In this document: piece by piece, positions 1-64,000 of the stretch
Layout of the letters: every line of letters begins with the position of its first letter
Numbering within the stretch: the stretch's first letter is position 1
Virus record (IMG/VR): IMGVR_UViG_3300032286_000925
Location: 31,386 to 95,385 of that record
Source of the DNA: a virus
DNA: 64,000 nt
Reading direction: 5' to 3' (one strand)
Notes under the pieces: generated by a model
Databases searched by the model: none
Told to the model about the DNA's origin: nothing
The model's input: the letters and a program-made list of their open reading frames with translations, nothing else
Translations under genes and position numbers: made by a program

Positions 1-72
1 GTTAGCGGCTTGTGAAATGTCGGACTCTAGCTGCTGAGCTAGATGAGTTGCGTTCGTTAAAAGTTCGTTCAT
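1..72 (-). CDS. Start of an unidentified protein (partial, runs off left edge)
   Basis: Only the first 24 codons are in the window (MNELLTNATHLAQQLESDI, then SQAAN). The ATG at 72 overlaps the TGA of the upstream gene in an ATGA junction, a typical translational coupling, so the start is convincing. By position just downstream of a terminase-small-subunit-like gene it could be the large terminase subunit, but 24 residues are too few to show this. Confidence 0.6.
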   Translation of the reverse strand, partial: MNELLTNATHLAQQLESDISQAAN

Positions 73-1091
73 TCTTTGCCTGGATCTTTCTCTAGCTTCT
101 CATCAACGTCCGTTACAACTTCGGCATCTATTATATCTTTTTCGGCTTCGACTCGAACGCCCATCTCGGCCAGCTTTGCTGCTGCATCTGTTGCGTTGAT
201 GGCAAGTCTGTTCAATCTTTCAGCGATGACGCTGGCGGCAGGACGTACATCGATGTTGACGTTCGTGTCAAGTTCAACACCTCCACGGATCCCGGCCCTG
301 TCCAAAATCTCCGTTGCAGCTTTTAGTTTCACTTGCTCGGATTCTGCTTCGGTCATCATCTCTTCGAGAACGTCGACGGCGTAAGGAGCTGCCTGGGTTA
401 ACTTTGCACGAGCTCGTTCGATGTCATCACCAGGCCGATGCTTCAGACTCCTGAGGTGAATGCGGCACAAGCCGTCATCTTGGATTCGACCACTCGTCCA
501 AAGTTGACAACGGATCCCGTCATCCTTGACGGCTGCGCAGCGGGCCGGCAAAGAAGCTGGCTTCCGCTTCGAACTTTTAACGGGGTCCGTTTGTTCTTTG
601 ATCCAGGCCCTAGTAGCTCCGATGACCCAAGGTGGAACGAGGTAGTCCGTTGCTTCTTCAGCGATGAGATCGTATCCAGTTATATAATCAGAGTTTCGAT
701 TGGTCGGTTCGACCAGGAGTGGCTTCTTCTCTGAGAGAGACATGATTCTCTTCTCGGTTGCCATCTCTGGACTGATAGCCATGATAAGTCCAGTAGGGAT
801 ACCGTTAGACGCATAGACGGGTAACCAGTTTAGTTTTGCTCGACGTAATACAGAACGGTTCTCGTATGTGTCTTCGCAAACACCCTTATCGGTTTCTTCA
901 ATACCAAGAAGTGAAAGGTCTGGACGTATGTCCAACGTAGCGTTGATTTCTATAATAGGTTTCTCTGCTTCAGGCTTTCCAAAAACGTCATCGGTTAATA
1001 TACCTGGGGCACTACTTACGGGCCGCTCTTCTTTTAACGAGCCTCCGTTAGAAGTTACTGAAGGTGAGGAAGAGGGATCTGAGCTAGTCAC
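69..1091 (-). CDS. Terminase small-subunit-like protein
   Basis: 340 residues from a GTG start. The C-terminal third (about residues 228-300: RARAKLTQAAPYAVDVLEEM, then KLKAATEILDRAGIRGGVEL) has the helical layout of actinophage small terminase or terminase-associated proteins, which recognise the packaging site for the large subunit. A Cys/His cluster at about residues 184-215 (C-x7-C, then C-x2-H) looks like a zinc site. The N-terminal half is not recognised. It is coupled by a 4-bp overlap to the next gene leftward, where a large terminase would be expected. The family call rests on the C-terminal pattern only; another virion or packaging accessory protein is possible. Confidence 0.5.
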   Translation of the reverse strand: MTSSDPSSSPSVTSNGGSLKEERPVSSAPGILTDDVFGKPEAEKPIIEINATLDIRPDLSLLGIEETDKGVCEDTYENRSVLRRAKLNWLPVYASNGIPTGLIMAISPEMATEKRIMSLSEKKPLLVEPTNRNSDYITGYDLIAEEATDYLVPPWVIGATRAWIKEQTDPVKSSKRKPASLPARCAAVKDDGIRCQLWTSGRIQDDGLCRIHLRSLKHRPGDDIERARAKLTQAAPYAVDVLEEMMTEAESEQVKLKAATEILDRAGIRGGVELDTNVNIDVRPAASVIAERLNRLAINATDAAAKLAEMGVRVEAEKDIIDAEVVTDVDEKLEKDPGKE

Positions 1092-1315
1092 TTTTAATCA
1101 ACGTCCATTCAAACTTTAGAGGGCCGAGCCGACGAAACTGGGGAGAGACTGTCCGTCGACCCGACCCGTTTCGTTGCATTTATATAATGCAGTTAAGGGC
1201 GTCTCTTCCAGCAAACTTCTTTATAGAAGTCTGATAGTCCTATGTTAAATCATGTACGAAAAAGTTTTTTTGCGAATTCGGTGAGAGACGACAGGTTTTC
1301 TATTTACAAACAAAG
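1092..1315. other. Noncoding GC-rich structured leader
   Basis: No gene is seen. On the minus strand it lies just upstream of the terminase-like gene. It has a short palindrome (ACTTCTTTATAGAAGT, about 1215-1230), a second hairpin around TGCATTTATATAATGCA (about 1176-1192), and a GC-rich block (about 1120-1170) where GAAACGGG can pair with CCCCAGTTTC. The block is much richer in GC than its surroundings. It could be a 5' leader; no clear promoter was found. Confidence 0.35.
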
Positions 1316-1355
1316 AAAAAACCCTGTAAAATCAAGGGATTTGATTTTAGCAGGG
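1316..1355 (-). terminator. Rho-independent terminator
   Basis: The arms 1322-1335 (CCCTGTAAAATCAA) and 1341-1355 (TTGATTTTAGCAGGG) pair with one bulged base. On the minus strand the stem is followed by a run of six T (A-run at 1316-1321). It sits 26 bp after the stop of the minus-strand DNA-binding gene and closes that operon. Confidence 0.85.
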
Positions 1356-1380
1356 TAGTCTCTAAAAGTGCTTTGACTTT

Positions 1381-1830
1381 TTACGGTTTAACTGGTAAAA
1401 ACCAGCCTCGCCTATCTTTCTTTCGGTTGAGTGCAAGTTCTCTTAAGCGAGGTTTTCTGCTCTCAATTCTTTGGTCAATGAGTTTCGGTTGAGCCAAAAC
1501 TTCATCTTTATCCACAAGATAGTGGTGGCTATTTCCAAGAACATAATATCTCTTAATGTAGCCTTTACTCGCATAGTACGAGATTTCTTGTTCGGAAACC
1601 CAAAGCAAGTCTGCGGCTTCCTGACGAGTAATCAGGTTTTTTGGCTGACTATCTATCAGGCCTGCACGACCTTTAGAGGCAAAAATAACTTCATCTAAAT
1701 CAACTAGATAGTTATATTTGTTTCCTTGGGTGTAGTGCTTTTTCACCAAGCCTCTGTTAATCCAATACACAATCATTGCACGACTAACAAAGACGGAGCT
1801 GGCAGCTTGCTTTGGAGTTACGAGAGTCAT
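1381..1830 (-). CDS. Tandem excisionase/MerR-type DNA-binding protein
   Basis: 149 residues made of two copies of the same unit: residues about 3-49 (TPKQAASSVFVSRAMIVYWI, then NRGLVKKHY) and about 66-112 (TRQEAADLLWVSEQEISYYA, then SKGYIKRYY). Each is an excisionase-like winged helix-turn-helix ending in YLVD-x-DEV. The tail is basic (SRKPRLRELALNRKKDRRGW). It probably binds two adjacent half sites and acts as a regulator or directionality factor. The start overlaps the stop of the K-rich gene by 1 bp (TAATG); a terminator follows it. Confidence 0.7.
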   Translation of the reverse strand: MTLVTPKQAASSVFVSRAMIVYWINRGLVKKHYTQGNKYNYLVDLDEVIFASKGRAGLIDSQPKNLITRQEAADLLWVSEQEISYYASKGYIKRYYVLGNSHHYLVDKDEVLAQPKLIDQRIESRKPRLRELALNRKKDRRGWFLPVKP

Positions 1831-2117
1831 TACTTCTTCTTAGGTGCTGACTTTTTTGTTGCAGTTGTCTTTTTTGCTGTTGGCTTCTTTTCTGTCGGCT
1901 CTACTGTCTTAACAACCACTTTTTTAACAGTTACTACGCTTGAAGAACTTGGCTTTTTTGTTCCAGTAGGGTTGACTTTTTTGTTAGGTGCGTGTGGTGA
2001 CTCTTCGATTCGCTCCTTAAAGGACTCGATAATCTTACGGAACTCTTGTTCAGCTACGACATCAATTTCCTGTTTCTTTTTCTTCTTGCTCTTGAATAGG
2101 TTCGTTAACCACTTCAT
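1830..2117 (-). CDS. Lysine-rich basic protein, unknown function
   Basis: 95 residues from the ATG at 2117 (MKWLTNLFKSKKKKKQEIDV), which has a purine-rich AAAGAAGAAAAG upstream; an ATG at 2156 would add 13 basic residues. It is highly charged, with a middle E/K helix and a C-terminal tail of K-T-A-P repeats ending in KKSAPKKK, like histone-type or nucleic-acid-coating tails. It overlaps the upstream zinc-protein gene by 56 bp in another frame, unusually long for this tightly packed operon. Function not recognised; a nucleoid-associated role is a guess. Confidence 0.6.
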   Translation of the reverse strand: MKWLTNLFKSKKKKKQEIDVVAEQEFRKIIESFKERIEESPHAPNKKVNPTGTKKPSSSSVVTVKKVVVKTVEPTEKKPTAKKTTATKKSAPKKK

Positions 2118-2244
2118 TTGTCTTTTCTTCTTTCTCTTGCGTCTTGCAAGTTTCACAGTAGCAGTACCACACTTTGTCGTACCACCTTATTTCTGGTCTA
2201 CATTTGTCATGTGTGCCAGTTACACAGAATCCACAGATTCTCAT
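2062..2244 (-). CDS. Small zinc-binding protein
   Basis: 60 residues. The N-terminal half carries CGFC-x6-C and CYCETC, spaced like a zinc ribbon; the C-terminal half is acidic (EKEEKTNEVVNEPIQEQEEK). It starts with an ATGA overlap on the upstream glycosyltransferase gene, so it is probably translated by coupling. Function not recognised; it is one of five Cys-rich mini proteins in 2-4.5 kb. Confidence 0.7.
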   Translation of the reverse strand: MRICGFCVTGTHDKCRPEIRWYDKVWYCYCETCKTQEKEEKTNEVVNEPIQEQEEKETGN

Positions 2245-2906
2245 GCAGGTCTCATTCTATACACGATTCCTTTGTGATGGGCTACCCTGACACTCGGGTG
2301 TACAAAAACTTTAAATCCACTCTCTCTGGCATTTAGGCACCATGAGTAATCTTCCCCAATATCTATTCCGACTGGGTATTGCTCCCATTTTAAGTTTCTA
2401 ATCTTAAACCACGGTCTAGACATATTTTCAAAAACTCCGGACTTTATGGCAACAAAGCCGAACCCTACTCCAAGCATTTCGGTTGGTCCTTTGGTTGTAA
2501 AGTCTTTATCGTAAACAGGTCTTGGTAGTCCGTTTTTTCCAAAATCAGCGCAGGCTACTTTCCCGGAGAGGTCCACTATATACAAGCCACTTACTATATC
2601 TAGTTCAGATTGATAGAGTTTCCTAAAATCTTCGACAGTCCATTCGATATCTGAATCTATCCAAAATATTTTGTCGTAGGTGTATTGACCTCCGCCAACC
2701 TCCTGATTTGACCAGTCTTCGGTTTCCATATCCAAGGCAACCTGCTCTCTTAGGGTAGGAATAAAAGACGATGCTCGATTAAGAAACTTGTAAGTAAGGT
2801 TTTGTTCGGTTAGCCATTTGATTGTCTCTATCAAACTGGAAACGTAAGCTCCGTGAAGTAATCCACCGGGGGTAGCAATTAAAACATTGTAATGCGGTTT
2901 AGTCAT
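2241..2906 (-). CDS. GT-A-type glycosyltransferase (family 2-like)
   Basis: 221 residues. It opens with NVLIATPGGLLHGAYVSSLI and has the metal-binding DxD-type motif WIDSDIEW at about residues 81-88, followed by a conserved acceptor loop (LGVGFGFVAIKSGVFENM) and GEDYSWC near residue 185. This is the phage family-2 layout also seen in the protein at 35406-36236. It would transfer a nucleotide sugar to DNA, virion protein or host glycan; the acceptor is not visible. Confidence 0.75.
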   Translation of the reverse strand: MTKPHYNVLIATPGGLLHGAYVSSLIETIKWLTEQNLTYKFLNRASSFIPTLREQVALDMETEDWSNQEVGGGQYTYDKIFWIDSDIEWTVEDFRKLYQSELDIVSGLYIVDLSGKVACADFGKNGLPRPVYDKDFTTKGPTEMLGVGFGFVAIKSGVFENMSRPWFKIRNLKWEQYPVGIDIGEDYSWCLNARESGFKVFVHPSVRVAHHKGIVYRMRPA

Positions 2907-3360
2907 TTAACATGCTTTCATAAGTAATAATTTTTTCGCCCTTGCAAAGTTTGCAATCGTCTTTAGTTGCGGTTGTGCAGTTTTTACACCAAATTCCGTC
3001 GGGGTACTCTAAATCAATTTCACCGAAGGCGTAGGTAAACTTGTTTCTAAAAGTTTCATTTAGTTGTCTTTCTATAAACTTGATGTTTTTCATACTCCAA
3101 GTTTTATCTGAATCTGGGACAAACATGGTGACGGTATATCTGGTTAGTGGTCTGCGATCGGTTGTGAAGTTTGTCAAGTCAGAATCTCCTGAAGACCATT
3201 CAACATAAAAATCTGCACTTGGGTAGTTTTCAGCAATAACATCTGAAAGGGCCTCGGTTGCATCACTCCATAGGTCTTTACCTACTGAGATGTTCCATCC
3301 GTTATCTGTCTTTTCGTATCTGTCGCTGTGTAACCCGAATACTAGGGTTGCTTTAATCAT
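2899..3360 (-). CDS. Hypothetical protein with C-terminal zinc motif
   Basis: 153 residues from the ATG at 3360 (upstream AGGTGGAG; a GTG at 3366 is the alternative). It has a mixed alpha/beta body of unknown family and a terminal CKNC-x7-C-x2-C cluster near residue 130, likely one zinc. It overlaps both neighbours by 8 bp, so it belongs to the same translation-coupled operon. Confidence 0.6.
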   Translation of the reverse strand: MIKATLVFGLHSDRYEKTDNGWNISVGKDLWSDATEALSDVIAENYPSADFYVEWSSGDSDLTNFTTDRRPLTRYTVTMFVPDSDKTWSMKNIKFIERQLNETFRNKFTYAFGEIDLEYPDGIWCKNCTTATKDDCKLCKGEKIITYESMLND

Positions 3361-3544
3361 CTCCACCTATCTCAAACCAACCATCTCCACCGCATGTTTT
3401 GCAGATGAAGAAGTCTTGAGAGTCTTTGCATTCGCAGTCATACCCATCACTACATAAGTGGTCTGGGTCGTATGTCAGGTTTTTGGTTTGACCGGCACCT
3501 TCACACTCTTCGCATTGTGCCCATGATTGATCGAACTCTTCCAC
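3353..3544 (-). CDS. DnaJ-type zinc finger mini protein
   Basis: 63 residues from a GTG start with a good site (AGGAGATTATC). It carries CEECEGAGQT and CKTCGGDGWF, the CxxCxGxG repeat of the DnaJ central domain, plus an extra CECK. There is no J domain, so it is a stand-alone zinc finger that may bind a protein partner. Confidence 0.65.
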   Translation of the reverse strand: MEEFDQSWAQCEECEGAGQTKNLTYDPDHLCSDGYDCECKDSQDFFICKTCGGDGWFEIGGDD

Positions 3545-3553
3545 GATAATCTC

Positions 3554-3865
3554 CTAATTTTCATCCATTGGGCCACCACTTAAAGATAGCCACTGATGTA
3601 TCATAGCATTCAAATGTTTCACTGGTAGTGTATTAATTTTATCCCACTGCTTTGGGTCCACTAGACAAGTCTCCATAAGTGCCATCACCGAACTTAGTTT
3701 TTCTTCAACCGGGGCTTTCATAAAAGATGCCATTTTGCTGTGAGGTAACTCTTCCATAGATATAAGCTCGATTGGCCCGAAGGGGGTTTGTATCTTTACT
3801 ATATCAATGGCCTGTAGGCTTTCTTCAATAAACTTTTTGCCTTTGTTTTCTTCGCGCTTTCCCAT
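3554..3865 (-). CDS. Hypothetical protein
   Basis: 103 residues (MGKREENKGKKFIEESLQAI). A predicted beta segment TPFGPIELISMEELP is followed by helices. No family recognised. The ATG shares its A with the TAA of the upstream gene, so expression is coupled to the zinc protein before it. Confidence 0.55.
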   Translation of the reverse strand: MGKREENKGKKFIEESLQAIDIVKIQTPFGPIELISMEELPHSKMASFMKAPVEEKLSSVMALMETCLVDPKQWDKINTLPVKHLNAMIHQWLSLSGGPMDEN

Positions 3866-4089
3866 TAGTTTTCCTCTACATCAAAAATATCTTCGGGGTC
3901 ATTCTCCCAGCATACTCCTTCGCCACCACAGGTGTCAACATCAAGATAACATTCTCCACAGATATCCCCCTGTCCAACACACACTTTGCACTCGATAACG
4001 TAGTCACTTAAGATTGGGTCCCATACTAGTCCTTTGATGTCGCATTCTGGGCACTTGATTAGTCTTTCATATTTTCCAGGCTTAGACAT
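3865..4089 (-). CDS. Zinc-ribbon mini protein
   Basis: 74 residues with nine cysteines in CPEC, CKVCVGQG, CGEC and CGGEGVC pairs, partly DnaJ-like (CxxCxGxG). The tail is acidic (ENDPEDIFDVEEN). Start and stop each overlap a neighbour by 1 bp. Probably binds two zinc ions; role unknown. Confidence 0.6.
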   Translation of the reverse strand: MSKPGKYERLIKCPECDIKGLVWDPILSDYVIECKVCVGQGDICGECYLDVDTCGGEGVCWENDPEDIFDVEEN

Positions 4090-4547
4090 TAAATCTCGTC
4101 TCTACATTTACGACACAAAAGTGCATCGTGTCCTGTTGCCTCTTCGGACTCTGAACCGTATTGGGTTACGGGGACTGGGGATATCTGACCGGGGGTGTTG
4201 CATCTATCACAAACCATTTCGACCATCCACTTAATCCAATGTCCTTTTTCAGTTGAGGCTAGGATACCACGACCAAGAGCATGCAGTGGTCCCGCACCAA
4301 TGGTTTTTCTCAAGAAATCTCTGACATCTTCTGCCTCTAAAACTGCTCTGGAACTTTTACAGAGACAGTCCATTTTCGATGGCTTACAATAGACCATTCC
4401 CGAATATGTTGAGTGTCTAGACATAGGATGTCCACAAGCGCAGATTCGACCGTCTCGATCTAATCTTCTTCCAGCTCCTGCTAGTTGCTCTTCAGCTGCC
4501 TTAGATTCCTCAACACCAAAATCCAAAAACTCGTACGGATTTTCCAT
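4089..4547 (-). CDS. Actinophage zinc-binding protein (CxCGHP type)
   Basis: 152 residues from the ATG at 4547. It has ICACGHPMSRHS near residue 35, a motif frequent in small actinophage proteins, then CKPSKMDCLC, and a second ribbon near the C terminus (VCDRCNTPG, then LCRKC). I prefer ATG 4547 to ATG 4553 because the -10 box TAAGGT ends 6 bp before it, exactly as for the genes starting at 15217 and 18374. It heads the small zinc-protein operon. Confidence 0.65.
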   Translation of the reverse strand: MENPYEFLDFGVEESKAAEEQLAGAGRRLDRDGRICACGHPMSRHSTYSGMVYCKPSKMDCLCKSSRAVLEAEDVRDFLRKTIGAGPLHALGRGILASTEKGHWIKWMVEMVCDRCNTPGQISPVPVTQYGSESEEATGHDALLCRKCRDEI

Positions 4548-4559
4548 ACTCATACCTTA
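4548..4559 (-). promoter_or_regulatory. Leaderless -10 element (TAAGGT-N6-ATG)
   Basis: On the minus strand TAAGGT (4559-4554) is followed by six bases and ATG, so transcription would start at or next to the start codon. Two other promoters (15218-15252 and 18375-18409) share the box and spacing. No good -35 is seen here; the upstream stretch is A-rich. Confidence 0.55.
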
Positions 4560-4602
4560 CCAACTTTCTTTTTTTATTTTAAGGTCATAAACATCTTAGC
4601 AT

Positions 4603-4728
4603 GAATGTCAACCTTTTTTTATGAATGTAAATGAATATTTGAATGTCAACTATATTTTCAGCCCCCCCTAACGCTCACACATACGCGTATAGAAATATTA
4701 GTTGACATTCGTATATTAGTTGACATTC
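4603..4728. repeat. Four copies of GAATGTCAAC in inverted pairs
   Basis: Copies at 4603-4612 and 4641-4650 read GAATGTCAAC; copies at 4701-4710 and 4719-4728 read GTTGACATTC. Three are flanked by AT to extend the match (ATGAATGTCAAC). They lie in a 320-bp gap between divergent genes, and each carries a TTGACA -35-like core. Likely operator sites for a repressor or a multi -35 control region. Confidence 0.6.
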
Positions 4729-4798
4729 ATAAGACATACTATACGATTTTAGGTAAATATTTTTCCTATTTTGTGTTGGTATCTGGAAAGTTCAAATT

Positions 4799-4826
4799 TG
4801 GACATTTTTACCCATTTCTGTATAGT
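4799..4826 (+). promoter_or_regulatory. Promoter for the small membrane protein gene
   Basis: TGGACA (4799-4804), a 16-bp spacer, then TATAGT (4821-4826), giving a start near 4833 and a leader of about 37 bp with an AAGGAG site before the ATG at 4870. Confidence 0.6.
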
Positions 4827-4869
4827 ATGTAACATAACTTCAAAAAATAGTACATTAAGGAGTATCACC

Positions 4870-5076
4870 ATGGCATTTGCTTTTTTTCTTTTTGCCCCAT
4901 TTTACCTGTGGCCAGCGTTCATTTTCTTCGGTCTAAAGTCCAAAACTGGAGCAGCTTTTCCTATTCTTTTACTCCTAATTTTACTCCCGATAGCCTACTT
5001 TTTCGATTGCTACGAGACGATTGGAATATATGTAGGGATACTTTGCCTACTAGCTTTTATCTTTGTTGGGATGTAA
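4870..5076 (+). CDS. Small membrane protein
   Basis: 68 residues from the ATG at 4870, which follows AAGGAGTATCACC. Nearly all hydrophobic: three possible membrane segments (about residues 3-21, 28-43 and 49-67), with FGLKSKTG and CYE as short loops. It stands alone on the plus strand between two minus-strand operons, with its own promoter. It could be a superinfection or lysis-related membrane protein; nothing diagnostic. Confidence 0.65.
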   Translation: MAFAFFLFAPFYLWPAFIFFGLKSKTGAAFPILLLLILLPIAYFFDCYETIGIYVGILCLLAFIFVGM

Positions 5077-5085
5077 CCAAAACAA

Positions 5086-5655
5086 CTAGACCTTATTGAT
5101 TTGTATCAAAATGTCGTCAGACCTGTCCTTAAAACTTCGTAAATCATAGACAACTGCTTCACAACCAGTAATACTGAATATGTCGCTTACAAGAGTCTGA
5201 GCCACCTCAATATCAACTACATCTTCAATGAAATACTTACCACCAACATTTAGATACCCCCACAAGTTACGCAAACCAGCAACCTGCTCCTCATATCTAT
5301 GGGAACCATCGTCAATAATATAATCAAAACTACTGCCACCAAGTACACCATCAATTTGAACAGCATCAGTAGCATCACACAAAAATACCTGAGATTTTAG
5401 CGATTCCCACCCCAATCTTGACAAATCTATATCAAGTCCAACGACCCTAGATTCAGGTAGATACTCATTCCACATATTTATCGAGTGACCCTCGTAAACA
5501 CCCACTTCAAGCAGACTTTTTCCAGTTTCAGCCGGTATCTGCTCACCATATATGTCAATGTAGCTGTGCGCAGTGCCTTTGTCGCCCCTACCATCAGAAA
5601 AACTGTGATTTTCATACACTTCTTGTAAAGATTTCACATTAGCCTTTCGGTCCAT
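5086..5655 (-). CDS. Class I SAM-dependent methyltransferase
   Basis: 189 residues with the SAM-binding motif LLEVGVYEGHSINMW (about residues 45-60), the acidic ribose-binding strand VVGLDIDL, and IIDDGSHRYEEQ near residue 113. This is the TylF/CmcI-like group of sugar and small-molecule O-methyltransferases, in which the DDGSH segment binds a divalent metal. It overlaps the epimerase gene by 22 bp, so methylation of a nucleotide sugar or glycan is likely. Confidence 0.75.
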   Translation of the reverse strand: MDRKANVKSLQEVYENHSFSDGRGDKGTAHSYIDIYGEQIPAETGKSLLEVGVYEGHSINMWNEYLPESRVVGLDIDLSRLGWESLKSQVFLCDATDAVQIDGVLGGSSFDYIIDDGSHRYEEQVAGLRNLWGYLNVGGKYFIEDVVDIEVAQTLVSDIFSITGCEAVVYDLRSFKDRSDDILIQINKV

Positions 5656-6638
5656 GTTTTTGGGGTCAAATTTGATTTAATTTCAACTGGTAAATGATAC
5701 TCAAAGTCCTTCACCCGAGGTCTAACCCAATCAACCAAATCATAAAGTCCTTTTTCTAATGAAACAGTAGTTTTGTAGTCCAAAAGTTCACGACTCTTGT
5801 TGCTAGAACACAAGGCTACATGGACTTCTTGAGGTCTTCCCGGCATGTAGATAGGGTCAAGTTCAAATCCAATAATTGACGCTAACAACTCAGCTAAATG
5901 TTTAATAGTTATTGGAGATTCATCAGGTCCGATGTTTATAACCTGACCCACAGCCTCTGGCAGATAACTAGCCCTATAGATTGGCTCAACTACATCTTCA
6001 ATAAAACTAAAACAACGTTGCTGAGAACCGTCACCATAAATAATTGGCTGTTTACCCTGCAACATACGATTAGTCATAATGCTCGCAACATTCCTAAACG
6101 GATCATCAAACTTCTGTCTAGCCCCAACAATGTTATGAGGAACAAGAATCACCAAATCAACACTATGAACATCAGCAAGATTCTTCAATACCCGCTCAGC
6201 AGCTAGTTTACTTATCCCATATGGGTCTTGAGGCTTACAAACTAAAGACTCATCAAATAGGTTGCCACCATTATCCCCATACCTAGCCATACTTGACATA
6301 TAAATAAACTTAGGAACGTTTGCTTGAATACTTGCAGTCATAGCATTCACACTAATCTGCATAGTATTACGAACAACTAATGCTGGACTAAAGACACTCA
6401 AACCTTCATACGCTGTACACGCAGCATGGATAACCAAATCTGCACCAACAAAAACAGGGGTAATGCTGTCTAAGTCATCTAAATCAAGATTATAAAACTC
6501 CACACCCTCAGGAATATTGTCTAAACTACCTCCAATAAGGTTATCTATGCCACGCACCTTCCAACCCTCAGACATGTACTTATCAGCAAGATGAGACCCA
6601 AGGAACCCAGCTACACCAGTAATAACAACTATCTTCAT
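5634..6638 (-). CDS. NAD-dependent nucleotide-sugar epimerase/dehydratase (SDR)
   Basis: 334 residues from the ATG at 6638. It has the Rossmann motif TGVAGFLGSH (about residues 7-16), MSSMARYG with the catalytic Ser region, and YGISKLAAE (Tyr-x3-Lys) near residue 146. Extended SDR family, like UDP-glucose 4-epimerase. It would supply an activated sugar to the neighbouring glycosyltransferases. A GTG at 6644 is the alternative start. Confidence 0.8.
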   Translation of the reverse strand: MKIVVITGVAGFLGSHLADKYMSEGWKVRGIDNLIGGSLDNIPEGVEFYNLDLDDLDSITPVFVGADLVIHAACTAYEGLSVFSPALVVRNTMQISVNAMTASIQANVPKFIYMSSMARYGDNGGNLFDESLVCKPQDPYGISKLAAERVLKNLADVHSVDLVILVPHNIVGARQKFDDPFRNVASIMTNRMLQGKQPIIYGDGSQQRCFSFIEDVVEPIYRASYLPEAVGQVINIGPDESPITIKHLAELLASIIGFELDPIYMPGRPQEVHVALCSSNKSRELLDYKTTVSLEKGLYDLVDWVRPRVKDFEYHLPVEIKSNLTPKTWTERLM

Positions 6639-6651
6639 AAACACATCATCC

Positions 6652-7275
6652 TTAAAAATTCTCTCCTAGGACTTCTAAAATCCCATGATAGTTTGTTTCC
6701 CCATCTGGAAGATAGGCACACATAGAAGTGTAAATATACCCATCTGAGTCATACCTCTTGTCTTTCCAGAATCCATACTCTTTCCACACATCCCTGTGAG
6801 CAACCACTTGTAACGCATCTGTTTTGTGGAATACAGGTCTATGACCACTAACGACCGCCCCAATGACATGATGAATAATTGAAAAGAGAAAAATGTTTTT
6901 AGTTGTTTTATCTATTTCATCGTTTAAATACTCTAAAGCGTTTTTATAAAGTAAGTTATCAATATTAAACTGAATGTAATACTCTCCAAGATTATTTTCA
7001 TATGCGTATTTCATAGCTAAATCTCTGGAAGAATGCCCCCAATCATTCATTCTTTTTTCAGTATTGATTAAGATTGGCTCTATACCCAGAGCTTTAAAAT
7101 CAATACCTTCTTCTTCATATGTTTTTTCTTTTGGTCCGTCGTGGCAAATAACAATATTAAAATCTCTGAATGTCTGATTTGCAATGGACTGTAGTCCGGT
7201 TTGAATAGACGGAGTTTTACCAGTTCTAGGAACATGATGCTCATAATCAACTGCAACAATACAAAACTTTTTCAT
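6652..7275 (-). CDS. Glycosyltransferase, GT-A fold
   Basis: 207 residues from the ATG at 7275 (MKKFCIVAVDYEHH). It has SIQTGLQSIANQTFRDFNIV (family-2 type N-terminal fold), CHDGP near residue 46, and FNIDN near residue 108 in place of DxD. A late RHVW-like region (VVAHRDVWKEYGFWKDK) fits the acceptor side. Part of the sugar operon at 5-8.1 kb. Confidence 0.65.
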   Translation of the reverse strand: MKKFCIVAVDYEHHVPRTGKTPSIQTGLQSIANQTFRDFNIVICHDGPKEKTYEEEGIDFKALGIEPILINTEKRMNDWGHSSRDLAMKYAYENNLGEYYIQFNIDNLLYKNALEYLNDEIDKTTKNIFLFSIIHHVIGAVVSGHRPVFHKTDALQVVAHRDVWKEYGFWKDKRYDSDGYIYTSMCAYLPDGETNYHGILEVLGENF

Positions 7276-7276
7276 G

Positions 7277-8098
7277 CTAAAAAATAAACCTTTCGTTGTC
7301 ATCTAGGTTTAAATAAACCTGAGACACCACCAACGGTTCCTTTGTTACAACTTTTCTATACATTAGATTTAGCACATCTGCCATTTTGTTCGGGTCAATA
7401 CCGATATGCTCCGCATATCCTAAAGATTTCTGAGTGATCATTCTCATCTCAACCATTGCTTTACCGTGGTCATAGTCAGTAGCAGAAGTATGTCCTACAA
7501 CACAACCCCAGTCCCTATAGACTTTTTTATTTAAACATATTGCTAAAGCGCAATACACAGAGTCAATACCCCAACCTAGATTTACTTTTTCAAACCCTCT
7601 ATCAAAATCCCCGGTTTCAAACATCCACTCGTAGAAGTCAAAAATAACCTCAGCTAACTTTCTGGACGTCGCTACCCATATACCATTGGTGTGTGTAGAC
7701 AAAACTAATCCAGGATGTTGCGTCGACCTTTCAATGGATGACCCATCCCAAGACCAAACATCTGCATCTGAAAAACAAGGAGCGTAAGCCCAGCAATCTG
7801 GATCCGATTCAAATAACGTTTCTACTTTTCTAGTTAGCCCCGCGTAATCTTTAAAAACGCCATCTCCGGCATTGAAAATAAAAACCGAATGATCTGTAGT
7901 TAAGAAATCTTTTATAGCATTATAAAAATGCCCTAGATACCAGACTCTATTAGCACGAATCCACCTCTCGTTTACATCCGAGTAACTCGAGTCGTTATAC
8001 ATTAAATAGTCAAGACCAGCGTTCGAGAGTTGTGTATCTATATCTAAAGAGTTTTGATATACCCTATTCCAAGATACACAGTAAGTTTTTGATGTCAT
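7277..8098 (-). CDS. Putative glycosyltransferase
   Basis: 273 residues from the ATG at 8098 (MTSKTYCVSWNRVYQNSLDI). It has FIFNAGDGVFKDY near residue 79 and VNLGWGIDSVYC near residue 172, reminiscent of GT-A enzymes, but no standard DxD is seen. I use ATG 8098 because TAGAAT lies 7 bp upstream of it (leaderless layout); the upstream TTG at 8122 overlaps that promoter. First gene of the sugar operon. Confidence 0.5.
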   Translation of the reverse strand: MTSKTYCVSWNRVYQNSLDIDTQLSNAGLDYLMYNDSSYSDVNERWIRANRVWYLGHFYNAIKDFLTTDHSVFIFNAGDGVFKDYAGLTRKVETLFESDPDCWAYAPCFSDADVWSWDGSSIERSTQHPGLVLSTHTNGIWVATSRKLAEVIFDFYEWMFETGDFDRGFEKVNLGWGIDSVYCALAICLNKKVYRDWGCVVGHTSATDYDHGKAMVEMRMITQKSLGYAEHIGIDPNKMADVLNLMYRKVVTKEPLVVSQVYLNLDDNERFIF

Positions 8099-8144
8099 AG
8101 TACCAATTCTATCTAAAGTCAAAAAGACCTATTTACTGTAAAAT
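8099..8144. promoter_or_regulatory. Divergent promoter pair
   Basis: Minus strand: TAGAAT (8111-8106), 7 bp, then the ATG at 8098, a leaderless layout. Plus strand: CTGTAAAAT (8136-8144) with -10 TAAAAT, followed by a 40-bp leader and GAAGGA before the GTG at 8183. The same two elements, similarly arranged, occur at 26074-26114. Confidence 0.5.
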
Positions 8145-8182
8145 AGAGGTACATACCAACTTTTATAGAAGGAATTAAGTAA

Positions 8183-11113
8183 GTGTCACGCCCTAAAAAG
8201 GGTGTGGGAGAGCACTCAAAACATAGACTTAGTAAAAAAGGACCGCTGTTACTCACAACGGCCTTTCTTGTTTTTTACCCAGTTTGCTTAACGCAAGCAG
8301 CTACTTCTTCTTTTCATCAAAAGAGTCAAGCAACTTCTTTGTCTTACGAGCAGCAGCTAGGTTTGCAAAAATACCCAGCACAAACAGCGCTAGGACTCCA
8401 GCACCAAAGCCTACCCAAAAACTATCAAGGTTTACAGTTATTAGCACAGTCATCTCCTTCAGTTGATGATTTCAATACTCTTAATACTACACTATCTAAG
8501 TACCAAACTCAACTTCAAACACTTATATCTAAAAAAGATACAAATCCGTCTTCGGAGCTTGATAAAGCCATTACTGACGTCGAAGCTAAGATATCTGACC
8601 TAGAAGAGAAGATAGCCAAGTTCACCCAAACCATCAATAGCGTCAAAAATGCCCAAACTACCCTTGCTAAAGCCTTACAAACCCTCTTAGAGAATCAAAA
8701 CAGCTTAAAAACGGCTCAAAACACCTTAGACAACGCTAAATCTAGTCTTTCAATAGCCACCAACGCTAAAAATACTCAAGACGCCATCACGACGGCATCA
8801 AAAGCAACTTTAGACTCTGCACAAGCAATCTATCAAGAGTCTTTAACTGAAAAAGAACTATCTGACGCATCTCTGACGCACCAGCAGACTATAACAGCAC
8901 AAGCACAACAAGGCGTCAATCAGGCACAAGCATCAGTTGACAATGCAACGGCAAACACCTTGGCGGCCCAAGCAACTTTAAACGAAGCGTCATCAAAAGT
9001 TGCAGCAGCCTCTGGAAATCTCATCAAAGCATCTATAAAGAAATCACAAGCACAGCAAGATCTAGAAGTTGCCTCATCCAAACTTCAAACGAAGCAGTCA
9101 GAAGTATCTGCTGCCAGGGAAACTTACAACCAAGTCACTATACAATACAACGAAACTTTAGACACATACACAACGGTCTATAACGAGTACCTGGATGCGC
9201 AAGAGACTGTAAACATTACACGAATCAACCTCCAAGAAGCGACTAACCAGCTCAACCAAGCACAGTCAGACTATGACAATCTACTTATTCCTGACCCAAC
9301 GTGGACTCCACTTACTTACGAACAAGAGCACGAACGCTTAGTTCCAACCACCACCATTGTTCCAGTTACAACCACAACCCTTACAGGCGGCCTAACCGCT
9401 GACGTATTCAACCGAAATGGTTACAATAACGCTCCACCACTACCTACCTCAAACGAACGACCTATCTACACAACCATAGTTCCAGACATCAACTTCAACT
9501 GGGGTTCAGGACAGGTCTTCAACTCAGGTAGAAGCGAAGATGTCATTGTACGTTTCACGGGAAACATTTCATTCCCGACCTCTGGCAACTACCAGTTCTA
9601 CTCACCAGCAGATGACGGAACTATTCTCCAAATCGACGGAGTTCAGATTATCAGCGACTGGCGAGACAAAGGTGGAGGCGGTTCTACCTCTGCACCAGTT
9701 TATTTTGAAGGCGGTTCTACCCACAGCATCACCCTTTACTACTACGAGAATGGTGGCGGAGCTAACGTCTGGCTTTATTACTACACCCCACAGACAGGTT
9801 ATGTTCTAGTTCCGCCATCTTACCTAGGTACAACATCTACCACTACAACTACCTACGTTGAACAAACTGTTTGGGACTACGAAACCTACTACACCACAGA
9901 GGTAGTCCCTGGACAAGTCCACCCACTAATCCACGACCCTGCTCTACTGCCTAACCTACGGAACGCACAAATCTATTACGACGCAACCGTTCTTGCTAAC
10001 CAGCAAGCAGAAGAAGACTGGCAGATAGCACAAGACAATCAACAGCAAGCAGCCCAAGATTCCCTAGCAGCCTATTACCTACTTATAGATACTGCCACCA
10101 CTCTTAACGCCCTTTCTTCAGAACTGGACGTCGACCAAAACGCATTCAATCAAGCTCAGTCAGCTTATAACCAAGCAGACTCTGAGAATGAGGTGGCTCA
10201 AACTAACTTAGATAGCGCTGTAAATGTGAAATCAGTAGCTCAGCAAACTTTTAACGAAGCCGATTCAAACTTAAACACAGCAAACTCCCAGCTTCAGGCA
10301 GCTCAAAGTACTTATAGCACAGAAAGCAGGAAAAGTCAAGAGAATCAAACTTCAAACGAACAAGTTTCATTAAAAGTTATATCTAATAAGACTATTTTAG
10401 ATAACCAACAAGAAGAATATAATAAAAACACTATAGCTTTGGAGTTAGCAACTTCTAACGAAGCTTCAGCGCAAGGTGTAGTTCAGAGCTCTCAAGATGC
10501 AGTCAACCAAGCTCAGATTCTTGTAGACACAAGCGTCCAAGAAAAAGCAACGGCAGAAACGGATCTACAGGCAGCTGAAACTTCTAACGAAACCTCATTC
10601 AACAATGCCCAAGAGGTAGCCTCAGGACTCCCAACTTTGCTTGACACAGCCGATACCATACTAAACACACCTAGAGGTTCTCAGGAGATTCCTACTGACC
10701 TTACAGCAGATAACCTTATAGACGTCGACCTAACGCAAGTTGACCCTACAGAGCTAACAGAAGCACAAGCAGAGCAACTTGTAGAAGCTGCCCTTGTTGT
10801 CTTTGAAACAGCCACAGAAGGCTCAGCAGAGTACGAACAAGCTCTTGACGCACTTGCACTTGCAGCTCAACAGGACGACATTGTTGTTGACGAAGCTCTA
10901 GCATCCATCCCAGGTGTTGGACAAGCAGCACAAGCAGCAGTAGCAGTATTGAACGCTATTGGAAACTTAGGTGCTGACATCTCACCAAAGAAGCGTAAGC
11001 AGGCTCAGAACCTAGTTGTAACCACCCTTGTTGTTGGACAAATTGCCCAGACAGCAGCCCTAGCTACCGCCAGTGCAGGCGGTTCATCTAATAGAACTAC
11101 AAGGAGAAAATAA
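8183..11113 (+). CDS. PA14-domain coiled-coil surface/virion protein
   Basis: 976 residues from a GTG start with GAAGGA upstream. Residues about 20-41 (LLLTTAFLVFYPVCLTQAA) look like a signal peptide or membrane anchor. Residues 85-365 are an Ala/Gln/Asn-rich coiled coil. Residues about 400-537 form a PA14 domain (DVFNRNGY, then FTGNISFPTSGNYQFYSPAD and DDGTILQIDG), which in adhesins and glycosidases binds sugars. A second coiled coil covers about 590-810, followed by an Ala-rich acidic segment and a basic TRRK end. It probably binds host glycans as a fibre or a secreted adhesin. It overlaps the next gene by 1 bp and so shares an operon with the lysis-type genes. Confidence 0.7.
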   Translation: MSRPKKGVGEHSKHRLSKKGPLLLTTAFLVFYPVCLTQAATSSFHQKSQATSLSYEQQLGLQKYPAQTALGLQHQSLPKNYQGLQLLAQSSPSVDDFNTLNTTLSKYQTQLQTLISKKDTNPSSELDKAITDVEAKISDLEEKIAKFTQTINSVKNAQTTLAKALQTLLENQNSLKTAQNTLDNAKSSLSIATNAKNTQDAITTASKATLDSAQAIYQESLTEKELSDASLTHQQTITAQAQQGVNQAQASVDNATANTLAAQATLNEASSKVAAASGNLIKASIKKSQAQQDLEVASSKLQTKQSEVSAARETYNQVTIQYNETLDTYTTVYNEYLDAQETVNITRINLQEATNQLNQAQSDYDNLLIPDPTWTPLTYEQEHERLVPTTTIVPVTTTTLTGGLTADVFNRNGYNNAPPLPTSNERPIYTTIVPDINFNWGSGQVFNSGRSEDVIVRFTGNISFPTSGNYQFYSPADDGTILQIDGVQIISDWRDKGGGGSTSAPVYFEGGSTHSITLYYYENGGGANVWLYYYTPQTGYVLVPPSYLGTTSTTTTTYVEQTVWDYETYYTTEVVPGQVHPLIHDPALLPNLRNAQIYYDATVLANQQAEEDWQIAQDNQQQAAQDSLAAYYLLIDTATTLNALSSELDVDQNAFNQAQSAYNQADSENEVAQTNLDSAVNVKSVAQQTFNEADSNLNTANSQLQAAQSTYSTESRKSQENQTSNEQVSLKVISNKTILDNQQEEYNKNTIALELATSNEASAQGVVQSSQDAVNQAQILVDTSVQEKATAETDLQAAETSNETSFNNAQEVASGLPTLLDTADTILNTPRGSQEIPTDLTADNLIDVDLTQVDPTELTEAQAEQLVEAALVVFETATEGSAEYEQALDALALAAQQDDIVVDEALASIPGVGQAAQAAVAVLNAIGNLGADISPKKRKQAQNLVVTTLVVGQIAQTAALATASAGGSSNRTTRRK

Positions 11114-11409
11114 TGAAATTATTCGCAAACGTAATACTACGAGTAGTAGCCACATTCGTAGCGTCTGCACTAGGCGTTATCGGTGCTGGCTCTGTTGCTG
11201 GCTCTGTAAGCGGTGTTGATATCCCAATCTGGTTTAGCGCAATCATGGGAGGAATCATGGCGGTTGCTAAGGTTGTCGAGCTTCTCTCTCTAGCGTTCCT
11301 AGAAGATGGAAAACTCAGCCGAGAAGAAATCAACGCTGCTTTTCGCCAGACCACCAAAATCAAAGACATTGACGAAACCACTTCAACAAGCAAGAAAGAG
11401 AAAGAATAA
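11113..11409 (+). CDS. Holin-like small membrane protein (copy 1)
   Basis: 98 residues with two hydrophobic segments (about residues 8-34 and 37-62), a short loop, and a charged tail (DGKLSREEINAAF, then KKEKE). It is a clear paralogue of the protein at 21898-22167 (shared MKL start, GxIGA/AAGSI-like segment, DGKL-x2-EEIN-x2-F). Position two genes before a peptidoglycan peptidase suggests holin or antiholin; function not proven. Confidence 0.55.
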   Translation: MKLFANVILRVVATFVASALGVIGAGSVAGSVSGVDIPIWFSAIMGGIMAVAKVVELLSLAFLEDGKLSREEINAAFRQTTKIKDIDETTSTSKKEKE

Positions 11410-11603
11410 TGAAGAAAATAACAAAGTTCCTAGGGGAACTTTTCAAAGACCTACTTGACCAAGCGTGGACCCTACTAGGTCTAGCGTTGGGTTGGGTGCT
11501 TCTAGAAGGTTCTGCCAGAGATATCGTAGGTAAGTTGATTGGAATTACCCTACTTATTTGGGTTCTGACCTTCCCTATCCGTCGTGGCAAAGACGACGAA
11601 TAA
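11409..11603 (+). CDS. Small membrane protein
   Basis: 64 residues, starting 1 bp inside the stop of the holin-like gene. An amphipathic N terminus (MKKITKFLGELFKDLLDQAW) precedes two hydrophobic stretches (about residues 20-33 and 41-55) and a charged end (RRGKDDE). Could be the partner of the holin-like protein. Confidence 0.6.
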   Translation: MKKITKFLGELFKDLLDQAWTLLGLALGWVLLEGSARDIVGKLIGITLLIWVLTFPIRRGKDDE

Positions 11604-11624
11604 ATCAGCAAATTCTAATGGTCT

Positions 11625-11636
11625 TACAATAGAACT
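11625..11636 (+). promoter_or_regulatory. Leaderless -10 element
   Basis: TACAAT (11625-11630) ends 6 bp before the ATG at 11637, and no ribosome-binding site is seen, consistent with a leaderless transcript. No clear -35. Confidence 0.45.
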
Positions 11637-12707
11637 ATGCCTAATTTGAATCCAGAAGAGCGCGACCTCGCTAATGCGTTGATTCTACTCGCTGACAAGT
11701 ACGGGAAGTTTAATGAAGACGAGACTGGCATCTGGGCTGGCTACGAGTCAGCCGAAGCAAACGAAGTTGCAGGTATTGGCGTAAAGTGCTCCAACTGCGT
11801 TCTTTACAGAGGTGGCTCTGAATGCGCTATTATCTCAGCAGAAGTAGAGCCAGACGGTAAGTGTCGATTTGCTGTTATCCCTGATGGCGTAGTTGTTGTT
11901 GCAACAGCAGGCTCAAAGCCATCACCTAAAAAAGATCAAATAAAAGGTTCTGACAAGAACAAAGAAGGCTCTGCCGATACAGGCAAAGGAGTTACTTTTA
12001 CTCCAGAGATTACTAAGGCTCTTGAGAAGAAAGTTGCTGACCACAACGCCAAGGCAAAGAATGGCCGCAAGGTTACGCTTGCAAAACTAAAAGCAGTTTA
12101 CCGTCGTGGAGCAGGTGCATTCTCTTCAAGCCACCGCCCAGACCAGAACCGCAACTCATGGGCTATGGCTCGCGTCAATGCTTTCTTAAAGCTTGTTCGC
12201 TCAGGTAAACCTAACAACCCTAAGTATGTTCAGGACAACGACTTACTACCTAAACTTCATCCTCGTAGCACCGAAACTGCCACAATGAATCCATTACTGG
12301 CGTCTATGGTATTCGCTCTAGACGATGACTCTTGTCCACCAGCTACCCAAGACATTGCTGTAAACCTTGCTAATAGAGAAAAGGCAATAGAAACTGCTGG
12401 CTATGGGCCACTAAATCCTAATGAACCAAATGAAGAGTTTTGGCAAGATAAGGCTGATCGCTGGTCAATCCCTGTCACCGAAGCAAAGAAAAGTGTGTGC
12501 GGCAACTGCGTAATGTTTATTCGCACACCAAAGATGTTGGACTGTATTGAAGGCGGAATCTCTGCCGGCGACTCTGGTCAGCAAAACGCATGGGACGCTA
12601 TCGATCAAGCAGAGCTTGGCTATTGTGAAGCATTTGATTTTAAATGTGCTTCATCAAGAACTTGTAATGCATGGGTTGTTGGTGGTCCAATCACCGAAGA
12701 AAACTAA
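11637..12707 (+). CDS. Mosaic Cys-rich virion-type protein
   Basis: 356 residues of at least three modules. Residues about 45-85 hold CSNC-x7-C-x9-C, a motif joined to prohead protease or capsid proteins in other phages. Residues about 120-205 (GRKVTLAKLKAVYRRGAGAF, SSSHRPDQNRNSWAMARVNA, NPKYVQDNDLLP) match a segment usually at the C end of actinophage head or protease proteins. Residues about 265-350 have CGNCVMF and five further Cys in the pattern of small Fe-S or zinc virion proteins of T4-like phages. These are normally separate proteins. It lies between membrane proteins and an M23 peptidase. Role probably structural. Confidence 0.55.
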   Translation: MPNLNPEERDLANALILLADKYGKFNEDETGIWAGYESAEANEVAGIGVKCSNCVLYRGGSECAIISAEVEPDGKCRFAVIPDGVVVVATAGSKPSPKKDQIKGSDKNKEGSADTGKGVTFTPEITKALEKKVADHNAKAKNGRKVTLAKLKAVYRRGAGAFSSSHRPDQNRNSWAMARVNAFLKLVRSGKPNNPKYVQDNDLLPKLHPRSTETATMNPLLASMVFALDDDSCPPATQDIAVNLANREKAIETAGYGPLNPNEPNEEFWQDKADRWSIPVTEAKKSVCGNCVMFIRTPKMLDCIEGGISAGDSGQQNAWDAIDQAELGYCEAFDFKCASSRTCNAWVVGGPITEEN

Positions 12708-12731
12708 TCAACTAACTAAGGAAAAACATTT

Positions 12732-13229
12732 ATGTCAGAAAAAACTGTAGTTTACATTGAGCCATTCCCAAAGAACAAGCGTGGAGATGGATTCAAGAAC
12801 TTTGCTTCATACCGTACTAACCCACACCGTGGCGTTGACTGGTCAGTTGCTGGCGGTCTTAAGATTAAGGCTATTACAAGCGGAACAGTTATGGAAGTTG
12901 GCGAGACTAAGGTTTTGGGTAACTACCTAATCCAGTCTACATACGATGGTCACTTCATCCTTTACGCACACTTCCAGGTTCCATCAACTCTAAAGCAGGG
13001 TGAAAAGGTCGAGGCTGGAAAGACCATTGTTGGTCTAGTAGGAACAACCGGAACCGCAAGTACCGGAAACCACCTTCACGTCACCTATGGTGTTAAGAAG
13101 AACCTTATCACTGCTGGTATCGAAGACCTACGCGACTTGTTCGCAGTACTTGACGCAGCACCTAAGAAGTCTGTTGTATCTAAGGTTGCGTCAGCAGTAA
13201 AGAAGGTAGTGCCTACCAAGAAGGCATAA
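12732..13229 (+). CDS. M23 metallopeptidase (endolysin candidate)
   Basis: 165 residues, LytM/M23 fold. Zinc ligands H32 and D36 (HRGVDW) and H116 (NHLHV, with H114) are present, with the AHF motif at 79-81. The family cleaves peptidoglycan cross-bridges; here it would serve lysis or entry. A basic tail (AVKKVVPTKKA) could bind the cell wall. AAGGA lies upstream of the ATG. It is the last gene of the plus-strand operon, before a terminator. Confidence 0.85.
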   Translation: MSEKTVVYIEPFPKNKRGDGFKNFASYRTNPHRGVDWSVAGGLKIKAITSGTVMEVGETKVLGNYLIQSTYDGHFILYAHFQVPSTLKQGEKVEAGKTIVGLVGTTGTASTGNHLHVTYGVKKNLITAGIEDLRDLFAVLDAAPKKSVVSKVASAVKKVVPTKKA

Positions 13230-13285
13230 TAAGCTAGCCCGGAGATAAAGGTGTATTTGAACACGTAATAAACCTGACCGGTAGA

Positions 13286-13323
13286 AAGAAACCCCCATCT
13301 GACGAGGTTGGGGGTTTTCTTTA
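13286..13323. terminator. Bidirectional terminator
   Basis: AAACCCCCA pairs with TGGGGGTTT around a short loop; a T-run follows on the plus strand and an A-rich GAAAGAAA precedes, giving U-runs on both strands. It ends the M23 operon and the minus-strand nuclease gene. Confidence 0.85.
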
Positions 13324-13324
13324 T

Positions 13325-13993
13325 TTATTGATATTTAAAAGCAGACTTTGCTTGTAGGTATGCTTCTTTTATACGTTCATCTAGCATCCCCTTGGGGCAT
13401 GAGTAAACCCAATTAGAAGAAGAGTGGTATTCATAAGCACTTCCACCATTAGTCCCAATATTAGACATTACTCTGTAGTTATCAAAAGTAAACCTATTCC
13501 AAACTTCTGTCACATTTACGGTATTGTTGAGTACAGGCTTATCATTCACCATTTGAAACTCAGAGATTTCAACAACTGGATTTCGGTAGCCATACTTTTT
13601 TTGATAGAGTATGTGACTTAAATTCATATACCCATCATGGTGTCCAAAATTTGGTAGATTTCCCAAGAATAATAATCCACTAGAGTTAGGTTCAATATTA
13701 TAAGATTGAGTTTTTACTGGCAACAGATTAGAAGCAAAAATCTTACGGATAAGCTCATGTTCTTCTTCAGAATACTCATGCTTGACTTCTACCCAAGTAT
13801 CAAAATCTTTAAGATAAAAATCAGGCAAATAAGATAGTTCTTCTTCTTCAAATATAGTGGAGAATCTTTCATACTCGTATTCCCATCTGATGTCTAAAGC
13901 ATCAAAGAATACCGCCCATCTAGCTTCTAATCTAGACCTAAATAATACTCCAGAATATTCAGTAGGTTTAACATTCAAAGAATACTTAGCCAT
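13325..13993 (-). CDS. PD-(D/E)XK nuclease-like protein
   Basis: 222 residues from the ATG at 13993 (GGGGGA upstream; TTG 14008 is less likely). The N-terminal half has FRSRLEARWAVFFDAL, then YLPDFYLKDFDTWVEVKHEY: Glu, PDF and ExK in the order of the restriction-endonuclease-like fold. Common in actinophages; may degrade host DNA or act in recombination. The C-terminal half is not recognised. Confidence 0.7.
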   Translation of the reverse strand: MAKYSLNVKPTEYSGVLFRSRLEARWAVFFDALDIRWEYEYERFSTIFEEEELSYLPDFYLKDFDTWVEVKHEYSEEEHELIRKIFASNLLPVKTQSYNIEPNSSGLLFLGNLPNFGHHDGYMNLSHILYQKKYGYRNPVVEISEFQMVNDKPVLNNTVNVTEVWNRFTFDNYRVMSNIGTNGGSAYEYHSSSNWVYSCPKGMLDERIKEAYLQAKSAFKYQ

Positions 13994-14315
13994 TCTTAGG
14001 TCCCCCAATCATACTGCTAACGCTACTACTAAATGGCTTATATATGTTATGCATCATAGCATCATAAGTCCCATCGTCAGGTATAGGTTGTATAGCTAAA
14101 ATAGCCGAGTACGGAATAAACACAAAACCATCTTCCCACTCCTCAACTATGTTATTAGTTTCTGTTTCAATCTCCATACCATTTGACGTAGACACACCAA
14201 CTAAGTCAAGAAAGTCTACAGTTGCAACGTAATAAGTTTTACGCCCAGGTAAGAGAATAGTTATTTTACTGCCTTCAGGAAATAGGTCCTGAACCTTTTT
14301 GTTTTGAATCACCAT
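13986..14315 (-). CDS. Hypothetical protein
   Basis: 109 residues, mostly beta (SKITILLPGRKTYYVATVDF), with an acidic middle and a low-complexity Ser/Gly end. It overlaps the nuclease gene start by 8 bp. No family recognised. Confidence 0.55.
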   Translation of the reverse strand: MVIQNKKVQDLFPEGSKITILLPGRKTYYVATVDFLDLVGVSTSNGMEIETETNNIVEEWEDGFVFIPYSAILAIQPIPDDGTYDAMMHNIYKPFSSSVSSMIGGPKNG

Positions 14316-14327
14316 GATTCCTTTCTA

Positions 14328-14732
14328 TTAGTCTTCCGACCCATTTTCTAGGGCCCATCTTATATCTTGCCAATCAAAGTATATCGAATTAGCATCCGGA
14401 AATACTAAACTATGCATCGTTTGGAAGTAGTGGAGGTTGCCCTCGGTATCAATAATTCCTAGCGGACTTACATCTCGAATCTCAACTAAAGTACATAACT
14501 CTTCATCGTAGTCGTCAGACACTCCATCAAGCTCATCTTCATCAGGAAGATTAAACTGGTTAACATATACCGACTTATTAACTTCAAAGTACGGAGATAG
14601 TATCTTGCTAAAGACATTAAACTTTAGTGGCCTCCAACTGTCATAGAACTCGTCCTTGCGTGTCTTATCGAAATCTTCCCAATCATCAGGGTTGATTACC
14701 ACAATGTCTCTGTGTAATGGTTTAAATGTCAT
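14328..14732 (-). CDS. Hypothetical acidic protein
   Basis: 134 residues, rich in Asp and aromatic residues (DIVVINPDDWEDFDKTRKDE, DEDELDGVSDDYDEE). No motif recognised. Part of a run of minus-strand genes ending at the 13.3-kb terminator; DNA mimicry is only a guess from its acidity. Confidence 0.5.
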   Translation of the reverse strand: MTFKPLHRDIVVINPDDWEDFDKTRKDEFYDSWRPLKFNVFSKILSPYFEVNKSVYVNQFNLPDEDELDGVSDDYDEELCTLVEIRDVSPLGIIDTEGNLHYFQTMHSLVFPDANSIYFDWQDIRWALENGSED

Positions 14733-14740
14733 TATGTCTC

Positions 14741-15217
14741 TTAACTAACGTGCGTTACCCAATAGTAGTTACACTTCTCACAACAAGGTTCATTGTCCGG
14801 GTCTTCCAATGAATCGAAGAACTGGAAGTAGTAAACTGGATCTTTTTTGTAAAGGTTTGCTTTGTGTGTAGCCATAACTCTAAAACTCTTTTCGTGGTCA
14901 TGGAACCAGTTAGGTAACCCATCACCCCACGACTCAGTGTTAGCGAGGAATAGTTTTGTGATGTTGGCAACATTATTCTCTGTCTTTATGCCACGTTTAT
15001 TTGCTTCATCAACGCAAGCCATTACGTAAGACAGCAACGCCTTCTCGTGACCTCTCCACATCTTTACTGCAGGGTGATTGCGCCATCCGGCTTTAGGGTC
15101 GTCATTACTAAGGACGTTGAGGATTTGATATCCCTCAAGGATTTGCTTGTTGAGGCGTTTGTTATCTAGCACCTCTGCGGACTTGTTGAAGTCCTTGTAC
15201 GGTAGAAATGTTTGCAT
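14741..15217 (-). CDS. Pyrimidine-dimer glycosylase-like (MSMEG_6728 type) protein
   Basis: 158 residues opening with MQTFLPYKDFNKSAEVLDNK, then RLNKQ and HPAVKMWRGHEKALLSYVMA, the signature of the MSMEG_6728/pyrimidine dimer DNA glycosylase family in actinobacteria. The C terminus adds CCEKCNYYW, a possible zinc site. Likely acts on damaged or modified DNA. Expressed from its own leaderless promoter. Confidence 0.7.
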   Translation of the reverse strand: MQTFLPYKDFNKSAEVLDNKRLNKQILEGYQILNVLSNDDPKAGWRNHPAVKMWRGHEKALLSYVMACVDEANKRGIKTENNVANITKLFLANTESWGDGLPNWFHDHEKSFRVMATHKANLYKKDPVYYFQFFDSLEDPDNEPCCEKCNYYWVTHVS

Positions 15218-15252
15218 ACTTATACCTTACTGACGTCGACGATTCTTGTCAA
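15218..15252 (-). promoter_or_regulatory. Leaderless promoter with palindromic spacer
   Basis: Minus strand: TTGACA (15252-15247), 17-bp spacer, TAAGGT (15229-15224), 6 bp, ATG at 15217. The spacer holds CGTCGACGTC (palindrome core GTCGAC). The same arrangement occurs at 18375-18409, suggesting a shared operator. Confidence 0.75.
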
Positions 15253-15262
15253 GTCCAAAATC

Positions 15263-15294
15263 GGAAAAACCCCCGAACCGAAGTCCGAGGGTTT
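15263..15294 (-). terminator. Rho-independent terminator with UUCG loop
   Basis: On the minus strand a 12-bp stem (AAACCCTCGGAC with GTTCGGGGGTTT, two G-U pairs) closes a TTCG tetraloop and is followed by T-rich sequence. It separates the thioredoxin operon from the promoter of the next gene. Confidence 0.8.
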
Positions 15295-15379
15295 CTCCTA
15301 GAAAGGAATTACAAATGTGAAACAACACACAGCACGGGAACCACTCCGTACATTTATATTCTACTACAAAAACACAAGA

Positions 15380-15697
15380 CTACAGGAAGTTTTGCACTTC
15401 TTTAACAAGTCCAGGCTTTGGTTTTGCACCAATGATTGTATTGACAATCTCACCATTTTTGTATATAAGAATAGTTGGAATAGAAGAGATGCCAAATCTT
15501 TCCAAAAGAAGAGGCTCTTCATCAGCATTAACTTTTACAATCTTTAGCTGCCCAGCATACTCTTCAGCAAGTTCATTAAGGATTGGAGCAACCATCCGAC
15601 AAGGACCACACCAAGTAGCCCAGAAATCGACAAGTACCAACCCAGAAGCATTAACCACTTCTTCAGTGTATTCATCAGTTTTTATGTCCTTAATCAT
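15380..15697 (-). CDS. Thioredoxin
   Basis: 105 residues from the ATG at 15697; the longer reading frame adds nothing typical. The active site WCGPC is at residues 29-33, with the cis-proline loop SSIPT near residue 72. It reduces disulfides and would regenerate the class II ribonucleotide reductase encoded at 22.8-24.8 kb. It overlaps the upstream membrane-protein gene by 8 bp. Confidence 0.9.
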   Translation of the reverse strand: MIKDIKTDEYTEEVVNASGLVLVDFWATWCGPCRMVAPILNELAEEYAGQLKIVKVNADEEPLLLERFGISSIPTILIYKNGEIVNTIIGAKPKPGLVKEVQNFL

Positions 15698-15893
15698 TTT
15701 CGTGCCAATCTCTATCCATTTTTGTCTGGCTACCAAATGTCAAAGCAACCATAAGCATAGATACAAGTATAACAAACGGTTGAAAATACCACCAGTTCAC
15801 CCCGGTACCAGACGACACAATACTTGCGATTGTCTCGTGATACCCAAACCAAAACAAAAAGGCAAACAAAGCATCTTTATTTATTTTTCCCAT
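15690..15893 (-). CDS. Small membrane protein
   Basis: 67 residues from ATG 15893 (MGKINKDALFAFLFWFGYHE). Two hydrophobic segments (about residues 8-25 and 32-52) and a polar end. It overlaps both neighbours, as expected in this operon of tiny genes. Function unknown. Confidence 0.55.
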   Translation of the reverse strand: MGKINKDALFAFLFWFGYHETIASIVSSGTGVNWWYFQPFVILVSMLMVALTFGSQTKMDRDWHEND

Positions 15894-16018
15894 GCGCACA
15901 CGCTTTCTGAGTGACTTCCACTCAAATCTTGATAAGTAACAACACCACACTTGTAGTGCTGAATTGCATACATTAATCCAATAAGACTAATGAATATTAC
16001 CATAGTAGTGATTACCAT
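15881..16018 (-). CDS. Very small membrane protein
   Basis: 45 residues from ATG 16018 (MVITTMVIFISLIGLMYAI), one membrane helix followed by a short tail with two Cys (CGVV, SVCAW). The frame extends further upstream without typical coding, so the internal ATG with GAGG upstream is preferred. Confidence 0.5.
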   Translation of the reverse strand: MVITTMVIFISLIGLMYAIQHYKCGVVTYQDLSGSHSESVCAWEK

Positions 16019-16028
16019 CTTAGCCTCA

Positions 16029-16238
16029 CTACTCACCTTCACCCACACCCTCACACATCTGAATAGCAGTCTCTTCCCCAGCGTCTTTATATTGTTCCCA
16101 ACAGGAGACAGGGGTAGGAGTAGGTGCCGGATTCTGCTTTCCCTTAAGCAAGAAGAATCCATAAGCTAAGCACCCAAGCATTGCAACAACAATTAGCGCA
16201 AATGCAGCAATCTCTTTTTTAGTTATCTCTTCATTCAT
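16029..16238 (-). CDS. Small single-pass membrane protein
   Basis: 69 residues from ATG 16238, which has a strong AAAGGAGAATCTA site. A charged N terminus (MNEEITKKE) precedes one membrane helix (AAFALIVVAMLGCLAYGFFL), a Pro/Thr linker (NPAPTPTPV) and a short domain with two Cys. Probably type I/II inner-membrane protein of unknown role. Confidence 0.6.
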   Translation of the reverse strand: MNEEITKKEIAAFALIVVAMLGCLAYGFFLLKGKQNPAPTPTPVSCWEQYKDAGEETAIQMCEGVGEGE

Positions 16239-16458
16239 TAGATTCTCCTTTAATAAGTTCAACAGCCTCGCAAAAACAATAGCCAAGTTGATTATGCCCA
16301 CCATCCAAAGTGCATTTGCTATTCTCTGCTAGCAGTTTGATGATGCGATTACGTTCTTCTGTTTTAATAAAGCTTTCATATGAAGCTTGCTGTTGACGAA
16401 CAATTCCTCGTCTAATATCAATAGCTTCTTGCTCCGGGTCATGCGGGTAGTCATTCAT
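16231..16458 (-). CDS. Small helical protein, ERxRI family
   Basis: 75 residues from ATG 16458 (AAAGGAGAGACGA upstream). Holds TEERNRIIKLLAENSKC and ends VELIKGESNE. Same plan as the next two genes and the one at 19286: a charged helix with ER-x-RII, then a closing LI helix. Two Cys and a His (C-x8-H, CFC) could bind zinc. Function unknown. Confidence 0.6.
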   Translation of the reverse strand: MNDYPHDPEQEAIDIRRGIVRQQQASYESFIKTEERNRIIKLLAENSKCTLDGGHNQLGYCFCEAVELIKGESNE

Positions 16459-16642
16459 TCGTCTCTCCTTTGATAAGGTCAATAGCAGTCTCAAGACCGT
16501 CTAGGTACTCACGGTCAACAAGCATTGGATTGCTTACTCTTTCAATCTCTGCCTTTAGCAGTTCAATAATGCGTTCACGCTCACGCTCAACAGCACGAGC
16601 TCTACCCTTTAGGGAATCCTCTACTGTAATCCATTTACTCAT
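16451..16642 (-). CDS. Small helical protein, ERxRI family
   Basis: 63 residues. VERERERIIELLKAEIERV is followed by YLDGLETAIDLIKGETNE, near-identical at its end to the neighbouring protein's LIKGESNE. Overlaps both neighbours. Clear paralogue; probable coiled-coil or adaptor. Confidence 0.6.
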   Translation of the reverse strand: MSKWITVEDSLKGRARAVERERERIIELLKAEIERVSNPMLVDREYLDGLETAIDLIKGETNE

Positions 16643-16839
16643 TACGTCATTCTTTCTATTAGTTCGATATGCTCACGAACAGCTCTACAACGAGCATGGG
16701 TCCGCATTATTTTTGCATTTCTGCAGTATTCATAGTCACACGCAAGGTTATTAAGTGCCTCAATGATTCGAGTACGTTCCTCACGTCGACCAACTTCTTC
16801 TCCAGCCATCCAGATGATTCTAGCCTCTTCATCATCCAT
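16642..16839 (-). CDS. Small helical protein, ERxRI family
   Basis: 65 residues. GRREERTRIIEALNNLA, then CDYEYC and HARCRAVREHIELIERM: same ER-x-RII start as the two following proteins with Cys/His added in the middle. Begins 2 bp after the C5 methyltransferase gene's end. Confidence 0.6.
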   Translation of the reverse strand: MDDEEARIIWMAGEEVGRREERTRIIEALNNLACDYEYCRNAKIMRTHARCRAVREHIELIERMT

Positions 16840-16840
16840 A

Positions 16841-17449
16841 CTACTCCGCTACCTCCAATGAGTCAATAGCATCTTGCAGAATAGCAAGACCAGTCTCTGG
16901 GTGTACGCAGTTACGCAAAATCTGTCTTTTGTTGGAGAGTTTGTACTTACTTAGGTCTATACCATGAAGTTTTTGTAGCCCTGGAATCTGTAAATCTCTC
17001 AGGTTCTCTACAACCTTAGGTAACTCATTAATAGTAAAACTTGCCCAGTAAAGGTGCCTGTTTATCTTCTGAGGGTCCATCATTGCAGGATAGTAAGGAA
17101 CAACATTCTCTACAACCCATAAAGCTTTTGAGTGATACTTCAAGAACACAATCTCTTCATAAAGAGTCATGTCTGGATACTTAGGCTCAGTGCCACGGAA
17201 TCTTACACCAATGTTGTATCTAAAAGACGAGTGGCTTTGACAGGGAGGAGAAGACCAAATAAAGTCAAACTCTTCATGGTGCTCCAATAAGAACTGATGC
17301 GCATCCCCCACAACTACGGTGTCATTTGGGTACAAGTCTGCATAGACAGCAGCTATATCGGGGTTGTACTCAACAGCAGTGACTTCATGCTCGTCACCCC
17401 AAAGTCTTCGGTTGCCACCAATACCAGCGTATAAGTTTAAAATCTTCAT
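16841..17449 (-). CDS. DNA (cytosine-5) methyltransferase
   Basis: 202 residues. Motif I LYAGIGGNRR (residues 6-15), motif IV PPCQ with catalytic C70, motif VI VVENV near residue 112, and a final motif NKRQILRNCVHPETGLAI. It transfers methyl from SAM to cytosine C5. It is short for the family (usually over 300 residues), with little room for a target-recognition domain, so site choice may need a partner or be loose. GGAA precedes the ATG. Confidence 0.8.
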   Translation of the reverse strand: MKILNLYAGIGGNRRLWGDEHEVTAVEYNPDIAAVYADLYPNDTVVVGDAHQFLLEHHEEFDFIWSSPPCQSHSSFRYNIGVRFRGTEPKYPDMTLYEEIVFLKYHSKALWVVENVVPYYPAMMDPQKINRHLYWASFTINELPKVVENLRDLQIPGLQKLHGIDLSKYKLSNKRQILRNCVHPETGLAILQDAIDSLEVAE

Positions 17450-17456
17450 AAGTTCC

Positions 17457-17660
17457 TTAATAAACTATGTTCGGTTCTTCGAGCACACCGTGACGTTTTC
17501 TAGCAGCCATACACCCAGCCTCCCAAAGATGTCTAGCGTATTGGCCGTTAACCCCACCACTCCAAAGCTCAATGTTTTTAGTTCCATCTGCATTTCTTGC
17601 AAGGTTTTTCTTAGGAACCTCAAGATTACAGTTTGCACAGATGTAGTTATCAGTAGACAA
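17457..17660 (-). CDS. Small zinc protein with C-terminal EEPNIVY tail
   Basis: 67 residues from a TTG start that overlaps the stop of the upstream gene. N-terminal CANCNLEVPKKNL looks like half a zinc site; a later Cys (EAGCMAARKRHG) may complete it. The last seven residues EEPNIVY match those of the next four genes upstream. Function unknown. Confidence 0.6.
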   Translation of the reverse strand: MSTDNYICANCNLEVPKKNLARNADGTKNIELWSGGVNGQYARHLWEAGCMAARKRHGVLEEPNIVY

Positions 17661-17937
17661 TGTCTGGCTCTTCTCTAGGTGCTAATCCAGATTCTTTAAT
17701 CCAACGCTCAGCAAGGTCTACCTGAACCCCTTGGGTCAAAGTCAGGAAGTCAGTACTACCATCAAGAACGTTGTTATTAAAAAGGTGAATAAGTATTCTA
17801 GCATTTGAATAAGGGTCTCCAGGACCATCCTTCTTACTCTCCCATAGGTTCCTGTCATAGCTAGGAATACTGTAGTAGTTAGTGAGTCTGTACTTAAAGA
17901 CTCCAGAATGCGAGACTTCTACTTCATTAATAGACAA
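17650..17937 (-). CDS. Hypothetical protein with C-terminal EEPDIVY tail
   Basis: 95 residues from TTG 17937. YRLTNYYSIPSYDRN is followed by a helical half (ARILIHLFNNNVLDGSTDFL, LAERWIKESGL). It resembles the protein at 17927-18184 in the order IL-hxHhF, LT, and W-x-KxS-L, so the two are probably paralogues. Ends EEPDIVY. Unknown function. Confidence 0.6.
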   Translation of the reverse strand: MSINEVEVSHSGVFKYRLTNYYSIPSYDRNLWESKKDGPGDPYSNARILIHLFNNNVLDGSTDFLTLTQGVQVDLAERWIKESGLAPREEPDIVY

Positions 17938-18184
17938 TGTTCCCCTCTTCCTTGTTCAACACTATCAGTTCCGATTGCTTATACCAAGCACTGGATAAAT
18001 ATAACTTTTCGGGCCCAGTAAGGGCATCAAATGCCATCTGATCCATACCAAACAAAGCAGACCTAAACATATGCACTAAGAGTATCTTTTTATCCTCTTC
18101 TAGAGCATTTTGATACCTATCTTGATTAGTAGTGCTAAGGCTAAAGAAGTTAGTGCAATCAAGAGTTTTACCTTTATACTTCAT
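17927..18184 (-). CDS. Hypothetical protein with C-terminal EEGNIVY tail
   Basis: 85 residues from ATG 18184 (GAGTGAGA upstream; the frame extends to 18220 without a good start). LDCTNFFSLSTTNQDRYQNA, then ILLVHMFRSALFGMD and LSSAWYKQSELI. Probable paralogue of the gene just downstream. Ends KEEGNIVY. Confidence 0.6.
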   Translation of the reverse strand: MKYKGKTLDCTNFFSLSTTNQDRYQNALEEDKKILLVHMFRSALFGMDQMAFDALTGPEKLYLSSAWYKQSELIVLNKEEGNIVY

Positions 18185-18191
18185 TCTCACT

Positions 18192-18374
18192 CTAGTAAAC
18201 AACATCTGGCTCCTCACCATCCCAAAGACTCGGTCTTATCCCAGCCTTCTTAACTTCATCCAAAAACGTATTCAAATGCTCTAAGCTACAAAAATCTCCC
18301 CAATGCGTAGTTGGGTACTTAGGCATATTACTGGCAATAGTTTCGCCACATTCGTTGCAAATAGGTTCTTTCAT
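18192..18374 (-). CDS. Zinc mini protein with C-terminal EEPDVVY tail
   Basis: 60 residues. ICNECGETIASN and FCSLEHLNTFL form a treble-clef-like C2-C/H zinc pattern. Ends GEEPDVVY. Transcribed from a leaderless promoter directly upstream, probably together with the following EE-IVY genes. Confidence 0.65.
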   Translation of the reverse strand: MKEPICNECGETIASNMPKYPTTHWGDFCSLEHLNTFLDEVKKAGIRPSLWDGEEPDVVY

Positions 18375-18409
18375 ACTCTAACCTTACCGACGTCGACGAC
18401 ATTTGTCAA
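18375..18409 (-). promoter_or_regulatory. Leaderless promoter with palindromic spacer
   Basis: Minus strand: TTGACA (18409-18404), 17-bp spacer, TAAGGT (18386-18381), 6 bp, ATG at 18374. The spacer contains TCGTCGACGTC, identical to the spacer core at 15230-15246. Confidence 0.75.
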
Positions 18410-18413
18410 CTTC

Positions 18414-18608
18414 TTAATAGACAATATCTTCTTCTTCTGCATTATCAAAAGCTAGCTCACACTGCCCGGAACAGACAGCCACAGTGTCCTCTGGAAAAGT
18501 GTCCCAATCGTACTCAGACAACCACCTAGCACAGAACCCACAGCGAATCCGCTTAATGTCCCAACTAAGGTCTTTGCTAACAAAACTCTTTCTAGTTCTA
18601 CGAAACAT
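18414..18608 (-). CDS. Zinc mini protein with C-terminal EEEDIVY tail
   Basis: 64 residues. CGFCARWLSEYDWDTFPED then VCSGQCELAFDNA give a C2-C2 zinc-ribbon. Ends AEEEDIVY. It is followed by a promoter, not by an overlapping gene, so its tail is not explained by overlap with another start codon. Confidence 0.6.
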   Translation of the reverse strand: MFRRTRKSFVSKDLSWDIKRIRCGFCARWLSEYDWDTFPEDTVAVCSGQCELAFDNAEEEDIVY

Positions 18609-18717
18609 TTTTAATCTTTCTTTGAGCTCTTTTAGCCTGTTCGTACAGACGCTTCTTTTGCATCTGGCGATTGAAGCGAATCTCTTTCATGAGTTTTTCA
18701 TATTCTTCATTTGTCAT
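18598..18717 (-). CDS. Very small basic helical protein
   Basis: 39 residues, MTNEEYEKLMKEIRFNRQMQ continuing to KKRLYEQAKRAQRKIKNVS. Start ATG 18717 follows AAAGAATGACAA, and it overlaps the next gene by 11 bp. All-helix, basic; lies between the tRNA and the EE-IVY genes. Unknown function. Confidence 0.5.
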   Translation of the reverse strand: MTNEEYEKLMKEIRFNRQMQKKRLYEQAKRAQRKIKNVS

Positions 18718-18740
18718 TTGTCATTCTTTCTTTATGGACG

Positions 18741-18814
18741 TCGAGGATGTCGGACTTGAACCGACGACCGAACGATTATGAGTCGTTTGCTCTAACCTGC
18801 TGAGCTAATCCTCG
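18741..18814 (-). tRNA. tRNA with CAU anticodon (Met, or Ile2)
   Basis: Full cloverleaf: acceptor CGAGGAT/ATCCTCG (7 of 7), D stem GCTC/GAGC, anticodon stem AACGA/TCGTT with loop CTCATAA, T arm GTCGG-TTCAAGT-CCGAC, A73. No CCA is encoded. C1:G72 and the sequence suit an elongator tRNA; a CAU anticodon could also be read by TilS as isoleucine. Its 5' end overlaps the stop of the metalloprotease-like gene by 10 bp. Confidence 0.9.
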
Positions 18815-19152
18815 CTTATAAGCCACTCTATCAGTTCTGGATTATCTCGCATAACCATAATCAACGAGTTCTCCCATACACCAATAAAATAATGCTCCCA
18901 AGCTTCAAAATCATCCGATTTCTTTGGCTTGACAGAGTTATCAAAAATCATCCTAGCTGCGTGGAGGACTTCGTGCATAACAGTCACTTTCTTCTTGCTT
19001 ACATGCATCTGAGAGTCTATCACGATGATATTCTGTGTGTCAATAGTATAACCATAACTACCGTCATTTAACATACCATCTTGCTTTTGGGTACGCTCGA
19101 TGATCTCGAAGACTTGCACTCCGATTTTAACGCTTTTAGGGAACTCAGCCAT
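18805..19152 (-). CDS. ImmA/IrrE- or SprT-like metalloprotease domain protein
   Basis: 115 residues with HEVLH at 60-64 (HExxH zinc site) and a preceding beta hairpin (YGYTIDTQNIIVIDSQ). Such proteins cleave repressors or other partners in phages; the target is unknown. GGAGGAG precedes the ATG. Transcribed from the promoter at 19203-19232; its last codons lie inside the tRNA. Confidence 0.7.
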   Translation of the reverse strand: MAEFPKSVKIGVQVFEIIERTQKQDGMLNDGSYGYTIDTQNIIVIDSQMHVSKKKVTVMHEVLHAARMIFDNSVKPKKSDDFEAWEHYFIGVWENSLIMVMRDNPELIEWLISED

Positions 19153-19202
19153 TTCTCCTCCACCTACATTTTACTACAGGTAAACACAGGGCACAATGAA
19201 GG

Positions 19203-19232
19203 AGTTATATAATAATGTATCACTTTTGTACA
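19203..19232 (-). promoter_or_regulatory. Repeated 30-bp promoter (copy 1)
   Basis: Minus strand: TGTACA, 17-bp spacer, TATAAC. 29 of 30 bases equal the plus-strand copy at 34250-34279. It lies 51 bp upstream of the metalloprotease-like gene start. Confidence 0.7.
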
Positions 19233-19285
19233 CACATATTTTAGAGGGGGCGTATAACTTTAAAACTAAGTTTATACAAGATTTT

Positions 19286-19534
19286 TTAGAAAACCTGGTC
19301 TTTATCCAGTAGATTGATTAAATCAGTTGCTGTAAGAAAAACTTCATCAAATACTAGATTTCCCTCAGAATCTAAGTGCTGGAGACTATTCTCCAAGATT
19401 AGTTGCTTAATCCTGTCTCTCTCAAACCTGATGCCTATTTCAGCTCCAGCCATCATTCCATTATCAAAAGCTTCTTCAGTCGACCACCAAAAAAGCCAAC
19501 CTATAAACTTTTTAACTAAATAATTAGACTTCAT
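19286..19534 (-). CDS. Small helical protein, ERxRI family
   Basis: 82 residues if started at ATG 19534 (GGGGA just upstream; ATG 19543 or GTG 19555 are alternatives, so the start is unsure). Contains GIRFERDRIKQLILENSLQH and a closing FLTATDLINLLDK, the same plan as the three proteins at 16231-16839. Starts inside the end of the N6 methyltransferase gene. Confidence 0.55.
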   Translation of the reverse strand: MKSNYLVKKFIGWLFWWSTEEAFDNGMMAGAEIGIRFERDRIKQLILENSLQHLDSEGNLVFDEVFLTATDLINLLDKDQVF

Positions 19535-20078
19535 TTCCCCAAACATCCCAGCCACTCATCGGCCTACGAGCAAACATTTCAAGTTTTGATTGGTCTGGGT
19601 ACAGACGCTCAATCCTTCGGTGGATTTCGTCTGGCTTCCTCGAGTGCTCCATCTTTGCAGCAAGAACCACATGGGGAACACCCTCGTCCGCAAGGGGTAG
19701 GGGTCGGCCCTTGGTAACGTTTGAAGCAACAATAACAAACTCCGTTGTCGGTTTTACGATGCTCGGGCGGACGCCTTGCGCGCCGATTGGAGTTAGGCCG
19801 TCCTTGCGAGTCTTCACCCATGTAAATGCAACTCCTCTATATGTAAGTCCCCATGCTCGGAGAAGATCGATGGCAAAGTCCAGACGAGGTGAAGTTACCC
19901 ACATGAATACAACGCCCGGCTTGTTTAAGACACTTTGTATATCCATCGCTATCAAATCTTCATCTGACATGGTTGGGTAGAACTTTGCAGCGGCACCCAT
20001 TTTGTCCTGAGCACCATAGTAAGACCATGGCGGATCCATCAGGATAACGTCATACTTCTTATCTGGAAGTGATGTCAT
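19524..20078 (-). CDS. MT-A70-type adenine-N6 methyltransferase
   Basis: 184 residues. Catalytic DPPW at 15-18 (ILMDPPWSYYG), then FMWVTSPRLD and FTWVKTRKDG, and a late EMFARRPMSGWDVWGNE, all standard for the MT-A70 family. It methylates adenine in DNA with SAM, most likely to protect phage DNA from restriction. Its neighbour group includes a C5 methyltransferase 2.5 kb away. Confidence 0.85.
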   Translation of the reverse strand: MTSLPDKKYDVILMDPPWSYYGAQDKMGAAAKFYPTMSDEDLIAMDIQSVLNKPGVVFMWVTSPRLDFAIDLLRAWGLTYRGVAFTWVKTRKDGLTPIGAQGVRPSIVKPTTEFVIVASNVTKGRPLPLADEGVPHVVLAAKMEHSRKPDEIHRRIERLYPDQSKLEMFARRPMSGWDVWGNEV

Positions 20079-20282
20079 GTTGTATTTTTTGTCTCCGTAA
20101 TAAGGGGGATTATAGAGACAGTCTACACCACATATTGATAATTAATTTGGAAGACCTAGTACTGACTTTCCCCAAGTTTGGACCTTGGTTCCAGAGGTTC
20201 CCACTTACATTTCTGTAAGTCGTCTCAAGCATTTCTGCTCTGCTGGTTGGTCTTGTGGACTCAGCAGTAAAGAGCCTATAGA
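20079..20282. other. Noncoding region with hairpins
   Basis: No gene seen. Contains a perfect hairpin ACTTACA-TTTC-TGTAAGT (about 20205-20222) and CCAAG-TTTGGAC-CTTGG (about 20174-20190), a 5-bp stem with a 7-base loop like an anticodon arm. No complete cloverleaf found. Confidence 0.4.
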
Positions 20283-20356
20283 GTGACCCTGTAGGAGTCG
20301 AACCTACGACCTGTGCGATCTAATTGCACCGCTCTTGCCAACTGAGCTAAGGGGCC
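20283..20356 (-). tRNA. tRNA with UAG anticodon (identity unclear)
   Basis: D arm GCTC-AGTTGGCAA-GAGC, anticodon stem GTGCA/CGCAC with loop ATTAGAT, and a perfect T arm GTAGG-TTCGACT-CCTAC. The anticodon reads UAG, for codon CUA (Leu), but the variable loop is only 5 bases whereas Leu tRNAs have a long one. The acceptor GGCCCCT/AGGGTCA has two mismatches (1:72, 3:70), and 31:39 is A-C. Could be a decayed or reassigned tRNA. Confidence 0.6.
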
Positions 20357-20762
20357 AACCAGATGCGCTCTGGCGGGCGGTCTACATTTTCTTGCGACGG
20401 CGAAACACACCAGTGGACTGTGTAGATTTGCACTACCGACTACTACTTCCGCGTCGACTCGTAGCACCTTGGCTACGCCAGTCCTTAGAGATTCCGTTGC
20501 CTAGGACGGGTAGACCGCTTTACGCTCTTTTGTCTACAAGCGTGGACTGCGAGGAATCGCACCTCGGAAACTCCTTACGAAGCACCTCTAGCTAATTTAT
20601 CCATGGTAGTCAATTAGCACAGCCCTAATCAGTAAGTCCCGTAGGAAGGCTACTTCGCCCAGTAATCTGGGTATTCCCGGGTGCGGTTTACTGAGTTGCA
20701 ACTACTCCCAAAGACGAAACAGTGGGCGGAGTTATCTACGCCTAGTTGCCATAACGTAGCAG
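20357..20762. ncRNA. Structured RNA block, possibly degenerate tRNAs
   Basis: Open reading frames here are not convincing. Two T-arm-like hairpins on the minus strand: CGAGG-TGCGATT-CCTCG (20548-20564) and GTAG-TGCAAAT-CTAC (about 20417-20431), each next to a CAGTCCA 3' end; the latter can pair with GGACTG about 65 bases upstream. At 20629-20694, TCAGTAA and TTACTGA (7 bp) enclose two hairpins, GTAG-GAAGG-CTAC and CCCAG-TAAT-CTGGG. These are tRNA-like but non-canonical (T-loop TGC instead of TTC). Confidence 0.35.
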
Positions 20763-21105
20763 TGGAGATGCGGGGAATCGAACCCCGGTCCAGTTAAGGA
20801 TCTATTGTTCTTCTACAAGCTTAGGTAGTTTATGTTACGGCTTAGATGTGTGACCTACCAGACCATCTAGTCGTTACCACTCTTTAAAGTCTTGTGGGAG
20901 AGACTTTTGTTTTGTCCTACTTATTTAAAACCTGACTGCCCACCTAGAACTAGTGCTTTGTCAGGGGCCTAAGCGTTGCGATTAAATCACGCGGCTAGAG
21001 CGTATGCAGATGTATTAGCATTTATTGTTTTGACAGATTCAAGAGATACTGTCATCTCTGCTTGCTTCACCAATTTCAGAATAACTGTCGAAACCAGTCA
21101 TCCCC
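20763..21105 (-). ncRNA. ssrA: tmRNA (ssrA)
   Basis: 343 nt. The 5' end GGGGATGACTGGTTTCGACA is the standard tmRNA start. The 3' end has the T arm CGGGG-TTCGATT-CCCCG and CATCTCC, which pairs with GGGGATG (7 bp, one G-U). The tag reading frame (20987-21019, minus) is GCT AAT ACA TCT GCA TAC GCT CTA GCC GCG then TGA, giving ANTSAYALAA. It rescues stalled ribosomes and marks the product for proteolysis. CCA is not encoded. Confidence 0.9.
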
Positions 21106-21135
21106 TCAATATTTAGTTATAAGTAAATTATAAGG

Positions 21136-21270
21136 CTAATCTACCTTGTTTACAAGCTTACGCTTGATTTTATCAAAAATCTTAGGACGTTTTTTAGACG
21201 CCTTACCATTCTGTCTTCCAGAACTTTTTACTTCCGAGACTGGCTTTCCGCCAGGCTTACCTTTTGCCAT
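21136..21270 (-). CDS. Small Lys/Gly-rich basic protein
   Basis: 44 residues: MAKGKPGGKPVSEVKSSGRQ, then NGKASKKRPKIFDKIKRKLV and NKVD. An excellent AAAGGAGATTAA site precedes ATG 21270. A disordered basic N terminus and a short amphipathic helix suggest nucleic-acid or membrane binding. Transcription may run on into the tmRNA 30 bp downstream. Confidence 0.65.
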   Translation of the reverse strand: MAKGKPGGKPVSEVKSSGRQNGKASKKRPKIFDKIKRKLVNKVD

Positions 21271-21315
21271 TTAATCTCCTTTGTTGAATATAAATATATT
21301 AGCAGATAATTTTGT

Positions 21316-21345
21316 GTTGCGCAACTCAATATAATTCATTATAAT
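21316..21345 (+). promoter_or_regulatory. Promoter with palindrome over -35
   Basis: TTGCGC (21317-21322), 17-bp spacer, TATAAT (21340-21345), leading to the gene at 21375. The -35 lies in the perfect palindrome GTTGCGCAAC (21316-21325), a plausible repressor site, perhaps for the gene's own product. Confidence 0.6.
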
Positions 21346-21374
21346 GGAACTACGTCTAAACATAAGGAGACAAA

Positions 21375-21848
21375 ATGACAACTAATCTGGTAGAAGAATA
21401 CTCAGAAAAAATAGAGCCACTATTAGAGCTGGCAAAGAAAGCCTACGGCTCTAGAAGCACTGCATCCCCACAACATGACGCATCTAGAAAGTACACCGAT
21501 TTGCTGGTCGAGTATTATGGCAAAGGCGGAAGCTTGTTAGATTTAGCTAGCAAACTAAAAGTAACTTATGCAGGCATGCGTAGAAGAATTATTACCTCTG
21601 AACTTCCATCTACAAAAAAGAGAACTAGAAGTAAAGCTACCGTAGTAGATGTTTCTACCGCTGCCGAGATGTTAAAAACACTCCAACAAACAGGACATAC
21701 AGAAGAATATCACAACGCTGTTTATAGAGTGTATGAAGAGCAAGGTATATCCTTAGGTAAGTTAGCAAAAGCAATGGGACTAAGTTCATCAAACCCTCTC
21801 TACTATGCAGTAGCTAAAGCTAGAATAGCAAAATCTGAACTAGTTTAA
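21375..21848 (+). CDS. Putative DNA-binding protein with two helix-turn-helix segments
   Basis: 157 residues with AAGGAGACAAA upstream. Residues about 53-75 (GSLLDLASKLKVTYAGMRRR) and about 125-150 (GISLGKLAKAMGLSSSNPLY) have helix-turn-helix spacing; the linker is basic (TKKRTRSKA). Probably a regulator. It is monocistronic: own promoter with palindrome and a strong terminator right after. Confidence 0.6.
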   Translation: MTTNLVEEYSEKIEPLLELAKKAYGSRSTASPQHDASRKYTDLLVEYYGKGGSLLDLASKLKVTYAGMRRRIITSELPSTKKRTRSKATVVDVSTAAEMLKTLQQTGHTEEYHNAVYRVYEEQGISLGKLAKAMGLSSSNPLYYAVAKARIAKSELV

Positions 21849-21857
21849 GGTTAATAA

Positions 21858-21888
21858 AAAAGCCCCTGATTTCTCAGGGGCCTTTTTA
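21858..21888. terminator. Bidirectional terminator
   Basis: GCCCCTGA-TTTC-TCAGGGGC (21862-21881) followed by a T-run, with an A-run on the other side. It serves the plus-strand DNA-binding gene and the minus-strand holin-like gene. Confidence 0.9.
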
Positions 21889-21897
21889 TTTATTCAG

Positions 21898-22167
21898 TTA
21901 TTCGCCTTTAGATGTTTTTTTGGTTTCAGCCAAAGCTGCCTCAGCTGAACTAGCAAACGCAATGTTAATTTCATCAGAGTCTAGTTTGCCATCTACAACA
22001 TAAGCACGAGCCAAAGACTCCGCAACTTCCATGATTCCAACAAAAGCAGCAATCAAAGCGGACTTCCATAGCTCGACGCCACCAATAGAACCAGCCGCTA
22101 AAACGGCACTGACTTTTAGAATTACAAGAGCAATTGTTCTTTTAAAGATTGTTAATACGAGTTTCAT
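21898..22167 (-). CDS. Holin-like small membrane protein (copy 2)
   Basis: 89 residues, two hydrophobic segments (about 10-28 and 33-55) then DGKLDSDEINIAF and a charged tail ending KKTSKGE. Paralogue of 11113-11409 but without a peptidase neighbour. It may be an antiholin or a separate membrane function. Confidence 0.55.
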   Translation of the reverse strand: MKLVLTIFKRTIALVILKVSAVLAAGSIGGVELWKSALIAAFVGIMEVAESLARAYVVDGKLDSDEINIAFASSAEAALAETKKTSKGE

Positions 22168-22224
22168 AATTTCTTCCAGGAGTAGGTAGGTTAATGCTTC
22201 TCTCTCCCAAGAACTACTTCAATT

Positions 22225-22551
22225 CTACCGCTTTATTCTAACTTCTATTTGACTAAGGGTAGTTCCCGATTTAATAGCTCTTCTAATGGATTTTCTCTCG
22301 GAGTCCGTGGTCCCACCCCAAATACCCATCTCATTGTTCTCAACAGCATAAACTAGACAGCGCATCATATAAGGACACTCTCTACATACAGCTTTTGCAC
22401 CGGCTTCATTATAATACTTGCTAGTCCCAGCTCCACCAGCAAAATCATTTAAATCCACTGGATAAAATGCATCAGGGTCAACTTCAGCGCAAGGCGCTAC
22501 ACCAAACTCACCAAAATCGGGGTAGTTCTCTATATTTAAATTAAAAATCAT
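22225..22551 (-). CDS. WhiB-family Fe-S regulator
   Basis: 108 residues. Four cluster ligands C21, C56, C59, C65 (CREC-x5-C) and the turn motif GIWGGTT, then a basic end (RRAIKSG, IEVRIKR). WhiB proteins bind the main sigma factor or DNA and occur only in actinobacteria and their phages. Likely redirects host transcription or blocks septation. Confidence 0.9.
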   Translation of the reverse strand: MIFNLNIENYPDFGEFGVAPCAEVDPDAFYPVDLNDFAGGAGTSKYYNEAGAKAVCRECPYMMRCLVYAVENNEMGIWGGTTDSERKSIRRAIKSGTTLSQIEVRIKR

Positions 22552-22573
22552 TTGTCATTCCGTATCTATTTAA

Positions 22574-22771
22574 TTATCCTCTTTTAGCACTAAAACCTAT
22601 ACCATTAAAAATAATAGGTGGAGCACCAAAGATCCTTAGTAGTTTACCACCACAGCCTTCAATTTTGCAAATTGGATCTTCCGGAGTGGGATCATTCATT
22701 AAACGAGTTTCCTCATATTCATGATTTTTATCTTCAGGGTGGTCAGAGCATTTGTATTGGTATGTAGGCAT
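22574..22771 (-). CDS. FmdB-like zinc-ribbon protein
   Basis: 65 residues: MPTYQYKCSDH, then CKIEGCGGKLLRIFGAPPII and FNGIGFSAKRG. This is the FmdB regulator fold (start MPTYxYxC, second C pair, GxGFxxxR), with an insert between the two halves. Putative regulator; ends just before the reductase gene's upstream side of the operon. Confidence 0.75.
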   Translation of the reverse strand: MPTYQYKCSDHPEDKNHEYEETRLMNDPTPEDPICKIEGCGGKLLRIFGAPPIIFNGIGFSAKRG

Positions 22772-22776
22772 TTAAA

Positions 22777-24816
22777 TTACTTATCTTTAAGATTTTCAGT
22801 AATTAGCTTAACCTCACAGGCATCCGTAGTGCAGTAAGCGTCACCAATAGCCTCTAGACCCATACCTTGGTAAATTCCATCAAGAGAGATAGGGAATAGC
22901 TTTTCAGTTGCAGCTAAATACTCTTCCTCAGTGATTTGTGTGTACGGCATCTGAGGATAAGTCATGTTGCCTGAAGGCAAGAATGACACAGTCTTCAGCT
23001 GACCGTCGTACATATGCAGAACTGACTCGATGTGCTTTGACTCAGTCTCAGGGTCAAACGAGATGGTTACAGATACAGAGTTATCTGACCAATAACGCTG
23101 GGCTGTCGCAGCAAGTGCCATCTTTTCAAAGATAGTTACGTCGCGTTCTGCACGTTCCGCAAGAGACTTGATTGGGAAGTAGACAACAGTCGTGTGATCC
23201 GGATTAGATACGTCCGGCTCAACTGTGTAGTTAGCCATCTTGAATAACGCTAACATAGGGTCATCATTTCCAAAACGAATTGCACGGTTGAAGAACTTAC
23301 CTCCTGGGGTCCAGTGAACACCCGGGCTCTCACCGGCCAAGATAGATACAGTTCCTGATGGCTTTACAGTCGTGGTCTTGATTGACTCACGGATACCCAG
23401 CCACTCAGAATAAGTAACGTCATACTTCTTTACTACTGCGTATCCCTCGTCCATCCAAGTACGTAGCTCTGGTAGACCCTTACGGTCAGCAAAGTTAGCA
23501 ATACCAGACATGGAGGTTCCGATACGACGGTTTCTCTGCATGATTGCGTTGGTCTCTTCCCAGTGTGTAGGAAGAAGAGTTACGGTCTTAGCATAAAGGT
23601 AGGCAAACTTTAAAGTACGAAGATAGTCTTCCTTGCTTTCGTGGCGGTTCAGGTAAGTCTCAACAAGAGTACACATTTCGTAGCTCTCCAAAGACTGCTC
23701 TGCACAAGGGTTGTAGCCCATGATTCGGTGGTCCTTGTTGTTGATTGGGTCACCTAGACGACCATATGCCTTCGAGACGTCTTCCCAGATAACGCCAGGT
23801 TCACCGTTAAGAATGATTCCATCCACAATTTTTGAGAAATCAGTTCCAACGTTTACCATGACGGAGTTGTTTGACATCCAACCCCAACCAGGGTTCTCGG
23901 AGTCATAAGAGTTACGCTCAGGGAACTTTTCAGCGTTCTTTAGGTTTAGGAAGTTGTCATCATCAATGCGACCAATCAACAACTCAGCAGAACGACGAAC
24001 GTTACCAGATACAACACAACGGCCAATTAGGTTACCAATGTCAGCAATATCAATAGTAGTTAAAAGCTCACCAGCACGACCATTAAAAATATCACGAATT
24101 TTGTCGTGTAGTGCAATCAATGGGTCTGGACCAGATGCAGTACCACCAAAGGTAGCAATAGGAGTGCCATAAGGACGAATTTCGCTGTAGTCAAACTCTA
24201 GGCTTGCTTGCTCTGGCTTCAGGTATGAGTTGATTAGAGCAACAGTGCTCTCCTGCCAACCTTCACGAGTATCTGGAATAGCGTAGGTCTGAGTAGCACC
24301 CGGAGCATAAATCTCAAAGCTCTTGTCTGCACCCTTGTCGTCAAACCCAACGCCCACACCGAGCATCGATGCTTCCATAAGGAATGCGAATGGCTTACCT
24401 GGGTTCTGCTTGGTCATTTCCAAAGTAGATACAAAAGCACAGTTCTGTAAAGCAGCTGAGTTTTTCTGGACGTTTACGATGTTGGTTCCCATAACCCAAA
24501 GTCCACGCCCTGGAGGAGACCACTTTAGATTAAATAGAGAGTCAAAAAACTCTTTAGCCGAGGCGGCAGCCTTAGCGTCTGACCATGGCAAACGGTTCTG
24601 CTTAGCGTGGTCTTTTTGGATTGAGTATGTACCATTGGTAACACGCTCACAAACTTCAGCCCAAGTTTCCTTGGTGCCATCTTCTTTTTTGCGTGAGTAC
24701 GTGCGCAAGAATGTAATCTCGCCTACAGAGTTGCCAGCGGCATCTTTGTAACCAAAAGGGGATTCTTTTTGCTTGTACTCCGCTACGAACTCTTCATTTA
24801 GCTTAAATGAGAACAT
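22777..24816 (-). CDS. Class II ribonucleotide reductase (B12-dependent)
   Basis: 679 residues, monomeric RTPR-like. N-terminal SPPGRGLWVMGT and QNCAFVST, active site NPCAEQSLESYEMCTLVETY, KPSGTVSILAGESPG in the middle, and the C-terminal redox pair CTTDAC. It reduces ribonucleotides with adenosylcobalamin, oxygen-independent, and uses thioredoxin (encoded at 15.4 kb). AGAAGG lies upstream of the ATG. It probably depends on host or environmental cobalamin. Confidence 0.9.
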   Translation of the reverse strand: MFSFKLNEEFVAEYKQKESPFGYKDAAGNSVGEITFLRTYSRKKEDGTKETWAEVCERVTNGTYSIQKDHAKQNRLPWSDAKAAASAKEFFDSLFNLKWSPPGRGLWVMGTNIVNVQKNSAALQNCAFVSTLEMTKQNPGKPFAFLMEASMLGVGVGFDDKGADKSFEIYAPGATQTYAIPDTREGWQESTVALINSYLKPEQASLEFDYSEIRPYGTPIATFGGTASGPDPLIALHDKIRDIFNGRAGELLTTIDIADIGNLIGRCVVSGNVRRSAELLIGRIDDDNFLNLKNAEKFPERNSYDSENPGWGWMSNNSVMVNVGTDFSKIVDGIILNGEPGVIWEDVSKAYGRLGDPINNKDHRIMGYNPCAEQSLESYEMCTLVETYLNRHESKEDYLRTLKFAYLYAKTVTLLPTHWEETNAIMQRNRRIGTSMSGIANFADRKGLPELRTWMDEGYAVVKKYDVTYSEWLGIRESIKTTTVKPSGTVSILAGESPGVHWTPGGKFFNRAIRFGNDDPMLALFKMANYTVEPDVSNPDHTTVVYFPIKSLAERAERDVTIFEKMALAATAQRYWSDNSVSVTISFDPETESKHIESVLHMYDGQLKTVSFLPSGNMTYPQMPYTQITEEEYLAATEKLFPISLDGIYQGMGLEAIGDAYCTTDACEVKLITENLKDK

Positions 24817-24890
24817 ATTTAGTTATACCTTCTTCTTTGGGGGAGTATTTAATGTTTTACTAGTATACCCCATATAAAGAATTGGGAGTA

Positions 24891-25118
24891 TTAGTCGTGA
24901 TTTAAATATAGTGCATCAACAATAGATTTGCAAATTGGACAGATCCTTAGTTTTAAAGGGTCTCTATAAGGCACAAACTCTATCCCGCATAAGGCTATTA
25001 CTGGAGTTCCCATAACATATCCCTCAGTAACCTTCGCAGCTTCTGCGTAATGTGCAAAATCCTTTGAATCATCGGTATCAGAAGTTATTGGCAAATCTAG
25101 AACATTAACGTTGTTCAT
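24891..25118 (-). CDS. DUF3039-like protein
   Basis: 75 residues. GTPVIALCGIEFVPYRDPLK then RICPICKSIVDALY match the actinobacterial DUF3039 pattern (CGxxxVPxRDPxxFxxCPxCK). Three Cys would bind zinc. Function unknown; supports an actinobacterial host. Confidence 0.75.
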   Translation of the reverse strand: MNNVNVLDLPITSDTDDSKDFAHYAEAAKVTEGYVMGTPVIALCGIEFVPYRDPLKLRICPICKSIVDALYLNHD

Positions 25119-26073
25119 TAGGCATATCCTTTAGTATAGACAGAACTTTTTCTTTTGAAATTTTTGCAATATGCGACGAGGCATCTTGCTTTCCAAAACT
25201 TATTATTAACTGACCCCCATGTTCAACCATTCCGGCAGCAAACTCTACTCCCGGAGAAATAAATTGAAAAGGCTCCGTGTATTGAATAATTTCACCATAC
25301 CAGTTATACCTGACAAAACAATGAGAGTAGTTTCTAATAACTCCTTGAAGCACCCCAAAAGACTCCGGTTGATACCAGCTATACGGAGCCATGTAGTTTC
25401 TGTGAACTACAGCCAAGTATGTACTATCTCCCAAATCAAGTAGGCAAGAACCGCCTCTAAACTTGTACTCAGGAGTTTTCTGGTCTACAACAATGATGTC
25501 ATCCTTAGTTGCGACCCCACACTCATATATAAAATCAAAGTTTGGGTTTTCTTTATAAGGTAGCATCCAATTTTTTTCAACAGCTTTTTCACCTTTAGGA
25601 GATCTATATATATGGATAAATTTAGCTTCTTTTTTATCTTTATTATATTTAAACAGCCCTACTCTTGGATAACTCATGTAGCCAACCTCATAGACTACAC
25701 CTAGCATCCACCAAGAGTTATCCCGCCAAAACAATCTAAAGTCTTCTATCCCTCTTTTTATTGGAAAAGGACAATTCACTATAGATATTTCTGAAAAATT
25801 TTTAAACGTTCTTAAATCAGCATCTAATTCTGCAAAATAAACCCTATTTTTAACAAGATTGCCAGTAGTAATTTTTAGATGGTATTGAGGAAAATCTAAA
25901 ATTAAGTTGCTAGATCTAAAAACAACAGCGTACAATCCACTATCATCAACCCCAATAGATGGATTACATAGGGACCAAAGGGGGTCTTTTAGTTGATTTT
26001 TATCAGCTAAAAGGTAAGTTTCTCCCCCTAAATCTTTAAATAAAGGGTGCGGAGGGAAGGTGACATCAGACAT
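25105..26073 (-). CDS. GH130-like five-bladed propeller protein
   Basis: 322 residues. NPSIGVDDSGLYAVVFRSSN (first blade), KRGIEDFRLFW, VEKNWMLPY, FRGGSCLL and SPGVEFAAGM-x-HGG-x-LIISFGKQD match the order of mannoside phosphorylases/hydrolases of family GH130. It may cut or bind mannose-type host glycans, or modify the phage's own. Starts on a leaderless -10 layout and lies beside the tail fibre operon. Confidence 0.65.
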   Translation of the reverse strand: MSDVTFPPHPLFKDLGGETYLLADKNQLKDPLWSLCNPSIGVDDSGLYAVVFRSSNLILDFPQYHLKITTGNLVKNRVYFAELDADLRTFKNFSEISIVNCPFPIKRGIEDFRLFWRDNSWWMLGVVYEVGYMSYPRVGLFKYNKDKKEAKFIHIYRSPKGEKAVEKNWMLPYKENPNFDFIYECGVATKDDIIVVDQKTPEYKFRGGSCLLDLGDSTYLAVVHRNYMAPYSWYQPESFGVLQGVIRNYSHCFVRYNWYGEIIQYTEPFQFISPGVEFAAGMVEHGGQLIISFGKQDASSHIAKISKEKVLSILKDMPNEQR

Positions 26074-26114
26074 ATATCTTATTCTATCTCAACTTTTAAT
26101 AAATGCTGTAAAAT
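26074..26114. promoter_or_regulatory. Divergent promoter pair
   Basis: Minus: TAGAAT (26086-26081), 7 bp, ATG at 26073 (leaderless). Plus: CTGTAAAAT (26106-26114) before the fibre operon. Same elements as at 8099-8144, with 25 rather than 30 bp between the two core motifs. Confidence 0.5.
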
Positions 26115-26148
26115 TAAGGATGACTACCCTTCCCGAAATTAGGCTCTT

Positions 26149-26508
26149 ATGAGTAATAGTATAGCTGGAACTTACAATATAACGTGCGATCAAGGCGCGA
26201 CATTTAAGCGTACCCTGACTTGGACCAATCAGGCTAGAGTTGCCTATAATCTCACCGGTTACACAGCTAGAATGCAGGTAAGAGAGACAGCAACAGCTAG
26301 TGGCATTATATTAGAACTAACTACTGCAAACAGCAGGATAACCCTTGGTGGCACGGCAGGCACGGTTAATTTACTAGTTGCAGCAAACGTAACTGCCGCC
26401 CTTACCCCCGGACTTTATGTATACGATTTAGAACTAGTTTCTGGCGGCGGTGAGGTGACTCGCCTTATTGAAGGCAACTTTAAAGTCAAAGCAGAGGTAA
26501 CTCGTTAA
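26149..26508 (+). CDS. Tail-fibre-associated beta-sandwich protein
   Basis: 119 residues. [33 protein letters not shown] and [20 protein letters not shown] are typical of BppU/baseplate upper-type N-terminal modules that connect fibres to the baseplate. First gene of the fibre operon; its stop overlaps the next start. Confidence 0.7.
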
Positions 26509-26948
26509 TGGCCTTAGAATTTGAAGATAAAGCGAATAAAGTTATTGTAAATCCACAAGACATAACCAAAGTTATAGTACAAGAAGAAGTAATCAAAGTT
26601 GACGTTAGTTTTGGTGGACCTCAAGGAATTCCAGGCCCAACAGGCCCAACCGGAGCAACCGGAAGCACAGGCCCAACCGGAGCAACCGGAAGCACAGGCC
26701 CAACCGGCCCAGCTGGACCAACTGGCCCCCAAGGTCCAGCAGGTGCAACCCAAGTAGTCGCTTATACCCATACCCAAAATGCGGTATCATTGAGTTGGGT
26801 AATTACGCATAATCTAGGCTTTTACCCAAACGTTGTAGTTACGGATTCAGCTGGAACTGTAGTCGAAGGAGACATCTCATTTCAGTCTGTTAATCAACTT
26901 ACTATAACACTAACACACGCTATAAGCGGATATGCTTATTTATCATAG
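26508..26948 (+). CDS. Collagen-like tail fibre protein
   Basis: 146 residues. Residues about 38-83 are 15 or more Gly-x-y triplets ([20 protein letters not shown]), forming a collagen-type trimer rod; the C-terminal part ([20 protein letters not shown], then [20 protein letters not shown]) is a beta tip also found in other tail proteins. Forms or extends the fibre. Confidence 0.8.
26643..26696 (+). repeat. Two exact 27-bp tandem repeats in the collagen gene
   Basis: 26643-26669 and 26670-26696 are identical (start GGCCCAACCGGAGCAACCGG), each encoding nine collagen residues. Copy number change would lengthen or shorten the rod in register. Confidence 0.85.
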
Positions 26949-26959
26949 GAAAGTAAACA

Positions 26960-29482
26960 ATGGCACGTAAATTCTTAACACCAATCGACCTCAATAAAAA
27001 TGAGTTGCAAAACGTTGCTATTCAAAACCTAGCAAGCGACCCAGCAAGCCCAGCCACAGGTCAAATATACTACAACACTGGTGGAAGTCTAAAATACTAC
27101 AATGGTTCTGCCTGGAAGATAGTTACCACAGGAGTAATTACTGCACTTACCTTTAAGAATGACGGTACCGGAGCAGCAGCAAATTCAACCTTTGATGGAT
27201 CAACTGCTGTATCTATATCATATAACTCAATCGGCGCAGCCCCTACAGTTAACGCAACTTTCACCGGAACACTAACTACACCTCTAAATACAGCTGGACT
27301 AGTTGTAACAAATGCTACCGGCGTGCTCTCTAGCACAGCAACAATCGCTGACTCGTACCTAGCAAATATCACTACAGTGGGTAAGGTTCAAAACTCTGCA
27401 ACTACCGCATCCTCCGCAAATGGTGCATCAACAATTGTTTCTCGCGATGGAAATGGTAACTTTGCTGCTAACACAATTACTGCTACTCTTTCAGGAAATA
27501 TCAGCGGGTCTGCTGCATCTCTATCTGCTGCATCTGCACTACCTGATGGAACAACTGCAACTACCCAAGCGGCAGCAAACAACTCAACAAGAGTTGCAAC
27601 TACCGCTTATGTAGACACAGCTGTATTCAACGGTCAAGCTGGATTCAACGTACACGCTGCTGTTGCAGCAGCATCTACTACAAACATCTCTGGCACATAC
27701 ACTGCTGGTTCTGCCGACAACTCACAGGGTACGGGTGTCGGTGCGACATTCGTATTCACTACAGCCACTGTAGATGGTGTAACTCTATCTGCAGGCATGC
27801 GTGTTCTTCTAAAGAACCAGACTACTGCAACTCAAAATGGTGTCTATACAGTAACTGGAACCCCTGGAGCAAACGTTACACTTACTCGTGCAACTGACTT
27901 TGATAACAGCGTTGCTGGTGAAGTCTTTAACGGTGACTTGATTTACATTGGTGGTACAGGCGGGCAAGCTGGAACCACATGGGTGATGAACTCTCCAGGA
28001 ACTGCCACAACTCCATCTGGTGCAGTTAGAATCGGCACTGACAACATCAACTGGGTACAGTTTGCTGGTGCTGGGACCTACACAGGCTCAAACGGTGTAA
28101 GCGTAACAGGAACCGCCATTGCTGGTGTAGACGCAACCACAGGAGCTAAGGGTGTTGCTTCATTCCCATCAGCTCAGTTTACAGTTGCTTCAGGTGCAGT
28201 AACCGTTGCAAACCTATCTGCTGCAGTTATTTTAAGCGGTACATTATCTGCTGCTCGTGGTGGTACAGGTGTAGACAACGGTTCAAACACTCTAACACTT
28301 GCTGGAAACGTAAGTCACGCAGGTTCATTTACCCAGACATTTACAGCAACTGCCAATACTTCCCTTACTTTACCTACTACAGGTACGCTTGCTACTCTTG
28401 CTGGTTCAGAAGCACTAACTAACAAAACCTACAATGCTCTGACTCTAACTGCAGCTTCTACAGGTTTTACAATTGCTGGTGGAACAACTAGCAAGACTCT
28501 TACTGTAAGCAACACCATAGCTCTTGCGGGTACCGACTCAACAACGATGACGTTCCCAAGCACAAGCAGCACAGTTATGACCCTGGCTCAACCAGGAACG
28601 CTGACTGGAACTCTCACACTTCGTGCAGGTACTGCAACTGCCGGAACTGCCCCTCTATATCTAACTTCTGGTACTAACCTAACTGCAGCCGCAGCTGGAG
28701 CAGTGGAGTTCGATGGTACTAACCTATTCTTCACTCCAAGCAGCACACGCAAGACTATCGCGTTTACTGACTCAGCAATGTCTGGAAACACAACCGGTTC
28801 TGCCGCAACTCTAACCAATACTCGCTCACTTTGGGGCCAGAGCTTCAACGGTTCTGCCCTTGTCACTGGGATTATTAGTGGTGCAACTCAAGTTATTGGT
28901 ACTGCTGGCACAAACTTTGTCTTAAAAGGCAGTGATTTTAATGCGACCACTGGTACCGCACCCGGCACTTACATATATGGTAGCGAGGCCACAGCCGCTA
29001 CTGGAAACGCTCAGGCTGGTAGCGTCTACATCTACTCTGGTGCAAGTGGAAGCGGTAGCGGTACAGCAGGTAGCATCAACATTGGTTCTGGTGAGGTTAT
29101 AAACCTGGGTGGCGGCACTACAAACATTGCAGGAACCGTAAAACTTACCTCACTTGGTAATTCTGGTTTTGTAAAACTAAGCACTGGCGGAGCCTTAATT
29201 CAAGACACCAATACCTACCTCACTTCTACATCCGCTACATCCGCAGGATTTGCAAAGAAGTACGCAGAAAACAATGGAGCTCTTACTGCAACCTCAGGTG
29301 CAGTTACTTGGACAGTCACTCACAACTTGAATACCTCAAACGTTACAGTTCAGACATATCAAAACTCAACCAACGCTTCAGTTGAAGTTGATGTTGTAAC
29401 CACAAACGCCAACGTCGTGACTCTTACTTTTAACTCAGCAACACTGACAGGTAGCGAATATCGCGTAGTTGTTATTGGTTAA
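26960..29482 (+). CDS. Large tail fibre protein
   Basis: 840 residues, Thr/Ala/Gly-rich. The start ([20 protein letters not shown], then [20 protein letters not shown]) is the fibre N terminus common in phages, followed by a long beta-rich shaft with repeats of the type [18 protein letters not shown], and a C-terminal domain ([20 protein letters not shown]) like the collagen-like protein's tip. Likely host receptor binding. Confidence 0.8.
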
Positions 29483-29489
29483 TAAGTGG

Positions 29490-29501
29490 TAGTATAAGCT
29501 T
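29490..29501 (+). promoter_or_regulatory. Leaderless -10 element
   Basis: TAGTAT (29490-29495) ends 6 bp before the ATG at 29502, with no ribosome-binding site. It would allow the second fibre gene to be made independently. Confidence 0.4.
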
Positions 29502-30776
29502 ATGGCTAGATTATTTAAAACACCAGTAACTGTTGAAGGTGTAATCTCTACAAATAACGTCATAGCGTCCACCCAATCTTCCGGTGACGAAGGCGGTCAA
29601 ATTGACCTTACTAAAGCAGCAACCAATACAACGCTTACTACTGGTGTAACACTGGACGTCTTCCAAAATAGACTTCGTATCTTTGAAACTGGCGGAACTA
29701 ACCGCGGGTACTACCTTGATATTTCCGCAGGTGGAACCTCTGCAGCAACCAACATAATCGGCACTGCATCGGCAGTTTCTAATACAGTTACAGGAACTAA
29801 CTCCGCAGACCTTGTTTACGGAAACATGGCTGACAACGACCAGTTCAGAATTCGTGTTGGTGGTACTGCCACAAACGCAGGTTTCGTAGAGATTGCAACC
29901 GCAGACGATGGCACCGAGCCAATCTATGTGAGACAGTATACTGGCGTATTCACCACACTGGCTAGAACTGCAACTATTCTTGATGGTTCTGGAAATACCT
30001 CTTTTCCTGGAACAGTAACTGGAACTACCTTTTCTGGTTCAGGTGCATCGCTTACTAGCATTCCAGCTGCAAACGTAACTGGAACTCTCACCTCAACAGT
30101 TCTTGGAAACTCATCTGTATTTATCGGTACAACTTCTGTTGCTCTAAACCGTACTAGTGCAAACCTAGCTCTTACTGGAATATCAAGCATAACACTTCCA
30201 GGTTCTACATCTGGAACAGCTCAAATTATTCCTACTGCCGCAGCTGGAACTGGAACAGTAATTACACTTCCAGCAACAACTGGAACCGTAGCATTAACTG
30301 CAAATAAATTATCAGTATTTGCTGCAACAACATCTTCAGAACTTCTTGGAGTCATTTCTGATGAAACAGGCTCTGGTGCCTTAGTTTTTGGTACAACTCC
30401 AACTATCACTCCAGCAGATGCTGTCGCTGCTACTTCAGCAACTACTGCTGGATTTATGGGTATGCCACAGAATGCTAAAACTGCATCTTATACACTTGTA
30501 GCATCAGATGCTGGCAAGCATATTTATTTTTCTGGAAGCACCGCTTCTCAAACAATAACTATTCCTGCAAATGGTAGCGTTGGTTACCAAATTGGTACAG
30601 CAATTACGTTTATAAATTTAGCAACCGTATCTGTTAGCATTGCAATTACGACTGACACTATGTATTTAGCAGGTCCCGGAACTACAGGAACTAGAACTTT
30701 AGCTGCTTACGGTATGGCAACAGCTGTAAAAATCACTGCAACTTCATGGATTATTAGCGGTAACGGTCTTACATAA
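29502..30776 (+). CDS. Second tail fibre protein
   Basis: 424 residues. MARLFKTPVTVEGVISTNNV resembles the N terminus of the preceding fibre; shaft is Thr/Gly-rich, with TFSGSGASLTSIPAANVTGT, a beta-solenoid unit known from chaperone-type fibres. C-terminal region resembles capping domains (AAYGMATAVKITATSWIISG). Stop overlaps the next ATG. Confidence 0.75.
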   Translation: MARLFKTPVTVEGVISTNNVIASTQSSGDEGGQIDLTKAATNTTLTTGVTLDVFQNRLRIFETGGTNRGYYLDISAGGTSAATNIIGTASAVSNTVTGTNSADLVYGNMADNDQFRIRVGGTATNAGFVEIATADDGTEPIYVRQYTGVFTTLARTATILDGSGNTSFPGTVTGTTFSGSGASLTSIPAANVTGTLTSTVLGNSSVFIGTTSVALNRTSANLALTGISSITLPGSTSGTAQIIPTAAAGTGTVITLPATTGTVALTANKLSVFAATTSSELLGVISDETGSGALVFGTTPTITPADAVAATSATTAGFMGMPQNAKTASYTLVASDAGKHIYFSGSTASQTITIPANGSVGYQIGTAITFINLATVSVSIAITTDTMYLAGPGTTGTRTLAAYGMATAVKITATSWIISGNGLT

Positions 30777-32176
30777 TGACTGGCATTCTTGGAGGTCTAA
30801 TTGGAAGTTTTAAGACTGCTGTAGCGGGTGTAGTCACTAAATATTTTGCATCCGTACAGAGCAGCACCCCAAAACACGCGTTAGTTTCGGTGGCAACCGA
30901 TTCTAATCAAAACACTTATTATGCAACCAAGTCTGGGTCTACAAGTAGAGCAGGTTTTTTGCTAATAAAAAAGGCAAAAGACGGCTCCATAGTCTGGGTT
31001 AAAAACATATCCACTGGTTATACAACAACAAATGTTGGAGATTCTCCAAACGGCATAAGAGTTATTGGAAGCGACCTATGGGCATGGGGCGTAATGAGGC
31101 AAAATATAGGAGTTACTTCAGGAAATAACTCTTGGCTGATTAAGTTTGATTTAAATGGAAATATAGTTTCACAGTGGTATCAAAATTGGTCTACAAGTTC
31201 ACTTAATAGCGAGATAATTAGGTTTAATATAGACTCTTCCGGATATTTTCACATGACCTTTTTTGATACCTATGATAAAAGCGTCAACTATTATGATTTA
31301 ATATTTAATTCAAGTTTAGTTGCAGTTAAACAGAGGTATTACAGCTACGGTCAATCACTTGACATTAAATCTCGACCATCCGATGGCACTGTGTTTTACT
31401 TTGTTCAAAACGATGGATTTGGGTTCAATCTAGTAACACCAGGAACTGCCCCAACAACCGACACAAGGTATAAATACACAACTTCAGAGACTCCTATAAA
31501 TTCTTTTAATTCTTCTGGTTTTACTTTTGATTCAAGCGGAAATATTTATGTTACAAGTTTCACAGTAGGAACTAACGGCTATACTTCTGCAATTCTTCTC
31601 AGCAAATTTAATACAAGTCTTACTCATCAATGGACAAGAAGAATTACTACAGGAACAACGGTTATTCGAGATACTTATCTTGCGTCGTTAACGATAGACA
31701 GCTCAGACAATCTTTATCTATCACTCAGATACGCATTCTACTCTACAATTTTTAAGTATAACTCATCTGGCACTTTACAGTGGAAGTCTAGAATCGTATT
31801 CACCTCTGGCGCAAATACAGCCACCGAAATGGCTCCGTATCTTTACATAGACTCAAACAATGATTTAGTTATGATTGCCTCTCAGTATCAATATTTTCCT
31901 GACGGAATAGCCTTAAAAATTAAATCAGACGGCTCTATGGCAGACAACTCGCTGAGAACAATACCAGGAACTTCCCCTGCCCTTGCAGTTAGGATAACCG
32001 CAGACACTACTTATACCGATGCTGCTTATTCGTATGTAACAGCCTTTTCTGCCCCACCTTCTGGGTATATAACGTACCAAAACTATACAGCGGCTTTTAC
32101 AACTACTATGCCATACACAGTAACAAACACAGACATAACTGCAAGCTACACCGAAAATCAATACCTAACTACGTAA
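30776..32176 (+). CDS. Tail-tip beta-propeller-like protein
   Basis: 466 residues. Repeating strands FDSSGNIYVTSF, IDSSDNLYLSLRY, IDSNNDLVMIAS of the bacterial SBBP-type propeller; N terminus MTGILGGLIGSFKTAVAGVV is hydrophobic. Likely a receptor-binding tip protein made with the fibre; no enzyme motif seen. Confidence 0.6.
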   Translation: MTGILGGLIGSFKTAVAGVVTKYFASVQSSTPKHALVSVATDSNQNTYYATKSGSTSRAGFLLIKKAKDGSIVWVKNISTGYTTTNVGDSPNGIRVIGSDLWAWGVMRQNIGVTSGNNSWLIKFDLNGNIVSQWYQNWSTSSLNSEIIRFNIDSSGYFHMTFFDTYDKSVNYYDLIFNSSLVAVKQRYYSYGQSLDIKSRPSDGTVFYFVQNDGFGFNLVTPGTAPTTDTRYKYTTSETPINSFNSSGFTFDSSGNIYVTSFTVGTNGYTSAILLSKFNTSLTHQWTRRITTGTTVIRDTYLASLTIDSSDNLYLSLRYAFYSTIFKYNSSGTLQWKSRIVFTSGANTATEMAPYLYIDSNNDLVMIASQYQYFPDGIALKIKSDGSMADNSLRTIPGTSPALAVRITADTTYTDAAYSYVTAFSAPPSGYITYQNYTAAFTTTMPYTVTNTDITASYTENQYLTT

Positions 32177-32183
32177 GGAACAT

Positions 32184-33029
32184 ATGAGTAAAAAACTGTA
32201 TATGCTACACATACCGAAGTGCGGAGGACTTTCAATAAGTCTTATAAAAAAAGTTTTACCAAGAAACATAAACGTTTATCCAAATGAAAGATTTGATGAT
32301 TTTACAGATTTTAATAACTACGATTATGTACATTGGCACTTTGGCTCGACTTTAATAGACGACCCAAACTGCGACACAGTTTGCATAGTTAGAGACCCAG
32401 TAGATAGGGCTATCAGCAATTTTCTTTGGCTAAAGCAGCAGAACAGCCTAATCGAATCGACTGTATACACTGACGATACTTCATTGCTAGACCAACTAAA
32501 ATATTATCTTTTTGAAGACAAGAACTACTTCTCACATAGAAACCTACAAGCAAAATTTCTATCAAATGGAATTTCAAATGATATTTTAGAAGCAGTGTAT
32601 AAAAAAATTCCAAATGAGAAATATTCTATAGACGACGTGGTACCTCTTCTATCTAAGCCAATAAGAATGAAAGATTGGTACATTGAAGATAACAACACCT
32701 CCTTTGAAAACGCAGTAGCAACCCTAGACAAGTGCATTAGCTATCAAACCTTAGAGAATCATTCGGTACTTCTAGAGAGAATTTTTACTTGGTTTAAGGA
32801 AAATAGAGATATAGATGTAAAAAACTCCTACGAGGAGATGTACTCAAATCTTTTAGAAGTAAGAGAAATCCCTTATTACAATTATTCTAGCTACACTGAC
32901 AGTAGTGGTGCGACCTACACCACCACACAAGTTAGACAGCTACTATCCGCTGAAGAAACAAATGAGATATATAATCTTAATAGCATTGACAAACAAATAT
33001 ACGACTATGTGAAAGACAACCCAAAATGA
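32184..33029 (+). CDS. PAPS-dependent sulfotransferase
   Basis: 281 residues. 5'-phosphosulfate loop LHIPKCGGLSISL (residues 8-20, K12 conserved) and the 3'-phosphate strand CIVRDPVDRAISNFLW (R70) are the two PAPS-binding sites of the sulfotransferase family; YDYVHWHFG resembles the middle strand. It would move sulfate from PAPS to a hydroxyl of a sugar or tyrosine. It overlaps the APS kinase gene by 4 bp and follows the fibre genes. Confidence 0.8.
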   Translation: MSKKLYMLHIPKCGGLSISLIKKVLPRNINVYPNERFDDFTDFNNYDYVHWHFGSTLIDDPNCDTVCIVRDPVDRAISNFLWLKQQNSLIESTVYTDDTSLLDQLKYYLFEDKNYFSHRNLQAKFLSNGISNDILEAVYKKIPNEKYSIDDVVPLLSKPIRMKDWYIEDNNTSFENAVATLDKCISYQTLENHSVLLERIFTWFKENRDIDVKNSYEEMYSNLLEVREIPYYNYSSYTDSSGATYTTTQVRQLLSAEETNEIYNLNSIDKQIYDYVKDNPK

Positions 33030-33781
33030 TTATCCAAATTCTAGGATTGCCAGGCTCGGGCAAGACGACCCTAGCCGAAGCCCTAAAAGAGCGACTAAAT
33101 GCTATTCATCTCAATGCAGACGAGGTTCGCTCCACCCTAAACTCCGACCTAGGATTTAGCGAGAAAGACAGAGCAGAAAATGCTCGTCGCCTCGGCGAAA
33201 TGGCTCGCTTGCTATCTAAGCAAGGACACACTGTTATCGTCGACTTTATCTGCCCAACTAAAAACACTCGTGAAGCTTTCGGCACTCCCGACATCAAGAT
33301 TGTGATGAACACTATTGCCTCTAGTCGCTTTGCCGACACCGACGCTATGTGGATTCCAGTAATTGACGCTGACCACACTTTTTACGAGTGGAGGTCAGAC
33401 AAAGAGATGGCTGATGAGGTTATTAAAAAGTTTGATTTGTTTGACTGGTCTGCCCCCACTACTCTCATGCTTGGTCGTTATCAACCTTGGCACGAGGGTC
33501 ATCAAGCACTAAAAGAACAAGCACAAGAACGCACAGAGCAAGTTCTTGTTGGTATTCGTAATACTTATGGCACTTCCAAAAAAGACCCTTTTACTTTTCA
33601 GCAAGTAACTGAGTTTATTCCAGACGAACCAGACACCCTAAAGTTGCGACTGCCAAATATTACTAATATTGTTTATGGGCGTGATGTTGGTTATAAGATT
33701 GAGCATATTGAATTAAGCCCAGAACTTCAAGCTATTTCTGCTACTAAAAAGCGAGCTGAACTTGAGCAAAATAAAAATTAG
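33026..33781 (+). CDS. APS kinase fused to an HxGH nucleotidyltransferase domain
   Basis: 251 residues. Residues 1-140: P-loop GLPGSGKTT (7-15), LNADEVRSTLNSDLGFS and VIVDFICPTKNTREAF, an adenylylsulfate kinase (CysC) fold, which phosphorylates APS to PAPS. Residues about 145-251: LMLGRYQPWHEGH, IVYGRDVGYKI and ISATKKR, the HxGH cytidylyltransferase/NMNAT superfamily. The second domain's substrate is unknown; it is not a plain ATP sulfurylase, which has other motifs. Together with the sulfotransferase it forms a sulfation unit. Confidence 0.8.
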   Translation: MIIQILGLPGSGKTTLAEALKERLNAIHLNADEVRSTLNSDLGFSEKDRAENARRLGEMARLLSKQGHTVIVDFICPTKNTREAFGTPDIKIVMNTIASSRFADTDAMWIPVIDADHTFYEWRSDKEMADEVIKKFDLFDWSAPTTLMLGRYQPWHEGHQALKEQAQERTEQVLVGIRNTYGTSKKDPFTFQQVTEFIPDEPDTLKLRLPNITNIVYGRDVGYKIEHIELSPELQAISATKKRAELEQNKN

Positions 33782-33980
33782 ATTTAATACCAAAGACACC
33801 GATGGATCTTTTCCTTGGCGTATTTTTATAGATGATAAAGAGTTTTTAGCATCTGATATAGAAATTAAAGGGACGGCTGTCGGAGAAAAATCTATAGAAA
33901 ATGATGTAGTTAAGTGGAATATAGTTTGCATCGGTACGGTCGTATGGGACAACAATAAAATTACAATATATTCTAAATAA
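33762..33980 (+). CDS. Small hypothetical protein
   Basis: 72 residues from a TTG start overlapping the kinase gene by 20 bp. Mixed beta (KIRFNTKDTDGSFPWRIFID, IVCIGTVVWDNNKITIY). No family recognised; part of the fibre/sulfation operon. Confidence 0.5.
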   Translation: MSKIKIRFNTKDTDGSFPWRIFIDDKEFLASDIEIKGTAVGEKSIENDVVKWNIVCIGTVVWDNNKITIYSK

Positions 33981-34136
33981 TTAATTAGATTTTTTAGGCC
34001 TAGGCTCTTGTCTAGGGTCTCTAACAAATACAACCCCTTCATGCTTCATTTCGCAACATCTAGCTAACCGGATCACTACAAACCATTCGCCACAAACCTT
34101 ACACACATTTGATTGACTTGGCGGAGGCTTATTCAT
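33981..34136 (-). CDS. Small zinc-binding protein
   Basis: 51 residues: MNKPPPSQSNVCKVCGEWFV, then VIRLARCCEMKH. CxxC and CC-x3-H give a zinc site. AGGATCCC precedes ATG 34136. Ends against the stop of the plus-strand gene at 33980. Unknown function. Confidence 0.6.
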   Translation of the reverse strand: MNKPPPSQSNVCKVCGEWFVVIRLARCCEMKHEGVVFVRDPRQEPRPKKSN

Positions 34137-34249
34137 GGGATCCTAAACACATAGTGAAGTTGTGTACCAATTATCCCACACTGTGTAGTAAACTACCTGA
34201 TGTATAGATTTAAGTTTAAGTTTATACAGCTTTTTTTGCTCATTTTTTC

Positions 34250-34279
34250 TGTACAAAAATGATACATTATTATATAACT
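34250..34279 (+). promoter_or_regulatory. Repeated 30-bp promoter (copy 2)
   Basis: TGTACA (34250-34255), 17-bp spacer, TATAAC (34273-34278). Differs by 1 of 30 bases from the minus-strand copy at 19203-19232. The AGGAG site follows, then ATG at 34290. Confidence 0.75.
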
Positions 34280-34289
34280 TAGGAGAAGT

Positions 34290-34850
34290 ATGAAGGATTG
34301 GATAGCATTGTCCGGCTGGGCTAGGTCTGGAAAAGATAGCATAGCCGAATATTTAGTTAAAGAGCATGGATACACAAGAGTTTCTTTTGCAGATCCCATG
34401 AGAGAAGCATTGGTGGCTTTAAACCCTCAAATTAGATATTTTGAAACTAATCTTCCATTAGCCACAGCAGTAAGAATTATTGGGTGGGAAGAATTAAAAG
34501 AAAATAGTGAAGATGTACGAGAGCTTTTACAAAGAATGGGTACAGAAGTTGGAAGAAATCTCTTTGGAAAAAATTTTTGGGTAGATTTAGCAATTAAAGA
34601 AGCAAAAAAACACAAAAAAGTGGTGTTTTCTGACTGCAGATATTTAAATGAAGCAGAGGCTGTACGAAAGCGCGGGGGTAGGGTTTGGAGAATAACAAGA
34701 CCTGGAGTAAGACCAGCTAATACACATACTTCAGAAAAAGATTTAGACGATTACGAGTTTGATGCCCTAGTAATTAATGACTCCACCTTACTAAAACTTC
34801 ATAAAAAAGTGGATCAGATTTTGGAGTGGGCATGGCTGAATCGGGCTTAG
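34290..34850 (+). CDS. Deoxynucleoside monophosphate kinase
   Basis: 186 residues, P-loop GWARSGKDS (9-17), VSFADPMREAL, and FSDCRYLNEAEAV near residue 115: the dNMP kinase family of T4 gp1 type. It raises dNDP pools for replication, together with the reductase. Expressed from a promoter shared with the metalloprotease-like gene. Confidence 0.8.
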   Translation: MKDWIALSGWARSGKDSIAEYLVKEHGYTRVSFADPMREALVALNPQIRYFETNLPLATAVRIIGWEELKENSEDVRELLQRMGTEVGRNLFGKNFWVDLAIKEAKKHKKVVFSDCRYLNEAEAVRKRGGRVWRITRPGVRPANTHTSEKDLDDYEFDALVINDSTLLKLHKKVDQILEWAWLNRA

Positions 34851-35488
34851 CACTTTTATATGCCAGAGTATCTACCCAACTCCAGGTAAACGATGGTGTG
34901 TCACTAGATGTCCAAGAACGCCAACTTCAAAACGCGGCTGAACTAGCTGGATACACCGAGTTTGAGTTAGTAAGAGAGGAAGGACGCTCAGGTAAGTCAA
35001 TTTCAGGCCGTCCGGCCCTTACAGAGGCTTTGAAGAGATTAGACAGTGGAGAAGCAGAAGCTCTTTTTGTGACGCGTATTGACCGCCTAGCCCGCTCTAC
35101 GAAGGATTTTTTGAGCATTATAGACCGAGCAAATGCTAATAAATGGCGTTTAGTTATGCTTGATTTAAACCTAGATACAGCCAGCTATCAGGGTCGTTTC
35201 GTGGTCACCATCATGTCTGCCTTGGCTGAGATGGAACGTGGGATCATTGCAGAACGTCAAAAAGACGTTCATAAAGATAGAAGAGCCCGAGGAATTGTCT
35301 GGGGAGTAGATATGGGACCCAAGAACAAAACCCCCGAAGAAATCAAACAAAGAATTTTGTCTGAAAGAGCTTCAGGGGCTTCATACAAAAAAATTGCAGA
35401 TGGACTTAATCGAGATTCTGTTCCGACTCAGAATGGTCGTCAGTGGTATCCCACAACAGTAAAGAATCTCGTTGACTCAATTGAGTAG
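34832..35488 (+). CDS. Small serine recombinase
   Basis: 218 residues from ATG 34832 (GGAG upstream). Catalytic S14 in YARVSTQ, the EGRSGKSISGRPAL stretch, DRLARSTKDF, and a C-terminal helix-turn-helix (SGASYKKIADGLNRDSVPTQ). Length suits a resolvase/invertase, not a large phage integrase. It could invert or resolve DNA, and the fibre genes lie just upstream. It overlaps the kinase gene and converges with the next gene by 83 bp. Confidence 0.85.
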   Translation: MAESGLALLYARVSTQLQVNDGVSLDVQERQLQNAAELAGYTEFELVREEGRSGKSISGRPALTEALKRLDSGEAEALFVTRIDRLARSTKDFLSIIDRANANKWRLVMLDLNLDTASYQGRFVVTIMSALAEMERGIIAERQKDVHKDRRARGIVWGVDMGPKNKTPEEIKQRILSERASGASYKKIADGLNRDSVPTQNGRQWYPTTVKNLVDSIE

Positions 35489-36236
35489 GTTGATCCCCCT
35501 TTAGCTGCTCATTTCTTAGGACAATGTCATGAAAAAAGCTACCAGAGAATCCGTAGTCTCCAGCATGAATAATATTCACCCATGGAGCTGCCCAGACTTC
35601 TCCTCCAAGTTCACGCCACTTTTCACAAAAATAATAGTCTTCCGACAACAAAATATTGTCATCAGTCACTTCTGTTTTAAAATACTCGGTTACAAGATCA
35701 TTCATGTCAAAAGACCCATCACTTTGATTTAGAGCGTATGATTTACAAGTAGGTTTCATATCCTCAAAGACTTTACGAGTAATAAACATCATTCCAGTAC
35801 CAATCTGAGTCACCTGAAACGGCTCATTAAAGTTAATTTCTGTCTTCTCGGACAAAACATTTACAGCAAAAAATCCAGAATAGTCAGATAGATTTTCTTT
35901 TCCAGCTAACACGGCTTGACGAACCTGATCCCAGTTAATGTTCTTCATAGGGTAAATACCACCAATAAGATCTTTACCAGCATTTACCATCCTTGTAACG
36001 TCCTCATGGTTGAAACCCTCATCCGCATCTATAAATAACAAAGCATCAGCATCACTTTTGATAAACTCGTGAACAAGATTATTACGAGCTCTAGTGATTA
36101 GACTTTCATTGTAGACCTTTGACATCGAAACTTCGTGACCATTACGGATAAGTTCAAAGACTAAATTAAAAAGACTGTCTAGGTAGATACCTTTACAGTT
36201 TCCCCCATACATAGGGGTAGCGATACGTACATGCAT
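35406..36236 (-). CDS. GT-A-type glycosyltransferase
   Basis: 276 residues. VRIATPMYGGNCKGIYLDSL start, FIDADEGFNHED (DxD-type) near residue 69, GTGMMFITRKVFEDM near residue 147 and LSEDYYFC near residue 195. Close in plan to the enzyme at 2241-2906. GGAGAAAAT precedes ATG. Its 3' end overlaps the oppositely transcribed recombinase gene by 83 bp. Confidence 0.75.
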   Translation of the reverse strand: MHVRIATPMYGGNCKGIYLDSLFNLVFELIRNGHEVSMSKVYNESLITRARNNLVHEFIKSDADALLFIDADEGFNHEDVTRMVNAGKDLIGGIYPMKNINWDQVRQAVLAGKENLSDYSGFFAVNVLSEKTEINFNEPFQVTQIGTGMMFITRKVFEDMKPTCKSYALNQSDGSFDMNDLVTEYFKTEVTDDNILLSEDYYFCEKWRELGGEVWAAPWVNIIHAGDYGFSGSFFHDIVLRNEQLKGDQPTQLSQRDSLLLWDTTDDHSESEQNLD

Positions 36237-36262
36237 ATTTTCTCCTGTAGAAATTTAATTTA

Positions 36263-36288
36263 GAGGGGCCGAAAATTATCGACCCCTC
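36263..36288 (-). terminator. Hairpin after the primase-helicase gene
   Basis: GAGGGG pairs with CCCCTC, with CGA/TCG inside and one C-A mismatch. The minus-strand sequence after it is T-rich but not a pure T-run. Likely a terminator for the gene at 36331-38982. Confidence 0.5.
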
Positions 36289-36330
36289 AGCGCCTCTCTC
36301 CCGATACGCGCAGTTATATTCTATACCATG

Positions 36331-38982
36331 TTAGGAACTAAAGTTGGGCACAGACGCAATATAATCTGATGACCAATCCACCGTCTTAGGTACTGGTGCC
36401 GATTGAGGCACCATGCTCATATTTTTAATTTCAGCTTTAGAGCCTTGTCCCTCCACAGTGAGACCTCTATCTTGAAGCTTACGCTGGAACTTGGTCTGAG
36501 CTAAAGGACGCTCACCGCGATCCTCACACCAACGACGGTATGAAACATATATCTCTTTAATCAGTAGTGAAGCGCCTACATTGTCTTTTACTTGCTCATT
36601 TAAGAACAAACCAATGCGATCTTCATTTTCGCGATATTTAGATGAAGCTTCAGCAACAGCCGTACACCAACCAAGAGCATCATTAGCAGAAGAGTTTAAG
36701 TACTTAATAGCACCCTCTACAGCCCACGCTAAGACACCTGGTAAGCCACCATTAGGGTCAAATAAAAATTCTTTTAGCCCCGGGTTTGGTTTTTCTGGAA
36801 CATGTGACCAAGGAATTGCCCTGATACGACGCCACATAGCTTCATCATTAATAGTAGGCCTGTGGTTTGTTGTAATCCATAGTTTAGCCTGAGCATTAAA
36901 TGTGAAAGGTTTTTCACCTGGAGAACGAGCAGAGATTTCAGATGAACCAGTCAACTTTTTGACGGCATTTTCTTTCAGCTTTTCAGACTCTGGCAACTCA
37001 TCAACCCAAACCATACGCTTGCCACGAAGCTCTGCCCAGTGGTATAGGTCGGTGTTACTAGAAGAGCCACCGTTATCAGCAAGAATGCTTGAATCCATAG
37101 GCCAAGAATATTGCTGAGTACCCAAAGCTTTAACAATAGCTTCTACAAATGTATTTTTACCAGAGCCTGGAGGACCATAGACCATAAACAAAACATCTTG
37201 ATCTTTTTTACCAGTTAGAGTGTAGCCAACCGCTCTTTGAATCCAATCTTGAAGCTCTTTATCTCCACCGGTAGCAAAATTAATAAAATCGGTCCACTGT
37301 GTACCGCCCATACCCTCGCTATAGTTGAGAGGGATGCGTTTAGTAATGTGTAAGTCTGGTCTGCCCTTAAGCAGTTTTCCAGTCTTTAAATCAATCACAC
37401 CATTCATTACACCTAGTAGGTTATCATTACTGTCCCAAGAATCTACAGAAGTGACTAGACGTGCATCAGAATTTGCGCTTTCAATAGCAGCATTTAAGCG
37501 AGAGTTAGTTCTAGTTTTTGTAGCCCAACTTAGAATTTTATCTTTTTGATCTTGATCTTCATATTGAATAACTTCTGCTGCAATAATAGAAGGTATACGT
37601 TTAGATATTTCTTGAACACCCAAACTTTCCGCATCCATTTTCCAATACCAGCCATCCCAAATAAACCAGCCAATACCGGGAGTGTAACGGATGTGAGAAC
37701 CAAAGGAGTCTCCCATACGACGACCATTACCGATATCAGTTAAAGAACGTCTACCCGGAGTTCCTCCTTCAGCCTCTGACAAAGAATCAGGGTCTTTAGG
37801 TACACTAACATTTCCAGTAGTGAAAGCACCACTAACCGATAAACCGCTATGTGCAGCATTTGAAATTGCATTTCCAATAAATCCAAGTTCAGAAACATTT
37901 TCAAGGCTATACACTGTCGGATAATCTACAACATCAGTGGTCTCGGGCTGAACGCTAGTGGTTGCCACCCTAGTCTGCACCTGATTATTCTGAGCCCATT
38001 CCATTGCTCCCGGCCAAAGCTTATCCCCAACAGGGTTGTTAGCAACAAAGTCAATTGCACGACGAACGTGCATCAGTAGGCCACCTTGACCCTCAAGTTC
38101 TAAAGGCGGACGAACTTTTTCGTGATTGAACCGGATCATAAGAGTTTCAACAGCAAGTTTACCTGACTCCGAATCAACACCTAGTTTATTTGCAATAGCG
38201 CAAGTAAGCCTGTAAATATCTACTGCACGAGAACCTTCAGCGATCCCATCTTGCAACATTTTATTGATGTCAACACGCTCACCGTCGTAGCTAAGATCTC
38301 CGAGCCAACTCCAATCACCTTGCCCAAGAGACGTGCCACTTCCAGCTCGGCTTTTTTTGCGAAGAGCTTGTAGTAAAAATTCTGGAGCGTCGGCTATAGG
38401 AGTCTGCCAAGGAGCTTTTCCATCAGCCCAGTCGTATGTAACACCAGAACCGTGCCGGCTAGGTGCAACCAAAACGTATCCATTATGTTTAATATCAATA
38501 CCGTCTAATCCAGCGCCTTTTAAATTTCCAACAAGCTGCTCACCCTCTGGAACTCTGAAATAAATATGGCGACCGCGGTACGTTTGTCCTTGATATGTAT
38601 AAGTACCTGTTTGAGTTTCAGCGGTTATAGGAAGTTCTTGACCTAAAAGTTCTTTAAATTTTTCATAAGACTCGTTACCACCCGAACGCGGGTCAATATC
38701 AATAACAATGAACCCAGATGGCTCACAGTGAACTGCAATATTGTTTTCTGGATTTCGAGTCCACCAATCAGTGACAGTGCTAATATCATCGGTAGAGCGT
38801 TTTTGCCACTCACCAATCATAGGATGCTTACCAACATCTTTTGGCTCAGCATGAGAGCCATTACAAGTACAGCGGCCACCATCAGTAATACCAAAACATG
38901 GAAGAAGTTTCCATCCTTGACCGGCATACCAAGCAACAGCTCTAGAAATCTTTTCAGTGTGCGTCATTTGGTTAGAAGACAT
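36331..38982 (-). CDS. Primase-polymerase/D5-type helicase fusion
   Basis: 883 residues from ATG 38982 (AGAAAGG upstream). N-terminal archaeo-eukaryotic primase/polymerase domain: GKHPMIGEW, then VIDIDP (D95, D97) and SRHGSGVTYDW. A middle linker has YVLVAPS. The C-terminal superfamily-3 helicase has GPPGSGKNTF near residue 600 and VWVDELPES. It starts and unwinds replication forks. Phage replication core with PolA. Confidence 0.85.
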   Translation of the reverse strand: MSSNQMTHTEKISRAVAWYAGQGWKLLPCFGITDGGRCTCNGSHAEPKDVGKHPMIGEWQKRSTDDISTVTDWWTRNPENNIAVHCEPSGFIVIDIDPRSGGNESYEKFKELLGQELPITAETQTGTYTYQGQTYRGRHIYFRVPEGEQLVGNLKGAGLDGIDIKHNGYVLVAPSRHGSGVTYDWADGKAPWQTPIADAPEFLLQALRKKSRAGSGTSLGQGDWSWLGDLSYDGERVDINKMLQDGIAEGSRAVDIYRLTCAIANKLGVDSESGKLAVETLMIRFNHEKVRPPLELEGQGGLLMHVRRAIDFVANNPVGDKLWPGAMEWAQNNQVQTRVATTSVQPETTDVVDYPTVYSLENVSELGFIGNAISNAAHSGLSVSGAFTTGNVSVPKDPDSLSEAEGGTPGRRSLTDIGNGRRMGDSFGSHIRYTPGIGWFIWDGWYWKMDAESLGVQEISKRIPSIIAAEVIQYEDQDQKDKILSWATKTRTNSRLNAAIESANSDARLVTSVDSWDSNDNLLGVMNGVIDLKTGKLLKGRPDLHITKRIPLNYSEGMGGTQWTDFINFATGGDKELQDWIQRAVGYTLTGKKDQDVLFMVYGPPGSGKNTFVEAIVKALGTQQYSWPMDSSILADNGGSSSNTDLYHWAELRGKRMVWVDELPESEKLKENAVKKLTGSSEISARSPGEKPFTFNAQAKLWITTNHRPTINDEAMWRRIRAIPWSHVPEKPNPGLKEFLFDPNGGLPGVLAWAVEGAIKYLNSSANDALGWCTAVAEASSKYRENEDRIGLFLNEQVKDNVGASLLIKEIYVSYRRWCEDRGERPLAQTKFQRKLQDRGLTVEGQGSKAEIKNMSMVPQSAPVPKTVDWSSDYIASVPNFSS

Positions 38983-39162
38983 AAAGACCTTTCTATAGAT
39001 AATAAATACATTACACCCTAGGCATGGGAATAGCAAATCTAATTGCAAAATACACGGGTTATTGAAGACCTATAGTGTAGCACGCCTAGGGCTAATCACT
39101 AAGAACAGGTTGAGGTACAATTATACATAAACCGTACATCGCCTATTTTGCATTGGAAAACC

Positions 39163-39495
39163 ATGACATTCGATATAGTTTTTACAACTTCTGCCGTAAT
39201 AACAGCCATTGGCGTCATTGTAGGCGGAATTATTGCTATCTACAGAGTAACACAAAAAATTCAAAAATCCATCGGTTTAGACTCAAAAGGCAGAACAATT
39301 TCTGAAAGACTAGATCGAGTAGAGCATCAGCTGTGGGAAAATGGTGGTAGTTCTTTAGCCGACCGAGTTAACACAATCGAAACCCATGTCATAAAAACTA
39401 CAGCTGAAGTAGAATTAATAAAGAATTTTGTGGTAGGATCTAATGTACAACAACCTGCTACAGTAAAAAAGACTCGCCTAAAAAAAGTCATATAA
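39163..39495 (+). CDS. Small membrane-anchored coiled-coil protein
   Basis: 110 residues from ATG 39163 (GGAAAACC upstream; TTG 39148 is the alternative). One N-terminal membrane helix (VFTTSAVITAIGVIVGGIIA), then a charged helix (SERLDRVEHQLWENG) and a basic end KKTRLKKVI. Unknown; resembles small membrane proteins that tether replication or lysis factors. Confidence 0.6.
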   Translation: MTFDIVFTTSAVITAIGVIVGGIIAIYRVTQKIQKSIGLDSKGRTISERLDRVEHQLWENGGSSLADRVNTIETHVIKTTAEVELIKNFVVGSNVQQPATVKKTRLKKVI

Positions 39496-39566
39496 CTTGC
39501 CATAAACTACAAAAAACACTATAAAATACTAAATGACACATATGACGTACGAAGGAGACACAATTA

Positions 39567-39836
39567 ATGTCACTGTCAGACCGACTTTCCAGTGCACAAT
39601 TGGATGCAAAAAATTTATTTTGTAAAATAGGAAATCTTCTTCAAGGAGACAACCTGTCAGCAAAAGATAGAGAGCAATTAGAAACCGCCCTCAACACACC
39701 ACTAACCGACTCAAAAAGAATAACAAACGCTGCTCTAGCTCGTCTTCTTAGGGAAGAGGGCTATGATATATCAGACAGTTCAATGGATAGACATCGACGA
39801 AAAGACTGCAGTTGCTATAGAAAGGCATCTAAATAA
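39567..39836 (+). CDS. HTH-type DNA-binding protein
   Basis: 89 residues. NAALARLLREEGYDISDSSM, then DRHRRKDCSC: a helix-turn-helix followed by a basic Cys motif that recurs in actinophages just before a metallophosphoesterase. Likely binds DNA. AAGGAG precedes it; the stop overlaps the next start. Confidence 0.65.
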   Translation: MSLSDRLSSAQLDAKNLFCKIGNLLQGDNLSAKDREQLETALNTPLTDSKRITNAALARLLREEGYDISDSSMDRHRRKDCSCYRKASK

Positions 39837-41032
39837 TGAGTTTAAGTGACAAACTAGAAAATCTAGCAAGCCCAGGTAAATCTGGATCAGACACAAGAGC
39901 ATTAAATACTCCAGAAAATTGGAAACCTCGTTTAGAAGTAGACGAGAATGGTGGATATTTAATATCAACTCCTAGGCCCGCTGGGGAAGTCCCTGACTCC
40001 GCAGATATCCTAAAAGAATTCGATCTAGACCCAACATCGTGGTCAGTCACATCTCTTCGCAAGTCGCGATGGCAAACTCATAACGGCGAGTGGTTAGAAG
40101 CAGTTAGAGTTAATCTAGCTCCATCATCCGCGGTGATAGCTGAGCATTTAGACGCAGAAAAATTAATTGACGAAATTAAAAAATGGCGTCCAGAAAAAGG
40201 CATTAAGCAGTCAACTGGAGAAGGTGCATTTACTGTAGTACCTAGCGACCAACAGATTGGTAAAAAAGCTAATGGTCAAGGCACCCAACAATCAATTGAT
40301 AGACTTTTACATTTAACTGAAGCTTCGGTATCTAGATTTAATCAGCTAAAAAAAGCAGGATTAAATCTAGGAACCATGGTATTGGCACTCCCAGGAGACC
40401 ATGTTGAAGGTCTTACAAGTCAGAATGGACGTCTACAAGGTCAGGCTGCATCAGATCTAGGACTAACCGAGCAAGTACGCGTTGCGCGTCGTCTGCTTAT
40501 GGCTCAGATTAAAGCTTTGGCACCACTAACAGAACGCATGATTGTTCCAGTGGTAAATGGAAACCATGATGAAGTTACTCGTCAAGTTGCAGCTGACCCT
40601 GCCGATGGTTGGAATGTAGAGATTGCATCGGCAGTACAAGACGCTTGCGCGGAAAATCCAGCACTACAGCACATAGAGTTTAGATTCCCCGCATCAGGTC
40701 ATCAAACACTAACGGTTGACATAAATGGGACTCTACTGGGCTTGTTTCACGGACATCAAGTTGGTAGAGATGTTCTTAAGTATCTTGCTAATCAAGCAGC
40801 CGGACAGACTGCATTAGGAAATGCTGACGTTTGGATTTCAGGACACTTCCACAACTTTAAGTGCATGGACATAGGCCACAGACTTTGGATTCAGTGCCCA
40901 ACAACGGACCCAGGATCAGAGTGGTTTAGAGATCGAGCTGGGATGGAATCTAAGCCAGGTCTACTTACACTAGTTCTTGGTGGAGACTATAGCCCTCGTG
41001 AACACATTAGTGTGTTACCAGTAAGACTGTGA
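39836..41032 (+). CDS. Metallophosphoesterase (DNA nuclease-type)
   Basis: 398 residues. PSDQQIGKKANGQ, GDHVEG, GNHDE, HGHQ and GHFHN are the calcineurin-type two-metal motifs. In actinophages it usually sits beside this HTH protein and may act as a nuclease in replication or recombination. The first 15 residues repeat those of the preceding protein (MSLSDKL/MSLSDRL). Confidence 0.8.
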   Translation: MSLSDKLENLASPGKSGSDTRALNTPENWKPRLEVDENGGYLISTPRPAGEVPDSADILKEFDLDPTSWSVTSLRKSRWQTHNGEWLEAVRVNLAPSSAVIAEHLDAEKLIDEIKKWRPEKGIKQSTGEGAFTVVPSDQQIGKKANGQGTQQSIDRLLHLTEASVSRFNQLKKAGLNLGTMVLALPGDHVEGLTSQNGRLQGQAASDLGLTEQVRVARRLLMAQIKALAPLTERMIVPVVNGNHDEVTRQVAADPADGWNVEIASAVQDACAENPALQHIEFRFPASGHQTLTVDINGTLLGLFHGHQVGRDVLKYLANQAAGQTALGNADVWISGHFHNFKCMDIGHRLWIQCPTTDPGSEWFRDRAGMESKPGLLTLVLGGDYSPREHISVLPVRL

Positions 41033-41518
41033 TTAGTTTTGTTTTTTAATCTTTTTCTCTGAAAGATTTGCATAATATGCATTTACAGCATTGGAGCTGG
41101 TTCTACTTCTCCATGTAAAATCGCAATCTAGGCATTTAACTAAGCGAACTGTTTTCCAACGTCCTCCGTCAGGATTATTTGCAATAATAGTTTGTAGTCT
41201 ACTAGTCCTAGCACCACAAGACAGACACTGAGGATACCTATCTCGTCTAATTTCAGCACCGTCGGCATTCACCGATAGGGTGCGACGAATCTCTTGCTCA
41301 TCTTTTCCACCCCAAATACCCCAAATAGTGTTACTTTCTAGTGCCCATTTAACACAATCTCTTCGAACAGGGCAAGAAAAACAAAGCTGCTTAGCTTCAG
41401 CTTTTTCTAGAGGATTCTCTGAAAAAAATAGTTCCATTTTAGATCTATTTTCAAATTTTCCGCATTCGCCTTTTTCTTGCCAATCCATATTGTCGCTAGG
41501 AGTCCAGTTAGTATCCAA
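41033..41518 (-). CDS. WhiB-family protein with extra zinc ribbon
   Basis: 161 residues from TTG 41518 (GGTGG upstream). C19, C46, C49, C55 and GIWGG are the WhiB cluster and turn; residues about 95-135 (CLSCGARTSR, CLDCDFTW) add a zinc ribbon not usual in WhiB proteins. Likely a transcription regulator made with a DNA- or RNA-binding module. Converges with the phosphoesterase gene. Confidence 0.85.
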   Translation of the reverse strand: MDTNWTPSDNMDWQEKGECGKFENRSKMELFFSENPLEKAEAKQLCFSCPVRRDCVKWALESNTIWGIWGGKDEQEIRRTLSVNADGAEIRRDRYPQCLSCGARTSRLQTIIANNPDGGRWKTVRLVKCLDCDFTWRSRTSSNAVNAYYANLSEKKIKKQN

Positions 41519-41855
41519 TTTCCACCCATGTAGTTTCTAAAATTATGTCGACTTGGTTCCCATAATACGTTTCCCCATTTTGATCACTCTTAGTTAAGTT
41601 ATAGTCTCCATCTACATAACCAGAGTATCCATGAGTTATAACTCCAGACTCAACACTTCTATAACCTTCCCCCAGAGAAATAACAACGCCATCTCTTTGA
41701 AGAGCAGAAGCTAGAGCCCTCTTGATAACATCGATATCCAAATCAACATGATCGTGAGTATAGAACACAATTGAAGAAGGTCTGGAGGGAACGAATCCTT
41801 CTCCAGACCACTCAACCCAAAGGCACTCGCCAGCTCGTGAATCTTTCAATTTCAT
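41508..41855 (-). CDS. Hypothetical protein
   Basis: 115 residues (MKLKDSRAGECLWVEWSGEG). Mixed alpha/beta with SIVFYTHDHVDLDIDVIKRA. A TAGAAT element lies about 20 bp upstream of its start. Its stop overlaps the WhiB-like start by 11 bp, so the two are coupled. No family recognised. Confidence 0.55.
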   Translation of the reverse strand: MKLKDSRAGECLWVEWSGEGFVPSRPSSIVFYTHDHVDLDIDVIKRALASALQRDGVVISLGEGYRSVESGVITHGYSGYVDGDYNLTKSDQNGETYYGNQVDIILETTWVEIGY

Positions 41856-41935
41856 ACTTTCTGTATGAAATAATTCTATCGCTATATTTTAATAAATCAA
41901 TGGCTAGGTCCAGATGTTTTGATTATAATTGTTAA

Positions 41936-42142
41936 TCAGTTTTTTAGTTTTACATAAGCAGTAACTTTAAACTCAAATGAGCTTTCTCCGTTTGAATCAG
42001 TTACCACAACATCCATGTCAACAGAATCCATAACCGAACCATCTTCATTACCCAAAAACTCATTTAGTTTTTTAGATATACTAGACAATGCATTATTGTA
42101 GTTGTCTGCGTGCACAACGAGTTCAAACTTTGTTTTTATCAT
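41936..42142 (-). CDS. Small hypothetical protein
   Basis: 68 residues, MIKTKFELVVHADNYNNALS, alternating beta/alpha; no motif. Its start overlaps the end of the gene upstream by 1 bp. Confidence 0.5.
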   Translation of the reverse strand: MIKTKFELVVHADNYNNALSSISKKLNEFLGNEDGSVMDSVDMDVVVTDSNGESSFEFKVTAYVKLKN

Positions 42143-42564
42143 TATCGAACTCTCTTTTGCAGACGCTCTGGGGAATAGTGAGCACCTTCAATTTTTGGAA
42201 GCATGTCATCTGTTGAATTAAAAATGATATCTCCAGAACGGATTGCCACAACAACACCGCGACGTCCATTGTGTATGTACGCTAGTTCACCGTCATAAGC
42301 ACTGTGAGAGACTCTTACGATATCTCCCACACTTAGTTGACCTCTTTTAGCATCTAACCAAACTTCTTCCGTAGCTATAGGTACTAAAGCGTATCCTAGG
42401 GCTACTTGGCTAAAGATATCTAAAACTTGTTTTGATTTTTCAGGATCCATTTCAATAGTTTCCCAAGTCTTGAGCAATTGTAAAACAGCTTTTCCTACAC
42501 CTACTCTGGTTTTTGATCGAGCAAACTGGTCTTTTACCCAGTCATAATTTATTTTTCTTGCCAT
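42142..42564 (-). CDS. Hypothetical protein with KOW-like segment
   Basis: 140 residues. Helical first half; the second half (QLSVGDIVRVSHSAYDGELA, NGRRGVVVAIRSGDI) is like the KOW/SH3 barrel of RNA- or DNA-binding proteins. Function unknown. Confidence 0.55.
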   Translation of the reverse strand: MARKINYDWVKDQFARSKTRVGVGKAVLQLLKTWETIEMDPEKSKQVLDIFSQVALGYALVPIATEEVWLDAKRGQLSVGDIVRVSHSAYDGELAYIHNGRRGVVVAIRSGDIIFNSTDDMLPKIEGAHYSPERLQKRVR

Positions 42565-42565
42565 A

Positions 42566-43585
42566 TTATTCTTTCTTAGAGATTTTTAAAATCTCTTCTA
42601 GTTTGTTTGTTTCAGTTTTAAAACTGTTTAAAGCACTAAAATATGCTTCTTTTTGTCTATCTGAAAAAATAGTTCTTTCAGAAATATCTAAATCTTCAAT
42701 AGCCGATGCTAAAAAGTTCCAAGCATTTCCAAGGATTCCGGTCTCTTTCCAGTCAGTGTAAATTGGAGTTTTTGCGTTAAAAGCTTGTACATATCTATAC
42801 GACCACCAACTACCATCTCCCCGATGGGTAGATATTATAGCGCCCACTGACCTAAGCATTTGATCAAAAACCTGAAAATCTGAAACCCCTTTATTCCATC
42901 TCATAGGAGATGTCGGAGATGACAGAGTTTCTATAAGTTTTGTAGTTTCTTTGTGTGAATAACTATCTACCACCCACTTACTTCGTTTTTCATCAGAATA
43001 CGTAAAATCTAGTAATAAAATTTCATCGAAGTTTAAGCCAATAAAATTAGAATAAATGTTTTTAGGATTTAAAAATCTAATATCATTATCCGATTTCCAA
43101 GGTAGTTTGGGATATATAGTAGTAGGCCACCGCTCGTTTGTAAGCTTTGTGACCGCGCTATATATGTTGCTAGACAATGAAATATCAGAAAGTACGTCTT
43201 TATACCCTTTTCTATATGAATAGAATTGCTTTAGCAAAGAAGTTGGGTTCAACTCCAAGGATTTAAGACTAGCCGAGATTTGATATGTGCCAGGAGCATC
43301 TACAAATAGAGTTAATTTGTCCGAGCCCCATAGAAGATTAATTATATTTAAAGCACCGTAGACTCTATTGGCACTAAGACTACTTATTGGACTAACACCA
43401 ACTAAAACTGAATCAAATGAAGATAAAGACTCTGTATTATAAGAAAGCTCTGGGTCAGCCCATATAACCTCGTGACCTAGACGAGTGAGCACCCTATGTA
43501 AAACTCCAGCAAACTGTAGGTTTTTGTTATTTGCAGACGGAGAGGCCTGAGCAGCCGTCATCCCAGTTAATAAAATTTTTGACAT
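42566..43585 (-). CDS. Putative glycosyltransferase-like protein
   Basis: 339 residues. ILLTGMTAAQASPSANNKNL, GVLHRVLTRLGHEVIWADP is a Rossmann-like N domain as in GT-B glycosyltransferases; HRGDGSWWSYRYVQAFNAKT near residue 255 could be the donor-site helix. No firm family; it may glycosylate DNA or host glycan. AAGGA precedes the ATG. Confidence 0.45.
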   Translation of the reverse strand: MSKILLTGMTAAQASPSANNKNLQFAGVLHRVLTRLGHEVIWADPELSYNTESLSSFDSVLVGVSPISSLSANRVYGALNIINLLWGSDKLTLFVDAPGTYQISASLKSLELNPTSLLKQFYSYRKGYKDVLSDISLSSNIYSAVTKLTNERWPTTIYPKLPWKSDNDIRFLNPKNIYSNFIGLNFDEILLLDFTYSDEKRSKWVVDSYSHKETTKLIETLSSPTSPMRWNKGVSDFQVFDQMLRSVGAIISTHRGDGSWWSYRYVQAFNAKTPIYTDWKETGILGNAWNFLASAIEDLDISERTIFSDRQKEAYFSALNSFKTETNKLEEILKISKKE

Positions 43586-43605
43586 ATATCCTTAATCAGT
43601 AAATA

Positions 43606-43633
43606 GGGGCACCGCCCTTTCGAGCGATGCCCC
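43606..43633 (-). terminator. Hairpin between ssDNA-binding-like and GT genes
   Basis: GGGGCA pairs with TGCCCC around an inner CGC/GCG. No clear T-run, so termination is partial at best; could attenuate the operon. Confidence 0.4.
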
Positions 43634-43644
43634 GCTAACCATTA

Positions 43645-44181
43645 CTAGAACGGTGCGTCTGCAGGGGCAGACAGTGGCACTCCAGGGCCGCTAGGGGCCG
43701 GAGGAGGAGGTGGCACAGCAGCACCCGCAGTTGTAGCCTGAGGGGCTACAGCAGGCGCTGAAGGGCTTACAGACCCAACGTAGTAACGGCCAATCTTGTT
43801 CTTTTTAGCACCCTGATACACTTCTGAAGAGATCTGAGCGCGGAAAGATTTACCAGCCAAAGCTGCTTCAATCTGGGCGTTTGATGGGTTGTTATTCGTG
43901 AAGAACTCACGAGGGATACCTAGGGCAGCCATCTTAGAGAAAAAGATACCAAGGGCATTCTTGTTCTCAGGTGAGATGGTAATGTTGTCCCAGATAAAGC
44001 GATTAGCGTAAGGTCCAGTAACTACCTTTGCCTTTAGCTTGAACATGGTCTTACCAGTGCTGGTAGTACCTGCTGGAGCCTCTACCACCTGAAGATCGTA
44101 ATCTCCATCTGGTAGTGGCTCGTAGTTGCCGGTGGCCTCGCCGGCGTCTTTTACAAGATCGGCCCAATTCAGTGAACTCAC
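43645..44181 (-). CDS. ssDNA-binding/DUF669-like protein
   Basis: 178 residues. YEPLPDGDYDLQVVEAPAGT, FKLKAKVVTGPYANRFIWDN and FFSKMAALGIP fit the phage DUF669 ssDNA-binding protein. The tail is Pro/Ala-rich and ends SAPADAPF, like the protein-binding tip of SSB (usually DDDIPF). It lies next to the Sak4-like ATPase, as recombination pairs do. Confidence 0.7.
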   Translation of the reverse strand: MSSLNWADLVKDAGEATGNYEPLPDGDYDLQVVEAPAGTTSTGKTMFKLKAKVVTGPYANRFIWDNITISPENKNALGIFFSKMAALGIPREFFTNNNPSNAQIEAALAGKSFRAQISSEVYQGAKKNKIGRYYVGSVSPSAPAVAPQATTAGAAVPPPPPAPSGPGVPLSAPADAPF

Positions 44182-44221
44182 TGTATTATTTCCTTAACTG
44201 TTAGGGGTGGGTTGAGAAGTC

Positions 44222-44980
44222 CTAAGACTTCTTCTTCTCGGTTTTTACACCGAAAATCATGTCGAGCATACGCTCAATTCCAAGGTCACCTTGTTCGACA
44301 ATTTTGCCGAGACGACCCTGAACACGTTCTCCAGCTTCAACCTGATCTGTACGTTCCACATACATACGACGCGCCTTGTAGGGCAACTGGGTTGGGTCTG
44401 GATTTGGGATGGTCTCATTAGCAATGTAACCAAGAACATCATAAAAGTATGGTGCTTGGATTGCAAGTTGACCCTGTAGGTAAGGATGCATAATATTATC
44501 CTGACCCCTACGAGCCATAGCTGTGAGAACAACAGCCTCAATAGGCTGAGTTGGGTGCATTGTAAGGTCACGCAAGTCGCGAAGTAGAGCACCCATGTGG
44601 CGAAGTAGTTCGCCCCACTGTTGCATCTTCATCTGCTCGGTGCCAGCAATGTTGTCCATACACTTAACCTGCAACTCGGAAATCGAGTCAATGATTAAGG
44701 ATTTGAACTGGTGCTTACCGCTTTGAAGCCATTGGAATGCCTTCATAACGACGTCGTAGTCACGAACCTGAACTACAACTGTGTCCCAAGTGCCGTCGGC
44801 CACTGGTGGCTCCTCGCGCATTGGATCCCAATACTTCACATTGATTGGGAGGAATCTATGTCCGCCCTCAACGTCAAGCATTAGGCGTGGATATGGTGCA
44901 GTGACCGCAAAGGTGGACTTTCCAACTTTTGATTCACCGTAGACCATGATAGTCAAAGAACGTTGTACGTCTGACATCAC
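44222..44980 (-). CDS. Sak4-like RecA-type ATPase
   Basis: 252 residues. Walker A GESKVGKST (15-23), Walker B-like SLIIDSISELQ, and VVLTAMARRG. Single-strand annealing/recombination ATPase of the Sak4 family. Followed by ssDNA-binding-like protein and a Cas4/RecB-like nuclease: a recombination cassette. Confidence 0.8.
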   Translation of the reverse strand: MMSDVQRSLTIMVYGESKVGKSTFAVTAPYPRLMLDVEGGHRFLPINVKYWDPMREEPPVADGTWDTVVVQVRDYDVVMKAFQWLQSGKHQFKSLIIDSISELQVKCMDNIAGTEQMKMQQWGELLRHMGALLRDLRDLTMHPTQPIEAVVLTAMARRGQDNIMHPYLQGQLAIQAPYFYDVLGYIANETIPNPDPTQLPYKARRMYVERTDQVEAGERVQGRLGKIVEQGDLGIERMLDMIFGVKTEKKKS

Positions 44981-45939
44981 TCACTACCTTTCTTCTCTTC
45001 ATCTTTACCGTAATAACCGTATGGGTCAGAAACCACATACATCTGTTCAATAGCAGCTTCAGCAGCACTACCGTCATCGATTAGAGGACAGATAGTGTAG
45101 AACTGACACTTCCATTTGCAGTCTTTAGTTGGGCGTGGGTACGCCACATAGTTAGGATCTGCACCAGAGTCAAGAGACTTCTTGACACTCATTAGATCAC
45201 TAATAGTACCATGAATGCGTTGCCAAAACGAACGCATAGTGAAAACATTATGGCGAACTTCAAGTTGCTCATAGAAAGGCGGTTTCGCATTAGCTGTGCG
45301 CTTTACTTTTTTAAGCATGGTAAAAATACCACCCTCAGAACGTTCGCCAGGTTCTTTGTTCTGAGCAGATTCTAGTAGCATGTAAGTTAAAATCTGCTCA
45401 TTCATTTGAGCCTGATTAGCAAAGTCAGAGAACGATCCGCCAACAGTTTTAAAGTCACGGAACATACGAACGCCATCTATCTTGCGACGAACACGCATAT
45501 CCAGCTTACCCTGAAGAATAACTTCTCCATCCATCATTGGCATTTCAATAATCTCTTCAGTAGAAATCATATCGAGCTCAGCATCAATACCTTCATCTTC
45601 TATCCACTGTAGATAGCCTTCAAGCATGATACGACCAAGTTCAGCTTCTGATTCCAAGTCAGAGGTGTCTCTGTATTCTTTTACTAGAGTTTCCATGTCC
45701 TTTTTTACAAGGTTAGCATGAGCATCCAACAAACCAACTTCACCGTTAGACGAGTAGTATTGGTCTAATGCCTCGTGGATACGAGAGCCAAGAGCAAGAG
45801 CACCTGTATAGTCCTTTTGCTTTGGCTGTAGGCGACGGTAGTAGTTTAGCCACCACTTACGTCGGCAATCCTTGAATACCTGAATCTCTGAGTTAGAGAG
45901 TCTGTATGGTAGTACTTCTTTTGTAGTTTCGTCATTCAT
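44977..45939 (-). CDS. Cas4/RecB-like PD-(D/E)XK exonuclease
   Basis: 320 residues. LSNSEIQVFKDCRRKWWLNY, GSRIHEALDQYY, GKLDMR and DFKT give the RecB nuclease motifs; CKWKCQFYTIC near residue 280 with C24 would bind a 4Fe-4S cluster. Probably resects DNA ends. Overlaps the Sak4-like start by 4 bp. Confidence 0.8.
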   Translation of the reverse strand: MNDETTKEVLPYRLSNSEIQVFKDCRRKWWLNYYRRLQPKQKDYTGALALGSRIHEALDQYYSSNGEVGLLDAHANLVKKDMETLVKEYRDTSDLESEAELGRIMLEGYLQWIEDEGIDAELDMISTEEIIEMPMMDGEVILQGKLDMRVRRKIDGVRMFRDFKTVGGSFSDFANQAQMNEQILTYMLLESAQNKEPGERSEGGIFTMLKKVKRTANAKPPFYEQLEVRHNVFTMRSFWQRIHGTISDLMSVKKSLDSGADPNYVAYPRPTKDCKWKCQFYTICPLIDDGSAAEAAIEQMYVVSDPYGYYGKDEEKKGSE

Positions 45940-45941
45940 AG

Positions 45942-47756
45942 TTATAGCTTACCTGCCTTATCGTCTTTTAGCAACTGCAATAGTTTATCTTTGTCACGGA
46001 CAATCTGCTCAAAGTTGTCCGCTTTAGTTTCTAGAACTTGGATCACGCGCTCCTCGATAGTACCTTCGGTCACATAGTCCATAATAATTACTGAGTCATG
46101 GATTTCAGAACCAATGCGGTGGATACGATCAAGAGCTTGTTTGTGGTCAACAAGTGACCATGGTCTTTGTAGCATAACAAGTCTGCGAGCTGCTGTCAAG
46201 GTGACACCCACACCACCCGCCTGTGCAGTAAATAAAATCCACTTAGTCTTACCAGATTGAAAATCATCGATAGACTTCTGACGCTCGTCTTCCGACTGGG
46301 CACCGGTGATTAGACCGTGAGCAATACCTTCTTTAGTTAGGCGTGCACTCAACAATTCAATGAGCTGACGAGATACGGCACAAACAGCAACACTATCATC
46401 TCCGAAGTCGCCCTCTTTAATATCATCCATAACAGCATCTACCTTACAGGATGGCTCTGACAAAATAGCTTTAGGTTCACCAGTAGTTTCATCGACTGTC
46501 ATTTCAGCAAATGAACTAGCAAACTGAGATAGACGAATGGTCTGAGTCAAAACACTAGGGGCTACAACTGTACCCCCGTTCTCAAGTTCTGCAATCATAT
46601 TGTCACGCATATCCTTATAAGCTTTAGCCTGCTTAGCTGACATCTCAACGTCGCGACGCTCAAACATCATTTCCGGTAGCCATGGAAGTACACGCGCCTT
46701 TAACATCCTACGCATGCGAGGATGGATGGAAGAATAGAACTCCTGCTCCATATGAGGCTTTACACCTAAAACCATCATTCCACCAAAAGCATTCAGCATT
46801 GTATCAACCATACGGTCAATCCACTTACCCTTGCTAGGCCATTCCTGAGGAGAAATCCAGTGAAGAATAGACCACATATCTAAAACATTGTTTGCAACTG
46901 GAGTACCAGTTAAGGCAAAACGAATCTCTGCATCTCCAGTAGCTGCCCATAGAGCACGAGTCTGCTTAGACTTAGGCTCTTTAGAACGGTGCATCTCGTC
47001 AGCAATAACCGATTTAAAGTCGATAGTGTTCAACTCACGTTGATGAACTTCGCACCTAGCTTCAGTAACTTTGTCATCCAAACCCTTACACTCAGGGCAA
47101 CGAGCTAAAGCAACAGAGCCATAAGGTGCTAATCGTGAGTGAGACCTTAAAGACTCCCAGTTGATAACGTACACGTCAGCCTCTTCTTCAAACTGCTTAC
47201 GACGCTGAGCAGCAGTCCCTTTAATAACTTGAATATTTAAACCAGATTCTGGCCACCACTTAGCGAACTCACGTTGCCAGTTCTTTTTAAGAGTATTCGG
47301 GCAAACAATCAAGGCTGGAAATACAGCTTCACCTTGATCCTGTAGTGCTTTTAGAGCACGGATTGCCTGAGCAGTCTTACCAAGACCCGGCTCGTCAGCA
47401 AGCAGGGCACGCTTAGCTGTGGCCAGAAATTTAACTCCCGCACGCTGGTGTGGGAAAAGATCTTGATCGCCCTCGCCATCTGGAAGTTCTTCCAGATCGC
47501 GTAGAGCATTGGATGGGTCTATCCTATCTAGTTTTTCTTTAGCAGCCCACTTTGATAGAGCAGGGCCTATAACAAGTTCATCTCTAAACGTTGACCTTAA
47601 AGCCAAGCAAGAAGACCAAGAAGTTGGCACTCTCCATAGTTGAGTTTTAGAGTCATAGGAAGCTCCAGGTAAGCTTTTACATAGTTCTTTAAATCGCCAA
47701 TCGGCTGTAATTAAAATGTGTGTGTTGGTTTGGTCTAGTTCAACACTGATAGGCAT
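45942..47756 (-). CDS. SNF2-family DNA translocase/helicase
   Basis: 604 residues. Walker A DEPGLGKTAQA, DEMHRS motif II, LTGTPVANN, and the C-terminal RecA lobe with LFTAQAGGVGVTLTAA and RIHRIG. A HARP-like N-terminal region (TADWRFKELCKSLPGASYDS) suggests fork remodelling. AAAGGA lies upstream of ATG. Confidence 0.85.
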   Translation of the reverse strand: MPISVELDQTNTHILITADWRFKELCKSLPGASYDSKTQLWRVPTSWSSCLALRSTFRDELVIGPALSKWAAKEKLDRIDPSNALRDLEELPDGEGDQDLFPHQRAGVKFLATAKRALLADEPGLGKTAQAIRALKALQDQGEAVFPALIVCPNTLKKNWQREFAKWWPESGLNIQVIKGTAAQRRKQFEEEADVYVINWESLRSHSRLAPYGSVALARCPECKGLDDKVTEARCEVHQRELNTIDFKSVIADEMHRSKEPKSKQTRALWAATGDAEIRFALTGTPVANNVLDMWSILHWISPQEWPSKGKWIDRMVDTMLNAFGGMMVLGVKPHMEQEFYSSIHPRMRRMLKARVLPWLPEMMFERRDVEMSAKQAKAYKDMRDNMIAELENGGTVVAPSVLTQTIRLSQFASSFAEMTVDETTGEPKAILSEPSCKVDAVMDDIKEGDFGDDSVAVCAVSRQLIELLSARLTKEGIAHGLITGAQSEDERQKSIDDFQSGKTKWILFTAQAGGVGVTLTAARRLVMLQRPWSLVDHKQALDRIHRIGSEIHDSVIIMDYVTEGTIEERVIQVLETKADNFEQIVRDKDKLLQLLKDDKAGKL

Positions 47757-47833
47757 AATGCCATCCTTTCGTCATTACATACATACTAACACAAAAAAGG
47801 AAATATTATTCCCAAAAATGTATAGTATCTACA

Positions 47834-48301
47834 TTATTTTAGTAATTTCCTTGGAATCCAGCCACTTTTAGCTAATCTTAGTAGGGCGTGTCGTATTGCA
47901 TCAAGTGCATGACCCTCTCCACCACGGTGCCAATAGTCCAAGATTCTAATCTTTTCATTGTTAAACATAGCTTTAGCATCAGCTGGAGTTTGAAAATAGA
48001 TATCTTCTGGGGCTCTACCGTAATCCAGCATAACTTGCTTTAAGATTCCAATTTGCTCTAGTGAATACGGAGCCTGAGAGTTTCTTACTGTTTGAGCATT
48101 AATAGTAAATCTTTCGCAGACTACTTCTAATCTAGTCTCTGTCCCCCTAGCATATAAAAAAGCTCTACGTATAGGGTCTGCGTACTCGTGTTGCTGGTAC
48201 TCTCCAGACCAGAGCATTTCAGGTTCTTTATCATCTTCCCATTTAAATAGGCAAACTCCACTAGCCTTGCCAGGATCTACTGAAAGTATTAAACGTGTCA
48301 T
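47834..48301 (-). CDS. RuvC-like Holliday junction resolvase
   Basis: 155 residues, RNase H fold: SVDPGKASGV (D8), VVCERF (E), and HALDAIRHA near the C terminus (D). Overlaps the polymerase gene by 1 bp. It would resolve branched replication or recombination intermediates. Confidence 0.75.
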   Translation of the reverse strand: MTRLILSVDPGKASGVCLFKWEDDKEPEMLWSGEYQQHEYADPIRRAFLYARGTETRLEVVCERFTINAQTVRNSQAPYSLEQIGILKQVMLDYGRAPEDIYFQTPADAKAMFNNEKIRILDYWHRGGEGHALDAIRHALLRLAKSGWIPRKLLK

Positions 48302-50121
48302 TAGCGGTATTTTTCTCCCCAGTTCTCTAGCGGTCCATCAGCATCAGCAGTTAGGGGTACTGCCCATCCCTCAGTAGTAGTCATACATTGACGTACAAGT
48401 TGTTTTATTTCTTCTGCATCTTCGCGCGGAGCATTCAATACAATTTCGTCATGAACTGGGACAATCAAAAGTTCAGTTAAATCTGCCTTATCTAGTTTAA
48501 CTAGATTTGCTTTAAACACTTCGGCCGCACCACCTTGAATTAAATAGTTAACAAGAGTATACACTCTGTCTTCATCACAAGGCAAGCGACGTCCAGTCCA
48601 AGTATTCACATAACCCTGACCCTCAGCACGAAGCCTGCGCATACCGATATCTTCCACTTCTTTTTGAAACAGAGTCATGCCGGGAAAACGTAAATCAAAT
48701 GCATCAGACACAGAACGCATCTGATCCTCTGGAACACCAGCAGTTAGTGCTTGCTTAGCCACTCCAGCCCCATAAAGACGTCCGTAGACTACTCCCTTAA
48801 TAAGACTACGTCTCTTGTCAGACTTCATCATTGACGGGTCTTGGTAAATCTCACGGCCGATTTCAGTAAACGGATCTGAGCCGGTTGCATCAGCAAGGTT
48901 GAATAGAGAGATTAGGTTTGGATCTTTTGATAGAGATGCGAACATTCGGAACTCTACTTGGTCAAGGTCCGAAGTAATAATGACATGATTGTCATCCTTA
49001 GGCAAGAACGCACGACGCACAGTATCATCACCCTTAGGAAGAGTCTGTAGAGCAGGGGCAGTGATTGACATACGGCCAGTACGAGCACCTAGAGTTTTTA
49101 CCGACGGATGAACAAAACCATTTACATTATCTTCAATAAAGTTCTTAAAGTATGTGTTAGCCAACTTATCTGCTTTACGTTGTTTTAGCACAACATCGGC
49201 TAGTTGCTTAACCTCTGGAGAACCATCGATAAGGAGTTTTTTCATCTGATCTGCTGATGCAGACTTTTGACCAGACGGGGTAAACTCCGTAATTTCAGCA
49301 CCAAGATTTTCTAAAATTTTAACTAGCTGAATATTACTAGTGATAGATAACCCATACTGAGCCCTACCCCAATCTTTAACTTGCTCTGTGTATTGAACAA
49401 GTTCGTCGTATTTCTTTTTAGAATAGTCTAAATCTATACGAGCACCATTTAGTTCCATCCTAGTAACAACTTTACGAGCAGCCATCTCAAGCTCATAAGC
49501 TTGATTGTAAGGCATTCCAGGACCGCACTTTTCCCAAAACTGTTCAAAAAGTTTCATAGTAAGGACAGTATCGAGAGCACCATAAGCCCAATATGGCTCA
49601 AAATTTGTTGGCACAGTTCCCCATGTCCAACCATTTTTAGCCAGCTCCTGATCTAATACAGACTGCAACTGAGCAGCTTTTTGATCCACATATTGAGATG
49701 TAAGTTTTTTTAATGCACCAGACCCTAGAGGGTCAATAATTTGAGCCATGATCATAGTGTCATGGGATCTATGCCAGGGAATGTCCCAGCGAGACTGAAC
49801 ATCAAACCAGCGAGCTTCAAATGCAATGTTGTGGCACACAATAGGTCCATCAAATCTATTCATGGCTTCATAAAAAACACCAGACCACTCATCCCAAGGG
49901 ATAGACCACCCAGTCTGTCCGTCGCCAACCTGCACAAGGCGTAGGCGTCCATGCCAAGGTGATAGCGCATCGGCACGAGGTCTGCCCGGAAGCTCACCCG
50001 TTTCCGTGTCAATTGCAATAGCATCGTGTGGTCTACGCTCACCTAACCAAGAAATAAATTTCTCAGCTTCGGCTACGCTATTTATTAGATTTAGCTGTAC
50101 GTTTCCTAAACCAGTTGTCAT
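48301..50121 (-). CDS. DNA polymerase I, family A
   Basis: 606 residues. 3'-5' exonuclease: AIAIDTETGELPG and CHNIAFEARWF. Polymerase: motif A SDLDQVEFRMFASLS, motif B RRSLIKGVVYGRLYG, motif C VPVHDEIVL. No 5'-3' nuclease domain, as in T7-like and many actinophages. Main phage replicase. Confidence 0.95.
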   Translation of the reverse strand: MTTGLGNVQLNLINSVAEAEKFISWLGERRPHDAIAIDTETGELPGRPRADALSPWHGRLRLVQVGDGQTGWSIPWDEWSGVFYEAMNRFDGPIVCHNIAFEARWFDVQSRWDIPWHRSHDTMIMAQIIDPLGSGALKKLTSQYVDQKAAQLQSVLDQELAKNGWTWGTVPTNFEPYWAYGALDTVLTMKLFEQFWEKCGPGMPYNQAYELEMAARKVVTRMELNGARIDLDYSKKKYDELVQYTEQVKDWGRAQYGLSITSNIQLVKILENLGAEITEFTPSGQKSASADQMKKLLIDGSPEVKQLADVVLKQRKADKLANTYFKNFIEDNVNGFVHPSVKTLGARTGRMSITAPALQTLPKGDDTVRRAFLPKDDNHVIITSDLDQVEFRMFASLSKDPNLISLFNLADATGSDPFTEIGREIYQDPSMMKSDKRRSLIKGVVYGRLYGAGVAKQALTAGVPEDQMRSVSDAFDLRFPGMTLFQKEVEDIGMRRLRAEGQGYVNTWTGRRLPCDEDRVYTLVNYLIQGGAAEVFKANLVKLDKADLTELLIVPVHDEIVLNAPREDAEEIKQLVRQCMTTTEGWAVPLTADADGPLENWGEKYR

Positions 50122-50143
50122 TTTCGTCCTTAAAAGTTATTAC

Positions 50144-50386
50144 TTAGGTCAGTGAATCAAAATCTCCGTCATCATCACCTATGTCATTAAACTCTGAGTC
50201 ATCATATTTATATGGTGCCATAGCTCCAGAGAATACTGTAACTCCAATTATATAGAGAGCTTCCTTTTTGTCAAATCCAGCACGTTGAAGAGCAATATAG
50301 ACTTCATGAAGTTCGACTCCAGCGATGTCCATACTAGTAAATCCAGAGTCCAAAGACAGGGGTTGATTATCGCCTTGATCTTCCAT
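50144..50386 (-). CDS. Small hypothetical protein
   Basis: 80 residues, acidic. ELHEVYIALQRAGFDKKEAL resembles a UBA-like helix pair; ends DDDGDFDSLT. Upstream of the polymerase in the same direction. Unknown function. Confidence 0.55.
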   Translation of the reverse strand: MEDQGDNQPLSLDSGFTSMDIAGVELHEVYIALQRAGFDKKEALYIIGVTVFSGAMAPYKYDDSEFNDIGDDDGDFDSLT

Positions 50387-50398
50387 ATATACTTTCTT

Positions 50399-50869
50399 TT
50401 AAGGGATTATCTCTATTCTGTACACAGATTCTATACCAGAATCTACGTCAGACGCATCTTCAAGAAGCCTTTGGGCAACCTTTGTTAGATACCTAGCTCC
50501 ACCTTCATCAAATTTATAAAGGGCATCTAATACAGCAACAGGTTCATCGCTAACTTGGGACCAGTATCTACTTTTTTCAGGAAAGACTATATTAGCGTCT
50601 TTGGTGGCACCGCAATCTTCACATGAAACAGAATTTTTATGTAAACCAGTGCTTACCACTTCTTGTAGGCCATATCGTTTAACCAGAGCACATGAAGCAG
50701 TGTGGTACACCAAAGATACACCAATCCTAGACAGTATATAGGAACCACTCTCAGTTTTATAAAGTGTAAACTCAATCCAACGAGTAGAACCTTTTCTCCA
50801 AGAGGTGGATTCACTTAGTAGAACACCGTTAAACTGTAGTGTTCTGGATCCATCTCTAACTTCAAACAT
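50399..50869 (-). CDS. Hypothetical protein
   Basis: 156 residues. Beta-rich first half (FEVRDGSRTLQFNGVLLSES); the middle has HTASCALVKRYG and CEDCGATKD, which may bind zinc. No family recognised; shares the replication operon. Confidence 0.5.
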   Translation of the reverse strand: MFEVRDGSRTLQFNGVLLSESTSWRKGSTRWIEFTLYKTESGSYILSRIGVSLVYHTASCALVKRYGLQEVVSTGLHKNSVSCEDCGATKDANIVFPEKSRYWSQVSDEPVAVLDALYKFDEGGARYLTKVAQRLLEDASDVDSGIESVYRIEIIP

Positions 50870-50870
50870 T

Positions 50871-51062
50871 TTATTTATCTGACTTTTTTGAATCGCTAGC
50901 AGTTAGCTCAGCAACGGTGTTTTCTAGTTCTTTAGTTTTAGCCTGCTCCATAGCCAAAAGGGCCTCTAGTTCAGCATTCAGATTCATAGACCTAGCTAGC
51001 TGGTCACGAGTAATTGTTAATACGTTATTTAGAACGGCAATTTGATTCTGCTCTTCTGTCAT
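50871..51062 (-). CDS. Small coiled-coil protein
   Basis: 63 residues, one long helix with heptads (LARSMNLNAELEALLAMEQA, KTKELENTVAELTASD). AAGGAGAAAAA precedes ATG. Possibly an oligomeric scaffold; unknown. Confidence 0.55.
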   Translation of the reverse strand: MTEEQNQIAVLNNVLTITRDQLARSMNLNAELEALLAMEQAKTKELENTVAELTASDSKKSDK

Positions 51063-51124
51063 TTTTTCTCCTTGTTATGTGTAGTTACGTATAGTAGAAT
51101 TCTACACTATTTTTAAGCCATTAA

Positions 51125-51259
51125 TTATCTTAAAGTTTGGGCAGTATCAAGGGCTTCTTGATATGTTTGATGAGTGGATACTGTAGCTCCAGTTATCATA
51201 TCAACAACTAAAAACTCGAAAGATCCGTCTTCTTTATCTAATTTTATTATATTGTACAT
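51125..51259 (-). CDS. Small hypothetical protein
   Basis: 44 residues: MYNIIKLDKEDGSFEFLVVD, then MITGATVSTHQTYQEALDTA and QTLR. Beta hairpin then helix; TAGGAAAAT upstream of ATG 51259. It lies right after the tail gene at 51266. Unknown. Confidence 0.55.
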   Translation of the reverse strand: MYNIIKLDKEDGSFEFLVVDMITGATVSTHQTYQEALDTAQTLR

Positions 51260-51265
51260 ATTTTC

Positions 51266-54200
51266 CTAGCTTATTGGTACGATTGCAATCATTCTATCAG
51301 CTGCTGTAGCAGTGTAGGATGCGCTATTAGATTGAATTAAAAATAATATTCTATATAAGGTATTTGGTTGTCCAGTAAATAAGAACATGGTTGCGGCAGT
51401 GCTAGCCACAGTTCCACTGCACTGAGCAGAGTTAGTTATAGAAGCTTCTCGTCTAACCGTTCCAACAGTAGTCACTACACCATTAGAATCCAGCCCATCT
51501 CTAATTCTTATAGACCCATAAATAGATCCAGCAGCGTTTGAGCTAAGGCCTCGCAAAGAGAAATAAATCATAGATGCCCCGGAGGCGGGGGTTCTAAAAT
51601 ACCCCGATAACCCTACAGAACCGTTACCCATAGTTGTGCTAGTTGTTGTAGAATTATCACTAGAGAACATGTGTCCGGCATGAATAGCAGTGTCGGGGTC
51701 ATTGTCAATAAGAGTTTTTCGATTATCAATAGTATACCCAGTAGAAAAACTAGGATTATCCTGATAATCCCTAAATACAGTTTTGTCTGCTAAAACATCG
51801 AAAGTAGCTTGATTCGAAGAATCTACCCAAACTCCAGCACTAGCGATTCTAGATAGAGAGTCTGGGTCGGTTCCGTCAGAAGATCTGGCATACACTTTTG
51901 ATGCAACAATGTCATATCCAACTGCTGAATCTGAGGCTATATGTTGAGTTTTAGATTCAGTAGTCCAAGAACCATCAAACACGGAAAGCTTATATCTACC
52001 ACTGGATGCAATAAGAGAACTATAGTCACCAAAAGACTTGTTAAAAGTTATAGCACTTGCCTTTGATGTACCATATGATGAAAACATATTTCCGTAGATA
52101 TCTAAAGCAGATAGACTAGTTAGAGTTCCGACAACAGGATTAGATATCAACGGTTGACCGCTATTAGGAGTGTAAGAGATAGCATCCATATATGACATAG
52201 TTGCTTTTTGAGTGTCTAGGTTTATATCTATCCATTTTTTAGGGGTATATATGGAATATGAAGCTCCAGGAGTTCCGGACCAAGCCGACAAAGATGTCAA
52301 TGAGTTGCTTAAGCTAGAAGACGAAGTGTCTCCATAAAAAAACTGAGTTTGACTAGAGAACATAAAGTTATCTAAAGTCAGACCAACAAATTGAGTCGAA
52401 GACGGCGTTGTGTATATGCTAGAACTTACAGTCTGAATGGGAGATATACTTTCAGTATAAGAGTTTTCATATAAATATGGATAAACTCTCAAGTAAATTG
52501 GGCTAGCTGCAGTGTATCCAGTAGAATCTAAAGATTGATACTGAGACATAAGTTTGCTTGAATCCACTTCAATAGGGTCAAATGTGTAAGAGCTAGCACC
52601 AGTTAGAGCTAGGTTTGAATCAAAATTACCTTCAATATCATTGAAACAGTATTCATTATAAGGCTGAGCCGTATTTGCCCAAGCAGAAAGAGTGGCTGCA
52701 GAAACGACATTTTCTATAGCAGTCGTTGCCCCATTAGAAAATTCAATTTTCAGATTTCTAAGATTATATGCAGCATCTACTATTTTATATGCTGCAATTG
52801 GCCTAGATACTCCTGAAGAAGATCTACTATAGACAGTCAATGAAGATGTAGATGGTTGTCTATTTTTTCCATTTTTTAAATAAATAGTAGATCCAACTAT
52901 ATTATATATTTTAAATATACGAAAATATGGACTTAAATAATTAATAGTCCAGTACTGGTCAAATTGATCGACATCCAGAGCACTAAAATCTAAATAAACT
53001 TTATCTCCGGTAGTAAATCTGTGATTTGTTGCCGTCATTTTTAATTGGGAAACAGTTGCAGTTGGAGTATCGCTACTGCCCGAAATAAATGTCCCAGTTA
53101 CGCCATTAGTTATCGTAAATGTGGTGCCGTTGGCTGTAGCAATCTTAACATCTGTAAGATTATAGACAGCTGGATACACTCCAGTAATAGATACAACATC
53201 ATTCGCAGCAAAAGTATTAGCAGCTGTATAAGTAACTGTAGTTCCATTGCCAGTGACGTTAGTGATATCGGCAGTTTTATATATCGCTTCTAGTGCAGAA
53301 ACTTTTTGACCTAAGTTTTTTCTGTATATAGCTTTAGGCCTATCTGTCCCATCACTGTATGTTTTAGCTCCAACGGCTAAAGAACCGGTAGGAGCAACGT
53401 TTCTAGTGTTGTCTAGCCATATAGTTGTATTGTTTGGGGTGTTTAGAACAGTGTGGGTAGTATCTTTTGTGCCAGACCCAGTTGCAAAATCAACAGAAGC
53501 CGAGTCCAATAAACTTAAATCTAAATATACAATATCGCCAGTGGTAATATTGGTATAAGTAGCAGTTGTAGTGACGACAAGGGTCGTAGCATTTGCTGTA
53601 ACGCTTTGCACCAGCGGTCCCTGACCTTCAAAAACATTCTCAAAATATAAATCCCCAGAAAGATACATATTTTTACCAGCAGCTAGGTGGCCATTATTTA
53701 CCGCGGACTCATAATCAATTGCAACCTTTGCATAGTAAGAACTATCAAAAGCTGTGTTAGCAGAAGAGTACGATAATCCATATGTGCTATGGCTAGCATA
53801 AGTAAGCACTTGACCCTTAAAATCAAACCCTTCATAAACTCTTCCAGAGCTTCCTGACGTTCCGGCAAAGCTCCAGCTAGCTGTGTTGTATACGGAAGTT
53901 ACTCCAGTCTCAAAGCTAGGATTTAGTACATAATTTACAGGAGATGCTGAAGAATACGCGATGCCCTCTGTAGAAAAATATCCATAATCTAAGATTTGCT
54001 TTCCATAATCTCTAATATATAGACCAGCTATGTCTTTATTAGATAAAGAAACGTAGCCAGTATCATTAACAGGAGTTTTTGTGAGCACATCACCAATATT
54101 AGAACCAGAACTAACAAAAGAGATGGTATCAGAGGATACAGAGATAATTCTAAAAGATGTAGGAGAATTTAAACTAGTGTTTGTCGTTACAGAAACAAAT

Positions 54201-54730
54201 ACATAATCACCTAGCTGGTATGTATGATTAGGGCACGTTATTGTAGCCACATTGTTTTCCCTATAAACATCGGTTATTGCAGTTGGAGTGTCTGTGTACG
54301 ATTTAAAAAGACCGACGTAAGTTCCAGAAGTTATATTTTTATCAGTTCCACCAAAGTCAGAACTTTCTAAGAATGTACCAAAAAGCCTACTGGACCCCAC
54401 ATAACGCTCAACGGCTGGATTACTTATGTTCCAATAACCAATAGTTCCAGTCTCAGCATTAATGTTTCCTCTAACAAAAACATTGGCAAATTCTGCCGTC
54501 CCATAACCATTTATAGACCAACCAACTTCTCCAGGAATATAGTCACTACTCCGAATAGAATTAGTGACTAGCTGAACAGTGGACGACAACTTATCGCCAG
54601 TAATAGAAGAATCGGCTATTGAAGATAATTTATTTCTATTTTTTAAGTCAATAATGTCCTGATTAGCTGCAGCAATATATGCTGAAAAATCTGCATTTCT
54701 TCTTACTCTTTTATTCGCCAATTTTGTCAA
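51266..54730 (-). CDS. Large tail/baseplate protein
   Basis: 1154 residues from a TTG start inside the end of the upstream gene. SSIADSSITGDKLSSTVQLV, then GEVGWSINGYGTAEFANVFV, RGNINAETGTIGYWNI are typical of actinophage minor tail proteins; long beta-rich repeats (ITGVYPAVYNLTDVK) follow, and a C-terminal Ser/Thr-rich tip. Likely baseplate or side fibre. Confidence 0.7.
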   Translation of the reverse strand: MTKLANKRVRRNADFSAYIAAANQDIIDLKNRNKLSSIADSSITGDKLSSTVQLVTNSIRSSDYIPGEVGWSINGYGTAEFANVFVRGNINAETGTIGYWNISNPAVERYVGSSRLFGTFLESSDFGGTDKNITSGTYVGLFKSYTDTPTAITDVYRENNVATITCPNHTYQLGDYVFVSVTTNTSLNSPTSFRIISVSSDTISFVSSGSNIGDVLTKTPVNDTGYVSLSNKDIAGLYIRDYGKQILDYGYFSTEGIAYSSASPVNYVLNPSFETGVTSVYNTASWSFAGTSGSSGRVYEGFDFKGQVLTYASHSTYGLSYSSANTAFDSSYYAKVAIDYESAVNNGHLAAGKNMYLSGDLYFENVFEGQGPLVQSVTANATTLVVTTTATYTNITTGDIVYLDLSLLDSASVDFATGSGTKDTTHTVLNTPNNTTIWLDNTRNVAPTGSLAVGAKTYSDGTDRPKAIYRKNLGQKVSALEAIYKTADITNVTGNGTTVTYTAANTFAANDVVSITGVYPAVYNLTDVKIATANGTTFTITNGVTGTFISGSSDTPTATVSQLKMTATNHRFTTGDKVYLDFSALDVDQFDQYWTINYLSPYFRIFKIYNIVGSTIYLKNGKNRQPSTSSLTVYSRSSSGVSRPIAAYKIVDAAYNLRNLKIEFSNGATTAIENVVSAATLSAWANTAQPYNEYCFNDIEGNFDSNLALTGASSYTFDPIEVDSSKLMSQYQSLDSTGYTAASPIYLRVYPYLYENSYTESISPIQTVSSSIYTTPSSTQFVGLTLDNFMFSSQTQFFYGDTSSSSLSNSLTSLSAWSGTPGASYSIYTPKKWIDINLDTQKATMSYMDAISYTPNSGQPLISNPVVGTLTSLSALDIYGNMFSSYGTSKASAITFNKSFGDYSSLIASSGRYKLSVFDGSWTTESKTQHIASDSAVGYDIVASKVYARSSDGTDPDSLSRIASAGVWVDSSNQATFDVLADKTVFRDYQDNPSFSTGYTIDNRKTLIDNDPDTAIHAGHMFSSDNSTTTSTTMGNGSVGLSGYFRTPASGASMIYFSLRGLSSNAAGSIYGSIRIRDGLDSNGVVTTVGTVRREASITNSAQCSGTVASTAATMFLFTGQPNTLYRILFLIQSNSASYTATAADRMIAIVPIS

Positions 54731-57700
54731 CCTGCCAATCTGTAACTAAAGATAACTCTATCTGCTCAGGGAATGCCGGGTTATTTGGAACAGAAACTCG
54801 TATAGAATCAATTTTTCTAACAATCACATCTTTTCTAGGCTCAAGCGAGCTAGCTAATCTAGATTTAATATATTTATCCGTTACGTTGATAGTGCACCAT
54901 TGCCCTGGTTTATACGAACCTACAACAGGATTTAAAGAACCATTTACAGTGATAATAAAATTACCAATTGGGGGTCTAGACTCAGCTACATATTTTTTAG
55001 CTGATGTATAGAAATCAATCTCAGCATCAAACTGACCCCATTTGTCCACATTTATAACTGTCGGATCGGTAATAGGCCAATCTACTTTTTCCGTCCTATC
55101 GTAAATAGGCCAACCAGCTCTTAGCAAATCTTCAGACACTGCAGCGGCATATTTAGCATCTCCACCTAAAGCCTCAGAGTTTCCAGATACAAATATTCTT
55201 GTTGCAGAACTTTCAGCATTTTCAGCTAGATTTATATTTTGAATATTTCCAGGATATTCAAATACAACTTTATTGGCTCCTAAAATACTAGGGTCTACAA
55301 CCTGTCCAGGAGCCAACTTATGAACCACCTGTCTAGTCAATGGATCGGTTTGAGCCGGTAGAGATTCTAAATAATCAGTTAAAGTTGGAGGAGTAATTGG
55401 AATTATTGTAAAAGTTTTTGTAAACTGCTTTACCCCACCAATCTCAGACAATCCGCACTCAATACGGTAATCAAAACCGTCTACAAAATTTGTATACCTT
55501 TCCAATAAATCAGCAACATTTACTAAGTCGCTACCCCTAATAATCTCAGTCCTAAGTTTGATTGAACTATGAGCATTATCATCAAATCCTATACCTATAT
55601 TTGAATTATTGGAATATTCTCCATAAGTTCTTGCATACACAGTAGGAGACCTAACAACCATAGGAGCTGGAACAACAACACCAGTGACATCCGAATCAAA
55701 AGCAACTGGCGTAGCTAAAGTTAATGTGCCAGAATTACTTAGTGTATATTTTCCTTTTGCATATGTAACCGAAAAAGAAACACTATTTGGCCCAGAGCCA
55801 GTTATTGTTTTTGTACCCGTAAAGGCTGAATTGTAGGGAGATGGAAAACTACTAAGAGTTACGGTATCTCCAATAAAAAACGGATTAGATTTTGTTTTAT
55901 CAAAATAAACAGTAGCAATGTTAGAAACAACTTCAATATATCCGGTGTCCACCGGACTACTCCCACCAATGGTGTATGTAAAAGTGTTGCTATCTGGCAC
56001 AGAATTAACTTTAACTTGACTGTTTGAAGAATTTAGTGCTGCTCCTTGTTTGCTATGAATCCACAAAGTAATGTAGTCTCCAACATCCAAGCCATGGTCA
56101 ATTGCCGTAGCCGTGATATTCCTAGAATTTGATACAGATCTAGTTATATGAGTAACATCTTTAATATTAGGAGTAGTAGGTTTATAGTCCATGTACACTT
56201 GCCCAGCGGGAATAGAGTTTGGTATGCTTATGTAAGGGCTATTACTTAGGGTGTATGAAGTAAAACTATACTCAGAGCCGTCTTTTTTAGTAAACGGACT
56301 AACTATACTAAATACCGAGTCTGAAGTTACGGAAGTGACTTTGTACGCAGTGTCGTTAAGAGTTTCAAAAGGCACATTTCCACCATAGCTAGGGACTTTT
56401 TCATTTATAAAGTTTTTAAATGTAACTAAATCTCCAACCGCTAACCCATGCTTAGATGTTGCAGTTATAAATCCTTTAAGTGCCGCAGAGGCAGAAACTG
56501 AAGTGGCACCAAAAACACCGGTATGGGCAGGTAAACTGATTGTAAAATGCGTAGCATCTACAATTGATGCAACAGTTGCTTCTATGTTAAATACTCCTAC
56601 GTTAGGAACATTATATGTCGTTAAAGTTTTTGCCGGGCAAGCTATGGTTCCTGATGCTCCCGTTATGGATTTCCAAAAAGTAGTATTAGTTCCAGTTTTA
56701 TACTGTAAATGAAGAGTTCTATTGTCTGGAACTTCCTTGACAGTTATCCCAGAACCATTAAACTTTGTAAGTTTTTGATAGTTTCCGTTATAAGTACCAG
56801 AAACAAGACCAGCGACAGTTACAACTGATCCCACATCTGGAGAGTTATGATTTGTTGCTAGTTTGACAACTAGCGTTCCAGTTTTATCGTTATAGGTTAT
56901 AGACGAAATGTTTGGGGTGACAGCAGCGGCTGTGGTGGTAGTAGTTGACGATGGAGTAAATCCAGATAGAGTTACTTTCTCACCGACAGTGGCATTATGA
57001 TTAGTTGTAGTTTGGAATACCGGAAGCGATGGGTTAGAAGACGTTACAGAGTTTATAGATACCGTCCTAGCTACGGACACAGACTCAGAGACAGAAGCAG
57101 TAGTAAAAGTTAGAATAGGGTTAGAGTTACCATCCACCCCAGACACTACAGACCCTATAGTAGCTCCCTTTTGCGGCGGAAGAGTGGCTGTAGTTCTATA
57201 AGAAAAAGTATAGTCAGTACAATCAAAAACTTGAACTGGGGTTCCCCCATTCTCAAAAGCATCGTAATATGTACCGTTAAAAGAGATAACTACATAGTCA
57301 CCATCTATAAACGGGTTTCTACCCCCCGTAGTTATGGTTGCAACGGTGCCTTCGGTTTTTACAGACTGTATTGAGGCAGATCTTGTAACTATAGCACCTA
57401 TTTTAGTTTTAGTTCTAGTTACAGTGCCTGTCTGAGGAGAGCCAAAAAAATCTTTTTTGTCTTTTACTTCAGTTATTCTATATGAAAACTTATTAGCACC
57501 GGGATTGGTATTTGTAACGGTATAAGCCTTGTTAGGGGCATAGTGCGTTTGGGCGGATTTATCTGCATTAGTTGGATTTAATTTAATAGTTACTGTATCA
57601 CCAACACCGATATTATGCCTCTGTTTGGTAGTTATAGTTACAGTTGCAGTATTGTTTTTATCACTAGTGTAGTAGTCTTTACTTAGAATAGTGCTGACAG

Positions 57701-59570
57701 CATCTGGTTCTACATCAGTGTCTTGTTGTAGCTCATACGGACTGTAGAAATTAATCCAAGAATTTCCAGATTTAGTTACAGTAGCCGATCCACCAGCTAC
57801 GGCATATGCCACATCAGCCCCAGGTTTAGAGTATTCAATGTAATATAAACTAGAACGAGCTGGATCGGTTCCAGTATTTTCAATCATATACTCTCCATCA
57901 AAAGCTGTGCTAGGAAAATTTACCTCAATAGTGTCTCCAACTTTTAATTTAAAAGCATCAAAATTAGACGCTGAAAAATATAATCTAACGCTGTTATCAG
58001 CCTTACTACGAGCATAGATAGGGACATCTATTCCATCATCAACCTCATCTAAAGTTACATACCCGTTGTATAGAGGAGCAGTCCAATTTAATCCATCAAC
58101 GTTTGCAACTTTTATTTCATCTTTATTAGTAAATCCGTGAGAACCTTTTAGATATAATTTAAGTCTTTTAATGGGCACTGAAAGGGTGGCATAGTTTTTA
58201 GTGCTATCGCCAACTTTTGAACTCTCTTCTTTAATGTCGTATTTTGTGTCAGAATAGTTAGAGTCGGTTATTTGTATAGTTTTTTCATCAATAATGGCTG
58301 AAATAAAAGGCGCAACATCGTCAGTTTTATAGGAAACGGTATTAGTTTTTTTTGTGTCGGTGCTGTTAATTTTAAACATTACCGGGGCTTTGTCTTCAGT
58401 ATCTATGATTATTGAATACCCCATAGAAAAACCATGTGGATTAGAAAATTTAAGGGTAACTACTCCAGCAGCTCTACTTATGTTTGTAATATATTGCGGT
58501 GGCCAAGGCGCTATTTCTCTATATTGAATAAAGTTTTTTACTTCTGACATACTTGTAGTGGCAATATCCTTTAAATACACTGGAACTTTATTGCCATCTT
58601 TATCTATAGTTTGAGGATTAGACACATTAAATTTAAAAGTATACGGATTTAAAATCTCAGAGATTGTTTGAGTACCATTTAGAGTGGGGTCTATATTAGC
58701 TAGCTCTATTCTTTGACCGACTGCAAAGTTGTGACTTTCTGTCGTAGTTATGGTGGCCACTCCAGCTGTGCCATAGTTGTTTGCATCCTTATTTGACACT
58801 ACAAGATTTTTAGTGGAAGCAGTTACAGGAATTCTTACCCCTGCTTCGGCAAATTCATTAGCAAAATTTATATCAATATAGTCATTAAAAACATCACTTA
58901 GGATGTTTCTAATGTATTGATAAGTATCCACCTTAGCCGTTATGCTGACATTTTCGTAAACTCCATTAGGAAGAGACGGTATATTTAACCAGAACATTGT
59001 AGAACCAGGTTCAGTCGGATTGCTAGTTAAAGGGTAGTAGTCACTATATTTCATTTGAGCCGATGTAGTAAACTCTACGTACACATAGTTAATTTTATTG
59101 TCAGTGGCGACCTCCAAAGGTGTATCCATAGGCCTATCTAAAAGAACCAATGTGTTACTAGACAACTGTTTATTTTTAGTTAGCGTGGCAGAGTAAGAGT
59201 AAGATTTTGTTTTCCAAATTAGTCTATGAGATAAGTAGCTAGTAAACTCTGAAGCAGATATAGACAGACTTCTTCCAACCATATCATAAGTTCTTCCCCA
59301 AATAATGCCGCCCCAAACACACTGATCATCCCTTAGAACAAATAACGCAGTTTTACCGGGAAGTGTTGCATTATAGAGATTTAAATTATCAGTTTGCTCA
59401 GACACAGTAATTTTCCCATCAAAGATGCCGGCCTGCTTTAGAGCGAGCTCGTAATTTACATCTTCAAATGGCACTTCACCAATGATTTTATTGCTAAGTA
59501 TGTCCACAGTGTAGTACTTGTAGCGAGGAGCATTAGTGCTTGTAATGGGTACAAGATTTACTTCTGACAT
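54711..59570 (-). CDS. Very large minor tail protein
   Basis: 1619 residues. N-terminal third (PFEDVNYELALKQAGIFDGK, DDQCVWGGIIWGRTYDMVGR) looks like the Tal/gp27-type hub; a long middle is built of repeated modules (VGDTVTIKLNP, HNIGVGDTVTI, ATTNHNATVGEKVTLSGF); C-terminal KVVFEYPGNIQNINLAENAE returns to the hub. Baseplate/tail-tip protein. Confidence 0.75.
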   Translation of the reverse strand: MSEVNLVPITSTNAPRYKYYTVDILSNKIIGEVPFEDVNYELALKQAGIFDGKITVSEQTDNLNLYNATLPGKTALFVLRDDQCVWGGIIWGRTYDMVGRSLSISASEFTSYLSHRLIWKTKSYSYSATLTKNKQLSSNTLVLLDRPMDTPLEVATDNKINYVYVEFTTSAQMKYSDYYPLTSNPTEPGSTMFWLNIPSLPNGVYENVSITAKVDTYQYIRNILSDVFNDYIDINFANEFAEAGVRIPVTASTKNLVVSNKDANNYGTAGVATITTTESHNFAVGQRIELANIDPTLNGTQTISEILNPYTFKFNVSNPQTIDKDGNKVPVYLKDIATTSMSEVKNFIQYREIAPWPPQYITNISRAAGVVTLKFSNPHGFSMGYSIIIDTEDKAPVMFKINSTDTKKTNTVSYKTDDVAPFISAIIDEKTIQITDSNYSDTKYDIKEESSKVGDSTKNYATLSVPIKRLKLYLKGSHGFTNKDEIKVANVDGLNWTAPLYNGYVTLDEVDDGIDVPIYARSKADNSVRLYFSASNFDAFKLKVGDTIEVNFPSTAFDGEYMIENTGTDPARSSLYYIEYSKPGADVAYAVAGGSATVTKSGNSWINFYSPYELQQDTDVEPDAVSTILSKDYYTSDKNNTATVTITTKQRHNIGVGDTVTIKLNPTNADKSAQTHYAPNKAYTVTNTNPGANKFSYRITEVKDKKDFFGSPQTGTVTRTKTKIGAIVTRSASIQSVKTEGTVATITTGGRNPFIDGDYVVISFNGTYYDAFENGGTPVQVFDCTDYTFSYRTTATLPPQKGATIGSVVSGVDGNSNPILTFTTASVSESVSVARTVSINSVTSSNPSLPVFQTTTNHNATVGEKVTLSGFTPSSTTTTTAAAVTPNISSITYNDKTGTLVVKLATNHNSPDVGSVVTVAGLVSGTYNGNYQKLTKFNGSGITVKEVPDNRTLHLQYKTGTNTTFWKSITGASGTIACPAKTLTTYNVPNVGVFNIEATVASIVDATHFTISLPAHTGVFGATSVSASAALKGFITATSKHGLAVGDLVTFKNFINEKVPSYGGNVPFETLNDTAYKVTSVTSDSVFSIVSPFTKKDGSEYSFTSYTLSNSPYISIPNSIPAGQVYMDYKPTTPNIKDVTHITRSVSNSRNITATAIDHGLDVGDYITLWIHSKQGAALNSSNSQVKVNSVPDSNTFTYTIGGSSPVDTGYIEVVSNIATVYFDKTKSNPFFIGDTVTLSSFPSPYNSAFTGTKTITGSGPNSVSFSVTYAKGKYTLSNSGTLTLATPVAFDSDVTGVVVPAPMVVRSPTVYARTYGEYSNNSNIGIGFDDNAHSSIKLRTEIIRGSDLVNVADLLERYTNFVDGFDYRIECGLSEIGGVKQFTKTFTIIPITPPTLTDYLESLPAQTDPLTRQVVHKLAPGQVVDPSILGANKVVFEYPGNIQNINLAENAESSATRIFVSGNSEALGGDAKYAAAVSEDLLRAGWPIYDRTEKVDWPITDPTVINVDKWGQFDAEIDFYTSAKKYVAESRPPIGNFIITVNGSLNPVVGSYKPGQWCTINVTDKYIKSRLASSLEPRKDVIVRKIDSIRVSVPNNPAFPEQIELSLVTDWQVDKIGE

Positions 59571-59605
59571 TATATCATCACGTCCAATCGTCTCTAAAGA
59601 CTATT

Positions 59606-61108
59606 TTACCCTATCCAGCCAGATCTATATTTTACAGTTACTACAGGAGTTGTAGATGTGCCTGTTTGGGTGAACGTAAATATATTATTCCCTGGATTTA
59701 GCTTTATCCAAGAAATATTAGCATCTAATGTAGATCTAGAGCCATCCGGAATACCTCTATATAGTACGGTTGTATTGTATGTATCAAGTTCTAGGGTATC
59801 AGCAACACTTAGAGTGGCAATACTGGTAGCTGGGTTTGTAGCCGTGGACACTACTTGCTTAGAAATACTCCCACCATAATAAGTTCCAGACCCGCTGAGA
59901 CCGGTTGAAAAAGTAAACTTTTTATTGTCCCCACCAACTGACGCTAAAGCAACCGTCTGCTCGCCATTAAATGAGGCATTACCCGCACCAGAAATATACA
60001 CCTTGTCGGTTGTAGACAATCCGTGAGCCGCAGCGCACGTTACGGTAGCTACTCCAGCAGAAAGCGCAATACTAGTCACGGTGGTAATAGGATTTGCATA
60101 AGTAAATGAGTTAGTACTGACGGATGTTAGTGTGACAGGGCTAGTTTCATTAAAAACAGAATCGATTCCAGCTATAGTTACGGTATCACCTGCAAAAAAT
60201 CCATGATTAGGGGAAGTTAATGTTGCAAACCCGGCCAAGCATTGCTTATCGGTAATGGTGGTTCCAGCACTACTTGTGCTATACGTGTTTGATCTTAAAG
60301 ATTGAATAATCTTTATAGATTTACCAGTAGTTGTATTGGTAATGGTTGCTGGAGCGGTCATAGGGCCAGTTATTTTAAATATTGCGCCAACAGGGGTATT
60401 CCCCTGATTAACTATAGTATTATTTGATCCATCAAAAGTTAAGGGGTTTGTGACATCAGTAGATGATTTTATTGTGTAACCTATTTTTGTATCGTTTGTT
60501 GGATCAAAAGTTGGAGGCCAGCTAGTGTAGTTTTTATTGGTAGAGTTGTACCAATCAAACTTTATAGGGTTTACTGCTCGAAGGGTTACGCTAAAATCTA
60601 CTCTACCTCTAGCATTTCTTACTGTAAAATCTGGTTGACCTTCAAGTCTGATATAAGCAGCTTTTACAACACTCTCTTTGACAAACAACCAACCACCAGA
60701 GTACACTAAGTCAAACATCTTAGCAAGCTGATCACGCGCTGCAGGTAGGTATGACGGGTCTGGAGGAAGAATAGACCCTTGGAATGTAAGCTCACGGACA
60801 GTCCAGCGCCCACGTACATCGTATGAGCCATCATCAAGACCGCGAGGAATATCAGGCACCTCAGCGTTTGGAAGCTCCCACCAACCATCTATGTCGGTAC
60901 ACACCCAAACAACGTTGTTGCTCGGGTCAATGCTATTAAACAGAAGACTTGATATAGTTCCATCTAAATTTTGCTTTTGTATTTGAATATCACCGTCAAG
61001 TTTTAGTCCGGTAACGTACGGGTACGGCATAGGACGCAACGCGTCGTGTACCGATTTAGTCTCAAACGCTTGCGTGGTTTGACTTATTCCATTACTATAG
61101 TATGCCAT
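59606..61108 (-). CDS. Distal-tail-type protein
   Basis: 500 residues. GLDDGSYDVRGRWTVRELTF, QGSILPPDPSYLPAARDQLA and FTVRNARGRVDFSVTLRAVN are like the Dit/minor tail protein next to the tape measure in actinophages; a repeated module (CAAAHGLSTTDKVYISGAGN) similar to that of the larger tail gene is inserted. Links tube and baseplate. Confidence 0.7.
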   Translation of the reverse strand: MAYYSNGISQTTQAFETKSVHDALRPMPYPYVTGLKLDGDIQIQKQNLDGTISSLLFNSIDPSNNVVWVCTDIDGWWELPNAEVPDIPRGLDDGSYDVRGRWTVRELTFQGSILPPDPSYLPAARDQLAKMFDLVYSGGWLFVKESVVKAAYIRLEGQPDFTVRNARGRVDFSVTLRAVNPIKFDWYNSTNKNYTSWPPTFDPTNDTKIGYTIKSSTDVTNPLTFDGSNNTIVNQGNTPVGAIFKITGPMTAPATITNTTTGKSIKIIQSLRSNTYSTSSAGTTITDKQCLAGFATLTSPNHGFFAGDTVTIAGIDSVFNETSPVTLTSVSTNSFTYANPITTVTSIALSAGVATVTCAAAHGLSTTDKVYISGAGNASFNGEQTVALASVGGDNKKFTFSTGLSGSGTYYGGSISKQVVSTATNPATSIATLSVADTLELDTYNTTVLYRGIPDGSRSTLDANISWIKLNPGNNIFTFTQTGTSTTPVVTVKYRSGWIG

Positions 61109-61122
61109 GTATGCCTCTTATT

Positions 61123-64000
61123 TTACCTATTTGCCCAAGCTAGTTTTAGTGCCTTGTTAACTTCTGTAAAGAAGTTCTTTTGTGCAGCTGTTGCATCTCC
61201 CTTAATGACAATCTGAGGTGCTGCTCTAGGATTATCTAAGTTTTTAGCATCTATGCTTTGAGCCTTTAGTACTGCTATCAGGTCTTTAAGAGGTACTGTC
61301 TTAGTATAGTCTATAGAACCGTCCCTAGGATCTCTGGCGTAGAAGTTCTCTTTATAGCCATACCCAGATGTAGCTAGTCTTCTATATTCTTGAGTAGAGC
61401 TTTGATATGCTCCAGATAGAATATCCTTAGCTAGCCCATACTGAGCATTTTGATAAGCAGCTCTATTGCCCTGTGAATCTCCTGAATCAGCATTAGCCGC
61501 AGCAATTCGTGCTTGTTGGAGATCGTAAGAGTTTACAAGAAGAGTTTGGAATACCTCTGCTTGTTTTTTATTTAATTCCGTCTGCGTACCTGTAGCATTT
61601 GTAACAACAATCCCTTTAATCTTACCTAAAGCAGCAGTTAATTTAGGGTCATTTTCAAGCATTCCGCTAATTTTGGTTATAATATTGGAAGCACTTTGCT
61701 GAACCGCCTGAATTGTATTTATTTTATAAAAACCCTGATTTTGTTGTTGCATAGCTATACCCAATCTAAGAATAACTGGGTATAAAGCTTTATTAGTTTT
61801 TATTGCTGCTAGTAGTGTAGTATCAGACGATAAAGAACCTTGAAGAGCTCCAACAAAATCTCTACCTTGACCACTATTTACAAATGTAGTTCCAGTCATT
61901 GCCTGAGCACCAGACAATAGCCCGGCATAGCCCGAACCGCCTGAATTGTATTTATTTACTAATCTTACAGCTTCTGAAACTCCTCCAACGGCCTCTTCAA
62001 GGTTAGCTACAGCTGCCGAACTATTTGTTTGATTAGCAACGTTAATAACGGCACTTTTAATTGCTAGTTGCTTAGCCTTTTCAGCGGCAGCATCCATAGA
62101 TTTACCGATTTGGCTAACTATAGCTGCACCAACCATAATTGGCACACCAACTTGCGGAGCAAACATGCTTACTGCACCACCGACTGCCATAAGAACGTCT
62201 CCAGTAGTAGATACTGCGCTTCGGTCGCCTGCAGTGGCTGCAGTTTGAGCCAATGCACCAAGGCCCGCAACAGCCCCCGAACCTCCACCTACAAGCTTTA
62301 AAGAGTTTCTTCCAATAAATCTAGCTGCAGTTCCTAGCCCTCTACCAGTTGCCCCTATTACTTGCATCGTTCTAGAAGGACTTGTTGCCTGATCCAAGGC
62401 TTGATTTATTCCAGAAGCATACGAAGCGGTCTGATAATTTTTACTTGCCCTGAAGAAAGTTTTAAATCTTCCAGTAAGCTTTTCAATTTTTTTACCTAAA
62501 TTAGCAATCCCGGTCTCCATAGGAGCAAAAGCCTTAACCACGGGGGATCCTGGACCGAATGCAGAGTGCATTGCAGTTTTAAGTTTTCCAAACGCCGATT
62601 GAGCAAGTTTTGAACTAGAAGTTATGTTTTTTAATTTAGTATTTACGGTATTAAGCCCCACAGCTATCAGGGAGTTTCCTTTTATACTAAAAGTATCTTT
62701 TAGTTTCTTTTTTAAATTAGTTAAAATTGGGGTTATTTTTGATACTATAGGTTGTAATTTATCTACAAGCTGGGAGTAGCTACTTAAAAATGAACCAGAG
62801 ACTTTTCCACCAACTGCTTTAAAAGCCGTAGCTAATTTTGAAAATCCAGTTTTTACTGCAGCCACCACTGAATTTATTTTAATAACAAACGAGTCTTTAA
62901 ATTTAACTAATCCGCTTATGATATTAGAATACCCAGTTACAGTCCCCGCTACAGCATTTCTACCTCGCAACATAAAAGCTTTAGATAGTTGTAGCAAAGC
63001 TGTTTTTACTGCTGTCGAAGCTTGTACGACTTTACTACTAATTCCACTAACTAACCTACCTAAAGCAGCTTTAAAAGAGTTGCCAATTTTGTCTAACATT
63101 GTCCAGTAACTAGTAGCAGCTTTCCAGAAAGTCATACCAACAAGAGCGGCTCGAAGTCTAGTAAGACCAGATTTAACAGCACCTACAGCTGAAGATACTT
63201 TAGATTTAAATGCCTCACTAAAACGAGTAAACCCGCTGGAAATTCCTCCTACAACGGACGATATTTTAGATTTAAATGCGTCTCTAAATCTAATTAGCCC
63301 TTCCAGTGTTTTAACGTACCCATTTAAGACTGAAGAAACTATGGACAATCCAGCTAATTTAACTCCAAGGAATGCTCTAGAAAGTTTTAGCATACCGGTT
63401 CTTATAACAGATACAACGGAGTTTATTTTGGATTTAAATGCATCTCTAAATTTAATAATTTTATCTAAAACGCTAACATAACCATTTATAAGTTTGGTAG
63501 CAACCGCTATAACTACCTTAGATACGTCTTTGATCATCATCTGCCCCAAAGAGAGCATACTTATTTTTATTGTTGCAGCTAATTGCTGGAAAGGGAACGC
63601 ATAACGCCTAAGCGCCATTTCCAACGGGCCCAGTGCATTTAAGATTTTTACGGCTATAGGAGCCATTTTTAAAATAAATGCGTTTTTTAATCTAGTCATA
63701 CCCGATTTGACAGAGTCAATCACTGAGGTTATTTTAGCTTTGAACGCATCTCTAAATTTAATTAAACCTTCAAGTACTTTTATATAACCATTTAGTATCC
63801 CTAGTGTAACTCTACCTTTGGCAATAATAAATGCGTTTTTTAATCTAGTCATACCCGATTTGACAGAGTCAATCACTGAGGTTATTTTAGCTTTGAACGC
63901 ATCTCTAAATTTAATTAAACCTTCAAGTACTTTTATATAACCATTTAATACGGCTAGTGTTACGTTGGCTTTAGCAATAACAAACGCTTTGGTAAGCTGA
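61123..64000 (-). CDS. Tape measure protein (partial, runs off right edge)
   Basis: At least 958 residues; the reading frame continues through the right edge. Built of repeats of about 51 residues (GYIKVLEGLIKFRDAFKAKI, then VKSGMTRLKNAF), all helical, then membrane-like segment AGLGALAQTAATAGD and MAVGGAVSMFAPQVGVPIMV. It sets tail length and helps DNA enter the cell. Followed by tail genes in the expected order. Confidence 0.85.
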   Translation of the reverse strand, partial: QLTKAFVIAKANVTLAVLNGYIKVLEGLIKFRDAFKAKITSVIDSVKSGMTRLKNAFIIAKGRVTLGILNGYIKVLEGLIKFRDAFKAKITSVIDSVKSGMTRLKNAFILKMAPIAVKILNALGPLEMALRRYAFPFQQLAATIKISMLSLGQMMIKDVSKVVIAVATKLINGYVSVLDKIIKFRDAFKSKINSVVSVIRTGMLKLSRAFLGVKLAGLSIVSSVLNGYVKTLEGLIRFRDAFKSKISSVVGGISSGFTRFSEAFKSKVSSAVGAVKSGLTRLRAALVGMTFWKAATSYWTMLDKIGNSFKAALGRLVSGISSKVVQASTAVKTALLQLSKAFMLRGRNAVAGTVTGYSNIISGLVKFKDSFVIKINSVVAAVKTGFSKLATAFKAVGGKVSGSFLSSYSQLVDKLQPIVSKITPILTNLKKKLKDTFSIKGNSLIAVGLNTVNTKLKNITSSSKLAQSAFGKLKTAMHSAFGPGSPVVKAFAPMETGIANLGKKIEKLTGRFKTFFRASKNYQTASYASGINQALDQATSPSRTMQVIGATGRGLGTAARFIGRNSLKLVGGGSGAVAGLGALAQTAATAGDRSAVSTTGDVLMAVGGAVSMFAPQVGVPIMVGAAIVSQIGKSMDAAAEKAKQLAIKSAVINVANQTNSSAAVANLEEAVGGVSEAVRLVNKYNSGGSGYAGLLSGAQAMTGTTFVNSGQGRDFVGALQGSLSSDTTLLAAIKTNKALYPVILRLGIAMQQQNQGFYKINTIQAVQQSASNIITKISGMLENDPKLTAALGKIKGIVVTNATGTQTELNKKQAEVFQTLLVNSYDLQQARIAAANADSGDSQGNRAAYQNAQYGLAKDILSGAYQSSTQEYRRLATSGYGYKENFYARDPRDGSIDYTKTVPLKDLIAVLKAQSIDAKNLDNPRAAPQIVIKGDATAAQKNFFTEVNKALKLAWANR
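63675..63947 (-). repeat. 153-bp tandem repeats in the tape measure gene
   Basis: 63675-63794 and 63828-63947 are nearly identical over about 120 bp with a 153-bp period (51 codons). More diverged copies continue leftward. Recent duplication that would change tail length in steps. Confidence 0.8.

Follow-up and report, generated by a model that had tools for sequence, protein, structure and literature searches.

A C-terminal peptide on unrelated small phage proteins resembles the tip of the phage SSB

Five consecutive minus-strand genes in the open reading frame list of the window (the whole stretch of 64,000 nucleotides analysed here, which corresponds to 31386-95385 in G000, a virus record of 95,385 bp) end in a common tail, EE-x-(D/N)-(I/V)-V-Y. 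Since these five tails, together with those of unrelated proteins in related phages, resemble the end of the phage SSB, the phage seems to direct numerous small proteins to a single partner, and we give about even odds (a probability of roughly 0.5) to the reading that the tail serves for docking, as a C-terminal peptide bringing small phage proteins to a receptor that reads the SSB tip. A docking-type role had been among the suggestions of a preliminary description of this DNA, and the co-occurrence of the tail with the SSB tip and the variety of its carriers argue for it. Phage genomes consist in large part of genes for small proteins that have no known function and seldom come with a functional clue, so that a shared peptide offers a direct handle on them; where it is common to a dozen or more unrelated proteins and tied to an SSB tip, identifying its partner could identify that of every carrier.

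The tailed genes and their relatives

Read from 18608 down to 17457, the genes end EEEDIVY, EEPDVVY, EEGNIVY, EEPDIVY and EEPNIVY, and the reading frame ends thus bear out the five neighbouring small proteins with a common C-terminal tail of the preliminary description, although the positions that it took for gene starts (17457, 17650, 17927, 18192 and 18414) are really the stop ends of minus-strand reading frames. In the order of these stop positions, the last eight residues are LEEPNIVY, REEPDIVY, KEEGNIVY, GEEPDVVY and AEEEDIVY and the stop codons TAA, TGA, TAA, TAG and TAA, so that all three stop codons are present, as described. Among all reading frames longer than 25 aa in the 64 kb, no others end in [ILVMF][ILVT]Y. 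The genes and their tails are as follows.

18414-18608, minus strand: 64-aa protein with one CxxC, ending EEEDIVY; first gene of the array
18417-18437, minus strand: tail codons EEEDIVY; a TTG inside opens 17 codons only, and the next gene begins 42 nt past the start of the stop codon
18192-18374, minus strand: 60-aa protein with one CxxC, ending EEPDVVY; the orthologue in the near relative G001 is 92% identical and ends EEPDIVY
18195-18215, minus strand: tail codons EEPDVVY; the TTG at 18202-18200 inside opens the next reading frame
17927-18202, minus strand: 91-aa protein from TTG 18202, ending EEGNIVY (G001 orthologue, EEDNIVY); alternative starts at ATG 18205 or 18220 would give 92 or 97 aa
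17930-17950, minus strand: tail codons EEGNIVY, with the TTG start of the next gene inside at 17937-17935
17650-17937, minus strand: 95-aa protein ending EEPDIVY; the G001 orthologue is 81% identical and ends EEPDVVY
17653-17673, minus strand: tail codons EEPDIVY, with the TTG start of the next gene inside at 17660-17658
17457-17660, minus strand: 67-aa protein with one CxxC, ending EEPNIVY; last gene of the array, followed by a DNA methyltransferase-like reading frame
17460-17480, minus strand: tail codons EEPNIVY (GAA GAA CCG AAC ATA GTT TAT), without an overlapping start codon

Two further statements about the bodies of these proteins stood in part. The three called zinc-type each carry one CxxC (CANC, CNEC and CGFC), and no Pfam family passes its cut-off for them. 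The probable paralogy of the 95-aa and ~92-aa proteins rests on a similarity that is present but weak, 27% over 86 aa with an E-value of 3e-5 for the single pair, the tail being counted in. The methyltransferase-like gene right after the array (16841-17449, minus strand) is 46-54% identical to genes of Vibrio, Flavobacterium and Gordonia phages; a glycosyltransferase-like gene takes its place in G001.

Protein searches and degenerate DNA patterns served to find relatives in IMG/VR. All five tails are kept in G001, which has one extra array gene ending ERVIVY. G002 and its near copies carry a longer array, mostly unrelated to the array genes of the window, with seven tailed genes and one ending EEPEIV, and tails do co-occur in the small-gene arrays of related phages, as the preliminary description had proposed to check. 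A second tail region lies far from the array in G002 and G004, where other proteins end EEPDVVY, EEKEIVY, EEEDEVY and EEPNLIY. The second region of G000 (15900-31500, L023) lies outside the window and encodes p215 (DUF1281_C, Api92-like), which ends PEPDVVY, as well as p141 and p90. The motif stands at the very C-terminus of most carriers and is followed by one to four extra residues in p141 and p90 of G000 and in three proteins of G015, carriers of this kind ending EQDVVYGGEA, EPDLLYGNEA (both G000), EDIIYS or EEAQIIYQ. By sequence comparison, the tail is shown to be borne, in two genome regions, by a dozen or more families among which no similarity is detectable. The tails of a Zn-ribbon family weigh less as evidence, because their EE comes after a common CxxCGEE end. 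In the AlphaFold2 model of p215 (pLDDT 87) the tail, residues 204-210, falls below 50 and is shown as a disordered extension; the last block of the predicted structure of a Zn-ribbon carrier has a pLDDT of 52.

The frequency of the tail was assessed by counting the pattern GARGARNNNRANNTNRTNTAYTRR in phage records and host-family genomes, with the reversed pattern as control. It occurs five times in the G000 genome (reversed control, 0) and in 2-11 copies in each of seven records of this phage group, the reversed pattern being absent from all of them; on these counts the abundance of the tail in the group is beyond chance. Across 250 Microbacteriaceae genomes there were two matches altogether, which shows the tail to be phage-specific and the host family to be without it. 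A DNA similarity search of 50,697 cultured phages with the region returned essentially tRNA matches alone, and p215, the Zn-ribbon family and p153, a family discussed below, had no match among cultured phages. The literature searched contained no phage system in which unrelated small proteins have a tail in common, in agreement with the preliminary description, which knew of no such module. The motif class, that of an SSB-tip-like docking peptide, is already known; its use as a common tag appears new as far as this can be tested.

The tip of the phage SSB

The SSB of G000 adjoins the second tail region.

G000 22345-22764, outside the window: SSB, PF00436 (57.5 bits against a cut-off of 26)

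It ends EEPTIV, and the SSBs of other tail-bearing phages end EEPAIV (G001, G013, G014), EPEPEIV (G002, G006), PEPEMV (G015, G016) or EEPEVV (G292), a tail-like tip being present in every tail-bearing phage. Unlike the tails, these tips have no Tyr at the end, their last residue being Val, and acidic EE or EPE is found in nearly all tails and tips. Judged on these sequences, the tip, E-(E/P)-P-x-(I/V)-V, and the tail, E-(E/P)-x-(D/N/E)-hydrophobic-(V/I)-Tyr, appear to be of the same motif class. When a profile built solely from the tails of the small-gene arrays was scored on all C-termini of each genome, the SSB came first among the proteins without Tyr in G000, G001, G002, G006, G013 and G014 and was among the top few in G015. 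It ranked 5th of 155 in G000, where the null probability of a score of at least 10 is 1.9e-4. After the SSB came p144, a protein not assigned to any known family (..KEPAIV), in G000 and G013, and no C-terminus scored above 4 in the tail-less G021, G022 and G017. In five genomes p144 ends EPAIV, EPAVV or EPALV after a diverged preceding stretch; in G002 and G006 its ends, EPVAV and EAEAV, match the tip weakly.

The association was also seen in a blind search in which viral contigs were queried by the SSB alignment alone. Among the 67 distinct SSBs obtained, tails (tailed reading frames within 10 kb of the SSB or, for the phage of the window, anywhere in its genome) accompanied 8 of the 9 tip-positive SSBs and none of the 58 others, one spurious VFELPELVF aside (Fisher P 1.4e-9, a value without correction for relatedness). 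As the definition of the tip, EPx(I/V/M)V, had been refined after earlier examples were seen, the fair out-of-sample case is G292 (L294), a phage new from this search, whose SSB ends EEPEVV and whose tails are carried by p215 (QEPDLVY), a p141 homologue (EPDVVY) and two new small proteins (EEPDLVY and QEPDLIY) without relatives among the other phages. The exception is G293 (L259), with an EPEPEMV tip and no tails; SSB tips ending ELV (L309, L257 and others) also go without tails. The SSB tree is poorly resolved and places the tip-and-tail phages in separate positions, and supported sisters of L294 (L315) and of L267/L270 (L290) have neither tip nor tails. We conclude that the tail co-occurs with the SSB tip. 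Many related phage SSBs end instead in HxC(N/S/T/D)CxxC, likely a metal-binding sequence (L252, L253, L255, L260, L265, L272 and some 20 further loci), an end that essentially no protein besides the SSB has in those loci.

Loss of tails from retained genes had been named beforehand as evidence against a function of the peptide. No such loss is found among the five genes in the near relative; distant phages do keep p215 without a tail, yet these phages have no such SSB or an SSB with a different end, and this joint absence points to a shared partner. A different C-terminus that is common in tail-less p215 proteins, GKRIYPTL, was not found on other proteins of those phages.

Classical SSB tips of the DDDIPF type dock on partners through acidic residues, a hydrophobic end and a free carboxylate, and deletion of the terminal Phe abolishes binding (PMC10164576). 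In the classical motif this Phe is buried in a hydrophobic pocket of the SSB-interacting protein. The tip of the E. coli SSB (-DFDDDIPF) and the phage tail are both short C-terminal peptides, acidic and then hydrophobic, on a disordered extension, the acidic residues lying shortly before the C-terminus in each, and the variant form described here sits literally on a PF00436 SSB. In contrast to the classical tip, the phage peptide is E-rich, ends in IV or IVY rather than IPF, occurs on numerous small proteins unrelated to one another and is followed in some carriers by a few further residues; a C-terminal Phe is found on neither the tails, which end in Tyr, nor the phage SSB tips, which end in Val. 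The missing Tyr on the SSB and the residues past the motif in some carriers, whose Tyr therefore does not offer the free carboxylate of classical binding, imply a binding rule that differs in part from the classical one. Because EEPDIVY matches the classical order of features, with other residues, and the phage SSB end is closely similar, one receptor for tail and tip is the simplest reading. The tail would then act as a docking peptide on many unrelated small phage proteins, which most likely bind the same receptor as the SSB tip and, once docked, might join the phage ssDNA complex or else compete with and displace the SSB. At 43645-44980 of the window (minus strand) G000 also encodes a second SSB-like protein (DUF669), which adjoins a Sak4-like AAA_24 ATPase and ends ADAPF, so that the phage has two SSB-type proteins with different C-terminal tips.

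Candidate partners and other roles of the tail

We extend the docking reading tentatively, as less likely than not, to a phage-wide address tag: one receptor, of phage or host, would read the peptide both on the SSB and on a varying complement of small accessory proteins, and seven codons would suffice to plug a new gene into the DNA-processing complex, in arrays also giving the next start. If this is true, phages recruit new proteins to one complex via a short C-terminal tag, and SSB tips are replaceable along with a whole client set.

Families that go with the tails were sought by comparing gene contents, where some tail-less records are fragments and single absences are no proof. Of the genomes checked, p153 (~150 aa, no Pfam family) was present in each of the nine with tails and absent from all 27 without; the Zn-ribbon family was present in every tail-bearing genome examined and in one of the 27. 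p153 has no tail of its own, gave no convincing match to PDB or PHROG, and has a pI of ~4, ill suited to binding an acidic peptide in a pocket; we take it for a candidate member of the module, not an identified receptor. The Zn-ribbon proteins are more likely clients, as they bear the tail themselves. The p144 family, found by HMM in seven tail-bearing genomes, was rejected as a universal partner: it was not found in G292, by a search without its own positive control, and it bears a tip itself. The replication module of G000 (36-50 kb of the window) is mostly not common to G002 or G015, so that none of the phage replication proteins stands out as a shared receptor.

A host protein is a less likely target. 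A Rhodoluna-like freshwater actinobacterium is the probable host, since second SSB proteins in such genomes share 60-71% identity with the phage SSB; other relatives of the phage SSB belong to Arthrobacter, Mycobacterium, Streptomyces and similar phages. In freshwater Microbacteriaceae (L215-L224, L125-L166) this second SSB has no PF tip and often ends EPELVGAKKK or ELVAAK, and the main SSB ends GDDTPF. The tail might bind, for instance, a host SSB-binding protein, which the phage proteins would block or recruit, and both the alignment of EEPDIVY with the acidic residues, Ile and aromatic end of classical tips and the kinship of the phage SSB with cellular second SSBs, some ending EPELVGAKKK, are consistent with this. 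The tails do not copy the GDDTPF of the putative host's main SSB, however, which rules out the host's canonical tip as their model, and many phages of the same SSB family, probably with similar hosts, lack tip and tails together, so that a phage-encoded receptor fits better. We regard a host target as unlikely.

Equally improbable to our minds is a degron or protease tag through which a host or phage protease would control the lifetime of small early proteins and of the SSB. The tail is exposed at the C-terminus, has a hydrophobic end, recurs on numerous small proteins of unrelated kinds and is disordered in the AlphaFold2 model, all of which would suit such a tag, and a MoxR-like AAA_5 ATPase and a VWA (CoxE-like) protein are encoded directly upstream of p215, beside the second tail region (L023 9495-12440, G000, outside the window). 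This pair is conserved in all related phages, tailed or tail-less, and was rejected as the reader of the tail. A degron would moreover be odd on the SSB, which is abundant and required throughout replication, and the acidic, Pro-containing stretch is unlike typical ClpX-type ends. The HbYX motif of proteasome activators is a C-terminal hydrophobic-Tyr-X, and some G015 tails do end IIYS, IIYQ or IIYA, whereas most tails end in Tyr itself and the SSB tips are without Tyr; no 20S proteasome (PF00227) was detected in any of ten Rhodoluna-like genomes by a search that was positive in ten known genomes used as control, which rules out this motif and also speaks against a degron.

Peptide and start codon in the tail DNA

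The tail might also be the by-product of an element at the DNA or RNA level, namely a region for starting translation (GAGGAG, a 7-nt spacer, TTG) laid over the end of the upstream gene. The start-associated sequences (SAS, GGGATAGGAGCCC) of Cluster K mycobacteriophages are a DNA element upstream of starts (PMC3203893) and resemble the tails in being short repeated sequences, with a GGAGCC core, immediately upstream of starts at many gene junctions of an actinobacterial phage. To this extent the tabulation of 30 tails agrees: 13, all in arrays, have a TTG exactly 8 nt before the stop which opens a downstream reading frame of 48-112 codons, most of them with a GAG-GAG-like sequence, resembling a Shine-Dalgarno site, ~7 nt ahead of the TTG, and one L005 gene whose Tyr codon has turned into a stop (GAGGAGCCAGAGATTGTCTAG, ending EEPEIV) retains the TTG. 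Within the window the overlap occurs at three of the five tails (17650, 17927 and 18192), not at two junctions only as first described; of the remaining two, said to be free of it, the tail at 17457 has no TTG and that at 18414 contains one opening 17 codons only.

In 15 of the 30 tails, by contrast, there is no TTG and the next gene begins past the stop, and in two more the TTG opens just 12-17 codons. The tail is therefore not confined to places where a downstream start overlaps, a pattern that the preliminary description had set against a peptide function. Tails without an overlapping start include those of the array's last gene, p215, the Zn-ribbon genes and the 140-aa genes, and have ATA, CTA, GTG, ATC, CTT or CTG where overlapping tails need ATT/GTT-G; in the 13 overlapping tails all degenerate codons still vary. 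Whereas an SAS is conserved DNA ahead of starts, independent of frame, the peptide is kept in other codons and differing DNA. Orthologous tails behave likewise. Between the 64-aa protein and its G001 orthologue the bodies are 46% identical and the tails identical at 7/7 residues, with one synonymous change; for the 67-aa protein (EEPNLVY in G001) four of the seven tail codons have changed synonymously and one conservatively. When six comparisons between orthologues with non-overlapping tails were pooled, 32 of the 35 tail residues agreed, where body identity would predict 22.5 (P ~1.4e-4); as the bodies that set this expectation are not neutral, the figure is a comparison rather than a dN/dS test. 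Wherever orthologues could be compared, the tail is better conserved than the body.

As tails exceed bodies in conservation and codons vary freely in overlapping and non-overlapping tails, the conserved unit, on this sequence evidence, is the peptide, and the start-codon overlap in arrays is a second use of the tail DNA, an economical packing rather than the cause of the peptide. Selection on the peptide, and the synonymous variation adduced for it, had both been claimed from the five genes; both hold up with unrelated families in two genome regions, many codon spellings, and half of the tails free of an overlapping start. A start-site cassette as sole cause is largely refuted by the non-overlapping tails and leaves the SSB link unexplained, and we consider the element reading very unlikely. 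That the tails are functionless leftovers of shared ancestry or of recombination among gene ends is scarcely credible: neighbouring array genes do share junction DNA, an aid to gene shuffling, but the tails are conserved better than the bodies, occur on new families in the separate lineage G292 and are gained or lost together with the SSB tip.

Two further features of these genomes were noted. In G001 and G014 (L028, L120/L121) an intergenic repeat, AATTAATAAAAACAAAATAAAACAA..AGATTACC, occurs 16-17 times ahead of a TTGAC-like promoter sequence; the repeat was not found in the other tail-bearing phages. The window itself encodes a tmRNA (20762-21105, minus strand; tag ANTSAYALAA), with a tRNA-Met (18740-18814) and a tRNA-Leu (20283-20357) nearby.
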